Part shown: positions 1-64,000 of the stretch, piece by piece
How the letters are laid out: each line of letters starts with the position of its first letter
Numbering within the stretch: the stretch's first letter is position 1
Assembly (NCBI GenBank): GCA_017427775.1
Contig: JAFRSD010000013.1
Span: 124,001-188,000 of the forward strand
From: Lachnospiraceae bacterium
GTDB lineage: Bacteria > Bacillota > Clostridia > Lachnospirales > Lachnospiraceae
Direction: 5' to 3'
DNA length: 64,000 bases
The notes under the pieces: model-generated
Database searches by the model: none
Told to the model about the DNA's origin: nothing
The model's input: the letters and a program-made list of their open reading frames with translations, nothing else
Position numbers and translations under genes: made by a program

Positions 1-122
1 TGGAATGCCAGTTCCATAAAGAGTAGCACGGCAGCCGGCGGACGGTTTCGCACAGAATGGCGGGCCGGGACGTACGGCCGGCAATACGGAAATGATTCAC
101 AGAACAAAGGATGGAAAGATAC
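1..122. other. Window edge and leader before first gene
   Basis: Short reading frames here close quickly (for example a frame ending at a TAG near position 26), so this may hold the last residues of an upstream gene that starts outside the window. Given the SufB/D-like gene that follows, that gene could be its ATPase partner sufC, but the few residues visible do not prove it. The rest is a GC-rich spacer with an AAAGG ribosome site at 106-110. Confidence 0.3.
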
Positions 123-1040
123 ATGGATGCGATTCAGAAAGAACTGCTGAAGCAGATAGCAGACCTTCACGGGGTACCCGCGGGGGCATATAATTTCCGC
201 GTAAACGGCGAGGGCGCCGGGCGGAATACGACCGAACATATCGATATCGTTACGAAGACCGACAAGCCCGGCATCGATATCATCATCAAGCCCGGAACGA
301 AGAACGAGAGCGTGCATATCCCGGTTGTTCTGAGCCAGAGCGGTCTGAAAGAGAGCGTATATAACGACTTTTATATCGGGGAGGACTGCGATGTAACGAT
401 CATCGCCGGCTGCGGGATCCACAATTCCGGAGACAGTGACTCCGAGCATGACGGAATCCACACATTTTTCGTCGGGAAAAACTCCAGAGTCAAGTACGTC
501 GAGAAGCATTACGGTGAGGGCGACGGCAAAGGAAGCCGTATCCTCAATCCGCAGACGATCGTGCATATCGACGAGGGCGGACGGCTTGAGATGGATACGG
601 TGCAGATCAAGGGCGTGGATTCCACGGTACGTACGACCAAGGCCGATCTGAAGGACGGCGCGAACCTCGTGATCCGTGAGAAGATCATGACGCACGGAAC
701 GCAGTTCGCGAAGACCGATTTTACGGTTGATCTGAACGGCGTCGGATGCGGAGCGGACGTTGTTTCCAGGTCGGTTGCAAAGGGCGAATCCAGACAGGAA
801 TTCTACTCGATGATCAACGGAAATAACGCGTGCACCGGTCATACCGAGTGCGACGCGATTCTGATGGATCAGGGCAGGGTTGTTGCGACGCCTTCGCTTG
901 CGGCGAACCATCTGGATGCTTCGCTGATCCATGAGGCGGCTATCGGAAAGATTGCCGGCGAGCAGATCATCAAGTTGATGACGCTCGGACTCACCGAAGA
1001 GGAAGCGGAGCAGCAGATCATCAGCGGCTTCTTAAAGTAG
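123..1040 (+). CDS. SufB/SufD family Fe-S cluster assembly scaffold (short form)
   Basis: Cytoplasmic beta-helix scaffold of the SUF iron-sulfur cluster assembly system, which works with an ATPase SufC. The C-terminal core is well preserved, including GHTECDAILMD, a stretch reading ATPSLAANHLDASLIHEAAIG, and the terminal helix LGLTEEEAEQQIISGFLK. At 305 residues it is much shorter than SufB (about 460), matching the short single-scaffold form that pairs with SufC in many anaerobes. The start at 123 is preferred over an in-frame ATG at 111 because AAAGG at 106-110 is correctly spaced. Whether it acts as SufB or SufD cannot be told from sequence. Confidence 0.85.
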   Translation: MDAIQKELLKQIADLHGVPAGAYNFRVNGEGAGRNTTEHIDIVTKTDKPGIDIIIKPGTKNESVHIPVVLSQSGLKESVYNDFYIGEDCDVTIIAGCGIHNSGDSDSEHDGIHTFFVGKNSRVKYVEKHYGEGDGKGSRILNPQTIVHIDEGGRLEMDTVQIKGVDSTVRTTKADLKDGANLVIREKIMTHGTQFAKTDFTVDLNGVGCGADVVSRSVAKGESRQEFYSMINGNNACTGHTECDAILMDQGRVVATPSLAANHLDASLIHEAAIGKIAGEQIIKLMTLGLTEEEAEQQIISGFLK

Positions 1041-1061
1041 TATGTATGACCGGGAGAGAGA

Positions 1062-1919
1062 ATGAAACGACTTTTTTTGATATTGGTACTGCTGACGGCG
1101 GTCTGCCTTGCGGGCTGCGGCCGTAAACCGATGAAAGAACCGGAAAAGGAGAACACATTTGCCAAAGAGGGACTGCAGATCCACGTAATTAACCTCGGCA
1201 AAGCGGACGCCATCCTTGTTCTTGCGGACGGAGAGGCGATGCTGATCGACGCCGGCTATACGGAGCAGGGGACGGTCATCACGCAGTATCTGAAAGACCA
1301 CGGTGTCGAGAAACTGAAGTATTTCGTTGCGACGCACGGCGACAAGGACCATGTCGGCGGCGCGGCGGCGGTGATCCGGGAGTTCCCGATCGAGGAGGCG
1401 TTCCTCTCCCCGAAGAAGGAGAATTCGCCCGAATACGCAGCGATGGCGACGGCACTCGGGAAAGCAAAGGCGAAATATACTTTTCCGGAACTTTTGAGCA
1501 CATTTACGCTTGGCAAAGGCACATTTACCGTCCTGGCGCCCGGCAAAAAGGCGCTCGAGGCGGGAACGGACAACGATTCCTCGCTTGTGCTCCGGTACGT
1601 GTACGGCGAGCGCACGGTGCTTTTCATGGGCGATGCGCTTTCGCGGACGGAAAAGGAAATGCGCGAGAACGGTTATGAGTATTCCGCGGAGATTCTGAAG
1701 GTCGGTCATCACGGACAGGGCGACGCGACCACGAAGAAGTTCATTCGCGAGGTGGCGCCGATGTACGCGGTTATCACCTGCAGCAGGACGGAACCCGCCG
1801 ACGAGGATGTCATCAGCGTGCTGAAGGCATTTTCCGTGGAGATCAGGCGGTCGGACGAGAACGGAACGGTTGTATTTCAGACGGACGGAACCAAATGGGA
1901 GGTGACGACGGAGAAATGA
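1062..1919 (+). CDS. Secreted lipoprotein with metallo-beta-lactamase fold (ComEC C-terminal-like)
   Basis: An N-terminal lipoprotein signal ends in the lipobox LAGC (about residues 16-19), predicting attachment to the outer face of the membrane. The mature part is a metallo-beta-lactamase-fold hydrolase: it opens with HVINLGKADAILVLADG, has the metal motif THGDKDHVGG (about residue 90) and the later GHHGQGD with a conserved His. This arrangement is the one seen in the C-terminal domain of the DNA-uptake protein ComEC and stand-alone relatives; the substrate may be nucleic acid or another phosphodiester, which is inference. Ribosome site GGGAGAG precedes the ATG. The stop overlaps the next start (ATGA). 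Confidence 0.8.
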   Translation: MKRLFLILVLLTAVCLAGCGRKPMKEPEKENTFAKEGLQIHVINLGKADAILVLADGEAMLIDAGYTEQGTVITQYLKDHGVEKLKYFVATHGDKDHVGGAAAVIREFPIEEAFLSPKKENSPEYAAMATALGKAKAKYTFPELLSTFTLGKGTFTVLAPGKKALEAGTDNDSSLVLRYVYGERTVLFMGDALSRTEKEMRENGYEYSAEILKVGHHGQGDATTKKFIREVAPMYAVITCSRTEPADEDVISVLKAFSVEIRRSDENGTVVFQTDGTKWEVTTEK

Positions 1920-2329
1920 TCAGCGAGAAGATGAAGAAGAAACTGATTACGGAAGCGCTTGAGGCGCGGAAGAACAGCTATTGTAAATATTCCGGCTTTG
2001 CCGTGGGAGCGGCGATCCTTGCGGACGACGGAACGATCTACCGCGGCGCCAATGTGGAGAATGCTTCCTACGGGCTTACGAACTGCGCGGAGAGAACGGC
2101 GATATTTGCCGCCGTTGCGGGCGGTGTAAGAAAGTTTAAGGCGATAGCCATTGTCGGTGCGCCGCAGGGTGAGAAGGCAACGGAGATCTGCCCGCCGTGC
2201 GGAAGCTGCCGTCAGGTGATGGCAGAGTTCGGAGATCCGGACAAGTTCCTTGTGATTCTCGGAACCGAGGGAGAAGAGCGGAAGGAACTGCTCCTAAAGG
2301 AACTGTTGCCGTATTCGTTTGAACTGTAA
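1916..2329 (+). CDS. cdd: Cytidine deaminase
   Basis: Deaminates cytidine and deoxycytidine to uridine forms in pyrimidine salvage. The zinc site has the three-cysteine arrangement of small tetrameric deaminases: NCAERTAIF supplies the first Cys and catalytic Glu, and CPPCGSCRQ supplies the other two ligands. The N-terminus has the typical KNSYCKYSGFAVGAAI. A longer frame begins at 1895, but the ATG at 1916 is better because GGGAGGTG at about 1897-1904 is properly spaced and the start forms an ATGA overlap with the previous stop. That gives 137 residues, the normal family length. Confidence 0.95.
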   Translation: MISEKMKKKLITEALEARKNSYCKYSGFAVGAAILADDGTIYRGANVENASYGLTNCAERTAIFAAVAGGVRKFKAIAIVGAPQGEKATEICPPCGSCRQVMAEFGDPDKFLVILGTEGEERKELLLKELLPYSFEL

Positions 2330-2413
2330 AGGCACGCGTCCCGGCGGCGGGACATGTATGCGGCGTGAAGAATGGTATTCGCATCCTTTTGCGGAAGAAT
2401 CTCGGACAGGAAT

Positions 2414-3085
2414 ATGAAGAAGATTTTTTTGATCGAGGACGACTATGCGCTCGCGCAGGCCGTTAAGAAACAGATAGAAAGCTGGGGTAATGAGGTCGTT
2501 ACGGCGAAGGATTTCCGAAATGTGATGGAGGAATTCAACGCCTGCGATCCGCAGCTCGTACTTGTCGACGTAATGCTGCCGTTTTTCAACGGCTATCACT
2601 GGTGCACGGAGATCCGCAAGGTTTCGAACGTGCCGATCGTGTTTTTGAGCTCGGCGGCAGACAACATGAATATCGTAATGGCAATGAATCTCGGAGCGGA
2701 TGACTTCATCCCGAAGCCGGTTGATCCGATGGTTCTGACTGCCAAGGTTTCGGCCATATTGAGACGGGCATATGACCTTGGGGAGGTTCCGCAGACGCTG
2801 TCGCATGAAGGACTGACGCTGAATCTCGGGGACAATTCCGCGACTTACGGCGGGGAACGGATCGAACTTACGAAGAACGAGTTTCGGATCCTGCATACGC
2901 TTCTTGAGAACCGCGGAAAGATCGTATCAAGAGACCGCCTGATGACAGCTTTGTGGCAGGATGACTGCTATGTTGAGGAAAATACGCTGACGGTCAACGT
3001 TACAAGGCTTCGTAAGAAGCTTGAAAGCACCGGATTGACCGGATTTATCACCACCAAAGTAGGAAGCGGGTACATTATCGAATGA
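2414..3085 (+). CDS. OmpR-family response regulator (BceR-like)
   Basis: DNA-binding response regulator with a receiver domain (acidic pair EDD near the start, phosphoacceptor Asp about residue 52 in VDVMLP, conserved Lys in PKPVDP) and a C-terminal winged helix (TKNEFRILHTLLENRGKIVSRD, then NVTRLRKKLE). The start at 2414 is chosen over an in-frame ATG at 2372 because the canonical KKIFLIEDDYAL begins there. It overlaps the next gene by ATGA, and that kinase is of the BceS type, so it probably controls the ABC transporter pair at 5.5-8.4 kb in response to cell-wall-active peptides. This functional link is inference from gene order. Confidence 0.9.
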   Translation: MKKIFLIEDDYALAQAVKKQIESWGNEVVTAKDFRNVMEEFNACDPQLVLVDVMLPFFNGYHWCTEIRKVSNVPIVFLSSAADNMNIVMAMNLGADDFIPKPVDPMVLTAKVSAILRRAYDLGEVPQTLSHEGLTLNLGDNSATYGGERIELTKNEFRILHTLLENRGKIVSRDRLMTALWQDDCYVEENTLTVNVTRLRKKLESTGLTGFITTKVGSGYIIE

Positions 3086-4092
3086 GATTCTTCCGGGAAT
3101 TCATAAAGGACCGGATTTATCCGATCATCTGGGGGCTTGTCGCCATCGGCGTCTGTGCGGTCGTGTTCTGGCTTTACGGAATCCGCGCAGATGCGATTCT
3201 GTATGCCGTTTTGCTGTGCTTTGTCGTGGGAATCCTGTTCGCTGTCGTGGATTATTTCAAGGAACTGAGACGCCACTGGGTGAGGCTTCAGAGCATCCGT
3301 ACCGCGGCCTACGAGAAGAGCGAAATCCCGGACGAATACGGCGTAGCGGCCAATGACTATGCGGATCTTGTGAAAGCACTCTGGGCCCGGATCGACCGGC
3401 TCGAGGATGAGCAGTTCCGGGAACGCATGGAAGCGGAAGACTATTACACGACCTGGGTTCACCAGATCAAGACGCCGCTTGCCGTCATGCAGATGACGGT
3501 CAAATCGGAGGATACCGAGCAGAGCCGCGCGCTTGCGGCCGAATTGTTCCGGACGGAGCAGTATGTCGATATGGCGCTCGGGTATATCCGCCTCGGCGAG
3601 GACTCGTCGGATCTGACGGTGCGCGAATATGACCTCGACGAACTGATCCGCACATCCATCCGCCGGTTTGCGCCGCAGTTTATCGCGAAGAAGCTCGCAT
3701 TTTCCTACGAACCTGCAAAGGTCACGGTCGTGACCGACGGCAGGTGGTTCACGTTTTTACTCGAGCAGCTGCTTTCGAATGCGGTCAAATACACCTACGA
3801 GGGCGGCGTGACGGTAACCCTTACGGAAGATGCGAAAGTGATCGTAAAAGATACCGGAATCGGCATTGCGCCGGAGGACGTTCCGCGTATTTTTGAGAAA
3901 GGTTTTACCGGAGCCAACGGCCGGATGAATACCGGAGACGGTTCGAACGGCAGGCGTGCCACGGGGCTCGGGCTTTACCTCTGCAACAAGGTTGCGCATA
4001 AGCTGAACATCGGGCTTTCGGTGGAATCGGAAGTCGGCAGGGGGACCGCATTTACCGTCAACATGAAGAAAGAAGAAATTACGGTGGAATAA
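3082..4092 (+). CDS. Intramembrane-sensing sensor histidine kinase (BceS-like)
   Basis: Short sensor kinase with two membrane helices close to the N-terminus (about residues 13-32 and 37-55) and almost no extracellular loop. This is the architecture of kinases that read the flux state of a Bce-type ABC transporter rather than a ligand. The phosphoacceptor is His about residue 128 in VHQIKTPLAVMQ. The ATPase domain shows LLSNAVKYT (N box), DTGIGI (G1) and GLGLYLCNKVA (G2). The start overlaps the regulator stop (ATGA). Length, 336 residues, is typical of this subfamily. Confidence 0.92.
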   Translation: MRFFREFIKDRIYPIIWGLVAIGVCAVVFWLYGIRADAILYAVLLCFVVGILFAVVDYFKELRRHWVRLQSIRTAAYEKSEIPDEYGVAANDYADLVKALWARIDRLEDEQFRERMEAEDYYTTWVHQIKTPLAVMQMTVKSEDTEQSRALAAELFRTEQYVDMALGYIRLGEDSSDLTVREYDLDELIRTSIRRFAPQFIAKKLAFSYEPAKVTVVTDGRWFTFLLEQLLSNAVKYTYEGGVTVTLTEDAKVIVKDTGIGIAPEDVPRIFEKGFTGANGRMNTGDGSNGRRATGLGLYLCNKVAHKLNIGLSVESEVGRGTAFTVNMKKEEITVE

Positions 4093-4108
4093 TAATCGGG
4101 GGATTCCA

Positions 4109-5248
4109 ATGAGTAAACGTACAAGAATCATTATTGTAGCCGCTGCGCTGGTCGTCGCTTTGATCGCGATGGTAACGCCGGTCAAGAATACGCTTGAGGA
4201 CGGCGGGACCGTCGAATATAAGGCGATTCTTTACAAGTACACGAAATACAATACGGTTGTCGGCGTGGAGAAGAACGGCGTGACGAAAACCGGACGAAAG
4301 ACCGGTTCGAAGCTGCAGATCCTCGGACTGACTGTCCGGAATAAGACCAAAACGCGCGTGGACGGTGAGAAGCCGGTAGGAGAACCGACGCCGGAGGGGA
4401 AGGTAGCAGCCAATACGCCTACCCCTACGATAGAACCGACCAACCCGCCGACGCCGACCAATACGCCGACACCGACACCTACGCCGTCGCCGCTTGAGAA
4501 GATCGAAGCAACGCGGGCGAAACTGCTTGCCAATGTCGATTACTATAACTCGCTTGACAATACCTCCGAGCGCACCTGGCAGTTTATCCGCATGAAAGAC
4601 CATTCGCAGTCCGGCACGAGAGAATTCATGCCGATCGCGGATTACGGCGGATTCTATGTGGACAAAGCGGCTGTCGATGATAAGGTGATCTACCTCACAT
4701 TTGACTGCGGATATCCGTCCGACAAGACGGTCAAGATCCTTGATACGCTTAAGAAGCACAACGCGAAGGCAAGCTTCTTCGTAACGAAGATGTATCTGGA
4801 AAAATGCTCCGACTATGCAATCCGCATGAAGCAGGAAGGACACGCGGTGTGCAACCATACCGTGTCGCATTCGGACCTTCGGACCATGTCTGTTGAGAAG
4901 ATTATTTCCGAGATTCTCGATGTCGCGGAGTATTACTACGAAAAGACGGGGTATGAGTTCGATCCTTTCTTCCGGACACCTTCGGGTTCCTATACCGTGC
5001 GGCTTCTGACACTGATCCGGGACGCCGGCTACCGGACCGTATTCTGGAGCATTGCCTACGGCGACTACGATAAGAACAACCCGCCGGCTCCGGGGTACGT
5101 GACCAATCACTTTAAGACCTATTACCATAACGGCGCCGTTGCTCTCATGCACAACGACTGCCAGCAGAACGCGGACGAACTGGACGCCGTGCTGACCTTC
5201 CTGGAGGGGCAGGGCTACCGGTTTGCATTACTGGATGAAGTACCGTAA
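4109..5248 (+). CDS. Membrane-anchored polysaccharide deacetylase (PdaA-like) with Pro-Thr linker
   Basis: Predicted cell-surface de-N-acetylase. One membrane helix (about residues 5-24) is followed by a small module, EDGGTVEYKAILYKYTKYN ... LQILGLTVRNKTKT, then a Pro-Thr-rich spacer (about 92-130) and a NodB-homology domain. Motifs are TFDCGY (motif 1), NHTVSHSDL (motif 2, zinc His pair), FFRTPSGSY (motif 3), and ALMHND near the C-terminus. Motif 1 has Cys where classical NodB enzymes have a metal-binding Asp; PdaA-type enzymes also vary here. The same N-terminal module occurs in the barnase at 8863-9690. The gene is 17 bases after the kinase and may be part of a peptide-stress operon remodelling peptidoglycan. 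Confidence 0.85.
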   Translation: MSKRTRIIIVAAALVVALIAMVTPVKNTLEDGGTVEYKAILYKYTKYNTVVGVEKNGVTKTGRKTGSKLQILGLTVRNKTKTRVDGEKPVGEPTPEGKVAANTPTPTIEPTNPPTPTNTPTPTPTPSPLEKIEATRAKLLANVDYYNSLDNTSERTWQFIRMKDHSQSGTREFMPIADYGGFYVDKAAVDDKVIYLTFDCGYPSDKTVKILDTLKKHNAKASFFVTKMYLEKCSDYAIRMKQEGHAVCNHTVSHSDLRTMSVEKIISEILDVAEYYYEKTGYEFDPFFRTPSGSYTVRLLTLIRDAGYRTVFWSIAYGDYDKNNPPAPGYVTNHFKTYYHNGAVALMHNDCQQNADELDAVLTFLEGQGYRFALLDEVP

Positions 5249-5254
5249 TAACGA

Positions 5255-5290
5255 AAGCCTCGTGATCCGCAGGATTGCGGGGCTTCTTTT
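5255..5290 (+). terminator. Intrinsic terminator after deacetylase gene
   Basis: A 14-bp stem with a few G-T pairs (AAGCCTCGTGATCC against GGATTGCGGGGCTT), loop GCA, followed by CTTTT. It closes the regulator-kinase-deacetylase operon. Confidence 0.85.
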
Positions 5291-5296
5291 GTAACC

Positions 5297-5310
5297 TTAC
5301 AAAACTGTCA
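5297..5310 (+). promoter_or_regulatory. Candidate BceR-type operator
   Basis: TTACA-AAAC-TGTCA is one base from the inverted-repeat consensus TnACA-N4-TGTAA reported for BceR-like regulators. It lies about 70 bases upstream of the start expected from the -10 box at 5365-5370, a usual distance for activators of Bce transporter genes. A second TGTAA at 5327-5331 may add to the site. Binding itself is inference. Confidence 0.5.
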
Positions 5311-5341
5311 CATCACAGACGGAAAATGTAACCGGAATCGA

Positions 5342-5370
5342 TGTTTCTTCTTCTCTTGACGACGTATAAT
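5342..5370 (+). promoter_or_regulatory. Promoter of the BceAB-like transporter genes
   Basis: A perfect -10 TATAAT at 5365-5370 with only a poor -35 (TGTTTC at 5342-5347, 17-bp spacing). A good -10 with a weak -35 is what one expects of a promoter that needs an activator. The leader of about 145 bases to the coding start shows no strong hairpin. Confidence 0.6.
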
Positions 5371-5522
5371 CACAGCTGTAAACAGGAAATACGGACGGCT
5401 GCGGGCGTCGGTGCAAGAAGAAATGAGCACCTAAGAGGGGGAGAGCGTTGCGCGGCCGTCCCGATCCATGTTTCGGGATAACGACGGTTACGAAACGAAC
5501 CGGTCAAAATTTGGAGGGTATG

Positions 5523-6287
5523 ATGGCAATTCTTGAAGTAAGCAATCTGAAGAAAATCTACACCACCCGTTTCGGGGGGAGCAAGGTGCAGGCTTTGTCG
5601 AACGTCACATTTTCCGTGGAGAAAGGCGAGTATGTCGCGATCATGGGTGAATCCGGATCCGGTAAGACGACGCTTCTCAACATTTTGGCGGCGCTTGACC
5701 GTCCGACGGCGGGAAAGGTTATGCTTGAGGGAAAGGAACTCTCGGCGATCAAAGAAGCGGAGATGGCGACATTTCGAAGAGAGAACCTCGGATTTGTCTT
5801 CCAGGAGTTCAATCTGCTTGATACATTTTCCATCCGCGACAACATTCTGCTGCCGCTCGTATTAAACGGCGAGAAGCCCGCGGAGCTTGAGAATAAACTG
5901 AAGCCGATCGCAGAAGAACTCGGAATCGAGGAGCTTCTGAATAAGTTCCCTTACGAGGTTTCCGGCGGTCAGAAGCAGCGTACCGCAGTAGCGCGTGCGC
6001 TTATCACGAACCCGAAGCTGATCCTTGCCGATGAGCCGACCGGAGCCCTTGACTCGAAGTCGACCGACGACCTTTTAAGGGTGTTCCGAGAAATCAACGC
6101 AAAGGGACAGACGATCCTTATGGTAACGCACTCCACGAAAGCGGCCAGTCACGCCTCGCGCGTATTGTTCATCCGGGACGGAGAAGTATTCCATCAGATT
6201 TATCGCGGCGACTGCACGAACGAGCAGCTTTACCAGAAGATTTCGGACACGCTGACACTTCTTACGACGGGCGGTGAGCAGCGATGA
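5523..6287 (+). CDS. ABC transporter ATP-binding protein (BceA-like)
   Basis: ATPase subunit of a Bce-type antimicrobial-peptide resistance and sensing transporter. It has Walker A GESGSGKTT (about residues 38-46), Q-loop FVFQEFNLLDTFS, signature VSGGQKQRTAVARAL, Walker B LILADEPTGALD and switch His in MVTHSTKAA. Of the tandem ATG codons at 5520 and 5523 the second is better spaced from GGAGGG (5513-5518). A longer frame back to 5448 lacks the family N-terminus. It overlaps the permease gene by ATGA. It acts at the inner face of the membrane with the 696-residue permease. Confidence 0.93.
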   Translation: MAILEVSNLKKIYTTRFGGSKVQALSNVTFSVEKGEYVAIMGESGSGKTTLLNILAALDRPTAGKVMLEGKELSAIKEAEMATFRRENLGFVFQEFNLLDTFSIRDNILLPLVLNGEKPAELENKLKPIAEELGIEELLNKFPYEVSGGQKQRTAVARALITNPKLILADEPTGALDSKSTDDLLRVFREINAKGQTILMVTHSTKAASHASRVLFIRDGEVFHQIYRGDCTNEQLYQKISDTLTLLTTGGEQR

Positions 6288-8374
6288 AACTTGGTCTCTT
6301 CTTACGGCTGGCCTGGTCCAACATCAAGAAGAACCACCAGCTTTACATCCCGCACATCCTTGCGGGAACCGGCCTTACGGCCATCTTTTACATCATGCTG
6401 ACCCTCGGAAAGGACGACCGCCTTCGTAACATTAAGGGCGGTTACGCAGTCCCCGAGATCATGATGATCGGTATCTGGGTCGTTATTATCCTTTCCGTCA
6501 TTCTTGTGTTCTTTACGAACAGTTTTTTAATGAAGCAGAGGACGAGAGAGTACGGTATGTATAACGTGCTCGGTATGGAGAAAAGCCACGTCGGGCATAT
6601 CATGTTCCTTGAGAACCTGATCTCGACGGTGATTGCCATTACGGCGGGCGTTTTGAGCGGCATGCTCGTATATAAGCTGTGCTGCATGTTCATCTGTAAG
6701 ATTCTCCGCGTGAGCACGATTCTCGGTTTTTATGTGAATCCGGAATGTGTCTGGAAGACGGTTGCAGGCTTTGCCGCAATGTATTTCGCCGCATTTTTGT
6801 GGAACCGGATCCGTCTTGCGAGACTGAAGCCTGTTGAACTTCTGGCAAGCGCAGGCGCAGGCGAGCGGGAGCCTAAGACGAAGTGGATACTTCTCGTGAT
6901 CGGTCTTGCCACGCTCGGAACCGGTTATTACCTCGCACTGAAGGCGGAATCGCCGCTTGAAGTGATCAAGGACTTCTTCATTGCGGTAATCCTTGTCATT
7001 GTCGGAACCTATGCGCTTTTCCTTGCGGGTTCGGTTGCCTTTTTGAAGCTGCTCCGGAGAAAGAAGAGTTTTTACTACCGGAAGTCCAACATGATCGCCG
7101 TTTCGGACCTTCTGTACCGCATGAAGCAGAACGCGGTCGGCCTTGCGTCAATCGCAATCCTTGCGACCGGCGTGCTTGTTATGATGTCGACCACCGTCAG
7201 CCTGTATGCGGGCTGCGAGGATTCGCTTAAAAGCATGTATATGGACGGCGCGGCGGACCTGTTTGTGGAGGGCGGTTACTCGTACCGTAACGACGAGGAA
7301 GAGAAAATCTACCGCTTTCAGCTTCCGGAGGAAGAACTCCGCGCGATTACCGAGCGGATCGCCGAAAAATACGGAACGAAGGTCAAGTCCTTTAAGCCCG
7401 GCCGAAATTTAACGGAGTCGATGACCGTAGAGATGAACGGCGCTACGAAGACTTATGTGCAGGAGAGATCATTTGAGATACCGCCCGAAAACGCAGTTGA
7501 TTTCCTGTTTATGCCGATTGACGATTATAATCAGATAACCGGCCGGAATGTGCAGTTTGGTGATGGGGAGATAGCCTGGGTACCGCTTTCGGATAACGCA
7601 AAGGACCTTAACGAAAGAGTATCCGGAACGATTCAGTTCGGAGATAAAACCTATACGATCGGAAAGAAACTCGATTATTTTCCGCAGAAAGGAACGGAAG
7701 GATCCCTTCTTAATGTGTATGCGATCCTGATGCCTTCCATTGAGGACGTTGAGGGCGTGGGCAGGCAGATCAGCCGCGACCTTGACTGGGATATGCTCCG
7801 GGTGTCCTACATGTATGCCGTTCAGTTTGAGGACACGGAAAAGTTCGCGGAAAATGACGCCGACCATCAATCCTTTGCGGATTTCTGTGATGCGGTCCGT
7901 GCATACGCGAAAAAGGAGTATGACGGAGACCCGAGTACCCACACGCGCTGGGACGCTTCCTGGCATATGCGCGATGAAATGTACGGAATCTACGGTTCGC
8001 TGTTCTTCCTCGGCATTCTTTTAAGCATCGTGTTCCTGTTCGCAACGGCTTTGATCATCTACTATAAGCAGATTTCCGAGGGCTACGACGACCGCGGCCG
8101 TTTCCAGATTCTTCTGAAGGTCGGTATGACGGAAAAGGAGACGAAGGCGACGATCCGCCGCCAGATCGTTATCGTATTCTTCCTGCCGGTAATCACCGCC
8201 GTGATCCACATGACGGTAGCGTATCCGGTTACGAAAAAGCTCCTTGCTCTCTTGATGCTCAGCAACAATAAGCTGTTCCTTCTGTGCACCGCTCTGACGA
8301 TTGTGGCATTCACTTTGCTCTACCTTTTGATCTATCGTCTGACGGCCAGAACATATTATAGGATTGTGCGCTAA
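6284..8374 (+). CDS. ABC transporter permease with large extracellular domain (BceB-like, FtsX family)
   Basis: Integral membrane permease of about ten helices with the BceB layout: four N-terminal helices including LRNIKGGYAVPEIMMIGIWV, further helices, then a long hydrophilic extracellular domain (about residues 310-565) that in this family binds bacitracin- or lantibiotic-type ligands, and a final FtsX-like helix bundle. The segment FFTNSFLMKQRTREYGMYN, a coupling region typical of the family, is present. At 696 residues it has the expected length. It should signal to the kinase at 3082-4092 and be induced through the regulator at 2414-3085. Ligand specificity cannot be read from the sequence. 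Confidence 0.92.
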   Translation: MKLGLFLRLAWSNIKKNHQLYIPHILAGTGLTAIFYIMLTLGKDDRLRNIKGGYAVPEIMMIGIWVVIILSVILVFFTNSFLMKQRTREYGMYNVLGMEKSHVGHIMFLENLISTVIAITAGVLSGMLVYKLCCMFICKILRVSTILGFYVNPECVWKTVAGFAAMYFAAFLWNRIRLARLKPVELLASAGAGEREPKTKWILLVIGLATLGTGYYLALKAESPLEVIKDFFIAVILVIVGTYALFLAGSVAFLKLLRRKKSFYYRKSNMIAVSDLLYRMKQNAVGLASIAILATGVLVMMSTTVSLYAGCEDSLKSMYMDGAADLFVEGGYSYRNDEEEKIYRFQLPEEELRAITERIAEKYGTKVKSFKPGRNLTESMTVEMNGATKTYVQERSFEIPPENAVDFLFMPIDDYNQITGRNVQFGDGEIAWVPLSDNAKDLNERVSGTIQFGDKTYTIGKKLDYFPQKGTEGSLLNVYAILMPSIEDVEGVGRQISRDLDWDMLRVSYMYAVQFEDTEKFAENDADHQSFADFCDAVRAYAKKEYDGDPSTHTRWDASWHMRDEMYGIYGSLFFLGILLSIVFLFATALIIYYKQISEGYDDRGRFQILLKVGMTEKETKATIRRQIVIVFFLPVITAVIHMTVAYPVTKKLLALLMLSNNKLFLLCTALTIVAFTLLYLLIYRLTARTYYRIVR

Positions 8375-8381
8375 TTTCTTC

Positions 8382-8410
8382 TTGACAAAGGCACATTTTC
8401 TGAATATAAT
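8382..8410 (+). promoter_or_regulatory. Consensus sigma-A promoter of tRNA-Met
   Basis: TTGACA at 8382-8387 and TATAAT at 8405-8410 with exactly 17 bases between them: a perfect housekeeping promoter that starts just after the permease stop and drives the tRNA about 28 bases downstream. Confidence 0.92.
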
Positions 8411-8437
8411 GCAAAGGTACGGTCGAGCCGTACCTGT

Positions 8438-8511
8438 GGCGAAGTAGCTCAGTTGGCTAGAGCATACGGTTCATACCCGTAGTGTCGAGGGTTCGAATCC
8501 CCCCTTCGCTA
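8438..8511 (+). tRNA. tRNA-Met (CAT anticodon, elongator type)
   Basis: Full cloverleaf: acceptor GGCGAAG/CTTCGCT (one G-T pair), D stem GCTC/GAGC, anticodon stem TACGG/CCGTA with loop TTCATAC giving anticodon CAT, variable loop GTGTC, and T arm GAGGG-TTCGAAT-CCCCC with one A-C mismatch. The anticodon stem lacks the three G-C pairs of initiator tRNA, so elongator Met is most likely; a CAT-bearing Ile isoacceptor cannot be excluded. The 3' CCA is not encoded. Confidence 0.9.
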
Positions 8512-8513
8512 TC

Positions 8514-8548
8514 AAAAAACTCTCCTGTGGAAACAGGAGAGTTTTTTT
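8514..8548. terminator. Bidirectional intrinsic terminator
   Basis: Stem ACTCTCCTGT (8519-8528) against ACAGGAGAGT (8533-8542), loop GGAA, with T7 on the right and A6 on the left. It can therefore end both the tRNA-Met transcript and the minus-strand barnase-barstar operon. Confidence 0.9.
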
Positions 8549-8572
8549 CGTCTTATTGGTTTTCGAGGATGA

Positions 8573-8848
8573 TCAGACGTCGTCCTCCGCGTAATAGAGG
8601 TTATTGTTCACGCGTGTCGCGTCGCGGATCGTGTCGAGGATGCGCTGGCCGTAGTTGCCGAGGCTTACGAGGATCAGCTTCTTGTTGTAAATGATGAGCT
8701 GGCGCTGCTCACATGGATCGGTCAGCATGTCATAGAGAGCGTCGAGGTTCTTTCCGAAATAGGACGGAAAGCAGAGCTTCTTCGCAAGATACGCATAAGC
8801 CGTATCGCGGTCGGTCATGTAGGAGCAGTCAAGAACAATCGTTTTCAT
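8573..8848 (-). CDS. Barstar-family ribonuclease inhibitor
   Basis: A 91-residue protein with the barstar core FPSYFGKNLDALYDMLTD. Asp36 and Asp40 correspond to barstar Asp35 and Asp39, which plug the barnase active site, and the Tyr of the Tyr-Gly-x-Asn segment is kept. Barstar Trp38 is replaced by Tyr. It lies 14 bases downstream of a barnase gene on the same strand, so it is the expected cytoplasmic antidote that protects the producer's RNA. The C-terminal half (after about residue 55) is less like the classical inhibitor. Translation follows a GGGG-containing site. Confidence 0.88.
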   Translation of the reverse strand: MKTIVLDCSYMTDRDTAYAYLAKKLCFPSYFGKNLDALYDMLTDPCEQRQLIIYNKKLILVSLGNYGQRILDTIRDATRVNNNLYYAEDDV

Positions 8849-8862
8849 GTCATATACCCCGT

Positions 8863-9690
8863 TTATTCATTTCCGTAGAGAAGGGTGAATGTTTCATAAT
8901 GGTCATCGGTGTAGTAGATCAGGCCGTCATTCGAGTAAATGATGCGCTTGGCGCCGCGGGAGGATTTGCCGTTCGTGTCGATGTCGCATTCATAATACTT
9001 CCGGCCGTTCTTCTTCGGCAGGAGGCCTTCATAGTTACCGAAATAGGTACCGCCGATGGCGGCGCCTTTTTTATACTTCTGGACGGAACCGCCGGTCCAT
9101 CCGAGCTTTTCGGCTTCGTCTTTCGTGATGTAGTTGGACGGAAGCTTTCCGTATGTATGGATATAAAGAGCAACGTCGTCCTTCGAGTAGTACCAGCCGC
9201 CCTTGTCGATCTTCGGAGCGGGAGTCGGCGTGGGCGTGGGTTTCGCAGTCGGCGTAACCTTCTGCGTAGGAGCCTTGGTCGGTTCAACAGTCGATGTCGG
9301 AGGGGAAGTCGGATCGGATGTCGGTGCCTCGGTCGGCGTGGAAACAGGATCGTCGGTCGGGTTGATGACAACCAGCGTAGGATCCTCAACCGGCGTCGGC
9401 GTGTTCAGCTCATCAGCGGGCGTCCGGGGTTCCAGGTGCGTGCTCTTGGCAACCGTCTTACCGAGAATCTTTAATTCATAGCCGACCAGATGATTGTCTG
9501 AAATAATGTTGCCGTCAGCATCGGTTTCGACTCGCCAGGAATGATAATTCGTATAGGAATAGAGGATGGCCTTGTATTCGACCGTTCCGCCGTCATCGTA
9601 CTGGTGCGGGATCGGAATGAGCAATATGAGAAGAATCGCCGCAAGTGCGATCAGACCCCATTTCCAGGGAGATTTTTTCAGATAATTCAT
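8863..9690 (-). CDS. Membrane-anchored barnase-family ribonuclease with Pro-Thr linker
   Basis: A 275-residue protein: membrane helix (about 9-28), module YDDGGTVEYKAILYSYTNYH ... YELKILGKTVAKS (about 31-83), Pro-Thr-rich linker (about 97-159), and a complete barnase domain (about 165-275). The catalytic set is intact: Lys190, Glu234, Arg245, Arg249 and His264 match barnase Lys27, Glu73, Arg83, Arg87 and His102. The substrate and inhibitor-contact Arg59 of barnase is Tyr220 here, while Glu60 is kept (Glu221). The predicted topology puts the RNase outside the cell. The start at 9690 (MNYLKK) follows AGGTG; an upstream ATG at 9711 has no good site. The barstar gene follows directly. Confidence 0.92.
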   Translation of the reverse strand: MNYLKKSPWKWGLIALAAILLILLIPIPHQYDDGGTVEYKAILYSYTNYHSWRVETDADGNIISDNHLVGYELKILGKTVAKSTHLEPRTPADELNTPTPVEDPTLVVINPTDDPVSTPTEAPTSDPTSPPTSTVEPTKAPTQKVTPTAKPTPTPTPAPKIDKGGWYYSKDDVALYIHTYGKLPSNYITKDEAEKLGWTGGSVQKYKKGAAIGGTYFGNYEGLLPKKNGRKYYECDIDTNGKSSRGAKRIIYSNDGLIYYTDDHYETFTLLYGNE

Positions 9691-9763
9691 ATATTCACCT
9701 GTTCGTTTCATTCAGCAAAGCACCGCTTTTACGCGTGCGGCGCACAAATGTGTTATCGGATAT

Positions 9764-9792
9764 AATTTACCATCATCTTTAGGAAAAATCAA
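9764..9792 (-). promoter_or_regulatory. Probable promoter of barnase-barstar operon
   Basis: On the minus strand TTGATT (9787-9792) is followed after 17 bases by TAAATT (9764-9769). It overlaps the divergent region that also carries the + strand promoter of the chorismate mutase gene. The boxes are good but not perfect. Confidence 0.5.
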
Positions 9793-9796
9793 CACA

Positions 9797-9825
9797 TTGA
9801 CAATGCTTGTTTCCTTGGGTAAAAT
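9797..9825 (+). promoter_or_regulatory. Sigma-A promoter of chorismate mutase operon
   Basis: TTGACA (9797-9802), 17 bases, TAAAAT (9820-9825). The strong ribosome site AAAGGAGG at 9841-9848 and the coding start follow within 32 bases. Confidence 0.85.
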
Positions 9826-9856
9826 GGGGAAGACAATCCGAAAGGAGGACAGTACG

Positions 9857-10129
9857 ATGAAACCTTTGGAACAATGCAGAATGGAGATTGACGAGCTCGA
9901 TGCGAAGATTGTCGACCTGCTTGCCCGCCGGATTTATGTGACCAATGAAATGGCGGAAACGAAAAAGGCACAGGGGGTGCCGATCTACGATGAAATGCGC
10001 GAGGAACTGTTACGACGCCGGGTAAGACAACTTGCCGGAACGGAGTATGAGGAAATCGTTGCCGAAATCTATGAGACGATTATCACGGAAAGTAAGAAAC
10101 AGCAGATGCAGCGCTACTTTGAAGGGTAG
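9857..10129 (+). CDS. Chorismate mutase, AroQ type (monofunctional)
   Basis: Converts chorismate to prephenate for Phe and Tyr synthesis. A 90-residue all-helical protein with the AroQ pattern: [19 protein letters not shown], then the active-site Lys segment [18 protein letters not shown], and a C-terminal [12 protein letters not shown]. No prephenate dehydratase or DAHP synthase domain is fused. The start is set by AAAGGAGG eight bases upstream of ATG 9857; an earlier in-frame ATG at 9797 lies inside the promoter. It probably shares a transcript with ispF. Confidence 0.92.
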
Positions 10130-10146
10130 CGCGGATTGGGGAAGAT

Positions 10147-10680
10147 ATGCGAATCGGAACAGGTTATGATGTACACCGCCTGACGGAAGGGCGGAAACTG
10201 ATCATCGGCGGCGTGGACATCCCTTATGAAAAGGGGCTCCTCGGCCATTCGGATGCGGACGTATTGCTTCACGCGGTCATGGATGCGCTTCTCGGCGCGG
10301 CTGCGCTCGGGGACATCGGTCAGCATTTTCCGGACAAGGACGAAGCCTTTAAGGATATCGACAGCAGAGTGCTTCTTCGGAAGGTTCGCGAGATTCTCGC
10401 GGAGCGTTGCTACGTTGTCAGCAATATCGATGCGACAATCATTGCGCAGAAGCCGAAGATGATGCCTTACCTGCCTGCGATGCGCGCCAATATTGCGGCG
10501 GATCTCGGCGTTGAAATCGATTGCGTGAGCGTGAAGGCGACGACCGAGGAAGGACTCGGATTTACCGGTGCCGGGGAAGGAATCGCGGCACAGGCGGTAT
10601 GCCTGATCGAAAAGCCTGAGTTCCCGGTGTTCGACCGGTGTGCGTCCTGTGGTGGATGCGCGATGAAGCCGGGGAGATGA
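10147..10680 (+). CDS. ispF: 2-C-methyl-D-erythritol 2,4-cyclodiphosphate synthase with Cys-rich tail
   Basis: Cyclising enzyme of the MEP isoprenoid pathway, forming a homotrimer with zinc. Signatures are GYDVHRL (zinc Asp and His), [34 protein letters not shown], and [23 protein letters not shown], where the usual protein ends. This one continues for about 19 residues including [15 protein letters not shown], an unusual cysteine cluster. There is no frameshift sign and a normal stop follows, so the tail is encoded. Whether the tail binds metal is unknown. The gene sits 17 bases after the chorismate mutase gene. Confidence 0.95.
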
Positions 10681-10734
10681 CCGGCAGCAATAAGTAACAG
10701 TTACGGGGGCTATAAGCTTCCGGCGGAGTAATGT

Positions 10735-12873
10735 ATGATTGAACAGCAGATTGCAAAAGAACTGAATGTCCGCCTCAGCCAGGTCGAGGCGGCAGTCAAA
10801 TTGATCGATGAGGGCAACACGATACCGTTCATCGCCCGTTACCGGAAGGAAGCAACGGGGCAGTTGAATGACGAACAGTTACGAAACCTCTACGACAGGC
10901 TTGTATATTTACGAAATCTCGAGGAGAAGAAGGCGCAGGTGCTTGCTTCAATCGAGGAACAGGGCAAGCTTACGCCCGAATTGAAGGAACAGATCGAAAA
11001 GGCGGAGACGATGGTCGCCGTTGATGACCTGTACCGTCCGTACCGGCCGAAGCGCCGCACCCGTGCAACCGACGCGAGAGACCGCGGACTGCAGGGGCTT
11101 GCGGACTTTATCCTTGCACAGGAAGGAAAGTCCGTGCGTGCCGAAGCGGAAGCTTACGTGGATGCGGAGAAGGGCGTTCCCGACGTCGATGCCGCCATCA
11201 GCGGGGCAAAGGACATCATTGCGGAGCAGGTCAGCGATACGGCGGATTTCCGTACCGCGATCCGGCAGATGACAACCGACCGCGGCGTCCTAATCTCGGA
11301 ATCCAAAGCCGAGGACGCAGGCGTTTACGAAATGTATAAGGCTTTCCGTTCGGAAGTACGGAAAATGCAAGGCTACCGCGTGCTTGCCATTAACCGCGGC
11401 GAGAGCGAAAAGGTCCTCAGCGTGCGGATCGAAGCCCCCGAGGAGGATATCCTCCGCTATCTCGAAAAGCAGATCATTACGGCACCCGACGCCGATACCG
11501 CGGCATATCTGAAGGAAGCCATCGCGGACGGTTACGACCGTCTGATCGCGCCTTCGATTGAGCGCGAGATTCGGAACAGCCTTACAGAGCAGGCGGAAGA
11601 CGGCGCGATCAAAGTGTTCGGCAGCAACCTCGAGCAACTGTTGATGCAGCCGCCGATCGCGGGCAAAGTCGTTCTCGGCTGGGATCCGGCATTCCGTACC
11701 GGCTGCAAGCTTGCTGTTGTCGATCCGACCGGCAAGGTGCTTTATACCGTTGTGATCTATCCGACGGCTCCGCAGAACCGCGTCGAGGACGCTAAGCGCG
11801 TCTTGAAACAGGTAATAGACAAATACAACGTCCAGCTGATCTCTCTCGGAAACGGGACCGCTTCCCGCGAATCCGAGCAGGTGATCACCGGGCTTTTGAA
11901 AGAGATCCCGCAGAAGGTCAGCTACGCGATCGTCAGCGAGGCAGGCGCTTCGGTATATTCCGCGAGCAGCCTTGCCACCGAGGAATTCCCGCAGTTCGAC
12001 GTAGGGCAGAGAAGCGCGGTTTCCATCGCGAGAAGACTCCAGGATCCGCTTGCAGAGCTCGTGAAGATTGACCCGAAGGCAATCGGTGTAGGCCAGTACC
12101 AGCACGACATGGACCAGAAGAAGCTCGGAAACAGTCTGGCAAATGTGGTTGAGGACTGCGTAAACCGCGTGGGAGTCGACCTGAATACCGCTTCGGCGCC
12201 GCTTCTTTCGTATATTTCGGGTATCAATAAGACGCTTGCCAGGAATATTGTCGATTACCGGGAAACTAACGGCCGCTTCCGTGACCGCAGAGAACTTCTG
12301 AAGGTTGCTAAGCTCGGACCGAAGGCGTTTGAGCAATGCGCGGGATTCCTCCGGATCCGAGAAGGGGAGAACTTCTTAGATAATACCGCTGTCCATCCCG
12401 AAAGCTATGAGATCGCGAAGGCACTTCTTACCCGTCTCGGCTATACGGCCGACGACGTAAAGGCAGGCGGAGCGCGCGGTATGCGCAAGAAGGCCGGCGA
12501 CGTGAAGAAACTGGCAGCAGAGCTCGGCACCGGTGAGATTACTTTGACCGATATTATCGCGGAACTGGAGAAACCGTCCCGCGATCCCCGTGAGGATGCG
12601 CCGCAGCCGGTACTTCGCAGCGACGTAATGGAACTGTCTGACCTGAAGCCCGGAATGATCTTAAAGGGAACGGTCCGGAACATTATCGATTTCGGTGCAT
12701 TTGTCGACATAGGCGTGCATCAGGACGGTCTCGTACATATCAGCGAGATGTCGGACCGCTACGTAAAACACCCGCTTGACGTCGTGAAAGTCGGGCAGGT
12801 CGTAGAGGTGAAGATCCTTTCGGTTGACCTCAACAGAAAGAGAATCCAATTATCCATGAAAGGGCTTGCCTGA
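10735..12873 (+). CDS. tex: Tex family RNA-binding transcriptional accessory protein
   Basis: A 712-residue nucleic-acid binding protein linked to transcription. Domains in order: N-terminal Tex helices (IPFIARYRKEATGQLNDEQLR), a YqgF/RuvC-like fold (VLGWDPAFRTGCKLAVVD, about 310), helix-hairpin-helix repeats (LNTASAPLLSYISGINKTLA, KLGPKAFEQCAGFLRI), and a C-terminal S1 RNA-binding domain (LKGTVRNIIDFGAFVDIGVH to HISEMSDRYVKHP). GGCGGAG lies seven bases before ATG 10735. The last codons and the stop form part of a stable hairpin. Confidence 0.96.
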   Translation: MIEQQIAKELNVRLSQVEAAVKLIDEGNTIPFIARYRKEATGQLNDEQLRNLYDRLVYLRNLEEKKAQVLASIEEQGKLTPELKEQIEKAETMVAVDDLYRPYRPKRRTRATDARDRGLQGLADFILAQEGKSVRAEAEAYVDAEKGVPDVDAAISGAKDIIAEQVSDTADFRTAIRQMTTDRGVLISESKAEDAGVYEMYKAFRSEVRKMQGYRVLAINRGESEKVLSVRIEAPEEDILRYLEKQIITAPDADTAAYLKEAIADGYDRLIAPSIEREIRNSLTEQAEDGAIKVFGSNLEQLLMQPPIAGKVVLGWDPAFRTGCKLAVVDPTGKVLYTVVIYPTAPQNRVEDAKRVLKQVIDKYNVQLISLGNGTASRESEQVITGLLKEIPQKVSYAIVSEAGASVYSASSLATEEFPQFDVGQRSAVSIARRLQDPLAELVKIDPKAIGVGQYQHDMDQKKLGNSLANVVEDCVNRVGVDLNTASAPLLSYISGINKTLARNIVDYRETNGRFRDRRELLKVAKLGPKAFEQCAGFLRIREGENFLDNTAVHPESYEIAKALLTRLGYTADDVKAGGARGMRKKAGDVKKLAAELGTGEITLTDIIAELEKPSRDPREDAPQPVLRSDVMELSDLKPGMILKGTVRNIIDFGAFVDIGVHQDGLVHISEMSDRYVKHPLDVVKVGQVVEVKILSVDLNRKRIQLSMKGLA

Positions 12874-12887
12874 CGGCAGGCCCTTTC
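12858..12887 (+). terminator. Hairpin over the tex stop codon
   Basis: A 13-bp stem, GAAAGGGCTTGCC against GGCAGGCCCTTTC, with loop TGAC that contains the tex stop codon TGA. There is no clean T run (TTTCGGCG follows), so it may act as a weak terminator or as a 3'-end stabilising structure. Confidence 0.55.
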
Positions 12888-12898
12888 GGCGTTCGTAC

Positions 12899-12927
12899 TT
12901 GCTATTGCGTGATATTTGTGGTATAGT
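12899..12927 (+). promoter_or_regulatory. Promoter of lipoprotein gene (extended -10)
   Basis: TTGCTA (12899-12904), 17 bases, TATAGT (12922-12927), preceded by TGG, which makes an extended -10. It lies right after the tex hairpin. Confidence 0.7.
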
Positions 12928-12976
12928 AAAAATTGGATTATTTTGGGGATTAATGTCCTCGAGGGAGTTTTTTACG

Positions 12977-13657
12977 ATGAGAAGAAGAGCCTTAGCGGCG
13001 ATTTTAATAGCGGTTTTGATGATATGCCTTACGGCGTGTTCGGGCTCCCCGGCGTATTCCGAGGAAGGCGCGCACAAGGTGGCTATCGGCATCGGCGAGG
13101 ATATCGTCGGAAGCCAGCCGTATGTAGATCATGACAAGCCGACGCCTACTCCGACGCCTACACCGGAGATCTCGGCAACGCCTATGCCGACGGTAACGGC
13201 CGCACCGACACCGGTCATTACCAACGCGCCGAGCGGTGACGGCAAGTTTACGAAAGAGGACTGCGTTGTCATCATCAATGACATGAGGATCATTCCGGGC
13301 ATGGATTTTACCGGCAAGGAGAACGAGCCCGGCAAGGTGGCCGACAAGCTCGAAGGCGTTTCGTGCCTGCAGAGCGGTTATGATATCAACTATATCTACA
13401 AGGATTTCCGGATCGATACGATCCGTCAGAACGAAAGACAGTACATATACAGCGCGCAGTTCAAGGGCACGGGAGCCCTGACGAACGCCGGGATCGGAAT
13501 CGGTTCTACCGAGGAGGATGTGATCACTGCGTACGGCGCGCCTACCGAGGACACCAATACGCAGCGGATCTATAAGACCGGCAACTGGCAGATGTCTTTC
13601 TATATCGTCGATGAGAAAGTGACGGAGATTTATCTGGTCGATTACAGCTTTCAGTAG
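12977..13657 (+). CDS. Lipoprotein with Pro-Thr linker, unknown C-terminal domain
   Basis: An N-terminal lipoprotein signal (MRRRALAAILIAVLMICLTAC, lipobox LTAC) is followed by a Pro-Thr spacer (about 52-85) and a C-terminal domain of about 130 residues. That domain ends with the pattern GIGSTEEDVITAYGAPTED and an amphipathic strand-rich finish (WQMSFYIVDEKVTEIYLVDYS). The GxGST-x-EDV-x-x-AYG-x-P motif recurs in small clostridial surface proteins of unknown role. ATG 12977 is preferred over the frame's earlier ATG at 12866 because the signal peptide begins there with GAGGGAG upstream. 226 residues. Confidence 0.75.
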   Translation: MRRRALAAILIAVLMICLTACSGSPAYSEEGAHKVAIGIGEDIVGSQPYVDHDKPTPTPTPTPEISATPMPTVTAAPTPVITNAPSGDGKFTKEDCVVIINDMRIIPGMDFTGKENEPGKVADKLEGVSCLQSGYDINYIYKDFRIDTIRQNERQYIYSAQFKGTGALTNAGIGIGSTEEDVITAYGAPTEDTNTQRIYKTGNWQMSFYIVDEKVTEIYLVDYSFQ

Positions 13658-13717
13658 GAGGCGTGAACGGCCGCGGCGGGAAGCCGCATGCTTATGGTTT
13701 ATCAGGGGGTGAAAACA

Positions 13718-15520
13718 ATGAGCAAGAGAAGCCGCAGAAAGAAGACGGCAATATATGCCGCGATCGGAGCAGTGTGTGTGGCACTGTTTGCATGCGTGAT
13801 CGGATTTGTCGTTTATGAAGTGGGTAAGATTTTCGGCGAAAAGCCGATCGAAGTTGCGGAGCAGCCCACCAAATGGGTCGAGCCTTCGCCTACTCCGGAG
13901 CCGTGGGACCCGGACAAGAAGCCGGAGATTACTCATATTGTGGCAAATGTGGAGACGCTTTCGCTGAATTATGAAAGAGTACCGGGCGCAGCGGGATATG
14001 AGATCTCGTTCCGTTCCGAAGCCGGCGAATGGCAGCAGGAGATTTCGAAAGAAACCTATGCCCGCATTAAGATCCATTCCGGATTTACCTATCATGTCGA
14101 AGTTCGTTCGCTGAGCCCGTCCGGTGAGAAGGGTCCGGCTTCGACCGAAGCCATCATCTCCTCCGAGGCGGTTCGTCCGGTTGTTACGATGAAGGCGTCC
14201 AATGACTATTCGGCAACGTTAGCCTGGCCGTTTACGAGAGAGGGCGCGAATTACGTGTTCAGCTTCCGCGCGGCGGGAGAGACCGCATGGCATGAATTTG
14301 CTGTTGACGTACCGCAGATCACGATCGGCGGTCTGGTCAAAGGCAATGAGTATGAAGTCATGGTAGCCGCGATCAAAGAGGACTTCGCGACGCTTCGTTC
14401 CGATGTTACGAAGATTACTCCGGGCGGCACCGATTACGGCGATCCGTTCCTCAATGTCCGTACGACGCTTAAGGTCGGACAACAGAGCAAGCTTGTCGGA
14501 TATACGGCCGAGAACGGCTGCCTCGGCGTTCAGTGCTGGGCACAGTTTAAGACGGTTTTATTCACGGATGTGGAGCTGAATAATATCATTTGCGATGTTC
14601 CGGGCGGTACGCCCCTTGTGATTACCGCGGATGCGGACGGCAATTATGTGTGCGAGCGCGACGGAAACCGTTTCAGCGTGCATGTAAAGGGTACCATTTC
14701 CGGCGAGGAGAAGGAAGGCTGGATTCTCGGAAACGCGATGTTTGTGGATCTCGCCATGATTTTCCCGATGAGCAATCAGTACTCCATCCAGTACAACCGT
14801 ACCAACGCTTATGCGTCTATCTTCACGTGCGGCGGAAACGGCATGGAAGTGGATATCAAGTCCAAGGAAGAAACCCGCTATGATCCGTTAAAGGCAAAGG
14901 ACGGAAAGGCTTCCCTGGAAGCAACCGGATACAACGAGATCAAGGACGTAACCGGTAAGAAACTGCCGAATTACGGCAGCAAGGACCAGATGCCGGCGGT
15001 ATGGGATGTGGCGCTTCAGCTGCTTACCGCACAGAGGAACGCTCTGGCGCGCGGACGCTGTCTGCTGATCTATGAGGCATACCGTCCGAATTCGACTTCC
15101 AAGAAGGTGTATTCCGCAATGACCGGTAACGCCTACTTCAAGGAAGAGATTGAAATTGCGGGCAATAAACTGACACTTGCAAACGGATTTTTGAATAAGA
15201 ACTATACGGAAGCTTACTTCATCGCGAACAACTCGAAGCACAATCTCGGAATTGCGCTCGACCTGACGATCATGAAGTACGATTCCGTTGATAAGCTCGG
15301 TAAGGAAATCGAAATGCAGACGAAAATGCATACGCTCGATTACCGGTGCGATATGACCTACAACGGTACGGAAGCCAAGGCGTTATATGACATTATGACG
15401 ACCGGCACCGGACTGATCCCTCTTGTTGCGAAACAGGAATGGTGGCATTTTGAACTGAGTAAGGATTCCGTCAAATTCCCCTGCGTAAAGGAATACGTAT
15501 ACGCGAACTATCAGATTTGA
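13718..15520 (+). CDS. Membrane-anchored VanX/M15-type D-Ala-D-Ala peptidase with fibronectin III domains
   Basis: One membrane helix (about residues 10-32) and a short Pro-Thr spacer (PSPTPEPW), then FN3-like repeats (about 60-245; VPGAAGYEISFRSEAGEW is typical), a middle SH3-like region, and a C-terminal M15 zinc peptidase. Active-site motifs are YEAYRPNS (Arg), SKHNLGIALDLTI (zinc His and Asp) and EWWHFEL (catalytic Glu and zinc His). The family cleaves D-Ala-D-Ala dipeptides or peptidoglycan stems. Being outside the cell, this one more likely trims cell wall than confers vancomycin resistance, and no vanH or vanA is nearby. Start 13718 follows GGGGGTG. Confidence 0.87.
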   Translation: MSKRSRRKKTAIYAAIGAVCVALFACVIGFVVYEVGKIFGEKPIEVAEQPTKWVEPSPTPEPWDPDKKPEITHIVANVETLSLNYERVPGAAGYEISFRSEAGEWQQEISKETYARIKIHSGFTYHVEVRSLSPSGEKGPASTEAIISSEAVRPVVTMKASNDYSATLAWPFTREGANYVFSFRAAGETAWHEFAVDVPQITIGGLVKGNEYEVMVAAIKEDFATLRSDVTKITPGGTDYGDPFLNVRTTLKVGQQSKLVGYTAENGCLGVQCWAQFKTVLFTDVELNNIICDVPGGTPLVITADADGNYVCERDGNRFSVHVKGTISGEEKEGWILGNAMFVDLAMIFPMSNQYSIQYNRTNAYASIFTCGGNGMEVDIKSKEETRYDPLKAKDGKASLEATGYNEIKDVTGKKLPNYGSKDQMPAVWDVALQLLTAQRNALARGRCLLIYEAYRPNSTSKKVYSAMTGNAYFKEEIEIAGNKLTLANGFLNKNYTEAYFIANNSKHNLGIALDLTIMKYDSVDKLGKEIEMQTKMHTLDYRCDMTYNGTEAKALYDIMTTGTGLIPLVAKQEWWHFELSKDSVKFPCVKEYVYANYQI

Positions 15521-15555
15521 CGCGGCTTTGCCGAGACAAAGGATACAGAGGTGTT

Positions 15556-18069
15556 ATGAAAGAAATTTTCAGCGACGAACAACTGAAACGGATTGCGGAA
15601 CAGCAGGGCGATTCCTCTAACCTTTCCGACGCGGCGGACTTCATCGCGAATGAGGCTTCCGCGGTACCGGAGGCATCCGACGATGTCTTTGCTTGGGATG
15701 AGGACGACCAGCTGGAGGCAGACCTTGCGGCGGAACAGTCCGCGATGGCTGCGACCGAGGCTGCTTCTTACGCATCGTCCGGTGACGATGTCTATCGTGA
15801 CCGTGAAGACGGTGAGGAAGAGTTCGAGGACGGCGAAGGCGTGCAGTATAACGCATTTGCGGACGACGAGCCCGTTCCCGCGCCCGCAGCGGAACCTGCT
15901 TCCGGGCATGCGGCTATCGAAGCCGGCCGGGAGGAGGAACCGGTTTATGAAGCGGCTACCGAAGAAGAGTTTTATAAATCCCTTAAGGAGAAGCAGAAGC
16001 GGAGCAGAGCGAGACTGATCGTTCTTCTCGGCATACTCGGCGTGCTCCTGATATTTGCCTGCCTGCAGTTCTACTATACCGGTCTGAACGGCTGGCATAA
16101 AACGAAAGAGGGCAGCTTCTACATCAGCGATCATTCCCGTCTTGTCGGCCTTTACACGATCGATTCGACGATGTATCTGTTCGACGGCAACGGTTTCCTG
16201 ATTGAAGGACCCGCTGAAGAATCGGGACAGATCTATTATTCCTCCAAGCAGGGCGTCCTGAAGGGCGTTGTCACGATCGCCGGCGAGGAGTACTACTTCA
16301 GCGAGGAAGACGGCGTGCTGCGCCGCGGCTTCTATACAAAGGACGGCGTCGATTACTACCGCAATTCCCACGGCTTTGTGGAATCCGGCGTGCGTGAGAT
16401 CGACGGAAAAGTATACTACATCGGCTCGGACGGGCGGCTGCTCAGCGGCTGGGCATCGTTTGAGAACGGCGTGCGGTATTTCCCGCCTAGCGACTATAAC
16501 ATGTATACCGGCATCCGTGAGGTGGACGGCGAACTATATTACTTCGACTGGAACGGATATGTCCGCAAGGGCTTTATCCGCAGTGAGGAAGAGTGTTACT
16601 ACGCGGAGCCGCAGAACGGCTCGCTCCGGTTCGGACGCGTTAACGTGGACGGCACGGAGTATTTTCTGAGTACGGACGGCGCCGTGCTGAACGGCATCGG
16701 CGAAGCAGAGGAGAAGGCATGGTATTTTAAGGACAATGCTTTCGTACTCGGCTGGGTTGAAGATGAGAGCGGCCGTTTCTACTCAAATGAGAACGGTCTT
16801 GTAACCGGCGACCAGAAGATCGACGGCAAAGGTTACTACTTTGAACCCGACTACCGCCTTGCGCGCGGCTGGATTACGCGTGAAACCGGCCGGTATTACT
16901 TTGATAACGACGGCGTCATGCTGTACGGCTGGCAGACGATCGACGGCAAGACCTACCGGTTCTCCGACGAGGGTATTCTGTATGTCGGCGAGCAGGAATT
17001 CGACGGCGTGAAGTATCTCTTCGCGGACGACGGCGCTTTCTATGACGGATTTACCGAGACCGAGATCGGCCGGCAGTACTTTGATAAAGGATACCTGAAG
17101 ACCGGCATTACGAAGATTGAAGACAAATACTATTACCTCGACAGTCAGGGTATCGCCCGCGGCGGTAAGCAGACGGTGAACGGCCTGCTTGCAATGTATA
17201 ATGCGGACGGTTCCGCACAGACCGGATGGAAGACTATAGACGATAAGAAGTATTATCTCGCTGAGACCGGCGTTATGCTTGCCGGAAACGTGGCAATCGG
17301 CAACAAGCGTTACTATCTGTCGCGCGAAGGAGGATTCTTGGAGCCCGGCTGGCATACCGATAACGGAAAGTTCTATTCTTACAAGGACGGTACGATCGCG
17401 GTCGGAGCCGTGAAGATTGACGGTAAGCTGTATGCATTCTCGGATGTCGGCTACCTCGTTACGAAGGAAGGTCTTCAGAAGATCGGCGGCAAGCAGCGTT
17501 ACGTTTACAGTGACGGAACCATCGCCGTCAACACCGAAATGACGATCAACGGCAAGAAATACGAAATTGACGCGAGCGGTGTCGCACAGGTTAAGTTCTC
17601 CACAATCAATGATAACAATCTGAATGCTTATCTGGATTATATTATCAATGATGTCGTGGGAAGCAAAGATATCAAAGCACTTTATAACTGGGTAAGGAAG
17701 ACGATTCCCACGTATTCCTATTGGTCAAGCGGAACTGCAGGAATCCGTACTCTTGCCTGTGAAGCAATTAATAAGCATTACGGTGCGTGCTGGCATTATG
17801 CTGCTTTGATGACGATCATCCTGCAGAAGGCAGGTTATGAGGCTAAGGTTATCAAGGGCGGCGGTCATACCTTCTCGGAGCATCAGTGGACGGCGGTTAA
17901 GGTAAACGGTCAATGGCTGTATATTGACGCAATGCGTTCGGATGTGTTCCTGCTTACGCAGGCACAGCTGGATGACAGAAAGTATACCTACACCGATTCC
18001 CGTTACGGCCCGCAGAAGCCGAAGACGGGTTATACGGACAAATACTATTACGGCTATACGAAACCGTAA
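15556..18069 (+). CDS. Transglutaminase-like surface protein with cell-wall/choline-binding-type repeats
   Basis: An acidic cytoplasmic N-terminus of about 150 residues precedes one membrane helix (LIVLLGILGVLLIFACLQF, about 151-169). Outside follow about 20 imperfect repeats of some 20 residues built as x-G-W-x(n)-YYF-x(n)-DG (about 180-680), the aromatic repeat class that binds choline or glucan. The C-terminal domain (about 695-837) is transglutaminase-like with Cys in YGACWHYA, His in SEHQWTAV and Asp in YIDAMRSD. 837 residues from ATG 15556 (GAGGTG upstream). It could crosslink or cleave wall polymers; the substrate is unknown. Confidence 0.85.
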   Translation: MKEIFSDEQLKRIAEQQGDSSNLSDAADFIANEASAVPEASDDVFAWDEDDQLEADLAAEQSAMAATEAASYASSGDDVYRDREDGEEEFEDGEGVQYNAFADDEPVPAPAAEPASGHAAIEAGREEEPVYEAATEEEFYKSLKEKQKRSRARLIVLLGILGVLLIFACLQFYYTGLNGWHKTKEGSFYISDHSRLVGLYTIDSTMYLFDGNGFLIEGPAEESGQIYYSSKQGVLKGVVTIAGEEYYFSEEDGVLRRGFYTKDGVDYYRNSHGFVESGVREIDGKVYYIGSDGRLLSGWASFENGVRYFPPSDYNMYTGIREVDGELYYFDWNGYVRKGFIRSEEECYYAEPQNGSLRFGRVNVDGTEYFLSTDGAVLNGIGEAEEKAWYFKDNAFVLGWVEDESGRFYSNENGLVTGDQKIDGKGYYFEPDYRLARGWITRETGRYYFDNDGVMLYGWQTIDGKTYRFSDEGILYVGEQEFDGVKYLFADDGAFYDGFTETEIGRQYFDKGYLKTGITKIEDKYYYLDSQGIARGGKQTVNGLLAMYNADGSAQTGWKTIDDKKYYLAETGVMLAGNVAIGNKRYYLSREGGFLEPGWHTDNGKFYSYKDGTIAVGAVKIDGKLYAFSDVGYLVTKEGLQKIGGKQRYVYSDGTIAVNTEMTINGKKYEIDASGVAQVKFSTINDNNLNAYLDYIINDVVGSKDIKALYNWVRKTIPTYSYWSSGTAGIRTLACEAINKHYGACWHYAALMTIILQKAGYEAKVIKGGGHTFSEHQWTAVKVNGQWLYIDAMRSDVFLLTQAQLDDRKYTYTDSRYGPQKPKTGYTDKYYYGYTKP

Positions 18070-18084
18070 TTTCCGGGAGACTAT

Positions 18085-19494
18085 ATGGTTTTCAGTTCAG
18101 TCATATTCTTATGCATATTCTTCCCGATCGTATTCATTTTGCATACGATCCTTCCAATCGGAAGAGTGCGGAACGCGGTTTTGATCATTGCGAGCATATT
18201 GTTCTACGCGTACGGCGAGCCAGTGTATGTAATCTTACTGCTGGCTTCCGTACTGATGAACTATCTGCTCGGCCTCGGTGTATCCGGAAAGGCCGGCAGG
18301 TTCTTCCTCGCAACTGCCGTCATTGTGAACATCGGCTTACTTGTTGTATTCAAGTATGCCGGTTTTCTTGCGGTCAGCCTCAATAACGTGCTTCCCTCGG
18401 GAATGAACGTGCCCGTTCCGAAGCTTTCGCTTCCGATCGGTATTTCCTTCTATACGTTTCAGGCGCTTTCTTATGTTATCGACGTATACCGCAAGCAGGT
18501 AGAGGTACAAAAGAATCCGCTGAAACTGCTGCTTTACATCTCGTTCTTCCCGCAGCTGATCGCCGGTCCTATCGTCAAATACCACGATATCGAGACCGAG
18601 ATCCGCGACCGGAAGGTTACGGTTGACGGCGTATGGAGCGGTTTGATCCGTTTCAGCGTCGGCCTCGGCAAGAAGGTACTGATTGCAAATACGATGGCAT
18701 TTGCCGCGGACAGGCTGTTCGCGCTTGAGACAGCGCAGGTCGGCGTTCTGGCGGCCTGGATCGCGGCGTTTGCATATCTGATGCAGATTTATTTCGACTT
18801 CTCCGGATACTCCGATATGGCGATTGGCCTCGGTCTCATGTTCGGATTCCATTTCCAGGAGAACTTCAACTATCCTTATACTTCGGGCAGTATCCGGGAA
18901 TTCTGGAGACGGTGGCACATCTCCCTGTCCACTTGGTTCCGGGATTACCTCTATATTCCGCTCGGAGGAAACCGTAAAGGCCGGTGGCGTACGATCTTCA
19001 ATAAGTTCGTCGTATTCTTCTGTACCGGTTTCTGGCACGGCGCGAACTGGACATTCCTCGTATGGGGTCTGTTCCACGGCTTTTTAGAGATGCTCGAAGA
19101 GAAGAAGTGGATTCCGGTCCACTGGGGCATCAAGGTTTTCAATCATATATACACATTGCTGATGGTAACGGTCGGATTTGTTATGTTCCGTGCCGATACG
19201 CTGCGGCAGGGTATTTCGATGATCGGATCGATGTTCGGCGCCTGCGCGAATCCTGCGGCCGGATATGCCGGCGCGATTGCTCTGATGTCGCCCTATATGA
19301 TCTGTATCTCGGTTTGCGCGATCCTTGGTGCGACGCCGCTTCTTGCAAGCGGCGTAAAGAAGATGCGTTCGGGCAAGCATGCGGAGGCATGGATGCCTTA
19401 TCTCGAGATGCTTTTCGCCCTGATCATTCTGGGGCTTGCGTTTATGGCGCTTGCTTCGGACAGCTATAATCCGTTTATTTATTTCCGGTTCTAG
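18085..19494 (+). CDS. MBOAT-family membrane O-acyltransferase (AlgI/DltB-like)
   Basis: A polytopic membrane protein of about ten helices that moves acyl (often acetyl) groups across the membrane onto a surface polysaccharide. Family hallmarks are LSLPIGISFYTFQALSYVID, FREFWRRWHISLSTWFRDYL-type sequence (here IREFWRRWHISLSTWFRDYL), IPLGGNRKG, and the catalytic His in FWHGANWTFLVWG. The gene is followed by an SGNH/AlgX-like gene, the usual pair for O-acetylation. No dltA or dltC is present, so wall-polysaccharide acetylation is more likely than teichoic acid D-alanylation. Confidence 0.93.
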   Translation: MVFSSVIFLCIFFPIVFILHTILPIGRVRNAVLIIASILFYAYGEPVYVILLLASVLMNYLLGLGVSGKAGRFFLATAVIVNIGLLVVFKYAGFLAVSLNNVLPSGMNVPVPKLSLPIGISFYTFQALSYVIDVYRKQVEVQKNPLKLLLYISFFPQLIAGPIVKYHDIETEIRDRKVTVDGVWSGLIRFSVGLGKKVLIANTMAFAADRLFALETAQVGVLAAWIAAFAYLMQIYFDFSGYSDMAIGLGLMFGFHFQENFNYPYTSGSIREFWRRWHISLSTWFRDYLYIPLGGNRKGRWRTIFNKFVVFFCTGFWHGANWTFLVWGLFHGFLEMLEEKKWIPVHWGIKVFNHIYTLLMVTVGFVMFRADTLRQGISMIGSMFGACANPAAGYAGAIALMSPYMICISVCAILGATPLLASGVKKMRSGKHAEAWMPYLEMLFALIILGLAFMALASDSYNPFIYFRF

Positions 19495-19551
19495 AAACCG
19501 GGTTTTAGATAAGCCGGCGGCTTATTGATGCCGGCCGGTGTTGGAGATTTC

Positions 19552-20952
19552 ATGAAGAAAAAGGTTGTTTTCATCATAATCTATGTGCTGCTCTGTCTGA
19601 CTCCGCTTGCGATGCTTCCGTTATCGAAGGATACGTCCGCGGAGGAGAAGAGAGACCTGAGCGCGTTTCCGGAAGTGAAGAAGGAAGGCAAGCTGAACCT
19701 TTCGTTCTTTACGGAATTTGACGCGTGGTTTACGGACCATATGGGCGGCCGCTCGTATCTTGTGGAAGCGCAGACCATGATGAAAGAATACGTCTTCGGC
19801 GAGTCGGCGAACAGTTCGGTCATCCTCGGAAAGAACGGCTGGCTGTTCTACGAAGAGACTGCCGATGATTATGCAAATGTGGCTTCGCTTACGGAGCGGA
19901 ACAGCCGGAACGTAGCGGTAACGCTCCGGATGATGCAGGATTACTGTACGGAGCGCGGCGTAGATTTCGTATTTACCGTCGCGCCTAATAAAAATACGCT
20001 TTATCCCGACAATATGCCGGCCTGGTACGTAAGAACATCCGGCAAGAGCAATCTTGACATGCTGGCAGCGGACCTTGACCGTTTCGGCGTGAAGTATGCG
20101 GACCTGAAGAGCATGTTCCTGAAGGAGCCGAAGGCTTATTACCAGCCGAGGGATTCCCACTGGACGTACGAAGGCGGCATGCTCGCCTATCGGACGATTG
20201 TGAATAAGCTTTCCAAGGAACACAGTCTGTTTGAAGACGTGAAGTTTACGGAACGGGCGGATTGGGATGCCGACCTCGTGAACATGATGTACCCGGGCGC
20301 GCCCGACACAGATGTACAGATGTACCCGGAGATTACGTATTCATTTACCGTTAAAGGCGCTTTTGTAAGCGATATGGATATGGTCATCGAGACGACCGGC
20401 GGAGCGGGAGAGGGTTCGCTTCTCATGTTCCGTGACTCGTTCGGAAATACGACGTGGAGATACTTCGCGGAAGCCTTCGCGGAGGCAGATTTCGAGCGTG
20501 CGGTTCCGTACCGTCTGAATACGATCGACCGCATCGGCGCGGACACGGTCGTATTGGAGATCGTAGAGCGTAACCTTAAGAACCTCGCGGAGAAAGCCCC
20601 GATGATGGAAGCGCCGAAGAGAAATCTGGAAGTGCTCGATGCGTATGACATTTCCGACCGCGACAATCAGGTTGCTTCGCGGACCGCCGGCGTGTTCTTC
20701 CATATCTACGGTTCGATCGCGCCGGAGATCCTCGACGAGGATTACCACGTATACATCATCGCGAAGAAGAGCGGAAATGCCGTATTCTACGAGGCTTTCC
20801 CGATCTATGAGCGTGAGCTGCTCACATCGGAACGATGTTGCGACAACGGTTTCTCCTGTTACCTGCCGGAAGAGGTTGCCACGGAAGCGGATTCGCTCGG
20901 TATCCTGACGGTTAGTAACGGCAAATACTATTACATTCCTTACACAAAATAG
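19552..20952 (+). CDS. SGNH/DHHW-type acetyltransferase partner of MBOAT (AlgX/AlgJ-like)
   Basis: One N-terminal signal anchor (KKKVVFIIIYVLLCLTPLAM) and an extracytoplasmic SGNH-type domain. The catalytic Asp-His is in PRDSHWTYEGG, and MFRDSFGNTTW supplies the Ser region typical of the AlgX/DltD-like fold. NGWLFYEETADDYANV is the usual opening of this family. The MBOAT protein 58 bases upstream would hand acyl groups to it for transfer to an exported glycan. ATG 19552 is preferred over 19525 because the basic-hydrophobic anchor starts there after GGAG. 466 residues. Confidence 0.85.
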   Translation: MKKKVVFIIIYVLLCLTPLAMLPLSKDTSAEEKRDLSAFPEVKKEGKLNLSFFTEFDAWFTDHMGGRSYLVEAQTMMKEYVFGESANSSVILGKNGWLFYEETADDYANVASLTERNSRNVAVTLRMMQDYCTERGVDFVFTVAPNKNTLYPDNMPAWYVRTSGKSNLDMLAADLDRFGVKYADLKSMFLKEPKAYYQPRDSHWTYEGGMLAYRTIVNKLSKEHSLFEDVKFTERADWDADLVNMMYPGAPDTDVQMYPEITYSFTVKGAFVSDMDMVIETTGGAGEGSLLMFRDSFGNTTWRYFAEAFAEADFERAVPYRLNTIDRIGADTVVLEIVERNLKNLAEKAPMMEAPKRNLEVLDAYDISDRDNQVASRTAGVFFHIYGSIAPEILDEDYHVYIIAKKSGNAVFYEAFPIYERELLTSERCCDNGFSCYLPEEVATEADSLGILTVSNGKYYYIPYTK

Positions 20953-20975
20953 AAATCAGGGAGATAACATATATC

Positions 20976-22394
20976 ATGGAGAACAGATTACAGTTATATA
21001 ATACACTTACCAAGAAGGTGGAGACCTTCGTACCGAACGTTGACGGAAAGGTTGCCATGTATACCTGCGGCCCGACCGTGTATCATTTTGCGCACATCGG
21101 AAACCTTCGAAGCTACATCCAGGAGGACGTTCTTGAGAAGACGCTTCGTTATCTCGGTTACGACGTGAAGCGCGTTATGAACATTACCGACGTCGGCCAT
21201 CTGACCGACGATGCCGATGCCGGCGAAGATAAGATGTTAAAGGGCGCGCAGCGTGAGCACAAGACCGTTATGGAGATTGCAAAGTACTATACCGACGCGT
21301 TCTTCTCGGATTGCGCAAAGCTGAACATCAAGACGCCCGACGTTGTCGAGCCCGCGACGCATTGCATCCCCGAGTTCATTCATATGATCGAAGTGCTCCT
21401 CAAGAAAGGCTACGCTTATCAGGCCGGGGAAAATGTGTACTTCGACACCTCAAAACTGAAGGAATACTTTGTCCTTACGAACCACAGCGAGGACTCGCTC
21501 CTTGAGGGCGTCCGCGACGATGTGGATGTGGATCCGAATAAGAAGAACAAGAACGATTTCGTTCTGTGGTTTACCAAGTCCAAGTTCGAGGATCAGGCCC
21601 TCAAATGGGACAGCCCGTGGGGCGTCGGATATCCCGGCTGGCATATCGAGTGCTCGTGCATCAGCATGAAGCATCTCGGCGAGTATATGGACATTCACTG
21701 CGGCGGCGTGGACAACATCTTCCCGCATCATACGAACGAGATTGCGCAGTCCGAGTCGTATCTCGGGCACAAATGGTGCAATTACTGGTTCCATGTGCAT
21801 CATCTGAACGACAAGAGCGGAAAGATGAGTAAATCGAAGGGCGATTTCCTGACTGTTTCTCTGATTGAGAGCAAGGGTTACAAGCCGCTTGTATACCGTT
21901 TCTTCTGCTTACAGAGCCATTACCGTAAGCCGCTTGAGTTCTCCTACGAGGTACTCGACCAGATGACGGCTGCTTACGATAAGCTTGTGAAGAGAATCGC
22001 CGGACTTAAGAAGGATACCCCGGTGGATCGGGCAGCTTTCGATTCTTACAGGAAGCAGTTTGAGGACTGCCTGTGCAACGATATCAATACCGCTTCGGCA
22101 ATCACGGTGCTTTATGACGTTTTGAAGGCGGATATTTCCGACGGAACGAAGTTTGCTCTTGCGGAGAGCTTCGATACCGTACTGAGTCTCGGACTGACTG
22201 CCGCGCAGGCGGAGGAGCCCGCAGCTGAGGCCGATGACGAGCGGATCGCTTTCGTTAACGCGAAGATCGCGGAGCGTGCCGAAGCCAAGAAGGCAAAGGA
22301 TTTCGCTAAGGCTGACGCAATCCGTGCGGAGCTTCTTGAAAAAGGCATTCAGATTAAGGATACGAGAGAGGGCGTCGTATGGGAGAAGATCTGA
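20976..22394 (+). CDS. cysS: Cysteinyl-tRNA synthetase
   Basis: Class I synthetase, 472 residues. Zinc and HIGH-type signature in YTCGPTVYHFAHIGNLRS, zinc-site residues in GYPGWHIECSCISMKHLG and HCGGVDNIFPHHTNEIAQ, and KMSKSKGD for ATP. The C-terminus has the usual KAKDFAKADAIRAELLEKGI helix and ends EGVVWEK. Its 3' end overlaps the mini-III RNase gene by 16 bases, so the two are translationally linked; this order is conserved in Firmicutes. Confidence 0.98.
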   Translation: MENRLQLYNTLTKKVETFVPNVDGKVAMYTCGPTVYHFAHIGNLRSYIQEDVLEKTLRYLGYDVKRVMNITDVGHLTDDADAGEDKMLKGAQREHKTVMEIAKYYTDAFFSDCAKLNIKTPDVVEPATHCIPEFIHMIEVLLKKGYAYQAGENVYFDTSKLKEYFVLTNHSEDSLLEGVRDDVDVDPNKKNKNDFVLWFTKSKFEDQALKWDSPWGVGYPGWHIECSCISMKHLGEYMDIHCGGVDNIFPHHTNEIAQSESYLGHKWCNYWFHVHHLNDKSGKMSKSKGDFLTVSLIESKGYKPLVYRFFCLQSHYRKPLEFSYEVLDQMTAAYDKLVKRIAGLKKDTPVDRAAFDSYRKQFEDCLCNDINTASAITVLYDVLKADISDGTKFALAESFDTVLSLGLTAAQAEEPAAEADDERIAFVNAKIAERAEAKKAKDFAKADAIRAELLEKGIQIKDTREGVVWEKI

Positions 22395-22795
22395 CATCCC
22401 TGATCCGCGAACGCTTCGGCTATGCGGATGTCGACGCAAAGCAGTATTCGCCGTTGTCGCTCGCATTTGTCGGAGACGCGGTATACTCGTTACTGATCCG
22501 CACAAAGCTTCTTTGCGAACGCGAGCTGACGGTGAACCATCTGCATAAACATGCAGCCGACGCGGTGAAGGCGGAAGCGCAGAAGGAACTCATGACGGCA
22601 ATGCTTCCGAAACTTACTGAGGAGGAACTGACCGTCTTTAAGCGCGGCCGCAACGCCAACTCGCATTCGGTTGCGAAGCATGCGTCGGTTACCGATTACA
22701 GGATAGCGACCGGATTCGAGGCACTGATCGGGTATTTATACCTGAACGGACGCATGGACCGGATTATGGAACTGGTTTTCGGGCAGGAAGGATAG
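22379..22795 (+). CDS. mrnC: Mini-ribonuclease III
   Basis: A 138-residue RNase III catalytic domain without a double-stranded-RNA-binding domain; in Bacillus this enzyme matures 23S rRNA ends. YSPLSLAFVGDAVYSLLIR carries the catalytic acidic residue, and LHKHAADAVKAEAQKELM and GRNANSHSVAKHASVTDYRIATGFEALIGYLYL (split over residues about 90-122) contain the second metal-site Glu. It starts inside cysS and ends five bases before rlmB. Confidence 0.95.
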   Translation: MGEDLTSLIRERFGYADVDAKQYSPLSLAFVGDAVYSLLIRTKLLCERELTVNHLHKHAADAVKAEAQKELMTAMLPKLTEEELTVFKRGRNANSHSVAKHASVTDYRIATGFEALIGYLYLNGRMDRIMELVFGQEG

Positions 22796-22800
22796 AAATC

Positions 22801-23556
22801 ATGGATGAACAAAGATACAGCGAGACTTTGATCGAGGGCCGTAACGCCGTTTTGGAGGCATTTCGTGCCGGAAAGACGGTCGACAAGCTTTATGTTTTGA
22901 AAGACTGCAAGGACGGCCCGGTCCGCTCGATCCTCCGCGAGGCGGAAAAGGGCGGCTCAATCGTCAATTTCGTGGATAAGGAACGGCTCGACCATATGAG
23001 CACGACCGGCAAGCACCAGGGCGTTATCGCGCAAACTGCGGCCTATGATTATGCCGAGGTGGATGACATTCTGAAGATAGCCGAGGAGAAGGGCGAACCG
23101 CCGTTTCTGATCCTTCTCGACGGGATCGAAGACCCGCACAATCTCGGAGCGATGATCCGTACCGCGAACCTCGTGGGCGCGCATGGCGTGATCATTCCGA
23201 AGCACCGCGCGGTAGGACTTACCGCAACGGTTGCGAAGACTTCGGCGGGAGCGCTTAACTATACGCCGGTAGCAAAGGTAACGAACCTTACGCAGACGAT
23301 GGAAGACCTTAAGAAGAAAGGTATCTGGTTCGTCTGCGCGGATATGAGCGGAGACGTGATGTATAGAACGAACCTGACCGGTCCGATCGGTCTTGTGATC
23401 GGCAACGAAGGAAGCGGCGTAAGCCGTCTTGTGAAGGAACATTGCGACTATACCGCGTCCATCCCGATGAAGGGCGATATCGATTCGCTGAACGCATCGG
23501 TTGCGATGGGCGTGCTGGCATATGAGATCTTACGCCAGAGAATGGGTGGAAAATGA
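22801..23556 (+). CDS. rlmB: 23S rRNA (guanosine-2'-O)-methyltransferase, TrmH/SpoU family
   Basis: SPOUT-class methyltransferase that acts on 23S rRNA. An N-terminal L7Ae-like substrate domain (LIEGRNAVLEAFRAGKTVDKLYVLKD) precedes the knotted AdoMet domain with motif 1 LDGIEDPHNLGAMIRTANLVGAHG, motif 2 IGLVIGNEGSGVSRLV and motif 3 SIPMKGDIDSLNASVAMGVLAYE. 251 residues. The stop overlaps the sigma-factor start by ATGA. Confidence 0.95.
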   Translation: MDEQRYSETLIEGRNAVLEAFRAGKTVDKLYVLKDCKDGPVRSILREAEKGGSIVNFVDKERLDHMSTTGKHQGVIAQTAAYDYAEVDDILKIAEEKGEPPFLILLDGIEDPHNLGAMIRTANLVGAHGVIIPKHRAVGLTATVAKTSAGALNYTPVAKVTNLTQTMEDLKKKGIWFVCADMSGDVMYRTNLTGPIGLVIGNEGSGVSRLVKEHCDYTASIPMKGDIDSLNASVAMGVLAYEILRQRMGGK

Positions 23557-24167
23557 GTCCTGATTACAGCATTTACAGCAACGAGGAGCTTTGCAGGCTT
23601 TCGAAGACCGATAAGGACGCGGAAGAGTATCTGCTTGTGAAGAACAAGGAGATGGTGCGCCTTGAGGCACGGAACCTGTACCTTTCCTGGGGCGAATGGG
23701 ATGACCTTTTGCAGGAGGGCATGATCGGCCTTCTGCAGGCAATCCGCGGGTATTCCGCGGACAATGGGGCGAGCTTTGCCACATTTGCCGCGCTCTGTGT
23801 ACGCGGGAAAATGCTGAATGCCGTCACGGCCAGTAACCGCCGCAAGCACGGTGCGATGGAGGATTATGTTCCGCTTGATTCCCCGGCGTTTCAAAGCGAG
23901 GACGGCACCGGCCTTTACGGCGTCGGACGGTACGATAACCCGGAGAGCCAGGTGATTTCCAGAGAGGATGCCGGTACGCTTCGTAAGCGCATCCTCGATT
24001 CGCTCAGCAAGGGCGAGAATGCCGTGTTTACGGAGTATCTTCAGGGGCTTGATTACCGCGAGATTGCGGCAAAGCTCGGGAAGAGTCCGAAGTCGGTCGA
24101 CAACACCTTGCAGCGCATCCGAAGAAAAGTGCGCGAGCTTCTCGCAAACGGCTCCGGACAGGCATAA
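23553..24167 (+). CDS. sigH: RNA polymerase sigma factor, SigH (Spo0H)-like
   Basis: Sigma-70 family factor of 204 residues with region 2 (AEEYLLVKNKEMVRLEARNLYL, then WDDLLQEGMIGLLQAIRGY, the core-binding helix, and FATFAALCVRGKMLNAV) and region 4 helix-turn-helix (YREIAAKLGKSPKSVDNTLQRIRRKV). Layout and position right after rlmB match the stationary-phase factor SigH of Firmicutes, which in sporulating relatives opens early sporulation promoters. Sporulation of this organism is not shown by this window. Confidence 0.82.
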   Translation: MSPDYSIYSNEELCRLSKTDKDAEEYLLVKNKEMVRLEARNLYLSWGEWDDLLQEGMIGLLQAIRGYSADNGASFATFAALCVRGKMLNAVTASNRRKHGAMEDYVPLDSPAFQSEDGTGLYGVGRYDNPESQVISREDAGTLRKRILDSLSKGENAVFTEYLQGLDYREIAAKLGKSPKSVDNTLQRIRRKVRELLANGSGQA

Positions 24168-24231
24168 AAAGCTGAATAATTTGCAGGTTTTCAGCCACTT
24201 TCGAAGGATTCAAAAATCTCGAAAAAACTGC

Positions 24232-24260
24232 TTGCAAAACCAAGTGGTGTGTGGTATTAT
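24232..24260 (+). promoter_or_regulatory. Promoter of tRNA-Thr
   Basis: TTGCAA (24232-24237), 17 bases, TATTAT (24255-24260) preceded by TGG (extended -10). The tRNA starts 13 bases later. Confidence 0.82.
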
Positions 24261-24273
24261 AGCATTCGTGATT

Positions 24274-24345
24274 GCTGATGTGGCTCAGGGGTAGAGCGTT
24301 TCCTTGGTAAGGAAGAGGTCGCGGGTTCAATTCCCGCCATCAGCT
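24274..24345 (+). tRNA. tRNA-Thr (GGT anticodon)
   Basis: Acceptor GCTGATG/CATCAGC, D stem GCTC/GAGC, anticodon stem TTTCC/GGAAG region with loop TTGGTAA giving anticodon GGT, and T arm GCGGG-TTCAATT-CCCGC. The 3' CCA is not encoded. Its downstream neighbour DNA is AT-richer than the rest of the window. Confidence 0.93.
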
Positions 24346-24381
24346 TACAGTGAAGATTGCGGAAAGCCTGCTAAAAGAAAG

Positions 24382-24417
24382 TCAAGCGTAAGTTTAGCTT
24401 ATGCTTGATTTTTTTTT
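24382..24417 (+). terminator. Terminator after tRNA-Thr
   Basis: Stem TCAAGCGTAAG against CTTATGCTTGA, loop TTTAG, followed by nine Ts. Between it and the next gene (24418-24506) are AT-rich bases including an A/T-rich inverted repeat (GAAAAAAAG ... CTTTTTTC) near 24444-24472, with no standard promoter boxes, perhaps an alternative-sigma promoter. Confidence 0.88.
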
Positions 24418-24506
24418 ATCTTTTTGTGAAGAAATTGGTAGCTATTGAAAAAAAGTTGGCAATCTTTTTTCAAAAGTGATACTAATGGGTAGAAGGAGGT
24501 GAGGCA

Positions 24507-25061
24507 ATGGATAACGGTGCAAGTAGCTACCGCCGTTTTCTCGAGGGTGATTGGGATGGTCTTACTGAGATCGTCAGTGAATATTATAAAGGTCTTGTTT
24601 TATATCTGAACACATATTTGAATAATCTTCAGGACGCTGAAGATATGGCTGAAGAAACCCTGTTAGTGTTAACCACACAGAAACCCGTGTATAAAGGCAA
24701 CGCCTCTTTCAAAACCTGGCTTTATGGGATTGGCAGAAATGTGACCTGCATTAGTCTTCGCAAGAACCATCGGGTAGTTCCTGTATCTCCGGATGATTTA
24801 TCCTTGCTGGCATCACAGGAACAGGATGCTGCGGAGGAATTCTTTCTAGACGAAGAGAAACGGGTGCTGCATCGTTGTTTATTGCGGTTACGAACGGAAT
24901 TCCGACAGGTTCTTTGGCTCAGGTATTTCGAAGATATGAGCGCTTCCGAGATTGCGAAAGTAATGAGTAAGACAAAATATAGTGTCAATCAACTTACAGC
25001 ACGGGCAAAGAAAGCATTACGTGAAGAGATGGCGAAGGAGGGATATCATGCGAGATACTGA
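24507..25061 (+). CDS. ECF-type RNA polymerase sigma factor
   Basis: A 184-residue extracytoplasmic-function sigma factor. Region 2: TEIVSEYYKGLVLYLNTYLNNLQDAEDMAEETLLVL and FKTWLYGIGRNVTCISLRKN (read in pieces). Region 4: FRQVLWLRYFEDMSASEIAKVM followed by the recognition helix TKYSVNQLTARAKKAL. An AGGAGGTGA site precedes ATG 24507. It overlaps the next gene, the usual arrangement for an ECF factor and its membrane anti-sigma factor. Codons are more AT-rich than those of neighbours, suggesting transfer. Confidence 0.88.
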   Translation: MDNGASSYRRFLEGDWDGLTEIVSEYYKGLVLYLNTYLNNLQDAEDMAEETLLVLTTQKPVYKGNASFKTWLYGIGRNVTCISLRKNHRVVPVSPDDLSLLASQEQDAAEEFFLDEEKRVLHRCLLRLRTEFRQVLWLRYFEDMSASEIAKVMSKTKYSVNQLTARAKKALREEMAKEGYHARY

Positions 25062-25608
25062 TGAGGTTGTAAAAAGTATAAGAAGAAAAACAGAATTATA
25101 TGAGCGTCAAAACGAAAATAAATCAAACGAAAGGAGGCGGTTTTCTATGAAAAAGCAGGTTGTTATTATTCTTGTTGCCATTCTGGCGGTAGCATCTGTC
25201 GGAGGGGCACTGGCATACAAAGAAAGCAAGAAAAAACAGAGTGTCATGAAAAATGAGAATAATGAAAATGGTCGAGTAACGATATCCATGCCGGAAGGCC
25301 TTACTCGAGTAAAGATAATTGATGGGACTTTTGGAGATACCATCACTTTCGATGGTGACGAGCTCAAAGAGCTATGTGACATATTCAATAGTATTACGGG
25401 AACAGCAGAAGATGTCGGTGAAAGCGGCGGTTATACATATGGTATACAGTGTTACATAGGAGATGAAAGGTGTGCCTCTTTCAGCATCATGAGTCCGACA
25501 GTATTACGGGAACAGATTGGCAATTCCTGCCGATTGTTCACATCGGATTCTGAAATGGCAGTATACAAGTATCTCACAGATTTGTTTGAAGCATATCGAG
25601 CGGAATAA
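25048..25608 (+). CDS. Single-pass membrane protein, candidate anti-sigma factor, with two possible starts
   Basis: From ATG 25048 (GGAGGG upstream, overlapping the sigma stop) the protein has a 33-residue charged cytoplasmic part (MRDTDEVVKSIRRKTELYER ...), one membrane helix (VVIILVAILAVASVGGALAY) and an extracellular domain of about 125 residues. A second in-frame ATG at 25147, exactly where the helix begins (MKKQVV), has an even better site, AAAGGAGG at 25130-25137. Two products are possible: the full-length anti-sigma candidate and an exported form lacking the sigma-binding part. No Cys-His zinc motif is present and no family is recognised. AT-rich. Confidence 0.65.
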   Translation: MRDTDEVVKSIRRKTELYERQNENKSNERRRFSMKKQVVIILVAILAVASVGGALAYKESKKKQSVMKNENNENGRVTISMPEGLTRVKIIDGTFGDTITFDGDELKELCDIFNSITGTAEDVGESGGYTYGIQCYIGDERCASFSIMSPTVLREQIGNSCRLFTSDSEMAVYKYLTDLFEAYRAE

Positions 25609-25623
25609 GTGGTTTTCAGGTTG

Positions 25624-25656
25624 GAAGGGGCTGTAAGCACCCCTTCTTTTCCTTTT
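25624..25656 (+). terminator. Terminator of ECF sigma operon
   Basis: GAAGGGG against CCCCTTC with a nine-base loop, followed by TTTTCCTTTT. Confidence 0.82.
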
Positions 25657-25708
25657 ATGCTGAAATGTCGTAAAGGCTGGGTTTTAAGTGGCAGACAAAG
25701 GAAATGTG

Positions 25709-25717
25709 TGGTATAAT
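25709..25717 (+). promoter_or_regulatory. Extended -10 promoter before HEAT-repeat gene
   Basis: TGG directly followed by a perfect TATAAT (25712-25717); the -35 position holds only TGGCAG. GGAAATGTG precedes it, resembling other promoters in the window. The coding start is 70 bases downstream. Confidence 0.6.
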
Positions 25718-25789
25718 ATCTAAGATTTTTCTGGAGGACGAATGTCTGTTAACTGACCTCCGGCATAACTTAACTAGGGAGAAACTGAT

Positions 25790-26410
25790 TTGAACGAATC
25801 TGAGCTCTATAAAGACCTTGGGAAATTGACAAAGGATAAGAGCAGATGGAAGCAGAGCATTCCATTTGTCGCATCGCTTCTTAATACGGAGTCCGTAAGA
25901 ATCCGGGCAAAGGTGCTCTGGCTGCTTGGTGAGATGGGGCTTGCATATCCGGCGGATATGCAAGGGTATGTTCCGGAGATTGCCTTGTTCCTTGACAGCG
26001 CGGAGCCGCTTTTGCGGGAGCGGGCGGTTAACGCTCTCGGCAGGATCGGCAGGAGCAACTATCCGGCAGTAGAACAATACCGGAACGATTTATTCCGCTT
26101 CGCTGACGATGAGAATCCTAAGGTACGTCTGAGTTTTATATGGGCGTCGGAGAACATTGCCACGAATACGCCCGACATCTATAAAGACCATATGCAGGTG
26201 TTTGAGAAGCTTCTGCATGATCCGGATGACAAGGTCAGAATGGAATCGCCTGAGATTTTCCGTGTTCTAGGGAAACGCAGACCGGAGTTTGTCCAGCCGT
26301 ACATGGAACTGCTGTGGAGCATGTCCGAATCCGACGATAACAGAGTCGTCCGGATTCATTGCGCGGGTGCGATAAAAGCGACAGGAATGAAACAAGACAA
26401 CGGAGATTAA
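25790..26410 (+). CDS. HEAT-repeat protein
   Basis: An all-helical protein of 206 residues with repeated helix pairs of HEAT/armadillo type, for example SVRIRAKVLWLLGEMGLAYP, AEPLLRERAVNALGRIGRSN, DENPKVRLSFIWASENIATN and DPDDKVRMESPEIFRVLGKR. Such repeats bind other proteins or nucleic acid; no catalytic residues are seen. The likely start is TTG at 25790, eight bases after AGGGAG; no ATG upstream is usable. It is followed by two small genes of unknown function with tight spacing, so the three form an operon. Confidence 0.75.
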   Translation: MNESELYKDLGKLTKDKSRWKQSIPFVASLLNTESVRIRAKVLWLLGEMGLAYPADMQGYVPEIALFLDSAEPLLRERAVNALGRIGRSNYPAVEQYRNDLFRFADDENPKVRLSFIWASENIATNTPDIYKDHMQVFEKLLHDPDDKVRMESPEIFRVLGKRRPEFVQPYMELLWSMSESDDNRVVRIHCAGAIKATGMKQDNGD

Positions 26411-26415
26411 CGATT

Positions 26416-26700
26416 ATGTGGTTTAAGATGCATCCATGGGTTTTCCCCGCTGTTTTAGGCGGAATAGGACTCCTTTATCTGATCCTTAATGTTGCGTGCA
26501 TTATAGAAAGCAAAAAACAAAAACGCTTTATATCCGGAATCCCGCTCTTGGGAGGCATTCATATTTTGATCGCAGGCTTGATCAGTCCCATCAAATGGCT
26601 GGCACTGCTCTGTGTCTTGGATTTTACCTTCTGGGAGTTGCTTTATGCACTTTTCATTGACGGTGCTTTCAAGAAGAACGATGACGGAGGAACCCAGTGA
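26416..26700 (+). CDS. Small membrane protein, unknown
   Basis: A 94-residue protein with about three hydrophobic segments (VFPAVLGGIGLLYLILNVACI, ISGIPLLGGIHILIAGLI, WLALLCVLDFTFWELLYALF) and a charged C-terminus KKNDDGG. No family is recognised. It starts six bases after the HEAT gene and its stop TGA overlaps the GTG start of the next gene. ATG 26416 is chosen because an earlier ATG (26359) would run through the end of the HEAT gene without a ribosome site. Confidence 0.6.
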   Translation: MWFKMHPWVFPAVLGGIGLLYLILNVACIIESKKQKRFISGIPLLGGIHILIAGLISPIKWLALLCVLDFTFWELLYALFIDGAFKKNDDGGTQ

Positions 26701-27167
26701 TAATTAAATTGAAAAACGGAATAGACTATCTTCTGCTGAAAAGAGAGGGAGAGTACTATTTGTTAACAGATCAAAAGGAGAAGACGGATTCCTCGTTCGA
26801 ATGGTGGAGAACCCATTACAGGAAGAAGATTGATCCTTATGACGAATGCGTCGAAGAGTGCTATGATGTTTCCTTTCACGTGATTTATGATGTCGGTATC
26901 CCGGGTGTTACTGATAATTGGATCCTATTGGGAGACAGTGACCTGTCAAAAGGTATTGTTTATCTTAATGACGGGAATAATCATGAGGGGTGGGAATTTG
27001 TAGACAGAAACTGGAGCCGGAAAAGGATTGATTTTTGCGATGTGAAGGATCAGTATCTGGAAAAGAAGATTTCGATAAAAAACGGCAGGAAATGCGACCC
27101 TAAGAGGAAAGAGCGTGTTTATATGTCGAAGAAAGAATTCGCGGAATTCTGGATAAATTCGTTATAA
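26697..27167 (+). CDS. Unknown soluble protein, GTG start
   Basis: A 156-residue protein, acidic and rich in aromatic residues (SSFEWWRTHYRKKIDPYDE, NHEGWEFVDRNWSRKR), with no signal peptide or membrane helix. The GTG start overlaps the preceding stop and follows GGAGG at 26686-26690. Family not recognised. Such compact acidic proteins next to HEAT-repeat and small membrane proteins are common among immunity-type genes, but no toxin is visible here, so this is only a suggestion. Confidence 0.55.
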   Translation: MIIKLKNGIDYLLLKREGEYYLLTDQKEKTDSSFEWWRTHYRKKIDPYDECVEECYDVSFHVIYDVGIPGVTDNWILLGDSDLSKGIVYLNDGNNHEGWEFVDRNWSRKRIDFCDVKDQYLEKKISIKNGRKCDPKRKERVYMSKKEFAEFWINSL

Positions 27168-27543
27168 GCGTTTGGGTGATATGGAATAAGGAGTGGACAT
27201 TGAAGATGATTAATACATCGGATTGCGAATGGTATGCAACCTGTGATTGTTGGGCTAATATCAAAGCCGGGAAATACGTGTTATAGTTTTGGACCGGAGG
27301 TTTGTCACACAATAACAAAAGTTTAATGAAGCAGGTAACGTGGCGACAGTCGCCCCGGTGCCTGCTGTATTTTTCCCTTTTCTTGGTTTTTGCACGTTTT
27401 TTCTCATTTTCCCTATGGAATTTTTCGGCCAAACTTGTTATTATGTTATATAGGCATATTATGCCCATGGGGTTACAATTGATTTTCGTCTGACATCGGG
27501 TTGTGACCCGGAGAAGGTGCGGTTATTTGAAGGAGGGTTGCTT
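27168..27543 (+). other. Intergenic region with a possible 28-residue peptide and a hairpin
   Basis: Frame 27200-27286 starts at TTG with AAGGAG eight bases upstream and encodes a Cys-rich peptide containing SDCEWYATCDCWANIKAG; it may be a remnant. A hairpin at 27331-27365 (GCAGG ... CCTGC with inner GGCGAC/GTCGCC) is followed by TGTATTTTTCCCTTTT and looks like a terminator. A weak promoter, TTGTTA about 16 bases before TATTAT, lies near 27437-27464, ahead of the MORN gene. The region is AT-rich like the genes to its left. Confidence 0.45.
27331..27377 (+). terminator. Probable terminator before MORN gene
   Basis: Compound stem GCAGG/CCTGC enclosing GGCGAC/GTCGCC, followed by a T-rich run (TTTTTCCCTTTT). 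Confidence 0.6.
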
Positions 27544-30500
27544 ATGGCTGAATTGTTATGTGTTGTATGCAAAGAGAATAAAGCCGGCGGGGATGGCTTA
27601 TGTGTAAAATGTCGTTTCAAGATGAATACACAGCAGGAGTCTGCCCCTCTTGAAGAGCAGGAACTGCTTCTGCCCGAGGGCCGGTATTTCGGAAAGACGC
27701 GTAACGGAATTCCGAACGGCCGCGGCGAGCTGACATATAATGAGGGTGATTCCCGGAAGTACTACAGGGGAGAATTTAAGGACGGCATGCGGCACGGCAA
27801 GGGGAAGCTCGTGTTCCGCAATGATGCTTACTATGACGGTGAGTGGGTTCACGACAAATACGACGGCTACGGCGAGGAGTCAATCCCGGGCGGTAACGTG
27901 CTTGAGGGTTACTATGAGCAGGGCCGGCTGATCAGCGGACATGTATTTTTCGGTGACGGTCGTGAATATGACGGTGAGTGGAGCAATGATCTGCCGAACG
28001 GCATGGGCAAGATGTTCTTCCATGACGGCCACGCAGAGGAAGGCTTCTGGATCAACGGCGTATGCGCATTCCGTGACAAGCCCGATGATGAGCAGATTCA
28101 GGCATTTCTCCGTAAGCAGGAGGAGATTGCCCGTGAGGAAGAGGAGATGCTCGCTGAGGAGAATGAGCGCCGTCGTCTTGCAAAGGAGAAGCGTGACCGT
28201 ATGATCGCGCAGCTTCGTGAGCAGCAGGCCAAGGAACAGGAAGGCGGAGACCGTTTCTACGCCGCAGAGCCTGTAATGGCTGTTGAAGAAGAGATTAATA
28301 ATGCTATTCGCGGGAACAAGAACGAGGAGGAAACTCCCGAAGAGACCGCTCCCACGGAAGTGCTTTCGAATGATGAGAACGAGCAGGCATTTGCCGGCGA
28401 TACGGAAGAGACTGCGGTTGAAATTCCGGTTGAGGAAGACGATGATTCGGCGGAGACCGAAAAGGCTGAGGAGACCGCGAATGTCGAAGAGTCCTCTGCA
28501 CCTGCTGATGATACCGATTATCTCGTTCCCGACCAGCCGGTTGACAAGGAAGAGATGGAGCAGGCTCCGCCTGTGCCGTCTGCGACTGCGGTATTTATGC
28601 GCGACGGTTTTCCGCCGGCATACGATGAGAATCCCGCTGAGGAATCTTTCTTAGAGACCGCGCTTTATAAGCCCGGCGAGGAATTTCCTTCTTTTGACGC
28701 TTTGTTCGAGGACGAAGAGGAGAAAGAGGAAGAGCCCGCACCGGTTGAAAAGAAACACGAAGAGATTCCTATCATCATTGAGGATAATACCATCTACGGT
28801 GATGACGGCATGTCCGCGGAAATCGTTTACGATTCGCCTTTCGACAGAGCAGACGCAACGCCTGTGAAAGAAGAGGCTGTGGAGGCTGCTGTTGAGGCTT
28901 CGGAGGAAACCGAAGAAGCCGCTACGGAAGTTGCGGAGGCTGCGGAAGAGGCGGTTGAGACCGTTGAGGAGACTGTTGAAGAGGCAGCAGAGGAAACTGC
29001 TGAGACGCTAGAGGCTGTTGAAGAGACAGTCGAAGAGACCGCAGAAGAAGTGACCGAAGAGGCTGCGGAAACCGCAGAGGCTGTTGAAGAAGCAGTTGAT
29101 GAGATCAAGGAAGAGGCAGCGGAAGAAGTTGCCGAGACCGTTGAGGAAGCCAAGGAAGCCGCTGAAGCTGTTGCCGAAGAGACCAAGGAAGCCGCTGTTG
29201 AGGCAGTTGCAGAAACATTGGCGGAGCAGCCTGTCGAGAAGCCCGTTGAGCAGCCGGTTGAAAAAACTGTGGAGCAGCCGCTTGGCAAGACCGGATATTT
29301 CTCCGAGACCTATGCAAACGGCCAGATGTACGAGGGCGACTTCTATGACGGACGCCGTCAGGGTAACGGCTTAATGATTTATCCGAACGGCGATATCTAT
29401 GAAGGCGGTTATTATGCCGGCAAACGCCATGGACAGGGAGTCCTGACCTACGGCAACGGCAGCATATATGAAGGCAGCTGGGAGAATGGCATGAAGTCCG
29501 GCAAGGGTAAGTTCACCAAGAAGAGCGGTGAGAGTTACCAGGGTGATTTTGTGGCGGGCGCATTTGCCGGACACGGTATCCTTCGTTACGAGAACGGCGA
29601 CGTTTTCGAAGGCGAATGGTTCAACAACCGTCAGAACGGTGAAGGTATCATGACCTATGCCGACGGCACTCAGGAGAAGCAGGTTTGGGAGAATGGAATC
29701 AAAATCTCCGCTGAGCCGCTGATCGCTGAAGAACCCGCTCCGGTTGAGGAAGCAGTTGAAGATGTTATCGAGCCGATTGAAGAGAAGGCGGAGGAAGTAA
29801 CGGAAGCAGTTGAAGAGACTGTGGAAGAGGATACCGAGAACATAGAGGAAACAGTTGAGGAAACTACTGAGACCGTAGAAGAAACTGCGGAAGCGGTTGA
29901 AGAAGCCGTGGAGGAAGCGACCGAAACAACGGAAGAAGTTACCGAGACTGTAGAAGAAGCTGCTGAGGAAGTAACGGAAGCAGTTGAAGAGACTGTGGAA
30001 GAGGTTACCGAGGAATTGGAAGAGGCAGTTGAAGGAGTGACTGAAACTGCTGAAGAAGCTGCCGAGGAAGTAACTGAGGATGCTGAGGGAACCGTTGAGG
30101 AAATAACCGAGGCGGTTGAAGAGACTGCTGAAGAGGTTGCCGAAGTTGTAGAGGAAGTAACCGAACAGGCCGAAGAGGCTGCAGAAGAAGTAGCGGAATC
30201 GGTTGAAGAGACCACAGAAGAAGTTGCTGAGAACGTTGAGGAGGTAACGGAAGCGGTTGAAGAAACTGTGGAAGAGGTTACCGAGAACGCGGAAGAGGCA
30301 GTTGAAGAAGTAACTGAGACTGCTGAGGAAAATGTTGAGGAAGCAACTGAGGCTGTTGAAGAGACAACCGAAGAAGTTTCCGAAACTGTAGAGGAGACTG
30401 TCGAGGAAGTAACCGAACAGACTGAAGAAGTAACCGAGCAGGTTGAAGAAACTATAGAAGAGGCAGCCGAGAAGGCTGAAGATACTGTAGAAGAAATCAC

Positions 30501-30948
30501 CGAGCAGGTTGAAGAGACTGCTGAGGAAGTAGCAGAGACGGCCGAGGAGACAGCGGCAGCAGTTGAGGAACCCGCCGAGGCATCTGCTTCTGAAGAACCT
30601 GAGGCTCCCGCAGAAGAGAAACTTCCCGCTGAGGAAGAGGCTCCGCAGCCCGTAGTTCGCGAGACGAAGTCGATCTCTTATAAGAACGGCAACAAGTATG
30701 CCGGACAGGTTAATGAGAAGGATCTTCCGGACGGTGTCGGTATTTATACTTATGCGAACGGCAGCCGGTACGAAGGAAGCTTCCGCGAAGGTATGCGTGA
30801 CGGTGTAGGCCGTTTCACATGGTCTACCGGAGACTACTATGAAGGCGACTGGAAGGACAACAACCGCCACGGTAACGGCCGCATGGTATTTGTCAGCGGA
30901 CGTGTAAGAGAAGGCCGTTTCGTAAATAACGAGTTTAAGCCGGAATAA
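27544..30948 (+). CDS. Giant MORN-repeat protein with zinc knuckle and acidic coiled-coil tracts
   Basis: 1134 residues from ATG 27544 (AAGGAGGG upstream). Order: an N-terminal zinc-knuckle-like C-V-V-C ... C-V-K-C (6-24), a MORN block (about 40-180, e.g. GRYFGKTRNGIPNGRGELTY), a charged Glu-rich helix (about 185-240), acidic linkers, a first Glu/Val/Thr/Ala tract (about 440-560), a second MORN block (about 580-715), a long tract in 11-residue periods (about 750-1010, e.g. EEVTENAEEAVEEVTETAEE), and a final MORN block (about 1040-1130). There is no signal peptide or membrane helix. MORN repeats often bind phospholipid or protein. It is 19 bases before a tyrosine-phosphatase gene, so it may belong to that kinase/phosphatase operon. 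Confidence 0.85.
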   Translation: MAELLCVVCKENKAGGDGLCVKCRFKMNTQQESAPLEEQELLLPEGRYFGKTRNGIPNGRGELTYNEGDSRKYYRGEFKDGMRHGKGKLVFRNDAYYDGEWVHDKYDGYGEESIPGGNVLEGYYEQGRLISGHVFFGDGREYDGEWSNDLPNGMGKMFFHDGHAEEGFWINGVCAFRDKPDDEQIQAFLRKQEEIAREEEEMLAEENERRRLAKEKRDRMIAQLREQQAKEQEGGDRFYAAEPVMAVEEEINNAIRGNKNEEETPEETAPTEVLSNDENEQAFAGDTEETAVEIPVEEDDDSAETEKAEETANVEESSAPADDTDYLVPDQPVDKEEMEQAPPVPSATAVFMRDGFPPAYDENPAEESFLETALYKPGEEFPSFDALFEDEEEKEEEPAPVEKKHEEIPIIIEDNTIYGDDGMSAEIVYDSPFDRADATPVKEEAVEAAVEASEETEEAATEVAEAAEEAVETVEETVEEAAEETAETLEAVEETVEETAEEVTEEAAETAEAVEEAVDEIKEEAAEEVAETVEEAKEAAEAVAEETKEAAVEAVAETLAEQPVEKPVEQPVEKTVEQPLGKTGYFSETYANGQMYEGDFYDGRRQGNGLMIYPNGDIYEGGYYAGKRHGQGVLTYGNGSIYEGSWENGMKSGKGKFTKKSGESYQGDFVAGAFAGHGILRYENGDVFEGEWFNNRQNGEGIMTYADGTQEKQVWENGIKISAEPLIAEEPAPVEEAVEDVIEPIEEKAEEVTEAVEETVEEDTENIEETVEETTETVEETAEAVEEAVEEATETTEEVTETVEEAAEEVTEAVEETVEEVTEELEEAVEGVTETAEEAAEEVTEDAEGTVEEITEAVEETAEEVAEVVEEVTEQAEEAAEEVAESVEETTEEVAENVEEVTEAVEETVEEVTENAEEAVEEVTETAEENVEEATEAVEETTEEVSETVEETVEEVTEQTEEVTEQVEETIEEAAEKAEDTVEEITEQVEETAEEVAETAEETAAAVEEPAEASASEEPEAPAEEKLPAEEEAPQPVVRETKSISYKNGNKYAGQVNEKDLPDGVGIYTYANGSRYEGSFREGMRDGVGRFTWSTGDYYEGDWKDNNRHGNGRMVFVSGRVREGRFVNNEFKPE
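28861..29225 (+). repeat. First acidic coiled-coil tract inside MORN gene
   Basis: DNA rich in GAAGAG/GCTGAG/GTTGAG triplets encoding Glu-Glu-x-x-Glu patterns (VEETVEEAAEETAE and similar). Periods are 7 and 11 residues mixed; similar in wording to the longer tract downstream. Confidence 0.75.
29790..30570 (+). repeat. Hendecad (33-bp) repeat tract inside MORN gene
   Basis: About two dozen imperfect 33-bp units coding for 11-residue repeats of the form EEVTExxEExx, broken in places by 7-residue insertions. Units differ at synonymous and non-synonymous sites, so it is an old tandem array. An 11/7 mix predicts a long right-handed or straight coiled coil. Confidence 0.82.
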
Positions 30949-30967
30949 GGAGCAGAGTTCAGGAAAC

Positions 30968-31687
30968 ATGTACTATTTCGACATCCACTGCCACATTTTA
31001 AACGGAATTGATGACGGAGCGCGGAATCCCGAGGTTACGGCCCAGATGCTGAAGATGGCCTATGACGACGGAATCCGCGGCATCATCTGCACGCCGCATT
31101 ATCAGCCGGGAACCTTTAATACCGGCAAAGCGGAGCGCGTGATCCGTGTGAAGCATCTGCGTGAGATCGCGCAGAAATTCTTCCCGGATCTGCGGATTTA
31201 TGAAGGCTGCGAGTGCTTTTCCGCATCCGGAAGCATTGTGGAGGATATCGACAGAGGACTCAGCGGAACACTTGCCGACAGCCGGTATTTTCTCGCGGAA
31301 TTCTCACCGTATACGCCCGGCAAGATCATTGAGGCACGGCTGATGGACATTCTCTCGGCCGGGTATTGGCCGATTGTGGCACACGCTGAGCGGTATTACG
31401 CGTTCGAGGATGAGAACTTCCGCAGACATATTGCTTCTTTCAGCCGCATTCAGATGAATGCCGACAGCATCATGGGAGAGGACGGACCGAAGATCCGCAA
31501 ACTTGCGCGGAAGATGCTTTCCGAGCACATCGTTTCCTTTGTCGCGACCGATGCCCACGGTGCGCATCACAGAATTCCGAAACTGTCGGAATGCGCGGAT
31601 TACATTTGTTCGAATTTCGGTGAGGAGTACGCAGAAGAGATTCTGTGGCGCAATCCCGAATCGATTATACAAAACGAAAAAATATAA
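30968..31687 (+). CDS. PHP-domain protein-tyrosine phosphatase (CpsB/YwqE-like)
   Basis: Metal-dependent tyrosine phosphatase of Gram-positive exopolysaccharide loci, which removes phosphate from the BY-kinase. Metal-site motifs are FDIHCHILNGIDDGA (N-terminal His-x-His), CTPHYQPG, EFSPY..., PIVAHAERY, and a C-terminal VATDAHG. 239 residues, close to the family norm of about 250. A kinase and its membrane adaptor lie downstream, separated by a terminator-like hairpin. Confidence 0.92.
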   Translation: MYYFDIHCHILNGIDDGARNPEVTAQMLKMAYDDGIRGIICTPHYQPGTFNTGKAERVIRVKHLREIAQKFFPDLRIYEGCECFSASGSIVEDIDRGLSGTLADSRYFLAEFSPYTPGKIIEARLMDILSAGYWPIVAHAERYYAFEDENFRRHIASFSRIQMNADSIMGEDGPKIRKLARKMLSEHIVSFVATDAHGAHHRIPKLSECADYICSNFGEEYAEEILWRNPESIIQNEKI

Positions 31688-31727
31688 CTGTCTCCGCGGG
31701 CTTCGGCCCGCCCTGACAGTTGTTTTT
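31686..31727 (+). terminator. Terminator or attenuator between phosphatase and chain-length genes
   Basis: A two-part stem AACTGTC ... GACAGTT enclosing GCGGGC-TTCG-GCCCGC, followed by GTTTTTA. The stem begins in the phosphatase stop codon, and the ribosome site AGGAGG of the next gene starts directly after the T run, leaving no room for a promoter. Partial read-through or regulated attenuation is therefore expected. Confidence 0.8.
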
Positions 31728-31737
31728 AGGAGGAAAA

Positions 31738-32541
31738 ATGGACAACAAACCAAACTCTTCAGAACAGACTGACACCATAAATCTGTCAGAATTGTTCTAC
31801 GTTCTTCTGTCGAGGATTCTGACGATCGTCTGTGTGACGGTATTGTGCGGCGCGGTTGCATTTGCCTACAGCAGATTCTTCATTGCTCCCGAGTATTCGG
31901 CCGGTTGTACGCTTTTCGTGCTGAACCGTAACAATGAGAACTCGCTGACTTCATCGGATATTTCCGCCAGTAACGCGCTCGTAAAAGACTACCAGATTCT
32001 GGCAGGAAGCCGCGCGGTTATTGAAAAGGTTATTGCCGACCTGAATCTGCAGTATGACGAATCCGATCCCGGTAAGGCAACGTATACCTATTCCCAGCTG
32101 AAGAGTGAGATTCGCGTTTCCGTACCGAGTGATTCGCGTATGCTTGTTGTAAGCGTTCTGGATAAGAACCCGAACAACGCCAAGAAACTGGCCGACGCCG
32201 TCTCTGAAGTGCTTGTAAGCCAGATCGTATCGAAGATGAAGACCGAGGCTTCCATTATCGATTATGCGGTTGTTCCGACCTCGCCGGCTTCACCGAACGT
32301 TAAGAAGAACACGCTGATCGGCGCAGCCATCGGATTCCTTCTGATCTGCGGTATCATCGTTCTTCGTTTCATCACCGATGATACGATCAAATCCGACACC
32401 GATATTGAGAAGTACCTGCATCTTCCCGTACTCGGAACCATTCCGCTCGATGAGAACGAAGAGCCTAAGAGAAAGCGCTCGGAGTATCGGGCCGATATGA
32501 AGAAAGCGAAAACGCTTTATTCGAGAAAGGGGGACAAATAA
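31738..32541 (+). CDS. Polysaccharide chain-length/co-polymerase protein, Wzz family (BY-kinase adaptor)
   Basis: A 267-residue membrane protein with two helices, one near the N-terminus (ILTIVCVTVLCGAVAFAYS) and one near the C-terminus (TLIGAAIGFLLICGIIVLRFI), with an extracytoplasmic Wzz domain between. The final helix is preceded by VPTSPASPNVKKN, the Pro-rich signature of this family. The cytoplasmic tail (RKRSEYRADMKKAKTLYSRK) should activate the kinase encoded next. ATG 31738 follows AGGAGG. Confidence 0.93.
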   Translation: MDNKPNSSEQTDTINLSELFYVLLSRILTIVCVTVLCGAVAFAYSRFFIAPEYSAGCTLFVLNRNNENSLTSSDISASNALVKDYQILAGSRAVIEKVIADLNLQYDESDPGKATYTYSQLKSEIRVSVPSDSRMLVVSVLDKNPNNAKKLADAVSEVLVSQIVSKMKTEASIIDYAVVPTSPASPNVKKNTLIGAAIGFLLICGIIVLRFITDDTIKSDTDIEKYLHLPVLGTIPLDENEEPKRKRSEYRADMKKAKTLYSRKGDK

Positions 32542-32542
32542 G

Positions 32543-33388
32543 ATGCAGAGCGTAACATTTTTGGAAAAGCCCTCTGAAGAATTTGCCCAGAGAGAAGCTA
32601 TTAAGAACTTCCGTACCAACGTACAGTTCTGCGGCGCTGATGTCCGCGTTATCATGTTGACAAGTACCTTCCCGAGCGAAGGTAAATCCAGTACTTCCCT
32701 GAACATTGCACGTTCCTTCGCGGAACTCGGCAAGCGTACGATTTATGTTGACTGCGATCTTCGTAAATCGGTTGTTATTTCGAAATTCTCTGCGGACAGC
32801 AAGGTTTTCGGTCTGACACATTTCCTGACCGGCATGCAGAGCCTGGAAAGCTGTATTTGCGAGACCGATGTTAAAAATCTTCATGTACTGTTCTCGGGTG
32901 CTTATCCGCCGAACCCTGTTGAGCTTTTCAACACGAAGCGTTTCAGTGCGATGCTGAATGCCCTGAGAGAGCATTACGATTATGTGATCATTGATACGCC
33001 GCCGATGGCAAATGTTACCGACGCGGCTGTTCTTTCCCAGTATTGTGACGGCGCGATCTTCGTTATCAGCCAGGGTAATGTTAAGTATCATCTTGCGCAG
33101 AAGATGCTTGAGCAGCTCGGCCGAAGCGGATGTAAGATCCTCGGTGTAGTGCTCAACAAGGTGGATTTCAAGCAGAACTACCTGCAGAAGAGTTACTACG
33201 GCCGGTATTACGGCAAGAAGTACTCCCGTTACGGTTACGGCTACGGCTACGGCGAGGAGAACCAGCATAAGAAAGGTGAAGGCCACCATCAGAAAGGTTC
33301 CTCTTCCCGTAAGAAATCCGACAGCGTAAGCGAGAATACGGAGGAGAGCAAGGCCGTCGAAGAAAAGATTGAGGAGACAGAGGTATGA
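32543..33388 (+). CDS. Bacterial tyrosine kinase (CpsD/CapB/YwqD-like BY-kinase)
   Basis: Soluble ATPase-fold tyrosine kinase, activated by the Wzz-like adaptor. Walker A SEGKSSTSLNIARSFAELG (about 48-66), Walker A' TIYVDCDLRKS, Walker B YDYVIIDTPPMANVTDA. The C-terminus has a cluster of about twelve tyrosines (SYYGRYYGKKYSRYGYGYGY, about 215-235), the autophosphorylation site, followed by an acidic-basic tail of about 45 residues, longer than usual. It overlaps the aminotransferase gene by ATGA. No glycosyltransferases are nearby. Confidence 0.94.
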   Translation: MQSVTFLEKPSEEFAQREAIKNFRTNVQFCGADVRVIMLTSTFPSEGKSSTSLNIARSFAELGKRTIYVDCDLRKSVVISKFSADSKVFGLTHFLTGMQSLESCICETDVKNLHVLFSGAYPPNPVELFNTKRFSAMLNALREHYDYVIIDTPPMANVTDAAVLSQYCDGAIFVISQGNVKYHLAQKMLEQLGRSGCKILGVVLNKVDFKQNYLQKSYYGRYYGKKYSRYGYGYGYGEENQHKKGEGHHQKGSSSRKKSDSVSENTEESKAVEEKIEETEV

Positions 33389-34575
33389 TCAGCGAAGTCG
33401 TTTTGAACCTGAACCGTAACGGTTCCGCGATCCGCGCCATGTTTGAAGAGGGCGCCCGGATGGCGAAGGAAGTCGGAAAGGAAAATGTATACGATTACAG
33501 CCTCGGAAACCCGAGCGTTGAGCCCCCGCAGGAAGTAAAGGAGGCTATGATCGACGTATTGAATGAGGAGAATCCGAACGCCGTACACGGTTACATGAAC
33601 AATGCCGGATACGAAGATGTGCGCGAGGCGATCGCAGAGCATCTGAACGGTCTTTACGGCACTGCTTTTCATGCAAAGAACATTCTTATGACGGTCGGCG
33701 CAGCAGGCGGGTTGAACGTTATCTTCAAGGTTCTGCTGAACCCCGGCGACGAGGTGCTCACATTTGCCCCATTCTTCGGTGAATACCGCAACTACGTGAA
33801 CAATTTCGCAGGTAAACTCGTTACTGTCGCTACCGATCCGGATACGTTTATGCCGGTTGCCGAGAACCTCGCAGCGGCGATTACGCCTAAGACGAAGGCC
33901 TTGATCATCAACAACCCGAACAATCCTACCGGCGTTGTATATTCCGAGGAGATCATCCGCATGGTTGCAGCCGTTCTCGAGGCGAAACAGAAGGAGTACG
34001 GTACCTCGATCTATCTGATCGCCGATGAGCCTTACCGTGAGCTTGTATATGACGGTGTTACCGTTCCGTATCTGACCAAATACTACCGCAACACGATCGT
34101 CGGTTACTCCTACAGTAAGTCGCTTTCCCTTCCGGGCGAGCGTATCGGATACCTGGTTATGCCCGACGAACTGGACGACGCCGATGAGATCATTCCGGGT
34201 GCTTCCGCAAGCAACCGCGTACTCGGTTTCGTTAACGCGCCGTCTTTGATCCAGAGAACGATCAAGCGTGTCCTCGACGCCAAGGTTGACGTTGAGATTT
34301 ACAACCGTAACCGTGAGCTTCTTTACTCGAAGCTTACCGAATACGGCTATACCTGCATTAAGCCGCAGGGCGCTTTCTATCTGTTCGTGAAGGCACCGGG
34401 CGGAGATGATAAGGCATTTGTTGCCGCAGCGAAGAAGTACCATCTGCTTTTGGTTGCAGGCAGCGGTTTCGGCGGTCCCGGATATCTGCGTATCGCATAT
34501 TGCGTGGATTATGACATGATCGTCCGTTCCCTTCCGGCATTTGAAAGCCTTGCAAAGGATTACGGCTTAAAGTGA
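33385..34575 (+). CDS. Class I/II PLP-dependent aminotransferase (aspartate aminotransferase-like)
   Basis: A 396-residue fold-type I enzyme. NNPNNPTGVVYSEE is the Asn-Pro-x-Gly segment, IADEPYRELVYDG contributes the Asp and Tyr that hold the cofactor ring, SYSKSLSLPGERIGYL has the Schiff-base Lys, and GGPGYLRIAYC the substrate-carboxylate Arg. Annotated relatives are broad aspartate-type aminotransferases; the true substrate is not evident. Starts within the kinase stop (ATGA) and precedes hisC by 31 bases. Confidence 0.9.
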   Translation: MISEVVLNLNRNGSAIRAMFEEGARMAKEVGKENVYDYSLGNPSVEPPQEVKEAMIDVLNEENPNAVHGYMNNAGYEDVREAIAEHLNGLYGTAFHAKNILMTVGAAGGLNVIFKVLLNPGDEVLTFAPFFGEYRNYVNNFAGKLVTVATDPDTFMPVAENLAAAITPKTKALIINNPNNPTGVVYSEEIIRMVAAVLEAKQKEYGTSIYLIADEPYRELVYDGVTVPYLTKYYRNTIVGYSYSKSLSLPGERIGYLVMPDELDDADEIIPGASASNRVLGFVNAPSLIQRTIKRVLDAKVDVEIYNRNRELLYSKLTEYGYTCIKPQGAFYLFVKAPGGDDKAFVAAAKKYHLLLVAGSGFGGPGYLRIAYCVDYDMIVRSLPAFESLAKDYGLK

Positions 34576-34606
34576 TCCGAATTCTTCGGAAAGGTCACAA
34601 GAAACA

Positions 34607-35671
34607 ATGAGTAATACATTTATGGACAATATCCGCAGGGTTGTGCCCTATGTTCCGGGTGAGCAGCCTGCGGGGAAGGTCATCAAGTTAAATACGAACG
34701 AGAATCCGTATCCGCCGGCACCTGCCGTGCAGGAGATCCTCAACACCGACGACGCGGAACTTCTCAGAAAATACCCGGATCCGTCCATCGGTCCGCTGGT
34801 AAAAGCTTTGGCAAAGGAATATGATCTGAAGCCTGAGCAGATCTTCGTCGGAGTCGGTTCGGACGACGTTATCGGAATGAGCTTTCTGACCTGCTTTGCG
34901 GGTGAGAAGCCGATCGCATTTCCCGATATCACCTATTCGTTCTATGACGTGTGGGCGGAGCTCTTCCGGATTCCGTATAAGATGATTCCTTTAAAGGACG
35001 ATTATACGATTGACATTGACGATTATGACGGTCAGTGGGGCGGTATCATTATCGCGAATCCCAATGCGCCGACATCGATCGAACTCGGTATCGACCGCGT
35101 GGAGGAGCTCGTAAAGAGACATCCCGAGTGCGTCGTGATCGTTGACGAAGCATATGTGGATTTCGGCGGAACGAGCGCGATGCCGCTTGTGGCGAAATAC
35201 CCGAATCTGCTGATCACGCAGACATTCTCGAAATCCCGCTCGTTAGCCGGACTTCGGATCGGTTTCGCTGTCGGAAACCCCGAACTGATCAAAGCAATCA
35301 ATGATGTTAAATATTCCTACAATTCCTATACTCTGAACCGTCCGAGCATCGTTGCCGGCGTGGCTTCCTTAAGCGACAGGCCTTACTTTGAGAAGATCTG
35401 CGGCAAAGTAATCGCTACAAGAGAAGCAGCCAAGAAAGAGATGGCGGCGTTAGGATTTTCCTTCCCGGATTCAAAGACGAACTTTCTGTTCGTAACACAT
35501 GAAAAGGTTCCGGCCGAGTTCATTCAGAAGGAACTGAAGAAGCGGAACATCTACGTCCGTTACTGGAAGAAGCCGCGGATTGACAACCGCCTTCGCATCA
35601 CGATCGGTACCGATGAGGAAATGGCAGCGCTGTATGCCGCATTAAAAGAGATTATCAGCCAATGCAAGTAA
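34607..35671 (+). CDS. hisC: Histidinol-phosphate aminotransferase
   Basis: A 354-residue PLP enzyme that converts imidazole acetol phosphate to histidinol phosphate. IKLNTNENPYPPAP is the HisC N-terminal signature, VDEAYVDFGG and TQTFSKSRSLAGLRIGFAVG the cofactor motifs, and YVRYWKKPRIDNRLRITIGT the C-terminal substrate segment. No other his gene is in the window, so it may also serve aromatic amino acids. Overlaps queH by ten bases. Confidence 0.93.
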   Translation: MSNTFMDNIRRVVPYVPGEQPAGKVIKLNTNENPYPPAPAVQEILNTDDAELLRKYPDPSIGPLVKALAKEYDLKPEQIFVGVGSDDVIGMSFLTCFAGEKPIAFPDITYSFYDVWAELFRIPYKMIPLKDDYTIDIDDYDGQWGGIIIANPNAPTSIELGIDRVEELVKRHPECVVIVDEAYVDFGGTSAMPLVAKYPNLLITQTFSKSRSLAGLRIGFAVGNPELIKAINDVKYSYNSYTLNRPSIVAGVASLSDRPYFEKICGKVIATREAAKKEMAALGFSFPDSKTNFLFVTHEKVPAEFIQKELKKRNIYVRYWKKPRIDNRLRITIGTDEEMAALYAALKEIISQCK

Positions 35672-36327
35672 GAAATTATCAAAAAGAACTGGATCAGACG
35701 ATTGAACGCATACAAAAAGAGGGCTCTGTGCCCTCTTTGCTGTTACATGCCTGTTGTGCGCCGTGCAGCAGCTACGTGCTTTCATATCTTTCGGAGTATT
35801 TCCGGATTACGGTCTGCTTCTATAACCCGAATATCACGAGCCCGGAAGAGTTCGAGAAGCGCGCCCGCGAGATTGAGCGGCTTATTTCCGAGATGCCCGT
35901 GAAGCATCCGGTGACGCTTCGGATCGGGACGTATGATCCGAAGGAATTCTTCGAGGCGGTCAAAGGGCTTGAGGACGAGCCGGAAGGCGGGAAGCGCTGT
36001 GAAGTGTGCTTCCGGATGCGCCTTAATTATGCCGGAAAGCAGGCGGCCGAAGAGGGGTTTGACTACTTTACGACGACGTTATCCATCAGTCCGTTAAAAA
36101 ATGCTCCCCTTCTCAATACGATCGGGGAGCAGATTGCTTCGGAAATCGGTGTTCCGTACCTGACTTCGGATTTTAAGAAGAAGGGCGGGTACCTCCGGTC
36201 CATCGAACTGTCCCGCGAATATGACCTGTACCGACAGGATTATTGCGGTTGCGCGTTCAGCTTACGGGACAGGAATGAGCGTCTTCAGGACCGCAGCGGC
36301 AATCTCGCCGGCGACACGACTTCCTGA
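35662..36327 (+). CDS. queH: Epoxyqueuosine reductase, QueH family
   Basis: Last step of queuosine tRNA modification by a Fe-S/metal enzyme. Cysteine motifs LLHACCAPCSSYVL (near residue 30), GGKRCEVCFRMRL and RQDYCGCAFSL are those of QueH (DUF208). Conserved FDYFTTTLSISPLKN is present. 221 residues. After YCGCAFS the protein carries about 24 extra residues that lie opposite the end of the minus-strand PBP gene; the two reading frames overlap by 66 bases. Confidence 0.94.
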   Translation: MQVRNYQKELDQTIERIQKEGSVPSLLLHACCAPCSSYVLSYLSEYFRITVCFYNPNITSPEEFEKRAREIERLISEMPVKHPVTLRIGTYDPKEFFEAVKGLEDEPEGGKRCEVCFRMRLNYAGKQAAEEGFDYFTTTLSISPLKNAPLLNTIGEQIASEIGVPYLTSDFKKKGGYLRSIELSREYDLYRQDYCGCAFSLRDRNERLQDRSGNLAGDTTS

Positions 36328-37629
36328 ACCGCCGTGCTCAACGATTACGACAAATGCATAAGGATACTCTTCGGAGTCAACGAAACCGGCGAACCAGCTA
36401 TTGGATTTGCCGGTTTTTTGTTCTACGGTACCGGATTTTGCACCGATCGGAACGTTCGGGAAGCGTGATTTGTCATACGAAACCGTCAGGTTATTCTTCA
36501 TGTAAACGGACAGTTTCGAGGCGGTGGAAGGAGTCACAAGTTCCTCTGTAAACGTGGCCTTCGGAATCTCAACGGCGCGTCCTTTCGCGTCCGTAACGCT
36601 GTGCAGACAGGTCGGAACGGCTGCTTTTCCGCCGTTTGCGATCGCGCCGTAATAGAGCATCACGGCACACGGGTTTACGAGGTCGTGATATAAGCCGACG
36701 CCGCCCCAACCGAGCTGGTTTGCGGACACGGAAGCAAGCTCGAAGGAACCTTTGGCGGTGGAAAAGCCGTGAATCTTATAGGATGCGGTGAGCCCTGCCT
36801 TATGCACATATTCGGTCATGACGTCGCCGCCGATCTCAACGGCAAGCTTTGCAAACGTACAGTTGCAGGAAACGGCATATGCGTCGGAAAGCGAAAGCGT
36901 TCCGTGCTTCTGCGGACACGTGACGGTGTTGTCGCCGACTTTTACGGAACCTTCACAGACAAATGTGCGGCTCGTTACGTCCGGAATCTGTTCCAGCGCG
37001 GCCTGCAGCGTGAGCGTCTTAAATACTGACCCGGGCGTGTAAACGGAGTAGAAGAAGCGGTTTACATAGACGCCGTCATAAGCCTCATTGGTCTCGAGAT
37101 CCTCGGGAACATTGTCCGGATCATATGTCGGAGAGGACACCAGGCACAGAATCTCGCCCGTACGGTAATTGTACACGCCTACGCACCCGGAAGCTCCGTT
37201 CAGGGCATTGTACGCGGTTACACAGGCATCCGCGGAGATACTTAGGGAGACGGTATTGCCCTCGTCGGTGATGCCCGAGGAACCTTTTCCGCTGTTATAG
37301 GAAACAAGGTACTCGCGCAGGTTGTTAAGCGCGCCGGTACCGATCTTATTGTTACGGTCGCCGACAATGTGAAGCGTCGCTTTTCGCACGGCCGGAAGGG
37401 CCGAATAGTAACGGGTTCCGTCCTCTACTCTTGATAGAACGGTTCCGTAACGGTCGGTTAACGTTCCCGTCAGCAGCTCGCCGGAAGAGGAGTACAGGTT
37501 CTTGTTGAAGGGCTGCGTGTACCATTTGTCCGCCTGATTCACGTAACGAACGAGAAACAATATGATGCCGCAGACAAATGCAAGCAGGATCAGTTTACAG
37601 AAGCGGACGCGCTGTTCAATCTTTCTCAT
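36262..37629 (-). CDS. Penicillin-binding protein, monofunctional transpeptidase (PbpA-like class B)
   Basis: A membrane-anchored D,D-transpeptidase for wall synthesis, 455 residues with one N-terminal helix (FCKLILLAFVCGIILFLV). Active-site motifs: TPGSVFKTLTL (Ser-x-x-Lys), AVSCNCTFAKLA (Ser-x-Asn) and GAKSGTVEQKTGKS (Lys-Ser-Gly). Shorter than PBP2/FtsI, matching the PbpA type that partners a RodA-like SEDS enzyme. The start is 37629 (MRKIEQ), placed six bases after GGGAGGTG; an in-frame GTG at 37638 overlaps that site. The gene overlaps its FHA-FtsW partner by 14 bases, giving a cognate pair. Confidence 0.92.
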   Translation of the reverse strand: MRKIEQRVRFCKLILLAFVCGIILFLVRYVNQADKWYTQPFNKNLYSSSGELLTGTLTDRYGTVLSRVEDGTRYYSALPAVRKATLHIVGDRNNKIGTGALNNLREYLVSYNSGKGSSGITDEGNTVSLSISADACVTAYNALNGASGCVGVYNYRTGEILCLVSSPTYDPDNVPEDLETNEAYDGVYVNRFFYSVYTPGSVFKTLTLQAALEQIPDVTSRTFVCEGSVKVGDNTVTCPQKHGTLSLSDAYAVSCNCTFAKLAVEIGGDVMTEYVHKAGLTASYKIHGFSTAKGSFELASVSANQLGWGGVGLYHDLVNPCAVMLYYGAIANGGKAAVPTCLHSVTDAKGRAVEIPKATFTEELVTPSTASKLSVYMKNNLTVSYDKSRFPNVPIGAKSGTVEQKTGKSNSWFAGFVDSEEYPYAFVVIVEHGGSGSRVAGEIAAAVLKTLIPVP

Positions 37630-39403
37630 GGCGTTCACCTCCCGTAATAGATGCCGGATCCGCAGACGGAACGGTCTTCTTAGCCTTGCGGACGCGGTAA
37701 TAGACGGCGTTCGCGAAGCTTGCGTTCGGCCGCGTATCGGTCGCCTTCAGAAAGGCAAGAAGCCCCCATGCAAACATCATGGAGGAACCGCCGTTTGAGA
37801 CGAACGGAAACGTTACGCCGGTCAGCGGAAGCATATCCACCGAGCCGAATATGTTGAGAGCCGTTTGAAAGATGATCATCGACGTTGCGGAGCACGCCGC
37901 GATCGAATAGTAGCTCGAACGGCTCATTTCACACGAACGGATGGCAAATGCGGCAAGCGCGATGATGCAGCCGACGATCAGGATGCCGACGATCAACCCC
38001 CATTCCTCGCAAACAAGGCCGAATACAAGGTCGGTATCGGAAGCGGCCACCTTCTTTAAAAATCCCGCGCCGGGGCCGACGCCCGTCAGCCCGCCGGAAG
38101 CGATCGCGGTCATGGTACGAACCTGCTGATAGCCGCCTGAGGACGGATATTCCCAGGCGTGGCGCCAGGTTGAGAAACGGTTCCAGATATAAGGTTTGGC
38201 AAGCAAAACCATGACGCCCCCGGAAACCGCGCCGCCCGAAAGCAGCAGGATCGTCGCAAAATCACCGGAACGGAGATACGAGATAACGAGGAACGTGATG
38301 AAGAATATCGCGGCGCCCCCGAAGTCACTCATCAATCCGAGAAGCATCATCATGGCAAAGGACATAACCATGAAGAGGCTGAGGTTACGCTTACGGAATA
38401 AACGGTCCAGCGTTGCCGCGCCGGCAAATATGTAACAGAGCTTCGCGATTTCCGAAGGCTGGAAACTCGAATTTCCGATTTTGATCCAGTTGGTCGCGCC
38501 GTATTTGGCGGCACCGATCAGAAGCGTCAGCCCGAGAAGGCCGATCCCGGCGGCTGCAGCGAACCAGCGAAGCTTCTTCACGAGACTCAGGTCCTTTAAA
38601 AGAATGCCGAGCCCAAGGAAAAGGACGATTCCGCAGACAACAGCCATCAGCTGCTTATAGAGAAGCGTATAGTTGCAGGATGTTGTTACGGACAGCGAGA
38701 TCGTGGTTAAGAAGAACGCGATCAGTTCCAGTTCGTAGCCGACCAGCTTAAAGAAATGCATTACAATGAAATACACCCACATGACGATCGTAAACATAAG
38801 AAATGTCGGGATAATATAACGGGCGGCGGGTTCCTGCTTTGAGATGACAAGCTGGAAGCAGAGAAGCACCTGCATGATCGTAAGGATCACAACGGGACCC
38901 CACGGAGAGACAGGGCGGGCAAGCTTTCTTGCCGCATCGGTCTCGCGGCGTTCTTCCTCGCTGATCGCCTGAAACGTCAATTCAGTCTTACCGACGAAGA
39001 TGATGTCGCCGTAGTGCAGCTCCGCTTCACTGTCAATCTCGTGTCCGTTCAGCATTGTGCCGCATTTGGAGTCCAGGTCGTAGATGTGCCAGCGGTCCTC
39101 CTCATCGCGGGAAATCACCGCGTGCAGACGGTTGACCGATGAATCGCGGATTGTCAGGTCGGCCGAACGGGAACGTCCGAGAATATTCTCCCAGTGCGTC
39201 AGCGGCAGATCGTGCGCGTTGCGGCGGCAAAGCCTTGCAAAGATCTCGGGACGTCTCGGAAGCCGGAATAGCGAAAGAACGGCCGATGTAAGAAATAATA
39301 CGGAGATTACCATGAACACAATGCGAACAATCCCCGTATACATGCCTGTAAAACCGGGATTGGCATCCAAAGTCTGTTTGATCAGGTCGCATAATTCGTT
39401 CAT
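37616..39403 (-). CDS. FtsW/RodA/SpoVE-family glycosyltransferase with N-terminal FHA domain
   Basis: A 595-residue fusion. One helix near the N-terminus (IVRIVFMVISVLFLTSAVLSL), a forkhead-associated domain (about 72-140: LGRSRSADLTIRDSSVNRLHAVIS, then SKCGTMLNGHEI), then the SEDS polymerase with about ten helices (PSEIAKLCYIFAGA and LPLTGVTFPFVSNGGSSM are hallmarks). SEDS proteins polymerise lipid II; FHA domains bind phosphothreonine. So polymerase activity may be governed by a Ser/Thr kinase, although none is in this window. This fusion occurs in other Clostridia. Confidence 0.93.
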   Translation of the reverse strand: MNELCDLIKQTLDANPGFTGMYTGIVRIVFMVISVLFLTSAVLSLFRLPRRPEIFARLCRRNAHDLPLTHWENILGRSRSADLTIRDSSVNRLHAVISRDEEDRWHIYDLDSKCGTMLNGHEIDSEAELHYGDIIFVGKTELTFQAISEEERRETDAARKLARPVSPWGPVVILTIMQVLLCFQLVISKQEPAARYIIPTFLMFTIVMWVYFIVMHFFKLVGYELELIAFFLTTISLSVTTSCNYTLLYKQLMAVVCGIVLFLGLGILLKDLSLVKKLRWFAAAAGIGLLGLTLLIGAAKYGATNWIKIGNSSFQPSEIAKLCYIFAGAATLDRLFRKRNLSLFMVMSFAMMMLLGLMSDFGGAAIFFITFLVISYLRSGDFATILLLSGGAVSGGVMVLLAKPYIWNRFSTWRHAWEYPSSGGYQQVRTMTAIASGGLTGVGPGAGFLKKVAASDTDLVFGLVCEEWGLIVGILIVGCIIALAAFAIRSCEMSRSSYYSIAACSATSMIIFQTALNIFGSVDMLPLTGVTFPFVSNGGSSMMFAWGLLAFLKATDTRPNASFANAVYYRVRKAKKTVPSADPASITGGERHEKD

Positions 39404-39445
39404 GTCTCGCCCCGCAGATGACTTTAAGAAAGGTTACAACATAAA

Positions 39446-39474
39446 ATTATATCACATTTTCCGCCTAATCGTAC
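39446..39474 (-). promoter_or_regulatory. Promoter of FtsW-PBP operon
   Basis: On the minus strand a perfect TATAAT (39446-39451) preceded by TGA (extended -10) and by GGAAAATG (39455-39462). The -35 position (39469-39474) is poor. It lies 43 bases before the start codon. The rest of the divergent region to 39612 shows no convincing + strand promoter. Confidence 0.6.
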
Positions 39475-39612
39475 CAGGAAAAAAAGGAAATTCCGTTTTC
39501 CCGTTGAATAAAGAAAATAGCGGGATCGGTAAGAGGACGGTTCCGTGCATGGGGCGGAGCCGGTAAATAGCATGGTTCCGCGGAGTTTCACGGAAAGGGG
39601 AACGGGGAACTT

Positions 39613-40623
39613 ATGGAAAATATTCGGATCATGTTGGAACGAAGAGAGCACGAAATGTTGAGCGAATACGCCACATTTTCCGACTGCTCGAAGGGTCGTG
39701 AACGGGATGAGCCGCAGTGCGATATCCGGCCGGTTTTTCAAAGAGACCGCGACCGGATCATTCATTCTAAGGCATTCCGCAGACTGAAGGATAAGACGCA
39801 GGTGTTCTTAACGCCGAACGGCGACCATTACCGGACGCGTATGACGCATACACTGGAGGTTTCCCAGATCGCGCGTTCCATCGCGAAGGCGCTTCGGCTG
39901 AATGAGGATTTGACGGAAGCGATCGCGCTTGGCCACGACCTCGGGCATACGCCGTTCGGACATGCCGGTGAGCGGGCTCTGGCGCGCGTATGCGAGGGCG
40001 GTTTCCGCCATAACGAACAGAGCGTTCGTGTCGTATGTCTTCTCGAAAAGAACGGGATGGGACTGAACCTCACAAAGGAAGTAATCGACGGCATCCGCAA
40101 TCATCAGATGAGCGGCCATCCGTCTACTCTGGAGGGCAACGTGGTCCGGTTCTCCGATAAGATTGCCTATTACAATCATGATATCGACGATGCCGTGCGC
40201 GGGCAGATCATCCGCGAAGAGGATATTCCGTCCGACCTGACCGACTATCTCGGCCATACCTTGAAGGAACGGCTGAACACGATGGTTCATGACATTGTTA
40301 TCGAGAGCTATGATAAAGGCGAGATCCGCATGTCCGCGGAGATGGAACGGGCAATGCAGGACCTTCGTACCTATATGTTTGAGCAGGTGTACACCAATCC
40401 GGCCGCCAAAGGAGAGGAATACAAGGCGGAGGGCATGGTGGAATACCTTTTCGACTTCTACAAGAGGAAGCCCGATCAGCTGACGGACGAATATCAGAAA
40501 CTGCTGGCAAAGGGCGAGCCGCTTTCCGCGGTTGTGGCGGATTATGTTGCGGGTATGACGGACAAATTTGCCGTCTCCAAATACATGGATCTCGTGATCC
40601 CGAAAGCATGGGGTGTGTATTAA
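39613..40623 (+). CDS. dGTPase-like HD-domain triphosphohydrolase
   Basis: Deoxynucleoside triphosphohydrolase family, releasing tripolyphosphate from dGTP-type substrates. HD metal motifs: YRTRMTHTLEVSQIARSIAKAL (His), LGHDLGHTPFGHAGERAL (His-Asp), GIRNHQMSG, and the distal Asp in FSDKIAYYNHDIDDA. HSKAFRRLKDKTQVF near the N-terminus is typical. 336 residues, as in the Clostridia form found directly ahead of dnaG. GGGGAAC precedes the ATG. Stop and dnaG start are adjacent. Confidence 0.93.
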   Translation: MENIRIMLERREHEMLSEYATFSDCSKGRERDEPQCDIRPVFQRDRDRIIHSKAFRRLKDKTQVFLTPNGDHYRTRMTHTLEVSQIARSIAKALRLNEDLTEAIALGHDLGHTPFGHAGERALARVCEGGFRHNEQSVRVVCLLEKNGMGLNLTKEVIDGIRNHQMSGHPSTLEGNVVRFSDKIAYYNHDIDDAVRGQIIREEDIPSDLTDYLGHTLKERLNTMVHDIVIESYDKGEIRMSAEMERAMQDLRTYMFEQVYTNPAAKGEEYKAEGMVEYLFDFYKRKPDQLTDEYQKLLAKGEPLSAVVADYVAGMTDKFAVSKYMDLVIPKAWGVY

Positions 40624-42405
40624 ATGTATTATGACGAAAAACTGATTGACGAGATACGGAGCCGTAACGAGATCGTCGGTCTGATCGGCAGCTACGTATC
40701 GCTGAAGCGGGCGGGAAGCAACTATCAGGGGCTTTGTCCGTTCCACAGCGAGAAGACGCCTTCGTTCAGCGTGAATCCGGCGAGGCAGACGTACAAATGC
40801 TTCGGCTGCGGCAAAGGAGGCAACGTCTTCACGTTCCTGATGGAATATGAGAACATCACATTTCCCGAAGCCGTTGAGAATCTCGCGGGGCGCGTCGGCA
40901 TAACCCTTCCGAAGTACAATATGACCGAGGAAGCAAAGCAGGCGGCGGCCCACAGAGAGCGGATGCTTGAACTGTATAAGAAGGCCGCGACCTATTACTA
41001 CCGGATGTTTTATTCGGAAAAGGGAAGGTTCGCGAAGGAATACATCGAAAAGCGCGGACTGAGTCCCGAAACGATGAAGAACTTCGGCATCGGCTACAGC
41101 GACGGCTCCCTATACAAGTATTTGAAAGAAGAGGGCTATCAGGACGAATTCCTCAATAAATCGGGGCTGTTCACCTATGACGAACGACGCGGCGTAAACG
41201 ACAAGTTCTTTAACCGTGTCATGTTCCCGATCTTCGACCGGAACGGAAAGGTGATCGCGTTCGGCGGACGTGTTATGGGTGACGCCCTGCCGAAGTACTT
41301 AAATTCGCCCGAGACGGACATTTTCGATAAAGGACGTAATCTTTACGGACTGCACCTCGCAAGAAAGACGAGACAGCCTTATATGCTTCTCTGCGAGGGT
41401 TATATGGACACGATAGCATTGCATCAGGCCGGTTTTGACAACGCGGTCGCGTCCCTCGGCACATCGCTCACCGGAATGCAGGCGAAACTGCTTTCGCGGT
41501 ACACGAAGGACGTCGTGATCACCTATGACAGTGACGGAGCCGGACAGGCGGCAGCCAACCGGGCAATCCCGATCCTCGCGGAGGCGGGGATCAGGGCAAA
41601 GGTGCTCAATATGTCGCCTTATAAAGATCCGGACGAGTTCATCAAGGCGCTTGGGAAGGAAGCTTACGAGGAGCGGATCAAAAACGCCAGCACCAGCTTC
41701 GTTTTCGAGGTAAAGGTGATGGAGGCACGGCATGATCTGAACAATCCGCAGGATAAGACGGCGTTTCAGACCGAAGTCGCGGAACGTATCCTCGGGTTCA
41801 GCGAGGATATCGAACGGACCAATTACATCGATGCCTTCTGCAGGGACTACGGCTATGACCGGAAGGAATTCCGAAGCCTCGTGAATAAACTCGGGGCGCA
41901 GAACGAATTCCGTTCGGCAGCACCGAAGGTCAATCCGGTCATCGAAGACCGGTCCGAACAGAAAGCGGCAGGACCCGATTCCGCAGTCCGCAAGTCGCAG
42001 CGCATTATCCTTACAAGGTGCATCGATGAACCGCAGATGACAGCTGAGATCCGGAAGTACCTCGGACCGGAGGATTTCGAGGAGGGAACGTACCGGACCG
42101 TGGCGGAACTCGTATTTTCCCAGTTCGAAAAGGACGGGAAGATCGATCCGTCGGCGATCATCAGCCGGTTTGATGAACGAAACGACCAGACGTTGGCGGC
42201 GGAAATCTGCGAGACCGGAGCGGCAATGCGGGAAGGTTCTGCGGAGGAACGCAGGAAAGAGCTTGCTGACAGCGTATACCGGCTTGCAAAGGACAGTCTC
42301 GAACGGAAGCAGGCCGCAGCAGTAGCGGAACAGAACACGACGGTGCTCCAGGAACTGATCCGTAAGAAGAAGGAACTGGAACAGATCAAGAAGAAGCTAA
42401 TATAA
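40624..42405 (+). CDS. dnaG: DNA primase
   Basis: Makes RNA primers for replication. Domains: zinc-binding (CPFHSEKTPSFSVNPARQTY then CFGCGKGGNV), TOPRIM catalytic core (MLLCEGYMDTIALHQAGFDN; VVITYDSDGAGQAAANRA), and a C-terminal DnaB-interacting helical region (about 430-593) ending in a Lys-rich coil. 593 residues, normal size. It is placed between dGTPase-like and rpoD, the classic macromolecular-synthesis cluster. Confidence 0.98.
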   Translation: MYYDEKLIDEIRSRNEIVGLIGSYVSLKRAGSNYQGLCPFHSEKTPSFSVNPARQTYKCFGCGKGGNVFTFLMEYENITFPEAVENLAGRVGITLPKYNMTEEAKQAAAHRERMLELYKKAATYYYRMFYSEKGRFAKEYIEKRGLSPETMKNFGIGYSDGSLYKYLKEEGYQDEFLNKSGLFTYDERRGVNDKFFNRVMFPIFDRNGKVIAFGGRVMGDALPKYLNSPETDIFDKGRNLYGLHLARKTRQPYMLLCEGYMDTIALHQAGFDNAVASLGTSLTGMQAKLLSRYTKDVVITYDSDGAGQAAANRAIPILAEAGIRAKVLNMSPYKDPDEFIKALGKEAYEERIKNASTSFVFEVKVMEARHDLNNPQDKTAFQTEVAERILGFSEDIERTNYIDAFCRDYGYDRKEFRSLVNKLGAQNEFRSAAPKVNPVIEDRSEQKAAGPDSAVRKSQRIILTRCIDEPQMTAEIRKYLGPEDFEEGTYRTVAELVFSQFEKDGKIDPSAIISRFDERNDQTLAAEICETGAAMREGSAEERRKELADSVYRLAKDSLERKQAAAVAEQNTTVLQELIRKKKELEQIKKKLI

Positions 42406-42426
42406 TGGGAAAGAAAGGGATTACTT

Positions 42427-43728
42427 ATGGCAACGAGAAAGAAGAAAGAGCAGGTACCGGAGGAAGTAATGGCGCAGGAGACCGAAGCAGTCCGCGAGGA
42501 AGAGAAGAAGGAAGGCGGCATGTCCGCTGACCTTGTGGAAACCGCGCTTGAAGACGAGGCAGCCGACATCGAACCCCTTGAGAAGAAGGATGAGGAGATG
42601 ATGCGCTTCCAGGAGAAGTTGAAAGAGCTGTCCGCATTTGCCCGTAAGAAGAAAAATGTGCTCGAGTATCAGGAAATCGTCGATTTCTTCAAGGATATCG
42701 AGCTCCAGCCCGGCAGCATGAACCGGATCTACGACTATCTCGAGTCGAACGGCGTGGATATCCTCCGCGAAGAGACGATGGCCGAGATTGACGACATCCC
42801 GATGCTTGACGACGATGCCGATCTTGCCGGCGAGGACCTTGAGACGCTTGAAAATCTCGGTAATCTCGACGATCTTGACCTGACCGTTCCGGAAGGCGTC
42901 AGCATTGAAGATCCCGTCCGCATGTATTTGAAGGAGATCGGCCGCGTGCCGCTTCTTACCGCGGAAGAGGAGAAGGAGCTTTCGAAGCGCATGGAGGACG
43001 GCGACGAGGCAGCCAAGAAGCGTCTTTCCGAAGCAAACCTCCGTCTTGTTGTAAGCATCGCAAAGCGTTATGTGGGGCGCGGCATGCAGTTCCTTGACCT
43101 GATCCAGGAAGGTAACCTCGGTCTCATTAAGGCCGTGGAAAAATACGACTACAAGAAGGGATTCAAGTTCTCCACCTATGCGACATGGTGGATCCGCCAG
43201 GCCATCACGCGTGCGATCGCGGACCAGGCGCGTACCATCCGTATCCCGGTTCATATGGTTGAAACGATCAACCGTCTGATCCGCGTACAACGCCAGCTTC
43301 TTCAGGATTACGGCCGTGAGCCGAGCCCGGAGGAGATCGCGAAGGAAATGAAGATTCCGGTGGACCGCGTACTGGAGATTCAGAAGATCTCGCAGGAACC
43401 TGTATCCTTGGAGACCCCGATCGGCGAGGAAGAGGACAGCCATCTCGGCGATTTTCTTCCCGACGATCATCTGCCGATGCCTGCCGACGCGGCATCCTAT
43501 TCGATGCTCCGCGACCAACTGTATGAAGTGCTCGAGACGCTTTCCGACCGCGAGCAGAAGGTTATCCGTCTGCGTTTCGGCCTGGACGACGGACGTCAGC
43601 GCACCCTCGAGGAAGTCGGCAAGGAATTTGAAGTAACCCGTGAGCGTATCCGTCAGATCGAAGCGAAGGCACTCCGCAAACTGCGCCATCCTTCGAGAAG
43701 CCGCAAGCTTCGGGATTATCTGGAGTAA
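42427..43728 (+). CDS. rpoD: Primary sigma factor
   Basis: Housekeeping sigma-70 of 433 residues. An acidic N-terminal region 1.1, [21 protein letters not shown] (1.2), [28 protein letters not shown] and [22 protein letters not shown] (region 2), then regions 3 and 4 with [20 protein letters not shown] and [20 protein letters not shown]. It should recognise the TTGACA/TATAAT promoters found throughout the window. An 84-residue variable leader precedes the conserved part. Starts 21 bases after dnaG. Confidence 0.98.
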
Positions 43729-43731
43729 TAT

Positions 43732-44418
43732 ATGAGATTATCCGAACGTATGCATATGGTTGCGGATATGGTATCAAAGGGCGAAGTGCTCGCCGATATC
43801 GGCTGCGACCACGGATATCTTTCCGTCTGGCTTGTCCGTACGGAAACTGTCAAGCGTGCGATCGCAATGGACGTCCGCAAAGGTCCGCTTGAGCGGGCAA
43901 AGGCCAGCATCCGGTTCTTTCACCAGCAGGAGCGTATCGAAACGAGGCTTTCGGACGGCATGGACGAGCTGAAGCCCGGCGAAGCCGACCGGATCGTGAT
44001 CGCCGGCATGGGCGGGATCCTGATGAGCGATATCCTTTGCCGCGGTGCAGAGTGCGTGAAGAAAGCGGAACAGCTCGTTCTGCAGCCGCAGTCCGACATC
44101 GATCTTGTGCGGAAAGAGATTCACCGGCTCGGTTTTCGGATCGAGGACGAGCGCGCGTGCTTTGAAGACGGCAAATACTATATCGCATTTGCCTGCGGGA
44201 AGGGAACGGAGGAGGAGCCGTACACCGAGGCGGAATACCGCTACGGAAGGCTTCTTACAGGGCGGAAGGATGAAATCTGGATGAAGTTCCTCACGGAGGA
44301 GCGTTCGAAGAAGGAGCGCATGCTCAGGGGACTTGCCGGAACCGATCCGGAAAGCACCGGAAAGAGAGCGGCCGAGCTGACCGCCGAAATCGCGGAGCTT
44401 ACGGGAATCTTAAACTGA
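43732..44418 (+). CDS. trmK: tRNA (adenine(22)-N1)-methyltransferase
   Basis: Class I AdoMet methyltransferase that methylates A22 in tRNA of Gram-positive bacteria. ADIGCDHGYLSVWLV is the AdoMet site (about 21-35), followed by AMDVRKGPLERA and VIAGMGGILM, the TrmK signature. The C-terminal coiled-coil (about 175-228) is as usual. 228 residues, three bases after rpoD, the normal place. Confidence 0.95.
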   Translation: MRLSERMHMVADMVSKGEVLADIGCDHGYLSVWLVRTETVKRAIAMDVRKGPLERAKASIRFFHQQERIETRLSDGMDELKPGEADRIVIAGMGGILMSDILCRGAECVKKAEQLVLQPQSDIDLVRKEIHRLGFRIEDERACFEDGKYYIAFACGKGTEEEPYTEAEYRYGRLLTGRKDEIWMKFLTEERSKKERMLRGLAGTDPESTGKRAAELTAEIAELTGILN

Positions 44419-44434
44419 AAAGAGAGGTATTATT

Positions 44435-46093
44435 ATGGCAGACATTCAAGTAACCGTGAACGGGATAACGAAAGAATTTCCGGAGGGAGTGTCTCTTTCA
44501 AGCGTATACAGGGACATGGATTGTCCGGGACCGGAGCCGATCCTTGCGATGGTGAACGGCTCTTTGAAGGAACTGTTTAAGAAACTCTATTCGGACTGTG
44601 AGGTGAAATTCCTTGATGTGAGTACTTCGCCCGGATATAAGACCTATGAGCGCGGGCTGACATTTCTGATGCTCGCGGCCTTGTACCGCCTGTACGGACA
44701 GGACGAGTGTAACAATCTGCGCGTGGAGCACAGCATCGGGCAGGGCATTTATTGCGAGATCGTGGGACGCAACCGGATTTCCTACGAATTCCTCGAGACC
44801 CTCCGTAAGGAGATGCTCGACATCTGTAAGGAAGACCGCATGATCGAGAAGAAGTCCATGAACACGGGCAACGCGATCAAACTGTTCGAAAAGGCCGGCA
44901 TGGAGGATAAGGTAAAGCTGCTTTCGTACCGTCTTGATTCGAAGACCAACGTTTATATGCTTTCGGGCTATACGGATTATTTCTACGGCTTCATGCCGCC
45001 GTCAACGGCTTGCCTGAATGTTTTCGACCTCGTTCCCTATAACGAAGGTTTTCTTCTGATGCTTCCGGATCCCGCGGACCCGACGGTTCCCGCACAGAAG
45101 TCCGACCGCCCGAAGCTTTACAATACGCTTCAGGAAGCAAACAAATGGGGCAAATCCCTCGAGGTTGACACGATCGGCGATCTTAATACGCTGATCGCGG
45201 AAGGCCGCACCGAGGAACTGATCCTCGTGCAGGAAGCCCTGATGGAGCAGAAGATTGCCGACATGGCCAAGCAGATCAAGGAAGCCGGCACGAAGAAGTT
45301 CGTCATGATCGCCGGACCTTCGTCCTCGGGTAAGACTTCGTTCTCTTACCGGCTTTCCATCCAGCTGAAGGCACTCGGCTTAAAGCCGCATCCGATCGGA
45401 CTCGACAACTATTACTGCAACCGTGAGTTCTGCCCGAAGAACCCCGACGGTTCCTACAATTTCGAATGCCTTGAGGCACTTGACGTAGAGCTTTTCAATA
45501 AGCAGATGCTGCAGCTTCTGAACGGCGAGCGTGTGGAACTCCCGACCTTTAACTTTAAGACCGGCAAGCAGGAATTCCGCGGCAAGTTCATGCAGCTCGG
45601 ACCTGACGACATCCTTGTTATCGAGGGCATTCACGGCTTAAATGACAAGCTTTCGTATTCGCTTCCGAAGGAAAGCAAATACAAGATCTATATCAGCGCC
45701 CTGACCGAGCTGAACGTAGACCGCCACAACCGGATTCCGACGACCGACGGCCGTCTGCTTCGAAGAATCGTTCGCGACGCGCGTACCCGCGGTACCGAGG
45801 CAAAGGATACGATCGCGATGTGGGGCTCGGTACGTAACGGCGAGGAGAATTACATCTTCCCGTTCCAGGAAGAGGCGGATTACATGTTCAACTCGGCATC
45901 CATCTACGAATTTGCCGTATTGAAGCTGTATTCGGAGCCTTTGCTGTTCGGTATTCCGAAGGACTGTCCGGAGTATCTTGAGGCAAAGCGTCTGCTTAAA
46001 TTCTTCAGCTATTTCTTAAACATTCCGGACGACGCGATCCCGAGAAACAGCATCTCGAGAGAATTTGTCGGCGGAAGCTGTTTCGACGTTTAA
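44435..46093 (+). CDS. TGS-domain nucleoside kinase (uridine kinase-like)
   Basis: A 552-residue protein. The N-terminus (MADIQVTVNGITKEFPEGVS) is a TGS/ubiquitin-like domain, next comes a segment similar to the tRNA-synthetase second additional domain (LTFLMLAALYRLYGQDECNN and following), and the C-terminal half is a P-loop kinase of the uridine kinase/phosphoribulokinase class (AGPSSSGKTSFSYRLSIQLK, about 291-310; PIGLDNYYCNRE; VIEGIHGLND). Relatives are annotated as nucleoside or uridine kinases in Clostridia. The AGAGAGG site lies ten bases ahead of the ATG. Confidence 0.85.
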   Translation: MADIQVTVNGITKEFPEGVSLSSVYRDMDCPGPEPILAMVNGSLKELFKKLYSDCEVKFLDVSTSPGYKTYERGLTFLMLAALYRLYGQDECNNLRVEHSIGQGIYCEIVGRNRISYEFLETLRKEMLDICKEDRMIEKKSMNTGNAIKLFEKAGMEDKVKLLSYRLDSKTNVYMLSGYTDYFYGFMPPSTACLNVFDLVPYNEGFLLMLPDPADPTVPAQKSDRPKLYNTLQEANKWGKSLEVDTIGDLNTLIAEGRTEELILVQEALMEQKIADMAKQIKEAGTKKFVMIAGPSSSGKTSFSYRLSIQLKALGLKPHPIGLDNYYCNREFCPKNPDGSYNFECLEALDVELFNKQMLQLLNGERVELPTFNFKTGKQEFRGKFMQLGPDDILVIEGIHGLNDKLSYSLPKESKYKIYISALTELNVDRHNRIPTTDGRLLRRIVRDARTRGTEAKDTIAMWGSVRNGEENYIFPFQEEADYMFNSASIYEFAVLKLYSEPLLFGIPKDCPEYLEAKRLLKFFSYFLNIPDDAIPRNSISREFVGGSCFDV

Positions 46094-46100
46094 AAACCGG

Positions 46101-46118
46101 CCGTCCGCAAACGGACGG
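46101..46118 (+). terminator. Hairpin after kinase gene
   Basis: CCGTCCG-CAAA-CGGACGG, a 7-bp stem just after the stop. No T run follows (GGAATTGGTTGG), so termination would be weak. Confidence 0.45.
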
Positions 46119-46157
46119 GAATTGGTTGGATTTTCCTTGGAAAGGGCATGGTTTTTC

Positions 46158-46186
46158 TTGCCTTTCCTTACGGAAAATGGTATTAT
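46158..46186 (+). promoter_or_regulatory. Promoter of RNase P RNA
   Basis: TTGCCT (46158-46163), 17 bases, TATTAT (46181-46186) preceded by TGG; GGAAAATG at 46172-46179 fills the end of the spacer. The RNA starts six bases downstream. Confidence 0.82.
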
Positions 46187-46191
46187 CGACA

Positions 46192-46552
46192 ATCGAGTGA
46201 TGCGGATGATCGCGCCGGTTTCACCGGTGAGGAAAGTCCGGGCTGCACAGGGCAGGGTGCCGGATAACGTCCGGTGGAGGCGACTCCAAGGAAAGTGCAA
46301 CAGAAAAGAAACCGCCGTCTTCAGACGGTAAGGGTGAAATGGCAGTGTAAGAGACTACCGCTTCTCTGGTAACAGAGGAGGCAGTGTAAACCCCACTCGC
46401 AGCAAGACCGAACAGGGAACGATACGGCTGCCCGTCGTGTTCCCGGGTGGGTTGCGTTCCGCTTCCGAGAGGCTGCGGAGGAGCTGCATGGCGACATGCA
46501 GTCAAGACAGATGATCATCTTCTACAGAACCCGGCTTACAGCATCACTCGAT
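46192..46552 (+). ncRNA. rnpB: RNase P RNA, class A
   Basis: The catalytic RNA that trims tRNA 5' leaders. The ends pair as helix P1 (ATCGAGTGATG with CATCACTCGAT). The universal core GAGGAAAGTCCGGGCT (about 46229-46244) and the 3' partner region with ACAGAACCCGGCTTAC are intact, as is the P4-type pairing. The size of about 361 nt fits class A. A weak hairpin and a protein gene follow. Confidence 0.96.
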
Positions 46553-46566
46553 CTTTGCGAACTTAC

Positions 46567-46592
46567 CGGGCGGATCTGCACGGTCACGCCCG
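46567..46592 (+). terminator. Weak terminator after rnpB
   Basis: CGGGCG against CGCCCG (14-base loop), followed by TTTGAATGATTTT. The next protein gene begins 30 bases later without a clear promoter, so read-through from rnpB is likely. Confidence 0.5.
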
Positions 46593-46622
46593 TTTGAATG
46601 ATTTTGGGGTTGGTGGGATAAA

Positions 46623-47774
46623 ATGCTTCACAGAATGGCGGAGGAGGAGATCCGAATCCGGAAGATCGAGAATCTCCGGATGGTTTCTCTTTATGAATTT
46701 ACCGGAGCCGTACGGCAGCCGGGCGAACGTTCGAATGCGGACGGAACGCCCCGGGGATGTACGGCTATTACTGTTCTCTGCGGCGAGAACGAACAGTTCA
46801 CCCTGAGTGAAATGGACCCTTATTTCGATGCGCTCTGCGATCAGACGCTTACGGTTTACGGACGTCTTCCCGACCGCAGCGCGGTTGTGATGGACGATGC
46901 TACGCGTGCCGTGATGGAGGCCGGCATTTCCGTTTCGGAGGACAGCTTTACCGAACGGTTCTATGAAATGACCGGCAATCCGCTGCCGATGCTTCCCTAT
47001 GATGCGTGCCTTTCCAAACGTTTTCTGCCGCTTGCGGAATATATCGTCGGCGAGATGGAAACGGTTCTCGAGCGGAACGGAAAGGTGACTGACCGGGTGA
47101 CCGGATGGCGCGGCAAAGGGCTTCTGCAGCTGCATCTCGGCGAAGAGTTCCCGCAAGTCCCGGTCATGGCCATGCGGATGGGCGTGTCGTCGTACAGGAT
47201 GACGCTCGGCGGCTATCCGGAGGAAAGGGAGAATACGCTTTGTGATATTACGGTGCAGCCGGACCGGATGGAGGTCGCATTTGCCTCGGAGAAATCAGGA
47301 CTTACCGGTCGATGGGAGTTCCTGTTTTCAATCCCGTATATGGAAACGCGGATCACGATATCCCGCGGCGGAAAGGAGATCTGCTACGAGTGCAACCGCT
47401 TTCAGGCAGTAGGGAATGCGGAACTTACGGAAAAGGAGAAGAAGCTGCTTCCGGAAGGGGTTAAACCGACGGTTCTTTACAGACTTCCGTGGGGCGTGAC
47501 ATTTGTCCTGACCGAGACCGGGGAGAAGTTCGGAACGATCACAAGAAACCATTACCAAAGGTCGCTTGTATACCCGGATGCGGGGTACTCCGAAACATTT
47601 TCCTGGAGCGTGATCAGGAATACAGAGAGCGGCGTCGTGCTCAGAAAGAACAATGTCCGTATGATTCGAAGCAGCGTCGGAGGCGGACGGTATCAGACTT
47701 ATTTCAGTGAAGCTGGCGGCGGAATGACCGGGAGGTACCGGACCGCTCTGGCCGGCAAATACTTTATTTCATAG
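46623..47774 (+). CDS. Unknown 383-residue protein, first gene of AAA+/TelA cluster
   Basis: No family is recognised. It has no signal peptide or membrane helix. The N-terminus (AEEEIRIRKIENLRMVSLYE) is charged; the middle carries CTAITVLCGENEQF and strand-rich parts (ITVQPDRMEVAFASEKSGLT; WEFLFSIPYMETRITISRGG), and the C-terminus ends with GGGRYQTYFSEAGGGMTGRY. GGTGGG lies six bases before ATG 46623; an ATG four codons later is an alternative. It is followed ten bases later by the AAA+ gene and so belongs to that operon. Function not assignable. Confidence 0.65.
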   Translation: MLHRMAEEEIRIRKIENLRMVSLYEFTGAVRQPGERSNADGTPRGCTAITVLCGENEQFTLSEMDPYFDALCDQTLTVYGRLPDRSAVVMDDATRAVMEAGISVSEDSFTERFYEMTGNPLPMLPYDACLSKRFLPLAEYIVGEMETVLERNGKVTDRVTGWRGKGLLQLHLGEEFPQVPVMAMRMGVSSYRMTLGGYPEERENTLCDITVQPDRMEVAFASEKSGLTGRWEFLFSIPYMETRITISRGGKEICYECNRFQAVGNAELTEKEKKLLPEGVKPTVLYRLPWGVTFVLTETGEKFGTITRNHYQRSLVYPDAGYSETFSWSVIRNTESGVVLRKNNVRMIRSSVGGGRYQTYFSEAGGGMTGRYRTALAGKYFIS

Positions 47775-47783
47775 GGGGACGTC

Positions 47784-50111
47784 ATGGGAATCTTCAGCCC
47801 GAAAAATTCGGATCCGACAAGGGAATTGTACGACCGGATCGCAGAAACACTGGACCGCTACAGGGACGAAAAAACAAGAGCTCTGTACCGCATGGTGACA
47901 GAATACTACAATCATCCGGAGCGCAGCGTCATTAAGCCGGTAGCGCTCTTCCTCGAAGTTGTGGACACGATTATGAACAATCAGATCAGTTTCAACCGTG
48001 CAAACTGGCTCGATGCCGTGAAGTACGGTGAACTGATCTATCCGCATATGTTTATGTTAGAGGAGGATACGCAGGATTTCGACGCTCTCGCGAAGGTCTA
48101 TATTTCCATGTTCGGACCTTACAACGTAGTATATGCGAGAATGTTTATCCCGAAGCTGTTTCACCTGTTTACGGACAAGATCAACTACTGCCGCTGGATC
48201 CTGTCGATCGAGGATAAGGACGGCCTGACGTCGACGCGCAGAGGCGTGATCTCGGAATTTGCCATTAAGATCCGCTCGTTCTGCATGGATGAGGACGTGT
48301 TTACCGCCTCCCTGATCCGACTTACGTCCCGGATTCTCGAAGGAGAAGACCCGAAAGCCGCTGCGGAGCGCGAATACGCAACGCTGCGCCGCATGAGCGG
48401 TGTCTATAACGTCAGCGAGGAGCGCATCCTTTTAGCAGAGCAGAAGATTGACGCGGTACAGGCAGCGACGACCAAGCTGCAGGATTCCCTGAAGCTTTCC
48501 GAAGACCGCGCAGAAATGCTGAACGGCCTGTCGGAACGCATTACGAAGGATGTCAAGACGTTCTGCGACGATGAAGTTTCGAACGTAAAAGCAACGCTCA
48601 GCAGTCTCCGTGAGGACATCAAGCGAATCCACACGGAGTTTACGGAAAGCCAGAGACGTTCCGTGCTGGCGGAAAAGGACGAGCTTGTCAACAGCATTAT
48701 CTCGGAGAGCCAGAACGGACTCCGCGAGCTGAAGGGTCAGGCGGACACGATCATTAAGGATGCCCGCAGAGACCTGCTCCGTTTGAACCGCGAGTCCACG
48801 GAAACCGTGAACCGTGTCGAAAACTATGTAAAGAATAACGAGCGTATTAAAGATATTCTTGCCGACGATACCTTCTCGCAGCAGCTGAACGACAAGATCG
48901 ATAAACTGATGGAAATGTATGAGTCCAGGATGGCGGCAGGGGAGATGCCCATGCCCGTCGTTGCTGCGCCGACCCAGGGCACCGGCCGCACCGTGATCGT
49001 GGAAAGACCGGCCGCACCCGCCGGGGAAGGCCGTCCGTATGCACCCGCGGAAGGACCTGCCGGACAGCCGCCGATGCCGCCGGAAGGACGCCCTCCGATG
49101 CCGCCGGAAGGAACGGATATGCCGGTGCCGCCGGTTATCCTTCACAACTGGATGAACGAGGCGAACTACGAGCCGAGTGTGCTGCTTGACGAGAATATCG
49201 CATTTGACGAACGCTACCGCATCGCCATGAAGCGGAAGCAGGATATGATGAACCACGGCGTGCATTTTCACGCAATGTTCGACGACGTTCTGATCGCCGT
49301 GATGGAAAATGCGAATCCTTACCTGATCGGTCCCTCCGGCTGCGGAAAGACTTTCATGGTGCAGCAGATCGCGCAGATTCTCGACGTGGAAAGCGTCGAT
49401 ATCGGATATATCAACGAGGAATACGACATCCTCGGCTTCCAGACCGCGAACGGCGGTTACAGCTGCCCGAATTTCTACCGCTGCTACAAGTACGGCAAGA
49501 TTGCGTTCTGCGACGAGCTTGACAACGGTAACAGCCGTGCTACCGTAAAGCTCAATTCCTTCCTTTCGGATACGACCAACGGCGCGTATGATTTCCCGCA
49601 CGGGGAACGTGTCATGCGTCATCCGAACTTCCGCATTATCGCAGCCGGCAATACGACCGGTAACGGCGCGGACGCAAACTACAATACCCGTGAGAAGATC
49701 GAAGAGTCGGTACAGCAGCGTTTCACTCCGGTCTTCGTCGGATACGATAACGAAGTCGAGAAGAGCATTCTCGGGGATTATACGGACTGGTACCGCTTCG
49801 TGGTTGCTTTCCGTGACGCGACGACCGCATGGTCCAAACTGTCGCGCGCGGCTGCGCCCGGTATCATTACAACGCGTGACGTAACAAGAATCCGCAAGTA
49901 TCTTGACCATAACAGCTTCCCGGACGAGAAGATCATCGAGTATGAATTTGTCCAGACGAAGGATCCCGAGTATCTCGCATTTCTCGCGAAGGAACTCAGC
50001 CGCGAGTACGGCAAGAAGGATGCCGACCCGGGCTGCATCGAGCTGATCCGGGTATTTGTCCAGAGAGCATCGGACATTGTCGAGGGCAGGGATATTTCCA
50101 GACTGTTCTGA
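47784..50111 (+). CDS. AAA+ ATPase of CbbQ/MoxR type with coiled-coil N-terminus
   Basis: 775 residues. A helical N-terminal domain (about 1-215), a long coiled coil (about 215-370; VKATLSSLREDIKRIHTEFT), a Pro-rich linker (about 390-450; PPEGRPPMPPEGTDMPVPP), and an AAA+ domain at about 490-770. Walker A is GPSGCGKT (about 515), Walker B IAFCDELDN (about 573), sensor AAGNTTG, and ESVQQRF supplies an arginine-finger-like Arg. The domain resembles dynein-like/CbbQ/NorQ ATPases that remodel partner proteins, often together with a von Willebrand A protein. The two genes after it are an unknown protein and TelA. The substrate is unknown. Confidence 0.85.
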   Translation: MGIFSPKNSDPTRELYDRIAETLDRYRDEKTRALYRMVTEYYNHPERSVIKPVALFLEVVDTIMNNQISFNRANWLDAVKYGELIYPHMFMLEEDTQDFDALAKVYISMFGPYNVVYARMFIPKLFHLFTDKINYCRWILSIEDKDGLTSTRRGVISEFAIKIRSFCMDEDVFTASLIRLTSRILEGEDPKAAAEREYATLRRMSGVYNVSEERILLAEQKIDAVQAATTKLQDSLKLSEDRAEMLNGLSERITKDVKTFCDDEVSNVKATLSSLREDIKRIHTEFTESQRRSVLAEKDELVNSIISESQNGLRELKGQADTIIKDARRDLLRLNRESTETVNRVENYVKNNERIKDILADDTFSQQLNDKIDKLMEMYESRMAAGEMPMPVVAAPTQGTGRTVIVERPAAPAGEGRPYAPAEGPAGQPPMPPEGRPPMPPEGTDMPVPPVILHNWMNEANYEPSVLLDENIAFDERYRIAMKRKQDMMNHGVHFHAMFDDVLIAVMENANPYLIGPSGCGKTFMVQQIAQILDVESVDIGYINEEYDILGFQTANGGYSCPNFYRCYKYGKIAFCDELDNGNSRATVKLNSFLSDTTNGAYDFPHGERVMRHPNFRIIAAGNTTGNGADANYNTREKIEESVQQRFTPVFVGYDNEVEKSILGDYTDWYRFVVAFRDATTAWSKLSRAAAPGIITTRDVTRIRKYLDHNSFPDEKIIEYEFVQTKDPEYLAFLAKELSREYGKKDADPGCIELIRVFVQRASDIVEGRDISRLF

Positions 50112-50127
50112 TACAGGAGAGTAAGAC

Positions 50128-51036
50128 ATGCAGGGAAACGGCGTTTCAGCAGAAGATTGCCGCTTTTTGACAATCAAAAAGAGAAAACAACTGATTATCT
50201 ATCATCTGACGTTTGATTCCCTTCTCGAGATTGAACGGTTTCTCAGGTCGGATCCTCCGGTCAACGCAAAGAGTTTTCAGCATATGATGAGCATCCGCGC
50301 GGACGAAGCCTTCGCGGGACCGCCGCTTGATAAAGCGATCGCATTCTGCTCCGGAGGCTTTCAGGAGGGAATCGAGGATTTCTTCGCGGTTGCAAAGCCG
50401 CTAAGCGCCGTGACCAGACAGACGTTTAAGCAGCGGAAGGTGCATACCGCGATCGTCGGCAGCCGGCCGAACGTTCCGGCATATATCGCGGGCGAGCCGA
50501 AGAATATGTACCGGATGACCAGAGTTGTTGAGAAGAAGGTTATCCGGATGTACATGAATCTTTCGTATAACCGGAACACGACCGAAGAACAGATCCGTCG
50601 GCGCGGGGCACTCGTTCTCAACCTGATCGAGATACTCGAGCAGAATGGGTATATTGTCGATTTCCGCGTATTTACCGCAAGTATCGAGTATTCCGAACTG
50701 TTCCTCTGTGAGATCATGCTGAAGAAACCCGGCAGACGCCTGGAGGTCGCGAAAGTCTATTATCCGATGTGCGGAAAGGCCTTCCTGCGGCGCGTTATCT
50801 CCCGGCTGAAAGAGTCCATGCCGTTTAATGTTAACTGGGGAATGACCTACGGCAAAGTGGCGAGCGAGCTTCTGATCCGTGAAATACTGAAGATTGACAG
50901 CAAGTCTATTTACATCGGAACACCGCAGGAGATGGGCATCACGGGTGGCGACATCCGCATTGACGCGGACGCGTTCCTTTCCCGGATTCATCTGGACGGA
51001 AACATCATCATACCGCGGTTTTTCGAGGAAACATAA
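50128..51036 (+). CDS. Unknown protein, candidate partner of AAA+ ATPase
   Basis: A 302-residue soluble protein; the N-terminus LTFDSLLEIERFLRS is followed by CSGGFQEGIEDF, then SRPNVPAYIAGEPKNMYRM, a strand-rich core (VIRMYMNLSYNRNTTEEQ; LVLNLIEILEQNGYIVDFRV) and a C-terminus QEMGITGGDIRIDADAFLS. The alternating helix/strand core, about residues 130-290, sits where CbbQ/MoxR-type ATPases usually have a von Willebrand A partner, but no DxSxS metal motif is seen. Similar proteins occur near ATPases in phages; I do not assign a family. Starts 16 bases after the ATPase gene. Confidence 0.6.
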   Translation: MQGNGVSAEDCRFLTIKKRKQLIIYHLTFDSLLEIERFLRSDPPVNAKSFQHMMSIRADEAFAGPPLDKAIAFCSGGFQEGIEDFFAVAKPLSAVTRQTFKQRKVHTAIVGSRPNVPAYIAGEPKNMYRMTRVVEKKVIRMYMNLSYNRNTTEEQIRRRGALVLNLIEILEQNGYIVDFRVFTASIEYSELFLCEIMLKKPGRRLEVAKVYYPMCGKAFLRRVISRLKESMPFNVNWGMTYGKVASELLIREILKIDSKSIYIGTPQEMGITGGDIRIDADAFLSRIHLDGNIIIPRFFEET

Positions 51037-51059
51037 AGTGATTTTTGAAGGAGAGTGCA

Positions 51060-52109
51060 ATGGAAAAGGAGAAAGAAATCGGCTATTTGAGAGTGATCGC
51101 CGACAATCCCACGTTAGAGCTGGAGACGACCGATATTCCGCAGATCGAGACGAGTATCGCCGAGCTGGACAGCAACGACATCAACAGTATCACAAGGTAC
51201 GGTCTTGATACGCAGCGGAAAATGGCAGAGCTCTCGCAGGTGATGATCAACAACCTGAACAATTCGACGATCGATGAAGTTGACGACACGCTGAAGGAAA
51301 CCATTGCATACCTGTACGGGATCGAAGCGGACGACGATGATGACCGCCGTATCCTTTTCTGGAAGCGCAAGAACAATGCGGTTGCGATCCGTAAGAAATA
51401 TGATCAGGCGTCGAAGAACGTTGACAGTATCGCCAAAACGCTTGAGGAGCATCAGGTACGGCTCATCCGTGACTGCGCGTTTCTGAATCAGATGTTTGAA
51501 ATGAACCAGGATTACTACCGTCAGGCGGGTGTAAAGATTGCCGCGATCAAGATGAAGACGGACGAACTGAAGCTCAAGAGAAAAGGCGCGACCGCAAATG
51601 CGCTCGAGGATTCCTGGCTGAACAATATCATCGACCGGATGGAGCGGAAGGCCGTTGAGCTGGAGCTGTCCCGTACCGTTTCGATGCAGCAGGCGGCCCA
51701 GATCCGTATGCTGCAGACGAACTTCGCGGTAATGGCGGACAAGCTGCAGTCGACGCTTTACAATACGATCCCGCTCTGGAAGAACCAGATCATTCTTGCG
51801 CTCGGCGCAGAGCACGCGAGACAGGCTGCGCAGACCGATATGACCATCAATGACATGACCAACCGTCTTTTGATCCGCAATGCGGAGAATCTGAAGATGG
51901 TAACGGCCGAGACGCAGCGTGCCGCAGGCAATTCCGCGGTTGACGCTTCGACGCTTGCGGAAACCAACCGCCTGCTGATCGAAAGCCTGGATGAGGTTGT
52001 ACGGATTCAGTCCGAGAACCGTTCCAAGCGCGAAACCGTCGAGAGAGAGCTGGAGCGTATCGACCGTGAGATGAAGTACGGTATCCTGATCGATAAAGAG
52101 AACCAATAG
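51060..52109 (+). CDS. TelA (toxic anion resistance) family protein
   Basis: A 349-residue, mostly helical cytoplasmic protein. Hallmarks of the TelA/KlaA family: DTQRKMAELSQVMINNLNN, FWKRKNNAVAIRKKYDQASKN, QVRLIRDCAFLNQMFEMNQDYY (read in parts) and RTVSMQQAAQIRMLQTNFA, ending with LIESLDEVVRIQSENRSKR. TelA proteins are linked to tellurite and envelope stress and often lie beside Ter genes; no terD or terC is present here. ATG 51060 is chosen since AAGGAGAG precedes it; the frame opens earlier at 51045. It sits between the AAA+ pair and a zinc-ribbon membrane protein. Confidence 0.92.
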   Translation: MEKEKEIGYLRVIADNPTLELETTDIPQIETSIAELDSNDINSITRYGLDTQRKMAELSQVMINNLNNSTIDEVDDTLKETIAYLYGIEADDDDDRRILFWKRKNNAVAIRKKYDQASKNVDSIAKTLEEHQVRLIRDCAFLNQMFEMNQDYYRQAGVKIAAIKMKTDELKLKRKGATANALEDSWLNNIIDRMERKAVELELSRTVSMQQAAQIRMLQTNFAVMADKLQSTLYNTIPLWKNQIILALGAEHARQAAQTDMTINDMTNRLLIRNAENLKMVTAETQRAAGNSAVDASTLAETNRLLIESLDEVVRIQSENRSKRETVERELERIDREMKYGILIDKENQ

Positions 52110-52153
52110 ATCCGAAAGCCGCCCGTAAGCAAACGGAACGCAGGAGAACAATC

Positions 52154-53761
52154 ATGTTGCTGCAATGCCCCGAATGTAAAGGAAAACTTGTCTATGACAT
52201 CGCTTCCGAAGGGATGGTGTGTTCTTCATGCGGCAAATTGTTCCACCGGGACGATCTGCGAGGCGTGAAACGCGAAGTACTCAAACAGAGGAAACTCGAT
52301 GAACTTTTGCTTGAAGTAAGCGGCGCGGAAAGCCTGATCCCCGCGGAAGACCGCGGGATTGCGGTTACCGTATACACCTGTCCCGTGTGCGGTCGGGAGA
52401 TCATCGGCGACCCGGGGCTTGATCTTACGGGCTGTTCGCATTGCGGTGCCGGTAAGAAGCTGGAGCCGTGTGATACGGCTATGCACCGTCCGGATATGAT
52501 CATTCCTTTCAAGATCACCAGGGAAGAATGTCTCCGCAGATATAAACATTTTACGGAAAAGCAGATTTACAGACCGTTTCAGGCCATGGGAGACGGCGGT
52601 TTCCGTCCGGTATACATGCCGTTCCATTCCTATGATTTTAAGCGCGAAGGACGCTACCTGTTTGAAGGCAAGACGCGTGAGGCCGGCGAGGGAACCACGA
52701 TTGTCACGTGGTATAAGGTGCATGGCAGGATGCGCGGCCATTTTGAAGATGTTTCCGTTCCGGCGACCGAAGACATGAATAACCGTGTGGCCGAAGAAAT
52801 CCTGCCGTTCCGCTATGATGAAGCCGTTCCGTTTGAGGAAAGCTATCTGAGCGGATTCTATGTCTTTCCGGAGAATAAAGACCCGGAAGTGACGAAACGG
52901 GCGATGAAGAAGGCCGAGGTCGAGCTTGTGATCGCGCAGGCGAAGAAGGACTTCGCTGATATCGGTCTCAATGTGAATAAGGCACGCAAGCAGCTGCTCG
53001 GAGAAGAAAAAGCCGGCACGGTTTCGTCCGAAGAGATGCATCTCTATCCGGTATGGTATATGCCGTTTAAGACCGGCGACCGCGTCAGCTACGCGATGGT
53101 GAACGGACAGACAGGAGAGGTTGCGGGGGAAGTTCCCGTATCCCGCAGAAAGCTGTTCTCGTGGGTGGCGCTTACGGCAATCCCGCTTGTATTTCTGTTC
53201 CGGCTGCTCTGTACGGCAACACCTTCCTACCTGTATTTCGCGATCACGCTTGCATCGATGATCCTTTCCTGGATCACGCTCGCGGAAGTGCGCGACCTGT
53301 ATCGGAAGAGCGTCGGATTTGTGATGACAACCACACCACAGAAGATTATCGAGGGCGTGTCGTGGGTCGTGGCGGGAGCAGGATTGATGACGTTTTTCAC
53401 CTACGGACCGTTAGAATCGTTCCCATTATTGTTCTGGGGCAGTGAATCGGCGCTTTCCAAGGTCCGCCTGATCAACTGTATTCTTCTTGCGGTGCTGACG
53501 GTATACCGGTTCGCGGAACTGGATTACCGCTATTCGGCAATCGTCAACAGGGATGATACGGTTCCTGCGGCAATTCTTCTTGTAACGGCTGCCGTTTCAA
53601 CCATTCTGTTCTGCTTTGATTTTGACAGTTTGTGGGGATTTATCCCCGCGCCGATACTGGCACTCGGTACGGCATTTGCCGTCAAATACCAGATTGCGGT
53701 TCATAACCGGCTGGAGTCCGAACGGATCACGCCGCGCGCAGAAGGGAGGGAAGACGGATGA
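52154..53761 (+). CDS. Double zinc-ribbon membrane protein (copy 1)
   Basis: A 535-residue protein. Zinc ribbons: CPECKGKLVYDIASEGMVCS-SCGK at the N-terminus and YTCPVCGREIIGD ... CSHCGAG (about 75-97). Then a soluble region with IIPFKITREECLRRYKHFTE, PVYMPFHSYDFKREGRYLFE, VPFEESYLSGFYVFPENKD and LYPVWYMPFKTGDRVSYAMV. Last come about five helices (from about residue 335). It is clearly a paralogue of the protein at 56184-57872, with the same motifs in the same order. Such proteins are often labelled 'TFIIB-type zinc ribbon' although no transcription role is shown. It overlaps the small gene that follows. Confidence 0.75.
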   Translation: MLLQCPECKGKLVYDIASEGMVCSSCGKLFHRDDLRGVKREVLKQRKLDELLLEVSGAESLIPAEDRGIAVTVYTCPVCGREIIGDPGLDLTGCSHCGAGKKLEPCDTAMHRPDMIIPFKITREECLRRYKHFTEKQIYRPFQAMGDGGFRPVYMPFHSYDFKREGRYLFEGKTREAGEGTTIVTWYKVHGRMRGHFEDVSVPATEDMNNRVAEEILPFRYDEAVPFEESYLSGFYVFPENKDPEVTKRAMKKAEVELVIAQAKKDFADIGLNVNKARKQLLGEEKAGTVSSEEMHLYPVWYMPFKTGDRVSYAMVNGQTGEVAGEVPVSRRKLFSWVALTAIPLVFLFRLLCTATPSYLYFAITLASMILSWITLAEVRDLYRKSVGFVMTTTPQKIIEGVSWVVAGAGLMTFFTYGPLESFPLLFWGSESALSKVRLINCILLAVLTVYRFAELDYRYSAIVNRDDTVPAAILLVTAAVSTILFCFDFDSLWGFIPAPILALGTAFAVKYQIAVHNRLESERITPRAEGREDG

Positions 53762-53967
53762 TCATCCTTTATCTTGTCAGTATTCTTACGGCGCTTCTTG
53801 TTTCCCTTGTTCTGCATGTGACGATCCTCCGGTTTTTAAGCCGGAAGACGGGCGTCAACACGAAGAAGAACATGAGAGAGCAGAAGGGCGGCATGGTTTT
53901 CAAACGCGAATTTACCGAAACGCGGGTTTCTTACGAGTACAATTACTTTTCGGGCGACGGGTTATAA
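53758..53967 (+). CDS. Small single-pass membrane protein in zinc-ribbon module
   Basis: 69 residues: one helix (IILYLVSILTALLVSLVLHV) and a charged tail (SRKTGVNTKKNMREQKGGMV ... RVSYEYNYFSGDG). Overlaps the zinc-ribbon gene by ATGA. Its order and tail resemble the last third of the TPM-domain lipoprotein at 57862-58614 (one helix, then LRRLNAKKE ... DVTSRKVVVLNN), which overlaps the other zinc-ribbon copy in the same way. It could be a version that lost the TPM domain. Confidence 0.65.
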   Translation: MIILYLVSILTALLVSLVLHVTILRFLSRKTGVNTKKNMREQKGGMVFKREFTETRVSYEYNYFSGDGL

Positions 53968-54021
53968 ACCGCCGCTCGTTTCATTTTCCGTCAAAATGTC
54001 AATGGGTTTTACTCATTCATA

Positions 54022-54050
54022 TTGCATAAGAATGGAAGTTATGCTATACT
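54022..54050 (+). promoter_or_regulatory. Promoter of thrC
   Basis: TTGCAT (54022-54027), 17 bases, TATACT (54045-54050). It shows that thrC is transcribed independently of the TelA cluster. Confidence 0.82.
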
Positions 54051-54100
54051 GAATCAAAATGGCGACACGTGTACTGTGTTTATGAAAGAAGGATAAAAGA

Positions 54101-55603
54101 ATGAATATTATGTACCGGAATACAAGAGGACAGGGCAGTGAAGTAACCGCCTCGCAGGCAATTCTTAAGGGACTTGCGGACGGCGGCGGACTGTATGTTC
54201 CGACCTCTTATCCGAAGATGGATAAAAGCCTTGTTGAGCTTGCCTCAATGGATTATAAGGGCGTGGCTTACGAGGTGATGAAGCTGTTCTTCACGGATTA
54301 TACCGAGGAGGAGCTTCGTGGCTGCATCGAGAAGGCATACGACGAGAAGTTCGATAACGATGAGATCGCGCCGATGGCGGAAGCCGATCACGCTTATTAT
54401 CTCGAACTGTTCCACGGCCAGACGATCGCCTTCAAGGATATGGCGCTTTCCATCCTGCCGCACCTTCTTACGACGGCAGCGAAGAAGAACAACCAGAAGG
54501 ACGAGATTGTCATCCTGACGGCTACCTCCGGCGATACCGGAAAGGCTGCTCTGGCGGGCTTCCGCGACGTACCCGGAACGAAGATCATCGTATTTTACCC
54601 GAAGAACGGCGTGAGCCGTATCCAGGAGCTGCAGATGGTTACCGAGAAAGGCGCCAATACGACCGTGATCGGCGTGGACGGCAACTTCGACGACTGCCAG
54701 ACCGGCGTAAAGAAGATGTTCACGAATGAGACGCTCAAGAAGGACATGGCGGCAAAGGGCATGGTATTTTCCTCTGCCAATTCCATTAACATCGGACGTC
54801 TCGTGCCGCAGGTGGCATATTATGTATTCGCTTATACGAGACTTCTGAAGGAGGAGCGCATCAAGGCCGGCGATCCGGTCAATTATGTTGTTCCGACCGG
54901 TAACTTCGGGAATATTCTTGCCTGCTTCTACGCGAAGAAGCTCGGGCTTCCTGTTGCGAAGATGATCTGCGCGTCCAATGAGAATAAGGTGCTGTACGAT
55001 TTCTTCACAACAGGCACCTACGATATCCGCAGAAAGTTCATCCTGACCAGCTCACCGTCCATGGATATTCTGATCTCGAGCAACCTCGAGCGTCTGATCT
55101 ATCACAGCGCGGGCGATGACGCCGCGAAGAACGCGGAGCGCATGGAAGGGCTGAAGAAGGACGGTATCTATACCGTTACGGACGCCATGAAGAAGGAAAT
55201 GGCCGACTTCGTTCCCGGTTTTGCAACCGAGGCGGATACGGCAGCCGAGATCAAAGAATTGTATGAGCGGACCGGCTATGTGATCGATACGCATACGGCC
55301 GTTGCTTCGTCGGTATACCGCCGCTACCGTAAGGAGAGCGGGGACGAGACGCCTACGGTGATCGTTTCGACCGCCAGCCCGTTCAAATTTGCCAGAAGCG
55401 TTATGGAAGCCATTAACGGCGGTAAGGACGAGAGAGAGGACTTCGCCGTGATCGACGCCCTTTCGAAGACGGCAAATGTGGCGGAGCCTCCGGCAATCCT
55501 TGAGATCCGTACGGCTCCCGTCAGACATGACACGGTATGCGAAATCAACGGAATGGAGCGCGAAGTACGCCGCGTTCTCAATGTTCCGGGGACGGAGGCA
55601 TAA
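54101..55603 (+). CDS. thrC: Threonine synthase
   Basis: PLP enzyme converting O-phosphohomoserine to threonine. Fold-type II, 500 residues (the longer yeast/proteobacterial class). N-terminal ASQAILKGLADGGGLYVP, Schiff-base Lys in HGQTIAFKDMALSILPHLL, TATSGDTGKAALAGF for phosphate binding, VPTGNFGNILACFYAKKLGL, and C-terminal DTHTAVASSVYR. Start 54101 follows AAGGAT; a second ATG three codons on is possible. Four bases separate it from the export-protein gene. Confidence 0.96.
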   Translation: MNIMYRNTRGQGSEVTASQAILKGLADGGGLYVPTSYPKMDKSLVELASMDYKGVAYEVMKLFFTDYTEEELRGCIEKAYDEKFDNDEIAPMAEADHAYYLELFHGQTIAFKDMALSILPHLLTTAAKKNNQKDEIVILTATSGDTGKAALAGFRDVPGTKIIVFYPKNGVSRIQELQMVTEKGANTTVIGVDGNFDDCQTGVKKMFTNETLKKDMAAKGMVFSSANSINIGRLVPQVAYYVFAYTRLLKEERIKAGDPVNYVVPTGNFGNILACFYAKKLGLPVAKMICASNENKVLYDFFTTGTYDIRRKFILTSSPSMDILISSNLERLIYHSAGDDAAKNAERMEGLKKDGIYTVTDAMKKEMADFVPGFATEADTAAEIKELYERTGYVIDTHTAVASSVYRRYRKESGDETPTVIVSTASPFKFARSVMEAINGGKDEREDFAVIDALSKTANVAEPPAILEIRTAPVRHDTVCEINGMEREVRRVLNVPGTEA

Positions 55604-55606
55604 TCC

Positions 55607-56116
55607 GTGTCGGAAGCATTAAGATCGTTAGCAGACTGGTATAATAATTCCCTCGGCCGGTTTATGCCGAAGGAAGTGTTCATTTTCCTTGTTTCCATGG
55701 TGCCGCTTATTGAGCTGCGCGGCGGTCTTGTTGTCGCAAAGCTTTTGAATATCGGGCTTTGGAAGGCCAATCTGATCTGCATCATCGGAAATATTATCCC
55801 GATTCCTTTTATTCTGCTGTTCATAAAGGCAATCTTCGCGTTTATGAAGAAGCACAATATCTTAAAGGGATTGGTGGAGAAACTCGAGGAACGCGCGGAG
55901 AAGAAATCCAAAGGCAAGGACCGCGGAGAGTTCCTGTTCCTTCTGTTCTTCGTCGGCATTCCGATTCCCGGAACCGGCGCGTGGACGGGTTCTCTGATCG
56001 CGGCACTGTTCGAGTTCGACATTAAGAAGGCGTCGATTGCAATCTTTCTCGGGCTGCTTCTTGCGGCACTGCTGATGAGCCTTTTCAGTTACGGTTTTCT
56101 CGGGCTGTTTGTATAA
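55607..56116 (+). CDS. Small multidrug export family membrane protein (COG2426 type)
   Basis: 169 residues. Helices include VFIFLVSMVPLIELRGGLVV and IPIPFILLFIKAIFAFM, with the conserved FVGIPIPGTGAWTGSLIAALF that marks this family of putative exporters. GTG start at 55607 with GGAGG eight bases ahead. Probably co-transcribed with thrC. Substrate unknown. Confidence 0.85.
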   Translation: MSEALRSLADWYNNSLGRFMPKEVFIFLVSMVPLIELRGGLVVAKLLNIGLWKANLICIIGNIIPIPFILLFIKAIFAFMKKHNILKGLVEKLEERAEKKSKGKDRGEFLFLLFFVGIPIPGTGAWTGSLIAALFEFDIKKASIAIFLGLLLAALLMSLFSYGFLGLFV

Positions 56117-56183
56117 CGGCAGGGCGTGACGGCGCCTCGTCCGTCAAAGATTTGTGGGGATTATTTTATGAGGAGGTAAAGTA

Positions 56184-57872
56184 ATGGTTGGGTGTCCCGG
56201 ATGCGGAAGTAAACTGGTTTTTGATATCAAGACCCAGCAGATGAAGTGCAGCTATTGCGGCAAATTCTATCTGGTCAGCCAAGTCTCGGAACGGTCGAAG
56301 AATGCGGAAGAGCATACGGAGGCAACGGATTATGATCCGATGTCTGCCGACAATCCGGAGTATTTCGGACAGGACGAGTTCGGGGATGAGTTCAGTCATA
56401 TCGGTGCGCATGTGCCGATGAACGAAAAGGAAATGGTTGTAACCGTTTTCACCTGTTCCCAATGCGGAGCGGAGATTGTGGCGGATTCTGATGAGGCGGT
56501 TACGTGGTGCAGCTACTGCGGCAGCCCGGCAACGCTTCGAAGCAGGCTCAGCCGGATCCGTAAACCGGACAGGGTAATTCCCTTTAAGGTTACGAAGGAA
56601 GAGTGCATTGCCCGTTATCTCGCGGTTGCAAGAAAGCAGATCTACGCGCCGTCCGACCTGATCAGGGCCGGCAAAGCAGAGAGCTTCCGCGGAATCTATA
56701 TGCCGTTCTGGACCTACGAGGTGGACCGGGACGGAGAGTACCGTTTCCCCGGAATGACCGTGGATACGGTCGGAAATACGCAGACTACGACCCGCTATAT
56801 GGCTTCGGGTCATTTGAATTCCCATCATGAGGGGCTTTCTCATGATGCGTCGCTCACATTTGACGACTATGTGAGCGAGCAGATCATTCCGTTCATGGAG
56901 AAGGACGCGGAACCGTTCGACGAGTGCTATCTGAACGGCTTTTACGCGAACGCCGCCGACCAGAAGGATACGGAATACCGTTCCAAGATCCTTTCGATGG
57001 AGGGCGACCTGATCCTGAATCACGCCAAATGGCAGTTTAAGTCGATTGGACTGCAGGAGAATCAGGCTAAATCACAATTGTCCGATTACGGGGCCTATAA
57101 AGTAAGAACGAAATCGGCGCTTGAAATGGACCCCGTCTGGTTCCTTTCGTACCGCCGCGGTGACCGTGTGAGCTATGCCACGGTGAACGGGCAGACCGGC
57201 AGACTGTATGCGGATTTTCCGGCATCGCCTGCGAAGTTCTTCCTGTTTTCGCTGATCACGGCGATCCCGCTGTTCCTGCTGTTGAATCTGATGCTGACCG
57301 CGGCACCTTCCTTCGTGCTGTTTCTTGCGGTAATCGGCGCATTTGTTGCTTCTTCGATGTTTAAGAGCGAGATCGGGGAGATCTTCGCAAAGCAGTTTCA
57401 CATTAAGATGGATGCCGGCACGAAGAAGAAAATGAATATCAAAAAGATTCTGTCCGGATTGTTAAGCGCGCTGTTCATCGGCGCGGTCATAATGATAGAA
57501 GCGCTGCCGGATCTGCTCAGTGCAGGTTCCGAACTGTCCGGCGTATTCCGCGCGGAGTACTTGTATATCCTTGTCGCGGCCGTGTTTGCGATCGTTCTCG
57601 GCATACGGTTTTTCAAGATGAAGAGCCAATATATGTCGCTTTCCAATGTGCGGCTGAATCTGTCGAACGGATTATATCTCCTTGTTTCCGTTCTGGCGCT
57701 TGTGGTATTCATTATCCGGCCGGCGAACGACTGGGTTTACTATAGCATCGCATTGGCTGCTGCGGGAATTGTGGCACTTTCGGCAACGAACCTGATCCAC
57801 AACTACAATATCCTGTCGACGCAGAAACCGAAGCAGTTCAGCAGAAGCGGAGGTGATGACGGTGTTGCGTAA
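56184..57872 (+). CDS. Double zinc-ribbon membrane protein (copy 2)
   Basis: A 562-residue paralogue of the protein at 52154-53761. Zinc ribbons CPGCGSKLVFDIKTQQMKCS-YCGK and FTCSQCGAEIVAD ... CSYCGSPATL. Then RVIPFKVTKEECIARYLAVA, RGIYMPFWTYEVDRDGEYRF, PFDECYLNGFYANAADQKD and DPVWFLSYRRGDRVSYATVN. About six helices fill the C-terminal third. AGGAGGTAAAGTA precedes the ATG. It overlaps the TPM-lipoprotein gene by 11 bases. Confidence 0.78.
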   Translation: MVGCPGCGSKLVFDIKTQQMKCSYCGKFYLVSQVSERSKNAEEHTEATDYDPMSADNPEYFGQDEFGDEFSHIGAHVPMNEKEMVVTVFTCSQCGAEIVADSDEAVTWCSYCGSPATLRSRLSRIRKPDRVIPFKVTKEECIARYLAVARKQIYAPSDLIRAGKAESFRGIYMPFWTYEVDRDGEYRFPGMTVDTVGNTQTTTRYMASGHLNSHHEGLSHDASLTFDDYVSEQIIPFMEKDAEPFDECYLNGFYANAADQKDTEYRSKILSMEGDLILNHAKWQFKSIGLQENQAKSQLSDYGAYKVRTKSALEMDPVWFLSYRRGDRVSYATVNGQTGRLYADFPASPAKFFLFSLITAIPLFLLLNLMLTAAPSFVLFLAVIGAFVASSMFKSEIGEIFAKQFHIKMDAGTKKKMNIKKILSGLLSALFIGAVIMIEALPDLLSAGSELSGVFRAEYLYILVAAVFAIVLGIRFFKMKSQYMSLSNVRLNLSNGLYLLVSVLALVVFIIRPANDWVYYSIALAAAGIVALSATNLIHNYNILSTQKPKQFSRSGGDDGVA

Positions 57873-58614
57873 GATCTGGCTTATTATATGCATTTCAGCA
57901 GTCATGCTGCTTCTTGCCGGCTGCGGAAACCATGAGAAACCGACGGAACCCGGCAAAGTCATTATTGAGGACGGTGCCGGTCTGATCTCCGCCAGTGATG
58001 AGGAGTATCTGATCGGAGAGATGGAGAAACTGACCGAATACGGTAATATCGCTCTGGTCACCATTAACGAGAATTATAAAACAACCGATGTATATGCGGA
58101 ATTAGAGTACGAAAAGCTGTTTGGCAGAACGAGCGGCGCGCTGTTTCTGATCGATATGGATCGTCGTGAGATTTATCTGGAAGTCGGAGGATACATCGGC
58201 GATGTCATCAGCAGCGGAAAAGCGAGAACGATCACCGATAATGTATATCGTTATGCTTCCCGCGGTGAATACTGGAAATGTGCCAGAGATACCTTTGATC
58301 AGGTTAAGACGCTGATGGAAGGCGGCCGCATCGCGCAGACGATGAAATATGTTTCCAACGCGTTCATTGCCGTTCTGATTGCGCTTCTCGGAAACTTCAT
58401 TCTGCTTCGCAGACTGAATGCCAAGAAGGAAGTTTCCGTTGCGGAACTCGATTCCGCGAACACGGGCCGCGTCTCCTTTACAAACTGTAAGACAGACGTC
58501 ACCTCGAGGAAGGTTGTTGTACTCAACAATTCCTCCGGCGGCCGTGGCGGCTTCGGCGGCGGTTTCGGCGGTGGAGGCGGTCACTTCAGCCACGGCGGCG
58601 GCCATAGGTTCTGA
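57862..58614 (+). CDS. TPM-domain lipoprotein with Gly-rich tail
   Basis: Start GTG at 57862 is best: GGAGG at 57849-57853 is eight bases upstream, while the ATG at 57856 is too close. 250 residues. Signal with lipobox LAGC (about 19), a TPM (Psb32/YgcG-like) domain (about 40-150; VIIEDGAGLISASDEEYLIG, GALFLIDMDRREIYLEVGG, KARTITDNVYRYASRGEYW), one helix (AFIAVLIALLGNFILLRRL), and a tail FGGGFGGGGGHFSHGGGHRF. TPM proteins act outside the membrane in envelope and metal stress or phosphatase-like roles. It overlaps the zinc-ribbon gene. Confidence 0.85.
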   Translation: MLRKIWLIICISAVMLLLAGCGNHEKPTEPGKVIIEDGAGLISASDEEYLIGEMEKLTEYGNIALVTINENYKTTDVYAELEYEKLFGRTSGALFLIDMDRREIYLEVGGYIGDVISSGKARTITDNVYRYASRGEYWKCARDTFDQVKTLMEGGRIAQTMKYVSNAFIAVLIALLGNFILLRRLNAKKEVSVAELDSANTGRVSFTNCKTDVTSRKVVVLNNSSGGRGGFGGGFGGGGGHFSHGGGHRF

Positions 58615-58658
58615 GACTTTATTCCTGTATTTTTGCTTTTTCTTGATTCTTGATCAGG

Positions 58659-58704
58659 CGGGCATGCCGGAGAGTGAAATTACTCTTCAGGCATGCCCGT
58701 TTTT
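58659..58704 (+). terminator. Terminator of zinc-ribbon/TPM operon
   Basis: CGGGCATGCC against GGCATGCCCG, inner AGAGT/ACTCT, followed by TTTTT. Confidence 0.9.
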
Positions 58705-58724
58705 GTTATTTTTCCAGGAAACGC

Positions 58725-58752
58725 TTGCAAATCGAAAATGTTATGTTACAAT
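58725..58752 (+). promoter_or_regulatory. Promoter of typA
   Basis: TTGCAA (58725-58730), 16 bases, TACAAT (58747-58752). Confidence 0.7.
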
Positions 58753-58804
58753 GTAAAGGTTGTGAAGGAAATTGAGTATTATACCGCACCGAACGGAGGT
58801 TTCT

Positions 58805-60625
58805 ATGAAGCGGGAAGATGTAAGAAACATTGCGATTATCGCTCATGTAGACCATGGTAAGACGACCTTGGTTGATGAGCTTTTGAAACAGAGCGGCGTA
58901 TTCCGTACCGGACAGGTTGTAGAAGAACGCGTTATGGACTCAAACGATATCGAGCGTGAGCGCGGAATCACCATCCTCAGCAAGAACACGGCCGTATATT
59001 ACAAGGGAATTAAGATCAATATCATTGACACGCCCGGCCATGCCGATTTCGGCGGCGAAGTGGAGCGTGTACTCAAGATGGTGAACGGTGTCATCCTCGT
59101 CGTGGACGCATTTGAGGGCCCGATGCCGCAGACCAAGTTTGTATTGAAGAAGGCACTGGAACTGAAGCTTCCGGTTATCTGCTGCATCAACAAGATCGAC
59201 CGTCCCGAGGCGCGTCCGAAGGAAGTTATCGACGAGGTGCTCGATCTTCTGATAGACCTCGATGCGGATGAGGATCAGCTGGAGTGCCCGTTCGTATTTG
59301 CCTCCGCCAAGACCGGTATTGCCATTCTTGAGCTGAATGACAAACCTGTCAGCATGGAGCCTTTGTTCGAGACAATCATCGATTACATTCCGGCGCCCGA
59401 GGGCGACGAGAACGCGGGTACGCAGGTACTCATCAGCACGATCGATTACAACGAATATGTCGGCCGTATCGGCGTCGGCAAAGTGGACAACGGCACGATC
59501 CGCGTGAACCAGGAATGCGTCATCGTGAACCATCATGATCCCGACAAGATGCGTAAGGTGAAGATCAGCAAACTCTATGAGTTTGACGGCCTGAAGAAGG
59601 TCGAGGTCAACGAAGCGACCGTCGGCAGCATCGTTGCGATCTCCGGCATCAGCGACATCCATATCGGCGACACGCTCTGCTCACCCGAGAATCCGGTAGC
59701 CATTCCGTTCCAAAAGATTTCCGAGCCGACGATCGCCATGAACTTTATCGTAAACGACAGCCCGCTCGCAGGTCAGGAAGGCAAATTTGTCACCTCCCGT
59801 CACCTTCGCGAGAGACTGTTCCGTGAGCTGAATACCGACGTTTCCCTTCGCGTGGAGGAAACCGATACGACCGAAGCCTTCAAGGTTTCCGGCCGTGGCG
59901 AGCTGCATCTCTCCGTATTGATTGAGAATATGCGCCGTGAAGGGTTCGAATTTGCCGTAAGTAAGGCCGAGGTTATCTACCGTTACGACGAAAATGGTAA
60001 GAAGCTTGAGCCGATGGAGGAGTGCCAGGTAGACGTTCCGGACGAGTATTCCGGCACCGTCATCCAGAAGCTTTCCGCAAGAAAAGGCGAACTGAAAGGA
60101 ATGAATTCGTTCGGCTCCGGCCATACGAGACTCCTTTTCTCGATTCCGTCCCGCGGACTGATCGGATACCGCGGTGAGTTCCTTACCGATACCCGCGGCG
60201 AGGGCATTATGAATACGATTTTCTCCGGCTATGAGCCGTATAAGGGTGATCTTTCGTACCGCTCACAGGGAAGCCTGATCGCTTTTGAAAGCGGCGAAGC
60301 CGTTACCTACGGCCTGTTCAACGCGCAGGAGCGCGGCGCCCTTTTCATCGGACCCGGCGAGAAGGTTTATGCCGGCATGGTAGTCGGCCAGAACGGCAAA
60401 GCGGAAGACGTTGAAGTTAACGTCTGCAAAAAGAAGCAGCTGACCAACACCCGTTCGTCCGCTGCCGACGAAGCACTCCGCCTTACGCCTCCGGTTGAGA
60501 TGAGCCTTGAGCAGTGCCTTGAATTCATCGATACCGACGAGCTTCTTGAGGTAACGCCCAAGAGTCTCCGGATCCGTAAGAAGATCCTCGACTCGCTGAT
60601 GCGTAAGAGAGCAAGCAGAAAGTAA
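58805..60625 (+). CDS. typA: Translational GTPase TypA/BipA
   Basis: Ribosome-associated GTPase that helps ribosome assembly and stress growth. G1 [10 protein letters not shown] (about 11-20), G2 region ERERGITI, G3 [11 protein letters not shown]4 NKIDRPEA, G5 region FASAKTG. Domains II, III and V follow, with the TypA C-terminal segment [16 protein letters not shown] and [20 protein letters not shown]. 606 residues. The ATG at 58805 follows GGAGG; the frame opens at 58772 without a site. Confidence 0.97.
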
Positions 60626-60675
60626 CCGTCAACTGATACGCAATCGGTGCTGAAAACAGAAGAAAATATGGTATG

Positions 60676-60707
60676 AGCCCGGCGGGAATGATCCGCCGGG
60701 CTCTTTT
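60676..60707 (+). terminator. Terminator of typA
   Basis: AGCCCGGCGG against CCGCCGGGCT, seven-base loop, followed by CTTTTG. Confidence 0.88.
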
Positions 60708-60724
60708 GCTGCCCGAAAGCATGA

Positions 60725-60752
60725 AAATACCCGGAAGCTGAGGCTTCCGGGT
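60725..60752 (-). terminator. Terminator of minus-strand glycosidase operon
   Basis: ACCCGGAAGC-TGAG-GCTTCCGGGT; read on the minus strand it is followed by ATTTTC. It closes the gene at 60764-61228. Confidence 0.75.
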
Positions 60753-60763
60753 ACCGGTATATG

Positions 60764-61228
60764 TTAGCGGGAATATGCTTCTCCCGGACACACCGCTTTA
60801 TGAAGCAATATCGCAAGAAACATGAGAACCGCTCCGGCAAATGCGTACAGGAAAGACCAGCCGCTCGACGTTCCGTAGATGTGAAGAACGCCGGTGAAAA
60901 GCGAGCCTACGGTCAGAACGGCGATACCGTCGTGCCAGAGTTTCCGCGCCAGCGGGCGAAGCTTCTTCGGTTTTTTAAAAGCAGCGAAGATGACCGCCGG
61001 AATTAATCCAAGAAGCAGCGGAACCGTAAAGGCGTACTGCATATAGACGGAGTAAACGCCGAAGCTGAAATGCTCGTAGACCGCGCCGAACAGCCATACA
61101 AAGGCTGTGATTGCGGCATAAATCTTCACGGCCGATAGATAAGAGCGCCGCAACGCACGGCTGTTATCAGGATCAGCAGCGGCATCCACGCCTGCCGGTT
61201 TAATGTTTCGGGTATCCGATGCATACAA
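60764..61228 (-). CDS. Small polytopic membrane protein, unknown
   Basis: 154 residues with about four helices (AVKIYAAITAFVWLFGAVYE, YAFTVPLLLGLIPAVIFAAF, HDGIAVLTVGSLFTGVLHIY, FLYAFAGAVLMFLAILLHKA). Start is probably TTG at 61228, eleven bases after AAGGAG, overlapping the glycosidase gene by 29 bases; later starts are possible because the first 28 residues are polar. No family recognised. Likely co-transcribed with the glycosidase. Confidence 0.65.
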   Translation of the reverse strand: MYASDTRNIKPAGVDAAADPDNSRALRRSYLSAVKIYAAITAFVWLFGAVYEHFSFGVYSVYMQYAFTVPLLLGLIPAVIFAAFKKPKKLRPLARKLWHDGIAVLTVGSLFTGVLHIYGTSSGWSFLYAFAGAVLMFLAILLHKAVCPGEAYSR

Positions 61229-62135
61229 TGTCGCTCACACTCCTTTCGGTAGTACTCCGGCCGTTGGTTGTCGGATGATTGATGACTTTGCCCATGAAAA
61301 CCATGGTGGAAGAGCCTCCGCCGTCCAGATTATAGGCGGTCACGGCTCCGAGAGATTTCAAAAACGATGCCAGTTCATAGAGGGTGAGGCCGTCATTTTC
61401 ACTCGTCCGGCCGTCACTCACGACGAGAAGATAGTGGCCTTCTCCGACCCACGCGATCGCCGTCCGCGGGTTGGAAGACGCCGCCTGAACGACTTCCTCT
61501 GTCTGAGAAACAGTCAGTTCGCCGTCGGAGATGAGTCCGGGACCGAATGCCCATACCTGCACCGCGCCTTCGTTAAGAAGTGCCTGTGCGGTTTTACTGA
61601 CCTCGGAAATCACTTTCATGGAACCGTCGCCGTAGAGAACAAGGTCTTCGTCGGCCCCGCCGGCTGTAACGGAACGGTACAGTACGCCGTTTCGTATCAC
61701 ATAGCCGTAATTACGCGCTCCGTAGAAGTCTCCGTTCACGGCAAGGACGGCACCGTGCTGCTTCGCAATGGAAGATGTCGTGTCTTTGATGTTTCGGCCG
61801 AATTTGTTCTTGGCAAGAGCGGTGAAGAGATACTTCGGCGAGGAGACGTACACATCCGCCACGTAAACGTCGGTATCGCATATGCGGTGCTCGGTGATCG
61901 TAACGGAGATGTTCGAATCGTTATACGACCGGTCGGTGATGACCGGTTCCGTCAGGCTTTCGTTTCCGGGAAGGAAGTTCTTGATATTGCTGCCGTCGGA
62001 AACGGTTCCGGTTTCCGTACCGGAGACATCGGCGTACTCGTGCGGTATCACGAACACATCCAAAAGGGCATAACCGGTGAACAGTGTGATCAGCACCGTT
62101 GCCAGTATTCCGTTTTTGGTAACCCATCGGCTCAT
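61200..62135 (-). CDS. Phosphodiester glycosidase-family exported protein (NAGPA/DUF2233-like)
   Basis: 311 residues: one N-terminal helix (GILATVLITLFTGYALLDVF) and an exported domain of the NAGPA type, which removes N-acetylglucosamine from phosphodiesters. Signatures are AVLAVNGDFYGARNYGYVIR (Asn-Gly-Asp) and TAYNLDGGGSSTMVFMGKVI (Asp-Gly-Gly-Gly-Ser). RTAIAWVGEGHYLLVVSDGR lies between. In Firmicutes these proteins are linked to surface polysaccharide or teichoic-acid processing. Minus strand, divergent from the CPBP protease. Confidence 0.9.
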   Translation of the reverse strand: MSRWVTKNGILATVLITLFTGYALLDVFVIPHEYADVSGTETGTVSDGSNIKNFLPGNESLTEPVITDRSYNDSNISVTITEHRICDTDVYVADVYVSSPKYLFTALAKNKFGRNIKDTTSSIAKQHGAVLAVNGDFYGARNYGYVIRNGVLYRSVTAGGADEDLVLYGDGSMKVISEVSKTAQALLNEGAVQVWAFGPGLISDGELTVSQTEEVVQAASSNPRTAIAWVGEGHYLLVVSDGRTSENDGLTLYELASFLKSLGAVTAYNLDGGGSSTMVFMGKVINHPTTNGRSTTERSVSDIVCIGYPKH

Positions 62136-62257
62136 GAAACCGCCTCCTTATTTTACTGTCTTTATCCCATCATATTCCAAAGGAAAATGCAATTGTCTTC
62201 ACAAAAATTACGCAAAGTATTTCGACAAATACCACATTTTCCGTGTAGCCTGTTTTC

Positions 62258-62286
62258 TTGATTTTCGAACGGTTTTAGAGTATACT
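62258..62286 (+). promoter_or_regulatory. Promoter of CPBP protease gene
   Basis: TTGATT (62258-62263), 17 bases, TATACT (62281-62286). The coding start at 62328 follows GGGAGAGCGGAG. Confidence 0.8.
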
Positions 62287-62327
62287 GATTTACGGTTGTT
62301 TTCAGAAACAACGCGGGAGAGCGGAGT

Positions 62328-63011
62328 ATGGAAAAGAAAGAGAACAAGCGGGTTTATGTTGCGGGGTTATTGCTTGGGTTAGCGGCCCTTATAATCGTAT
62401 TCTTAGTCGAGCAGATCTGGAAGCCGGGCTATTTTATCAAGAGTGCGGTAAAACTGTGCAGCTTTGCCTGCGCGGTAATCCTGTACGCCGTAATTGCGAA
62501 AAGAAAGGTCAGCGAACTGATCCGGCTGAAACGCCCGAAGAATGTAAAGAAGCTTGTATTGTGCACGGCTTTGTTCTTCTTCGGGATCGGAATTCTGTTT
62601 TTAATCTTCAAAAACAATATCGACTGGACGAACATCCGGCAGAGCCTTGTGACCAAGGAAGGGCTTACGAGGACGAACTGTTTCTTCGTATTTGCCTATA
62701 TCATTCTGGTGAATTCCTTTTTAGAGGAGGCATTCTTTCGGGGATTTCTCTCGGAACTGATCCCGAACAGAACGGTTTCGTTTCCGCTCAGCGCGCTTTT
62801 GTTCTCCGTGTATCATGTCGGAATTATCGGGACGTGGTTTCATCCGTTTCTGCTTATATTCTGCATCGTCGGGCTTGCGGCGGTCGGATTGTTTTTACAG
62901 TTTCTCTTAGAACGGTATCATTCGGTTGTCGCGAGTTATATCGTTCATGCAAGCGCCAATGTGGCAATCAATACCATCGGCGCGCTGTTGATATTCGAAA
63001 TACTGAAATAA
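62328..63011 (+). CDS. CPBP-family intramembrane metalloprotease
   Basis: 227 residues, about seven helices, CAAX protease and bacteriocin-processing (Abi) fold. Catalytic motif SFLEEAFFRGFLSELI (Glu-Glu-x3-Arg), second motif SVYHVGIIG (His) and third IVHASANVAIN (His-x3-Asn). Such proteins often confer self-immunity to bacteriocins or process membrane peptides; no bacteriocin is seen here. Own promoter upstream. Confidence 0.92.
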   Translation: MEKKENKRVYVAGLLLGLAALIIVFLVEQIWKPGYFIKSAVKLCSFACAVILYAVIAKRKVSELIRLKRPKNVKKLVLCTALFFFGIGILFLIFKNNIDWTNIRQSLVTKEGLTRTNCFFVFAYIILVNSFLEEAFFRGFLSELIPNRTVSFPLSALLFSVYHVGIIGTWFHPFLLIFCIVGLAAVGLFLQFLLERYHSVVASYIVHASANVAINTIGALLIFEILK

Positions 63012-63056
63012 AACCGCATGACACCAAGGCGGTTTAAAGGAAAAGGAGATATCTTT

Positions 63057-63857
63057 ATGGCACATTTTTCAGGCACGTTTTTCTCGAAAATGTTGAGCAG
63101 GCCCGTTCATTTTACGGCGGTGCTCTGCAATGACGTAGCATACGGATCGGAGCAGAATCCGCACTTTAAGCGGCCGACGAAGTCGGTATATCTTTTGCAC
63201 GGTTTCAGCGGCTGTGATACCGACTGGTTCGTAAACGCGCCTCTCGGGGAGATTGCGAACCGGTTTAACGTCAACTTCTTCATGCCGAACGGCGACAACA
63301 ATTTCTATCTCGACCAGCCGCAGACCGGCTGCAAATACGCAAGCTATGTCGGTAAGGAATTCGTGGAGTATACAAGAAAGACATTCGGACTGTCCAACAA
63401 GCGGGAAGATACCTATATCGGAGGACTTTCGATGGGAGGCTTCGGAGCGCTTCATACGGCATTTGCCTATCCCGAGACGTTCGGAAAAGTCATGGCCCTT
63501 TCTTCGGCATTGATTCAGAACGGCCTTTCGTTCTTTACTCCCGACATGCCAAACGGTATGGCGAACTACGATTATTACGCATGGGTTTTCGGGGATCTGA
63601 AGACGGCCGCGCAGACCGATATCAACCCCGAAGTGCTTGTTCGGAAACTGAAAGAGAGCGGAGCGCGGATTCCCGACATCTTCATGGCCTGCGGAACCGA
63701 AGACTTCCTGATCCAGCCGAACCGCGATTTTAAGGCTTTCCTCGATTCGATCGACGTCCCCGTGACATTTGTCACCGCACCCGGCGTGCATGATTTCAAC
63801 TTCTGGCGGACGCATCTCGTAACGGGTCTGGAGTGGGCACTCGAGCCGAAGGCCTGA
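63057..63857 (+). CDS. Alpha/beta-hydrolase esterase (tributyrin/acetyl esterase-like)
   Basis: 266 residues, no signal peptide. VYLLHGFSGCDTDW forms the oxyanion region, GGLSMGGFGALHTAFAYPET holds the nucleophile Ser, ACGTEDFLIQPN the acid Asp, and PGVHDFNFWRTHL the His. It belongs to the esterase D/putative esterase group that includes the acetyl esterase EstA of streptococci and feruloyl-type enzymes. ATG 63057 follows GGAG; an earlier in-frame ATG (63018) has no site. Confidence 0.9.
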   Translation: MAHFSGTFFSKMLSRPVHFTAVLCNDVAYGSEQNPHFKRPTKSVYLLHGFSGCDTDWFVNAPLGEIANRFNVNFFMPNGDNNFYLDQPQTGCKYASYVGKEFVEYTRKTFGLSNKREDTYIGGLSMGGFGALHTAFAYPETFGKVMALSSALIQNGLSFFTPDMPNGMANYDYYAWVFGDLKTAAQTDINPEVLVRKLKESGARIPDIFMACGTEDFLIQPNRDFKAFLDSIDVPVTFVTAPGVHDFNFWRTHLVTGLEWALEPKA

Positions 63858-63859
63858 CA

Positions 63860-63888
63860 TTGACAGAATCCGCGGAAAATGGTACAAT
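63860..63888 (+). promoter_or_regulatory. Strong sigma-A promoter for the next gene
   Basis: TTGACA (63860-63865), 17 bases, TACAAT (63883-63888) preceded by TGG; GGAAAATG at 63874-63881. About 100 bases of leader follow before the next start, with no evident hairpin. Confidence 0.85.
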
Positions 63889-63996
63889 ACACGAGAATAT
63901 GGGTTCCTGTTTCCAAACGGGGACCGTGCTTGATTTTCCAAGATAAAATCCAATCCGGACAATGCCCGGGTTGTATGGAATACGGAGGTGTTTCAC

Positions 63997-64000
63997 ATGT
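63997..64000 (+). CDS. Start of a gene cut by the window edge
   Basis: ATG at 63997 with a well placed GGAGGTG at about 63983-63989. Only the first codon is in the window, so nothing can be said of the product. Confidence 0.6.

Follow-up and report, generated by a model that had tools for sequence, protein, structure and literature searches.

A strictly conserved GenA–ATPase–DUF7192–TelA operon of gut bacteria and its possible role in ATP-driven remodelling

The window, a 64,000-nucleotide stretch of chromosomal DNA from a 2.6 Mb Lachnospiraceae genome (G000), carries a strictly conserved gut-bacterial operon of four genes at positions 46623-52109, encoding GenA, a MoxR-class AAA+ ATPase, a DUF7192 protein and a TelA family protein. 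We propose, with a probability of about one half, that the four products form one cytoplasmic ATP-driven remodelling machine that acts via TelA under envelope stress. The motor type is already known; the four-gene combination is apparently undescribed, no account of it having been found in searches of open-licence PMC papers.

The four-gene operon

All four genes lie on the plus strand. GenA (46623..47774; 383 aa) is followed by the ATPase (47784..50111; 775 aa), which belongs to phrog_249 and matches AAA_5 with 40.6 bits (cut-off 22, E 3e-10), by the DUF7192 protein (50128..51036; 302 aa; PF23822, E 1e-23), and by TelA (51045..52109, with the start at 51045 or slightly downstream; PF05816, E 8e-69). 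With the gene caller's earliest starts, the intergenic gaps measure 9, 16 and 8 nt. None of the four window proteins contains a membrane segment as judged by hydropathy; across 68 loci the threshold was passed by GenA in five and by the ATPase, DUF7192 and TelA in none. The open reading frames listed in the initial annotation all occur with the positions and sizes given there, although the list left out two genes downstream of the operon (see below), and its "unknown" 302-aa protein is in fact the DUF7192 member, a family that had been overlooked. By eye, the surrounding genes resemble housekeeping genes. Elsewhere in the window, the product of 27517-30948 (1143 aa) shows MORN-like repeats on inspection by eye and has a very long, acidic, repetitive middle rich in Glu, Thr and Val, opposite which long open frames run on the other strand, probably as a result of composition; the product of 15517-18069 (850 aa) carries, again by eye, numerous glycine/tyrosine cell-wall-binding-like repeats and ends in a transglutaminase-like region.

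An alignment of the ATPase, scanned against genome contigs representing 84,980 species (one genome per species), retrieved 87 relatives, and the best 80 of these 87 were taken as the locus set; every member of each of the four families then served as a query against each locus. The ATPase is present in 80/80 loci, DUF7192 in 78, TelA in 76 and GenA in 75; the absences are explained by contigs that end inside or shortly after the ATPase gene, and all five missing GenA genes fall at contig ends. Every locus showing all four genes (71 of the 80) arranges them as GenA-ATPase-DUF7192-TelA in a span of at most 6.5 kb, a co-occurrence that is conditional on the ATPase, because the loci were chosen by ATPase similarity, and that does not amount to 71 independent events, because several loci are closely related. 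The 310 core genes called are all on the same strand within their loci, with median gaps of 3, -1 and 2 nt, likewise from earliest starts; the gene caller skipped GenA in L037, L043 and L075 and DUF7192 in L083, which were recovered by tblastn. Loci belonging to one related group share a stable synteny, and no fifth gene travels with the four across loci. The earlier grouping of the ATPase, the 302-aa protein and TelA (together with the 383-aa protein) as one unit is borne out by all 71 full loci.

The operon is rare, and its nearest named carriers relative to the window genome are Lachnospiraceae. Other named carriers in the locus set are Eubacterium ruminantium ATCC 17233 (L069) and Ruminococcus albus (L080 and L091). 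Full-length ATPase occurs in 3/200 genomes of the family; 114 of the 200 gave some match, but outside these three genomes the matches are short, at most 26.2 bits and mostly around the P-loop. GenA was found in the same three genomes (3/200); its match in G189 has one stop flagged, and the tblastn match in L043, on a contig of equal length, has none. Besides this GenA count, two checks independent of the ATPase placed DUF7192 in 2/391 genomes of the class (the window genome, and another in which it lies in a phage-like stretch) and in 1/299 genomes of the phylum, namely the window genome.

Motor pair, GenA and TelA

Inspection by eye divides the ATPase into a helical part (residues ~1-205), a coiled coil (~205-390), a Pro-rich linker and the AAA core (~495-740). 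The Walker A motif GPSGCGKT is present in 78/79 ATPases, as is the Walker B pattern. The nearest solved chains are NorQ and CbbQ, each with E about 0.001 in a single-sequence search, whereas a three-sequence profile returned none at that level; the former search supports the CbbQ/NorQ (MoxR) type, in line with the CbbQ/MoxR label first given to the protein. The gene adjacent to that of the ATPase encodes its predicted partner, the DUF7192 protein, for which modelling predicts a vWA fold with the NorD vWA as the closest structure. The metal-binding MIDAS motif DxSxS is found in 0/76 DUF7192 sequences. The initial annotation had seen no vWA gene carrying a metal motif, which is literally correct, yet the 302-aa protein itself is predicted to be a vWA domain lacking MIDAS; PMC7159879 reports vWAs without the MIDAS aspartates, the motif being usual rather than universal. 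Residues 106-136 form an invariant segment, a candidate pore finger whose position and invariance would fit a NorD-like finger before the MIDAS strand; the DUF7192 alignment consists of the window sequence plus 63/75 others, picked by eye. We regard it as very probable that the ATPase and DUF7192 constitute a MoxR-vWA motor.

The same pair of families occurs in phages. Of 50,697 phage records, 314 match the ATPase core (E up to 1e-10) and 272 match DUF7192, and in all five phage regions read (Staphylococcus phage Maine, Lactobacillus phage 3-521, Mycobacterium phage Douge, Rhizobium phage vB_RglS_P106B and Listeria phage P100) a DUF7192/phrog_1909 gene lies 3' of a phrog_249 ATPase gene and in the same orientation, either adjacent or with one to two small ORFs between. 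The window ATPase shares 35-37% identity with the phage ATPases. GenA and TelA gave no match in six phage or phage-like stretches of 2-13 kb (tblastn, E up to 1e-3). Two papers describe, respectively, two-gene cobST clusters as widespread in tailed viruses (PMC8651126) and a Staphylococcus jumbo phage with a gene for a toxic anion resistance protein, alongside discussion of a MoxR-like ATPase (PMC10638138). In a genome of the same class, a phage-like DUF7192 gene sits beside a small RuvC-like gene (L032:226-2133, by eye); this stretch has no ATPase match, though at 2.1 kb it is too short for exclusion.

For GenA, comparison with the Pfam, NCBIfam, PHROG and PADLOC models gave no match. Its AlphaFold2 model (pLDDT 90.5) has an alpha/beta part at the N-terminus and a large part rich in beta structure at the C-terminus, and searches of PDB and BFVD with the full model, rather than with separate domains, returned no convincing structural relative, so that the modelled fold is possibly new. 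The GenA alignment consists of the window sequence plus 65/72 others, picked by eye. Pairwise distances of GenA follow those of the ATPase with r 0.95. After the effect of the ATPase core and DUF7192 is removed, r is 0.62-0.64 between GenA and the N-terminal parts of the ATPase, 0.45 between GenA and TelA, and 0.18-0.21 between TelA and the N-terminal parts of the ATPase. These values, which are inflated by shared descent and alignment error, only suggest that GenA contacts the ATPase.

The operon TelA scores 232.7 bits against PF05816 (cut-off 30). TelA matches occur in 81/150 genomes of the family, 76 of them above the family cut-off, and most full-length copies score >300 bits, up to 436, against which the operon TelA is divergent; G073 has two copies, one of the operon type and one ordinary. 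In 29/68 loci the operon TelA is shorter than 260 aa. The window genome contains a single TelA match and none to XpaC (PF10112), TerD (PF02342) or TerC (PF03741), in keeping with the first remark that terD and terC are missing. Short TelA-like genes are also seen in other genomes of the family, at L127:6167-6886, L128:6298-6918 and L129:5571-7655, with no ATPase match there; the first sits among membrane-protein genes, and the other two adjoin XpaC-family genes, with XpaC followed by two tandem TelA genes in L129.

Proposed mechanism and competing explanations

In the proposed machine, the ATPase would assemble, by homology, into the ring typical of MoxR proteins. The metal-less vWA domain of DUF7192 would, again by homology, dock on this ring and insert residues 106-136 into its pore in the manner of NorD and NorQ, and ATP turnover would then twist or strain a target held by the remainder of the complex. 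The most likely target or effector would be TelA, or something that TelA holds, on the cytoplasmic side of the membrane; GenA and the variable coiled-coil N-terminal half of the ATPase would serve as a specificity or docking module. The proposal draws on gene order and co-occurrence, family membership, the predicted vWA fold, the missing MIDAS, the conservation of the segment and the phage pair. Its parts differ in strength: TelA as the motor's target is an evenly balanced call; envelope stress as the occasion of action, suggested by the TelA family, falls a little short of that; and the complete arrangement, in which a phage-type MoxR/DUF7192 motor acts by way of GenA to remodel a TelA assembly beneath the membrane, is more tentative again.

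An anti-phage conflict system of the MoxR-vWA-X kind, in which the motor keeps fast-evolving GenA and TelA switched off until an attack frees them to block entry at the membrane, is the least unlikely of the alternatives. Ternary conflict systems combining an AAA+ MoxR, a vWA and a further variable protein are described in PMC7159879, and PMC7824862 counts TelA among the sub-membrane components that keep out phages or xenobiotics; the patchy spread of the full ATPase would fit, as would the mean identities over 68 loci, 68% for the motor core vs 23% for GenA and 29% for TelA. The operon differs from those systems in that GenA lacks any family match and that no effector enzyme or peptidase domain was found in the four proteins with the Pfam, NCBIfam, PHROG and PADLOC models. 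Against this reading, no PADLOC model is a convincing fit to a core protein: the matches to the core are of the coiled-coil/P-loop kind only, the best being one to LmuB (E 9e-6) that covers the coiled coil. The stable synteny within locus groups is unlike that of a hopping cassette. Nor is a defence context seen among the 25 commonest families listed for 137 flanking proteins, taken from the first 148 of 190 (loci up to L093, 21 near-duplicate loci skipped), a test that single mobile or defence genes could escape: the commonest Pfam family was ABC_tran (5/137), with AbiEii-type AAA_21 in three, and the commonest PADLOC model was mad3 (5/137), the others having one or two matches each, largely to E1-E2 models. 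The 11 proteins of those 148 that were left out include the products of the L034 zinc-ribbon and TPM genes and of the L093 zinc-ribbon gene.

It is somewhat less likely still that the pair is an assembly chaperone domesticated from a large phage, now assembling a TelA-based sub-membrane structure. The occurrence of the pair in phages of Staphylococcus, Listeria, Lactobacillus, Mycobacterium and Rhizobium is consistent with such an origin, and PMC7824862 proposes a MoxR-vWA pair for virion assembly in jumbo phages, but with the patterns used IMG/VR contigs yielded no relative of either the ATPase or the DUF7192 protein of cellular genomes.

Metal insertion, with a CobS-like ATPase loading metal into a cofactor or enzyme as in cobaltochelatase, is improbable. 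The phrog_249 label reads porphyrin biosynthesis, and PMC8651126 proposes that viral CobST acts with the CobN of the host; CobN (PF02514) has no match in the window genome, the same search being positive in 5/14 control genomes, no extra gene accompanies the four across loci, and MIDAS is absent.

The initial annotation had drawn a single cluster at 46623-58614, a span that holds for the first four genes and fails for the zinc-ribbon and TPM genes beyond them. Downstream of TelA in the window lie zinc-ribbon membrane protein 1 (52154..53761, plus strand; 535 aa, five hydrophobic segments; Trm112p 27.7 bits, cut-off 22, other ribbon models being below cut-off in both zinc-ribbon proteins) and a 69-aa frame (53758..53967, plus strand), then thrC (54101-55603, assigned from its sequence) and a member of the small multidrug-export family (55607-56116; PF06695), the two genes left out of the earlier list, and finally zinc-ribbon membrane protein 2 (56184..57872) and a TPM-domain protein whose start looks lipoprotein-like by eye (57853..58614; TPM E 1e-12), both on the plus strand. 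The 69-aa frame, previously counted as a membrane stub belonging to the cluster, aligns to an intact protein of 233 aa in L039, but to nothing beyond its residues 167-229 (43% over 63 aa, E 7.5e-17); the TPM domain of that protein lies outside this part, at 37-150. The gene is intact at the equivalent place in L034 and L039. By this alignment, 53758-53967 is a decayed TPM-family gene, of which the C-terminal membrane segment and tail are left without the TPM domain. The neighbourhood survey first suggested as a check found a zinc-ribbon gene immediately 3' of TelA in only 6/80 loci, in two groups: L034 and L039, where the gene follows TelA as in the window and a TPM-family gene follows each of two zinc-ribbon genes, and L090, L092, L093 and L096, where the protein is a different, shorter one. 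In L090:13759-15776 and L093:13765-15819, TelA is followed by a zinc-ribbon protein of 443-454 aa with two hydrophobic segments and by a one-segment membrane protein. Other loci have other genes, or no same-strand gene, 3' of TelA, and in one other genome of the same genus (L131) no zinc-ribbon or TPM match lies in the 15 kb around the operon. Relatives of zinc-ribbon protein 2 occur in 101/150 genomes of the family, with five matches in the window genome, vs 3/200 for the full-length ATPase. Because of this spread and the varying 3' flank, we read the zinc-ribbon and TPM genes as ordinary neighbours, and the idea that they form a trans-membrane unit with the ATPase and TelA inside is the least credible of all. 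In its favour are their adjacency in the window, L034 and L039 and the different zinc-ribbon protein after TelA in L090, L092, L093 and L096; the decay of one TPM gene in the window also speaks against it.

Relation to known systems

The remodelling machine favoured here is closest to NorQ/NorD and CbbQ/CbbO, since the ATPase core is nearest NorQ/CbbQ, the partner model is nearest the NorD vWA, and the conserved DUF7192 stretch lies at a position that would fit the NorD pore finger. Unlike in those systems, the partner lacks MIDAS, the ATPase has a helical and coiled-coil extension of ~460 residues, and the operon adds GenA and TelA and is without a known target enzyme. The phage pair shares families, order and strand with the operon, whereas phage ATPases have 253-413 aa without the long extension, and GenA and TelA are not matched in the six stretches. 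The XpaC-TelA unit has the TelA family in common with the operon and differs in its XpaC component, just as the Ter tellurite/stress system and cobaltochelatase CobNST differ in the TerD and TerC, or CobN, that the window genome lacks.

These results give DUF7192, a domain carried by phages and annotated only as of unknown function, a predicted fold together with a partner and a motif that can be mutated. TelA proteins have, to our knowledge, long been without a mechanism. Every complete locus pairs TelA with the MoxR-vWA motor, which makes the substrate of this motor a testable question. If the proposal is true, TelA would gain a dedicated ATP-driven motor, and large phages would use the same pair on another target.
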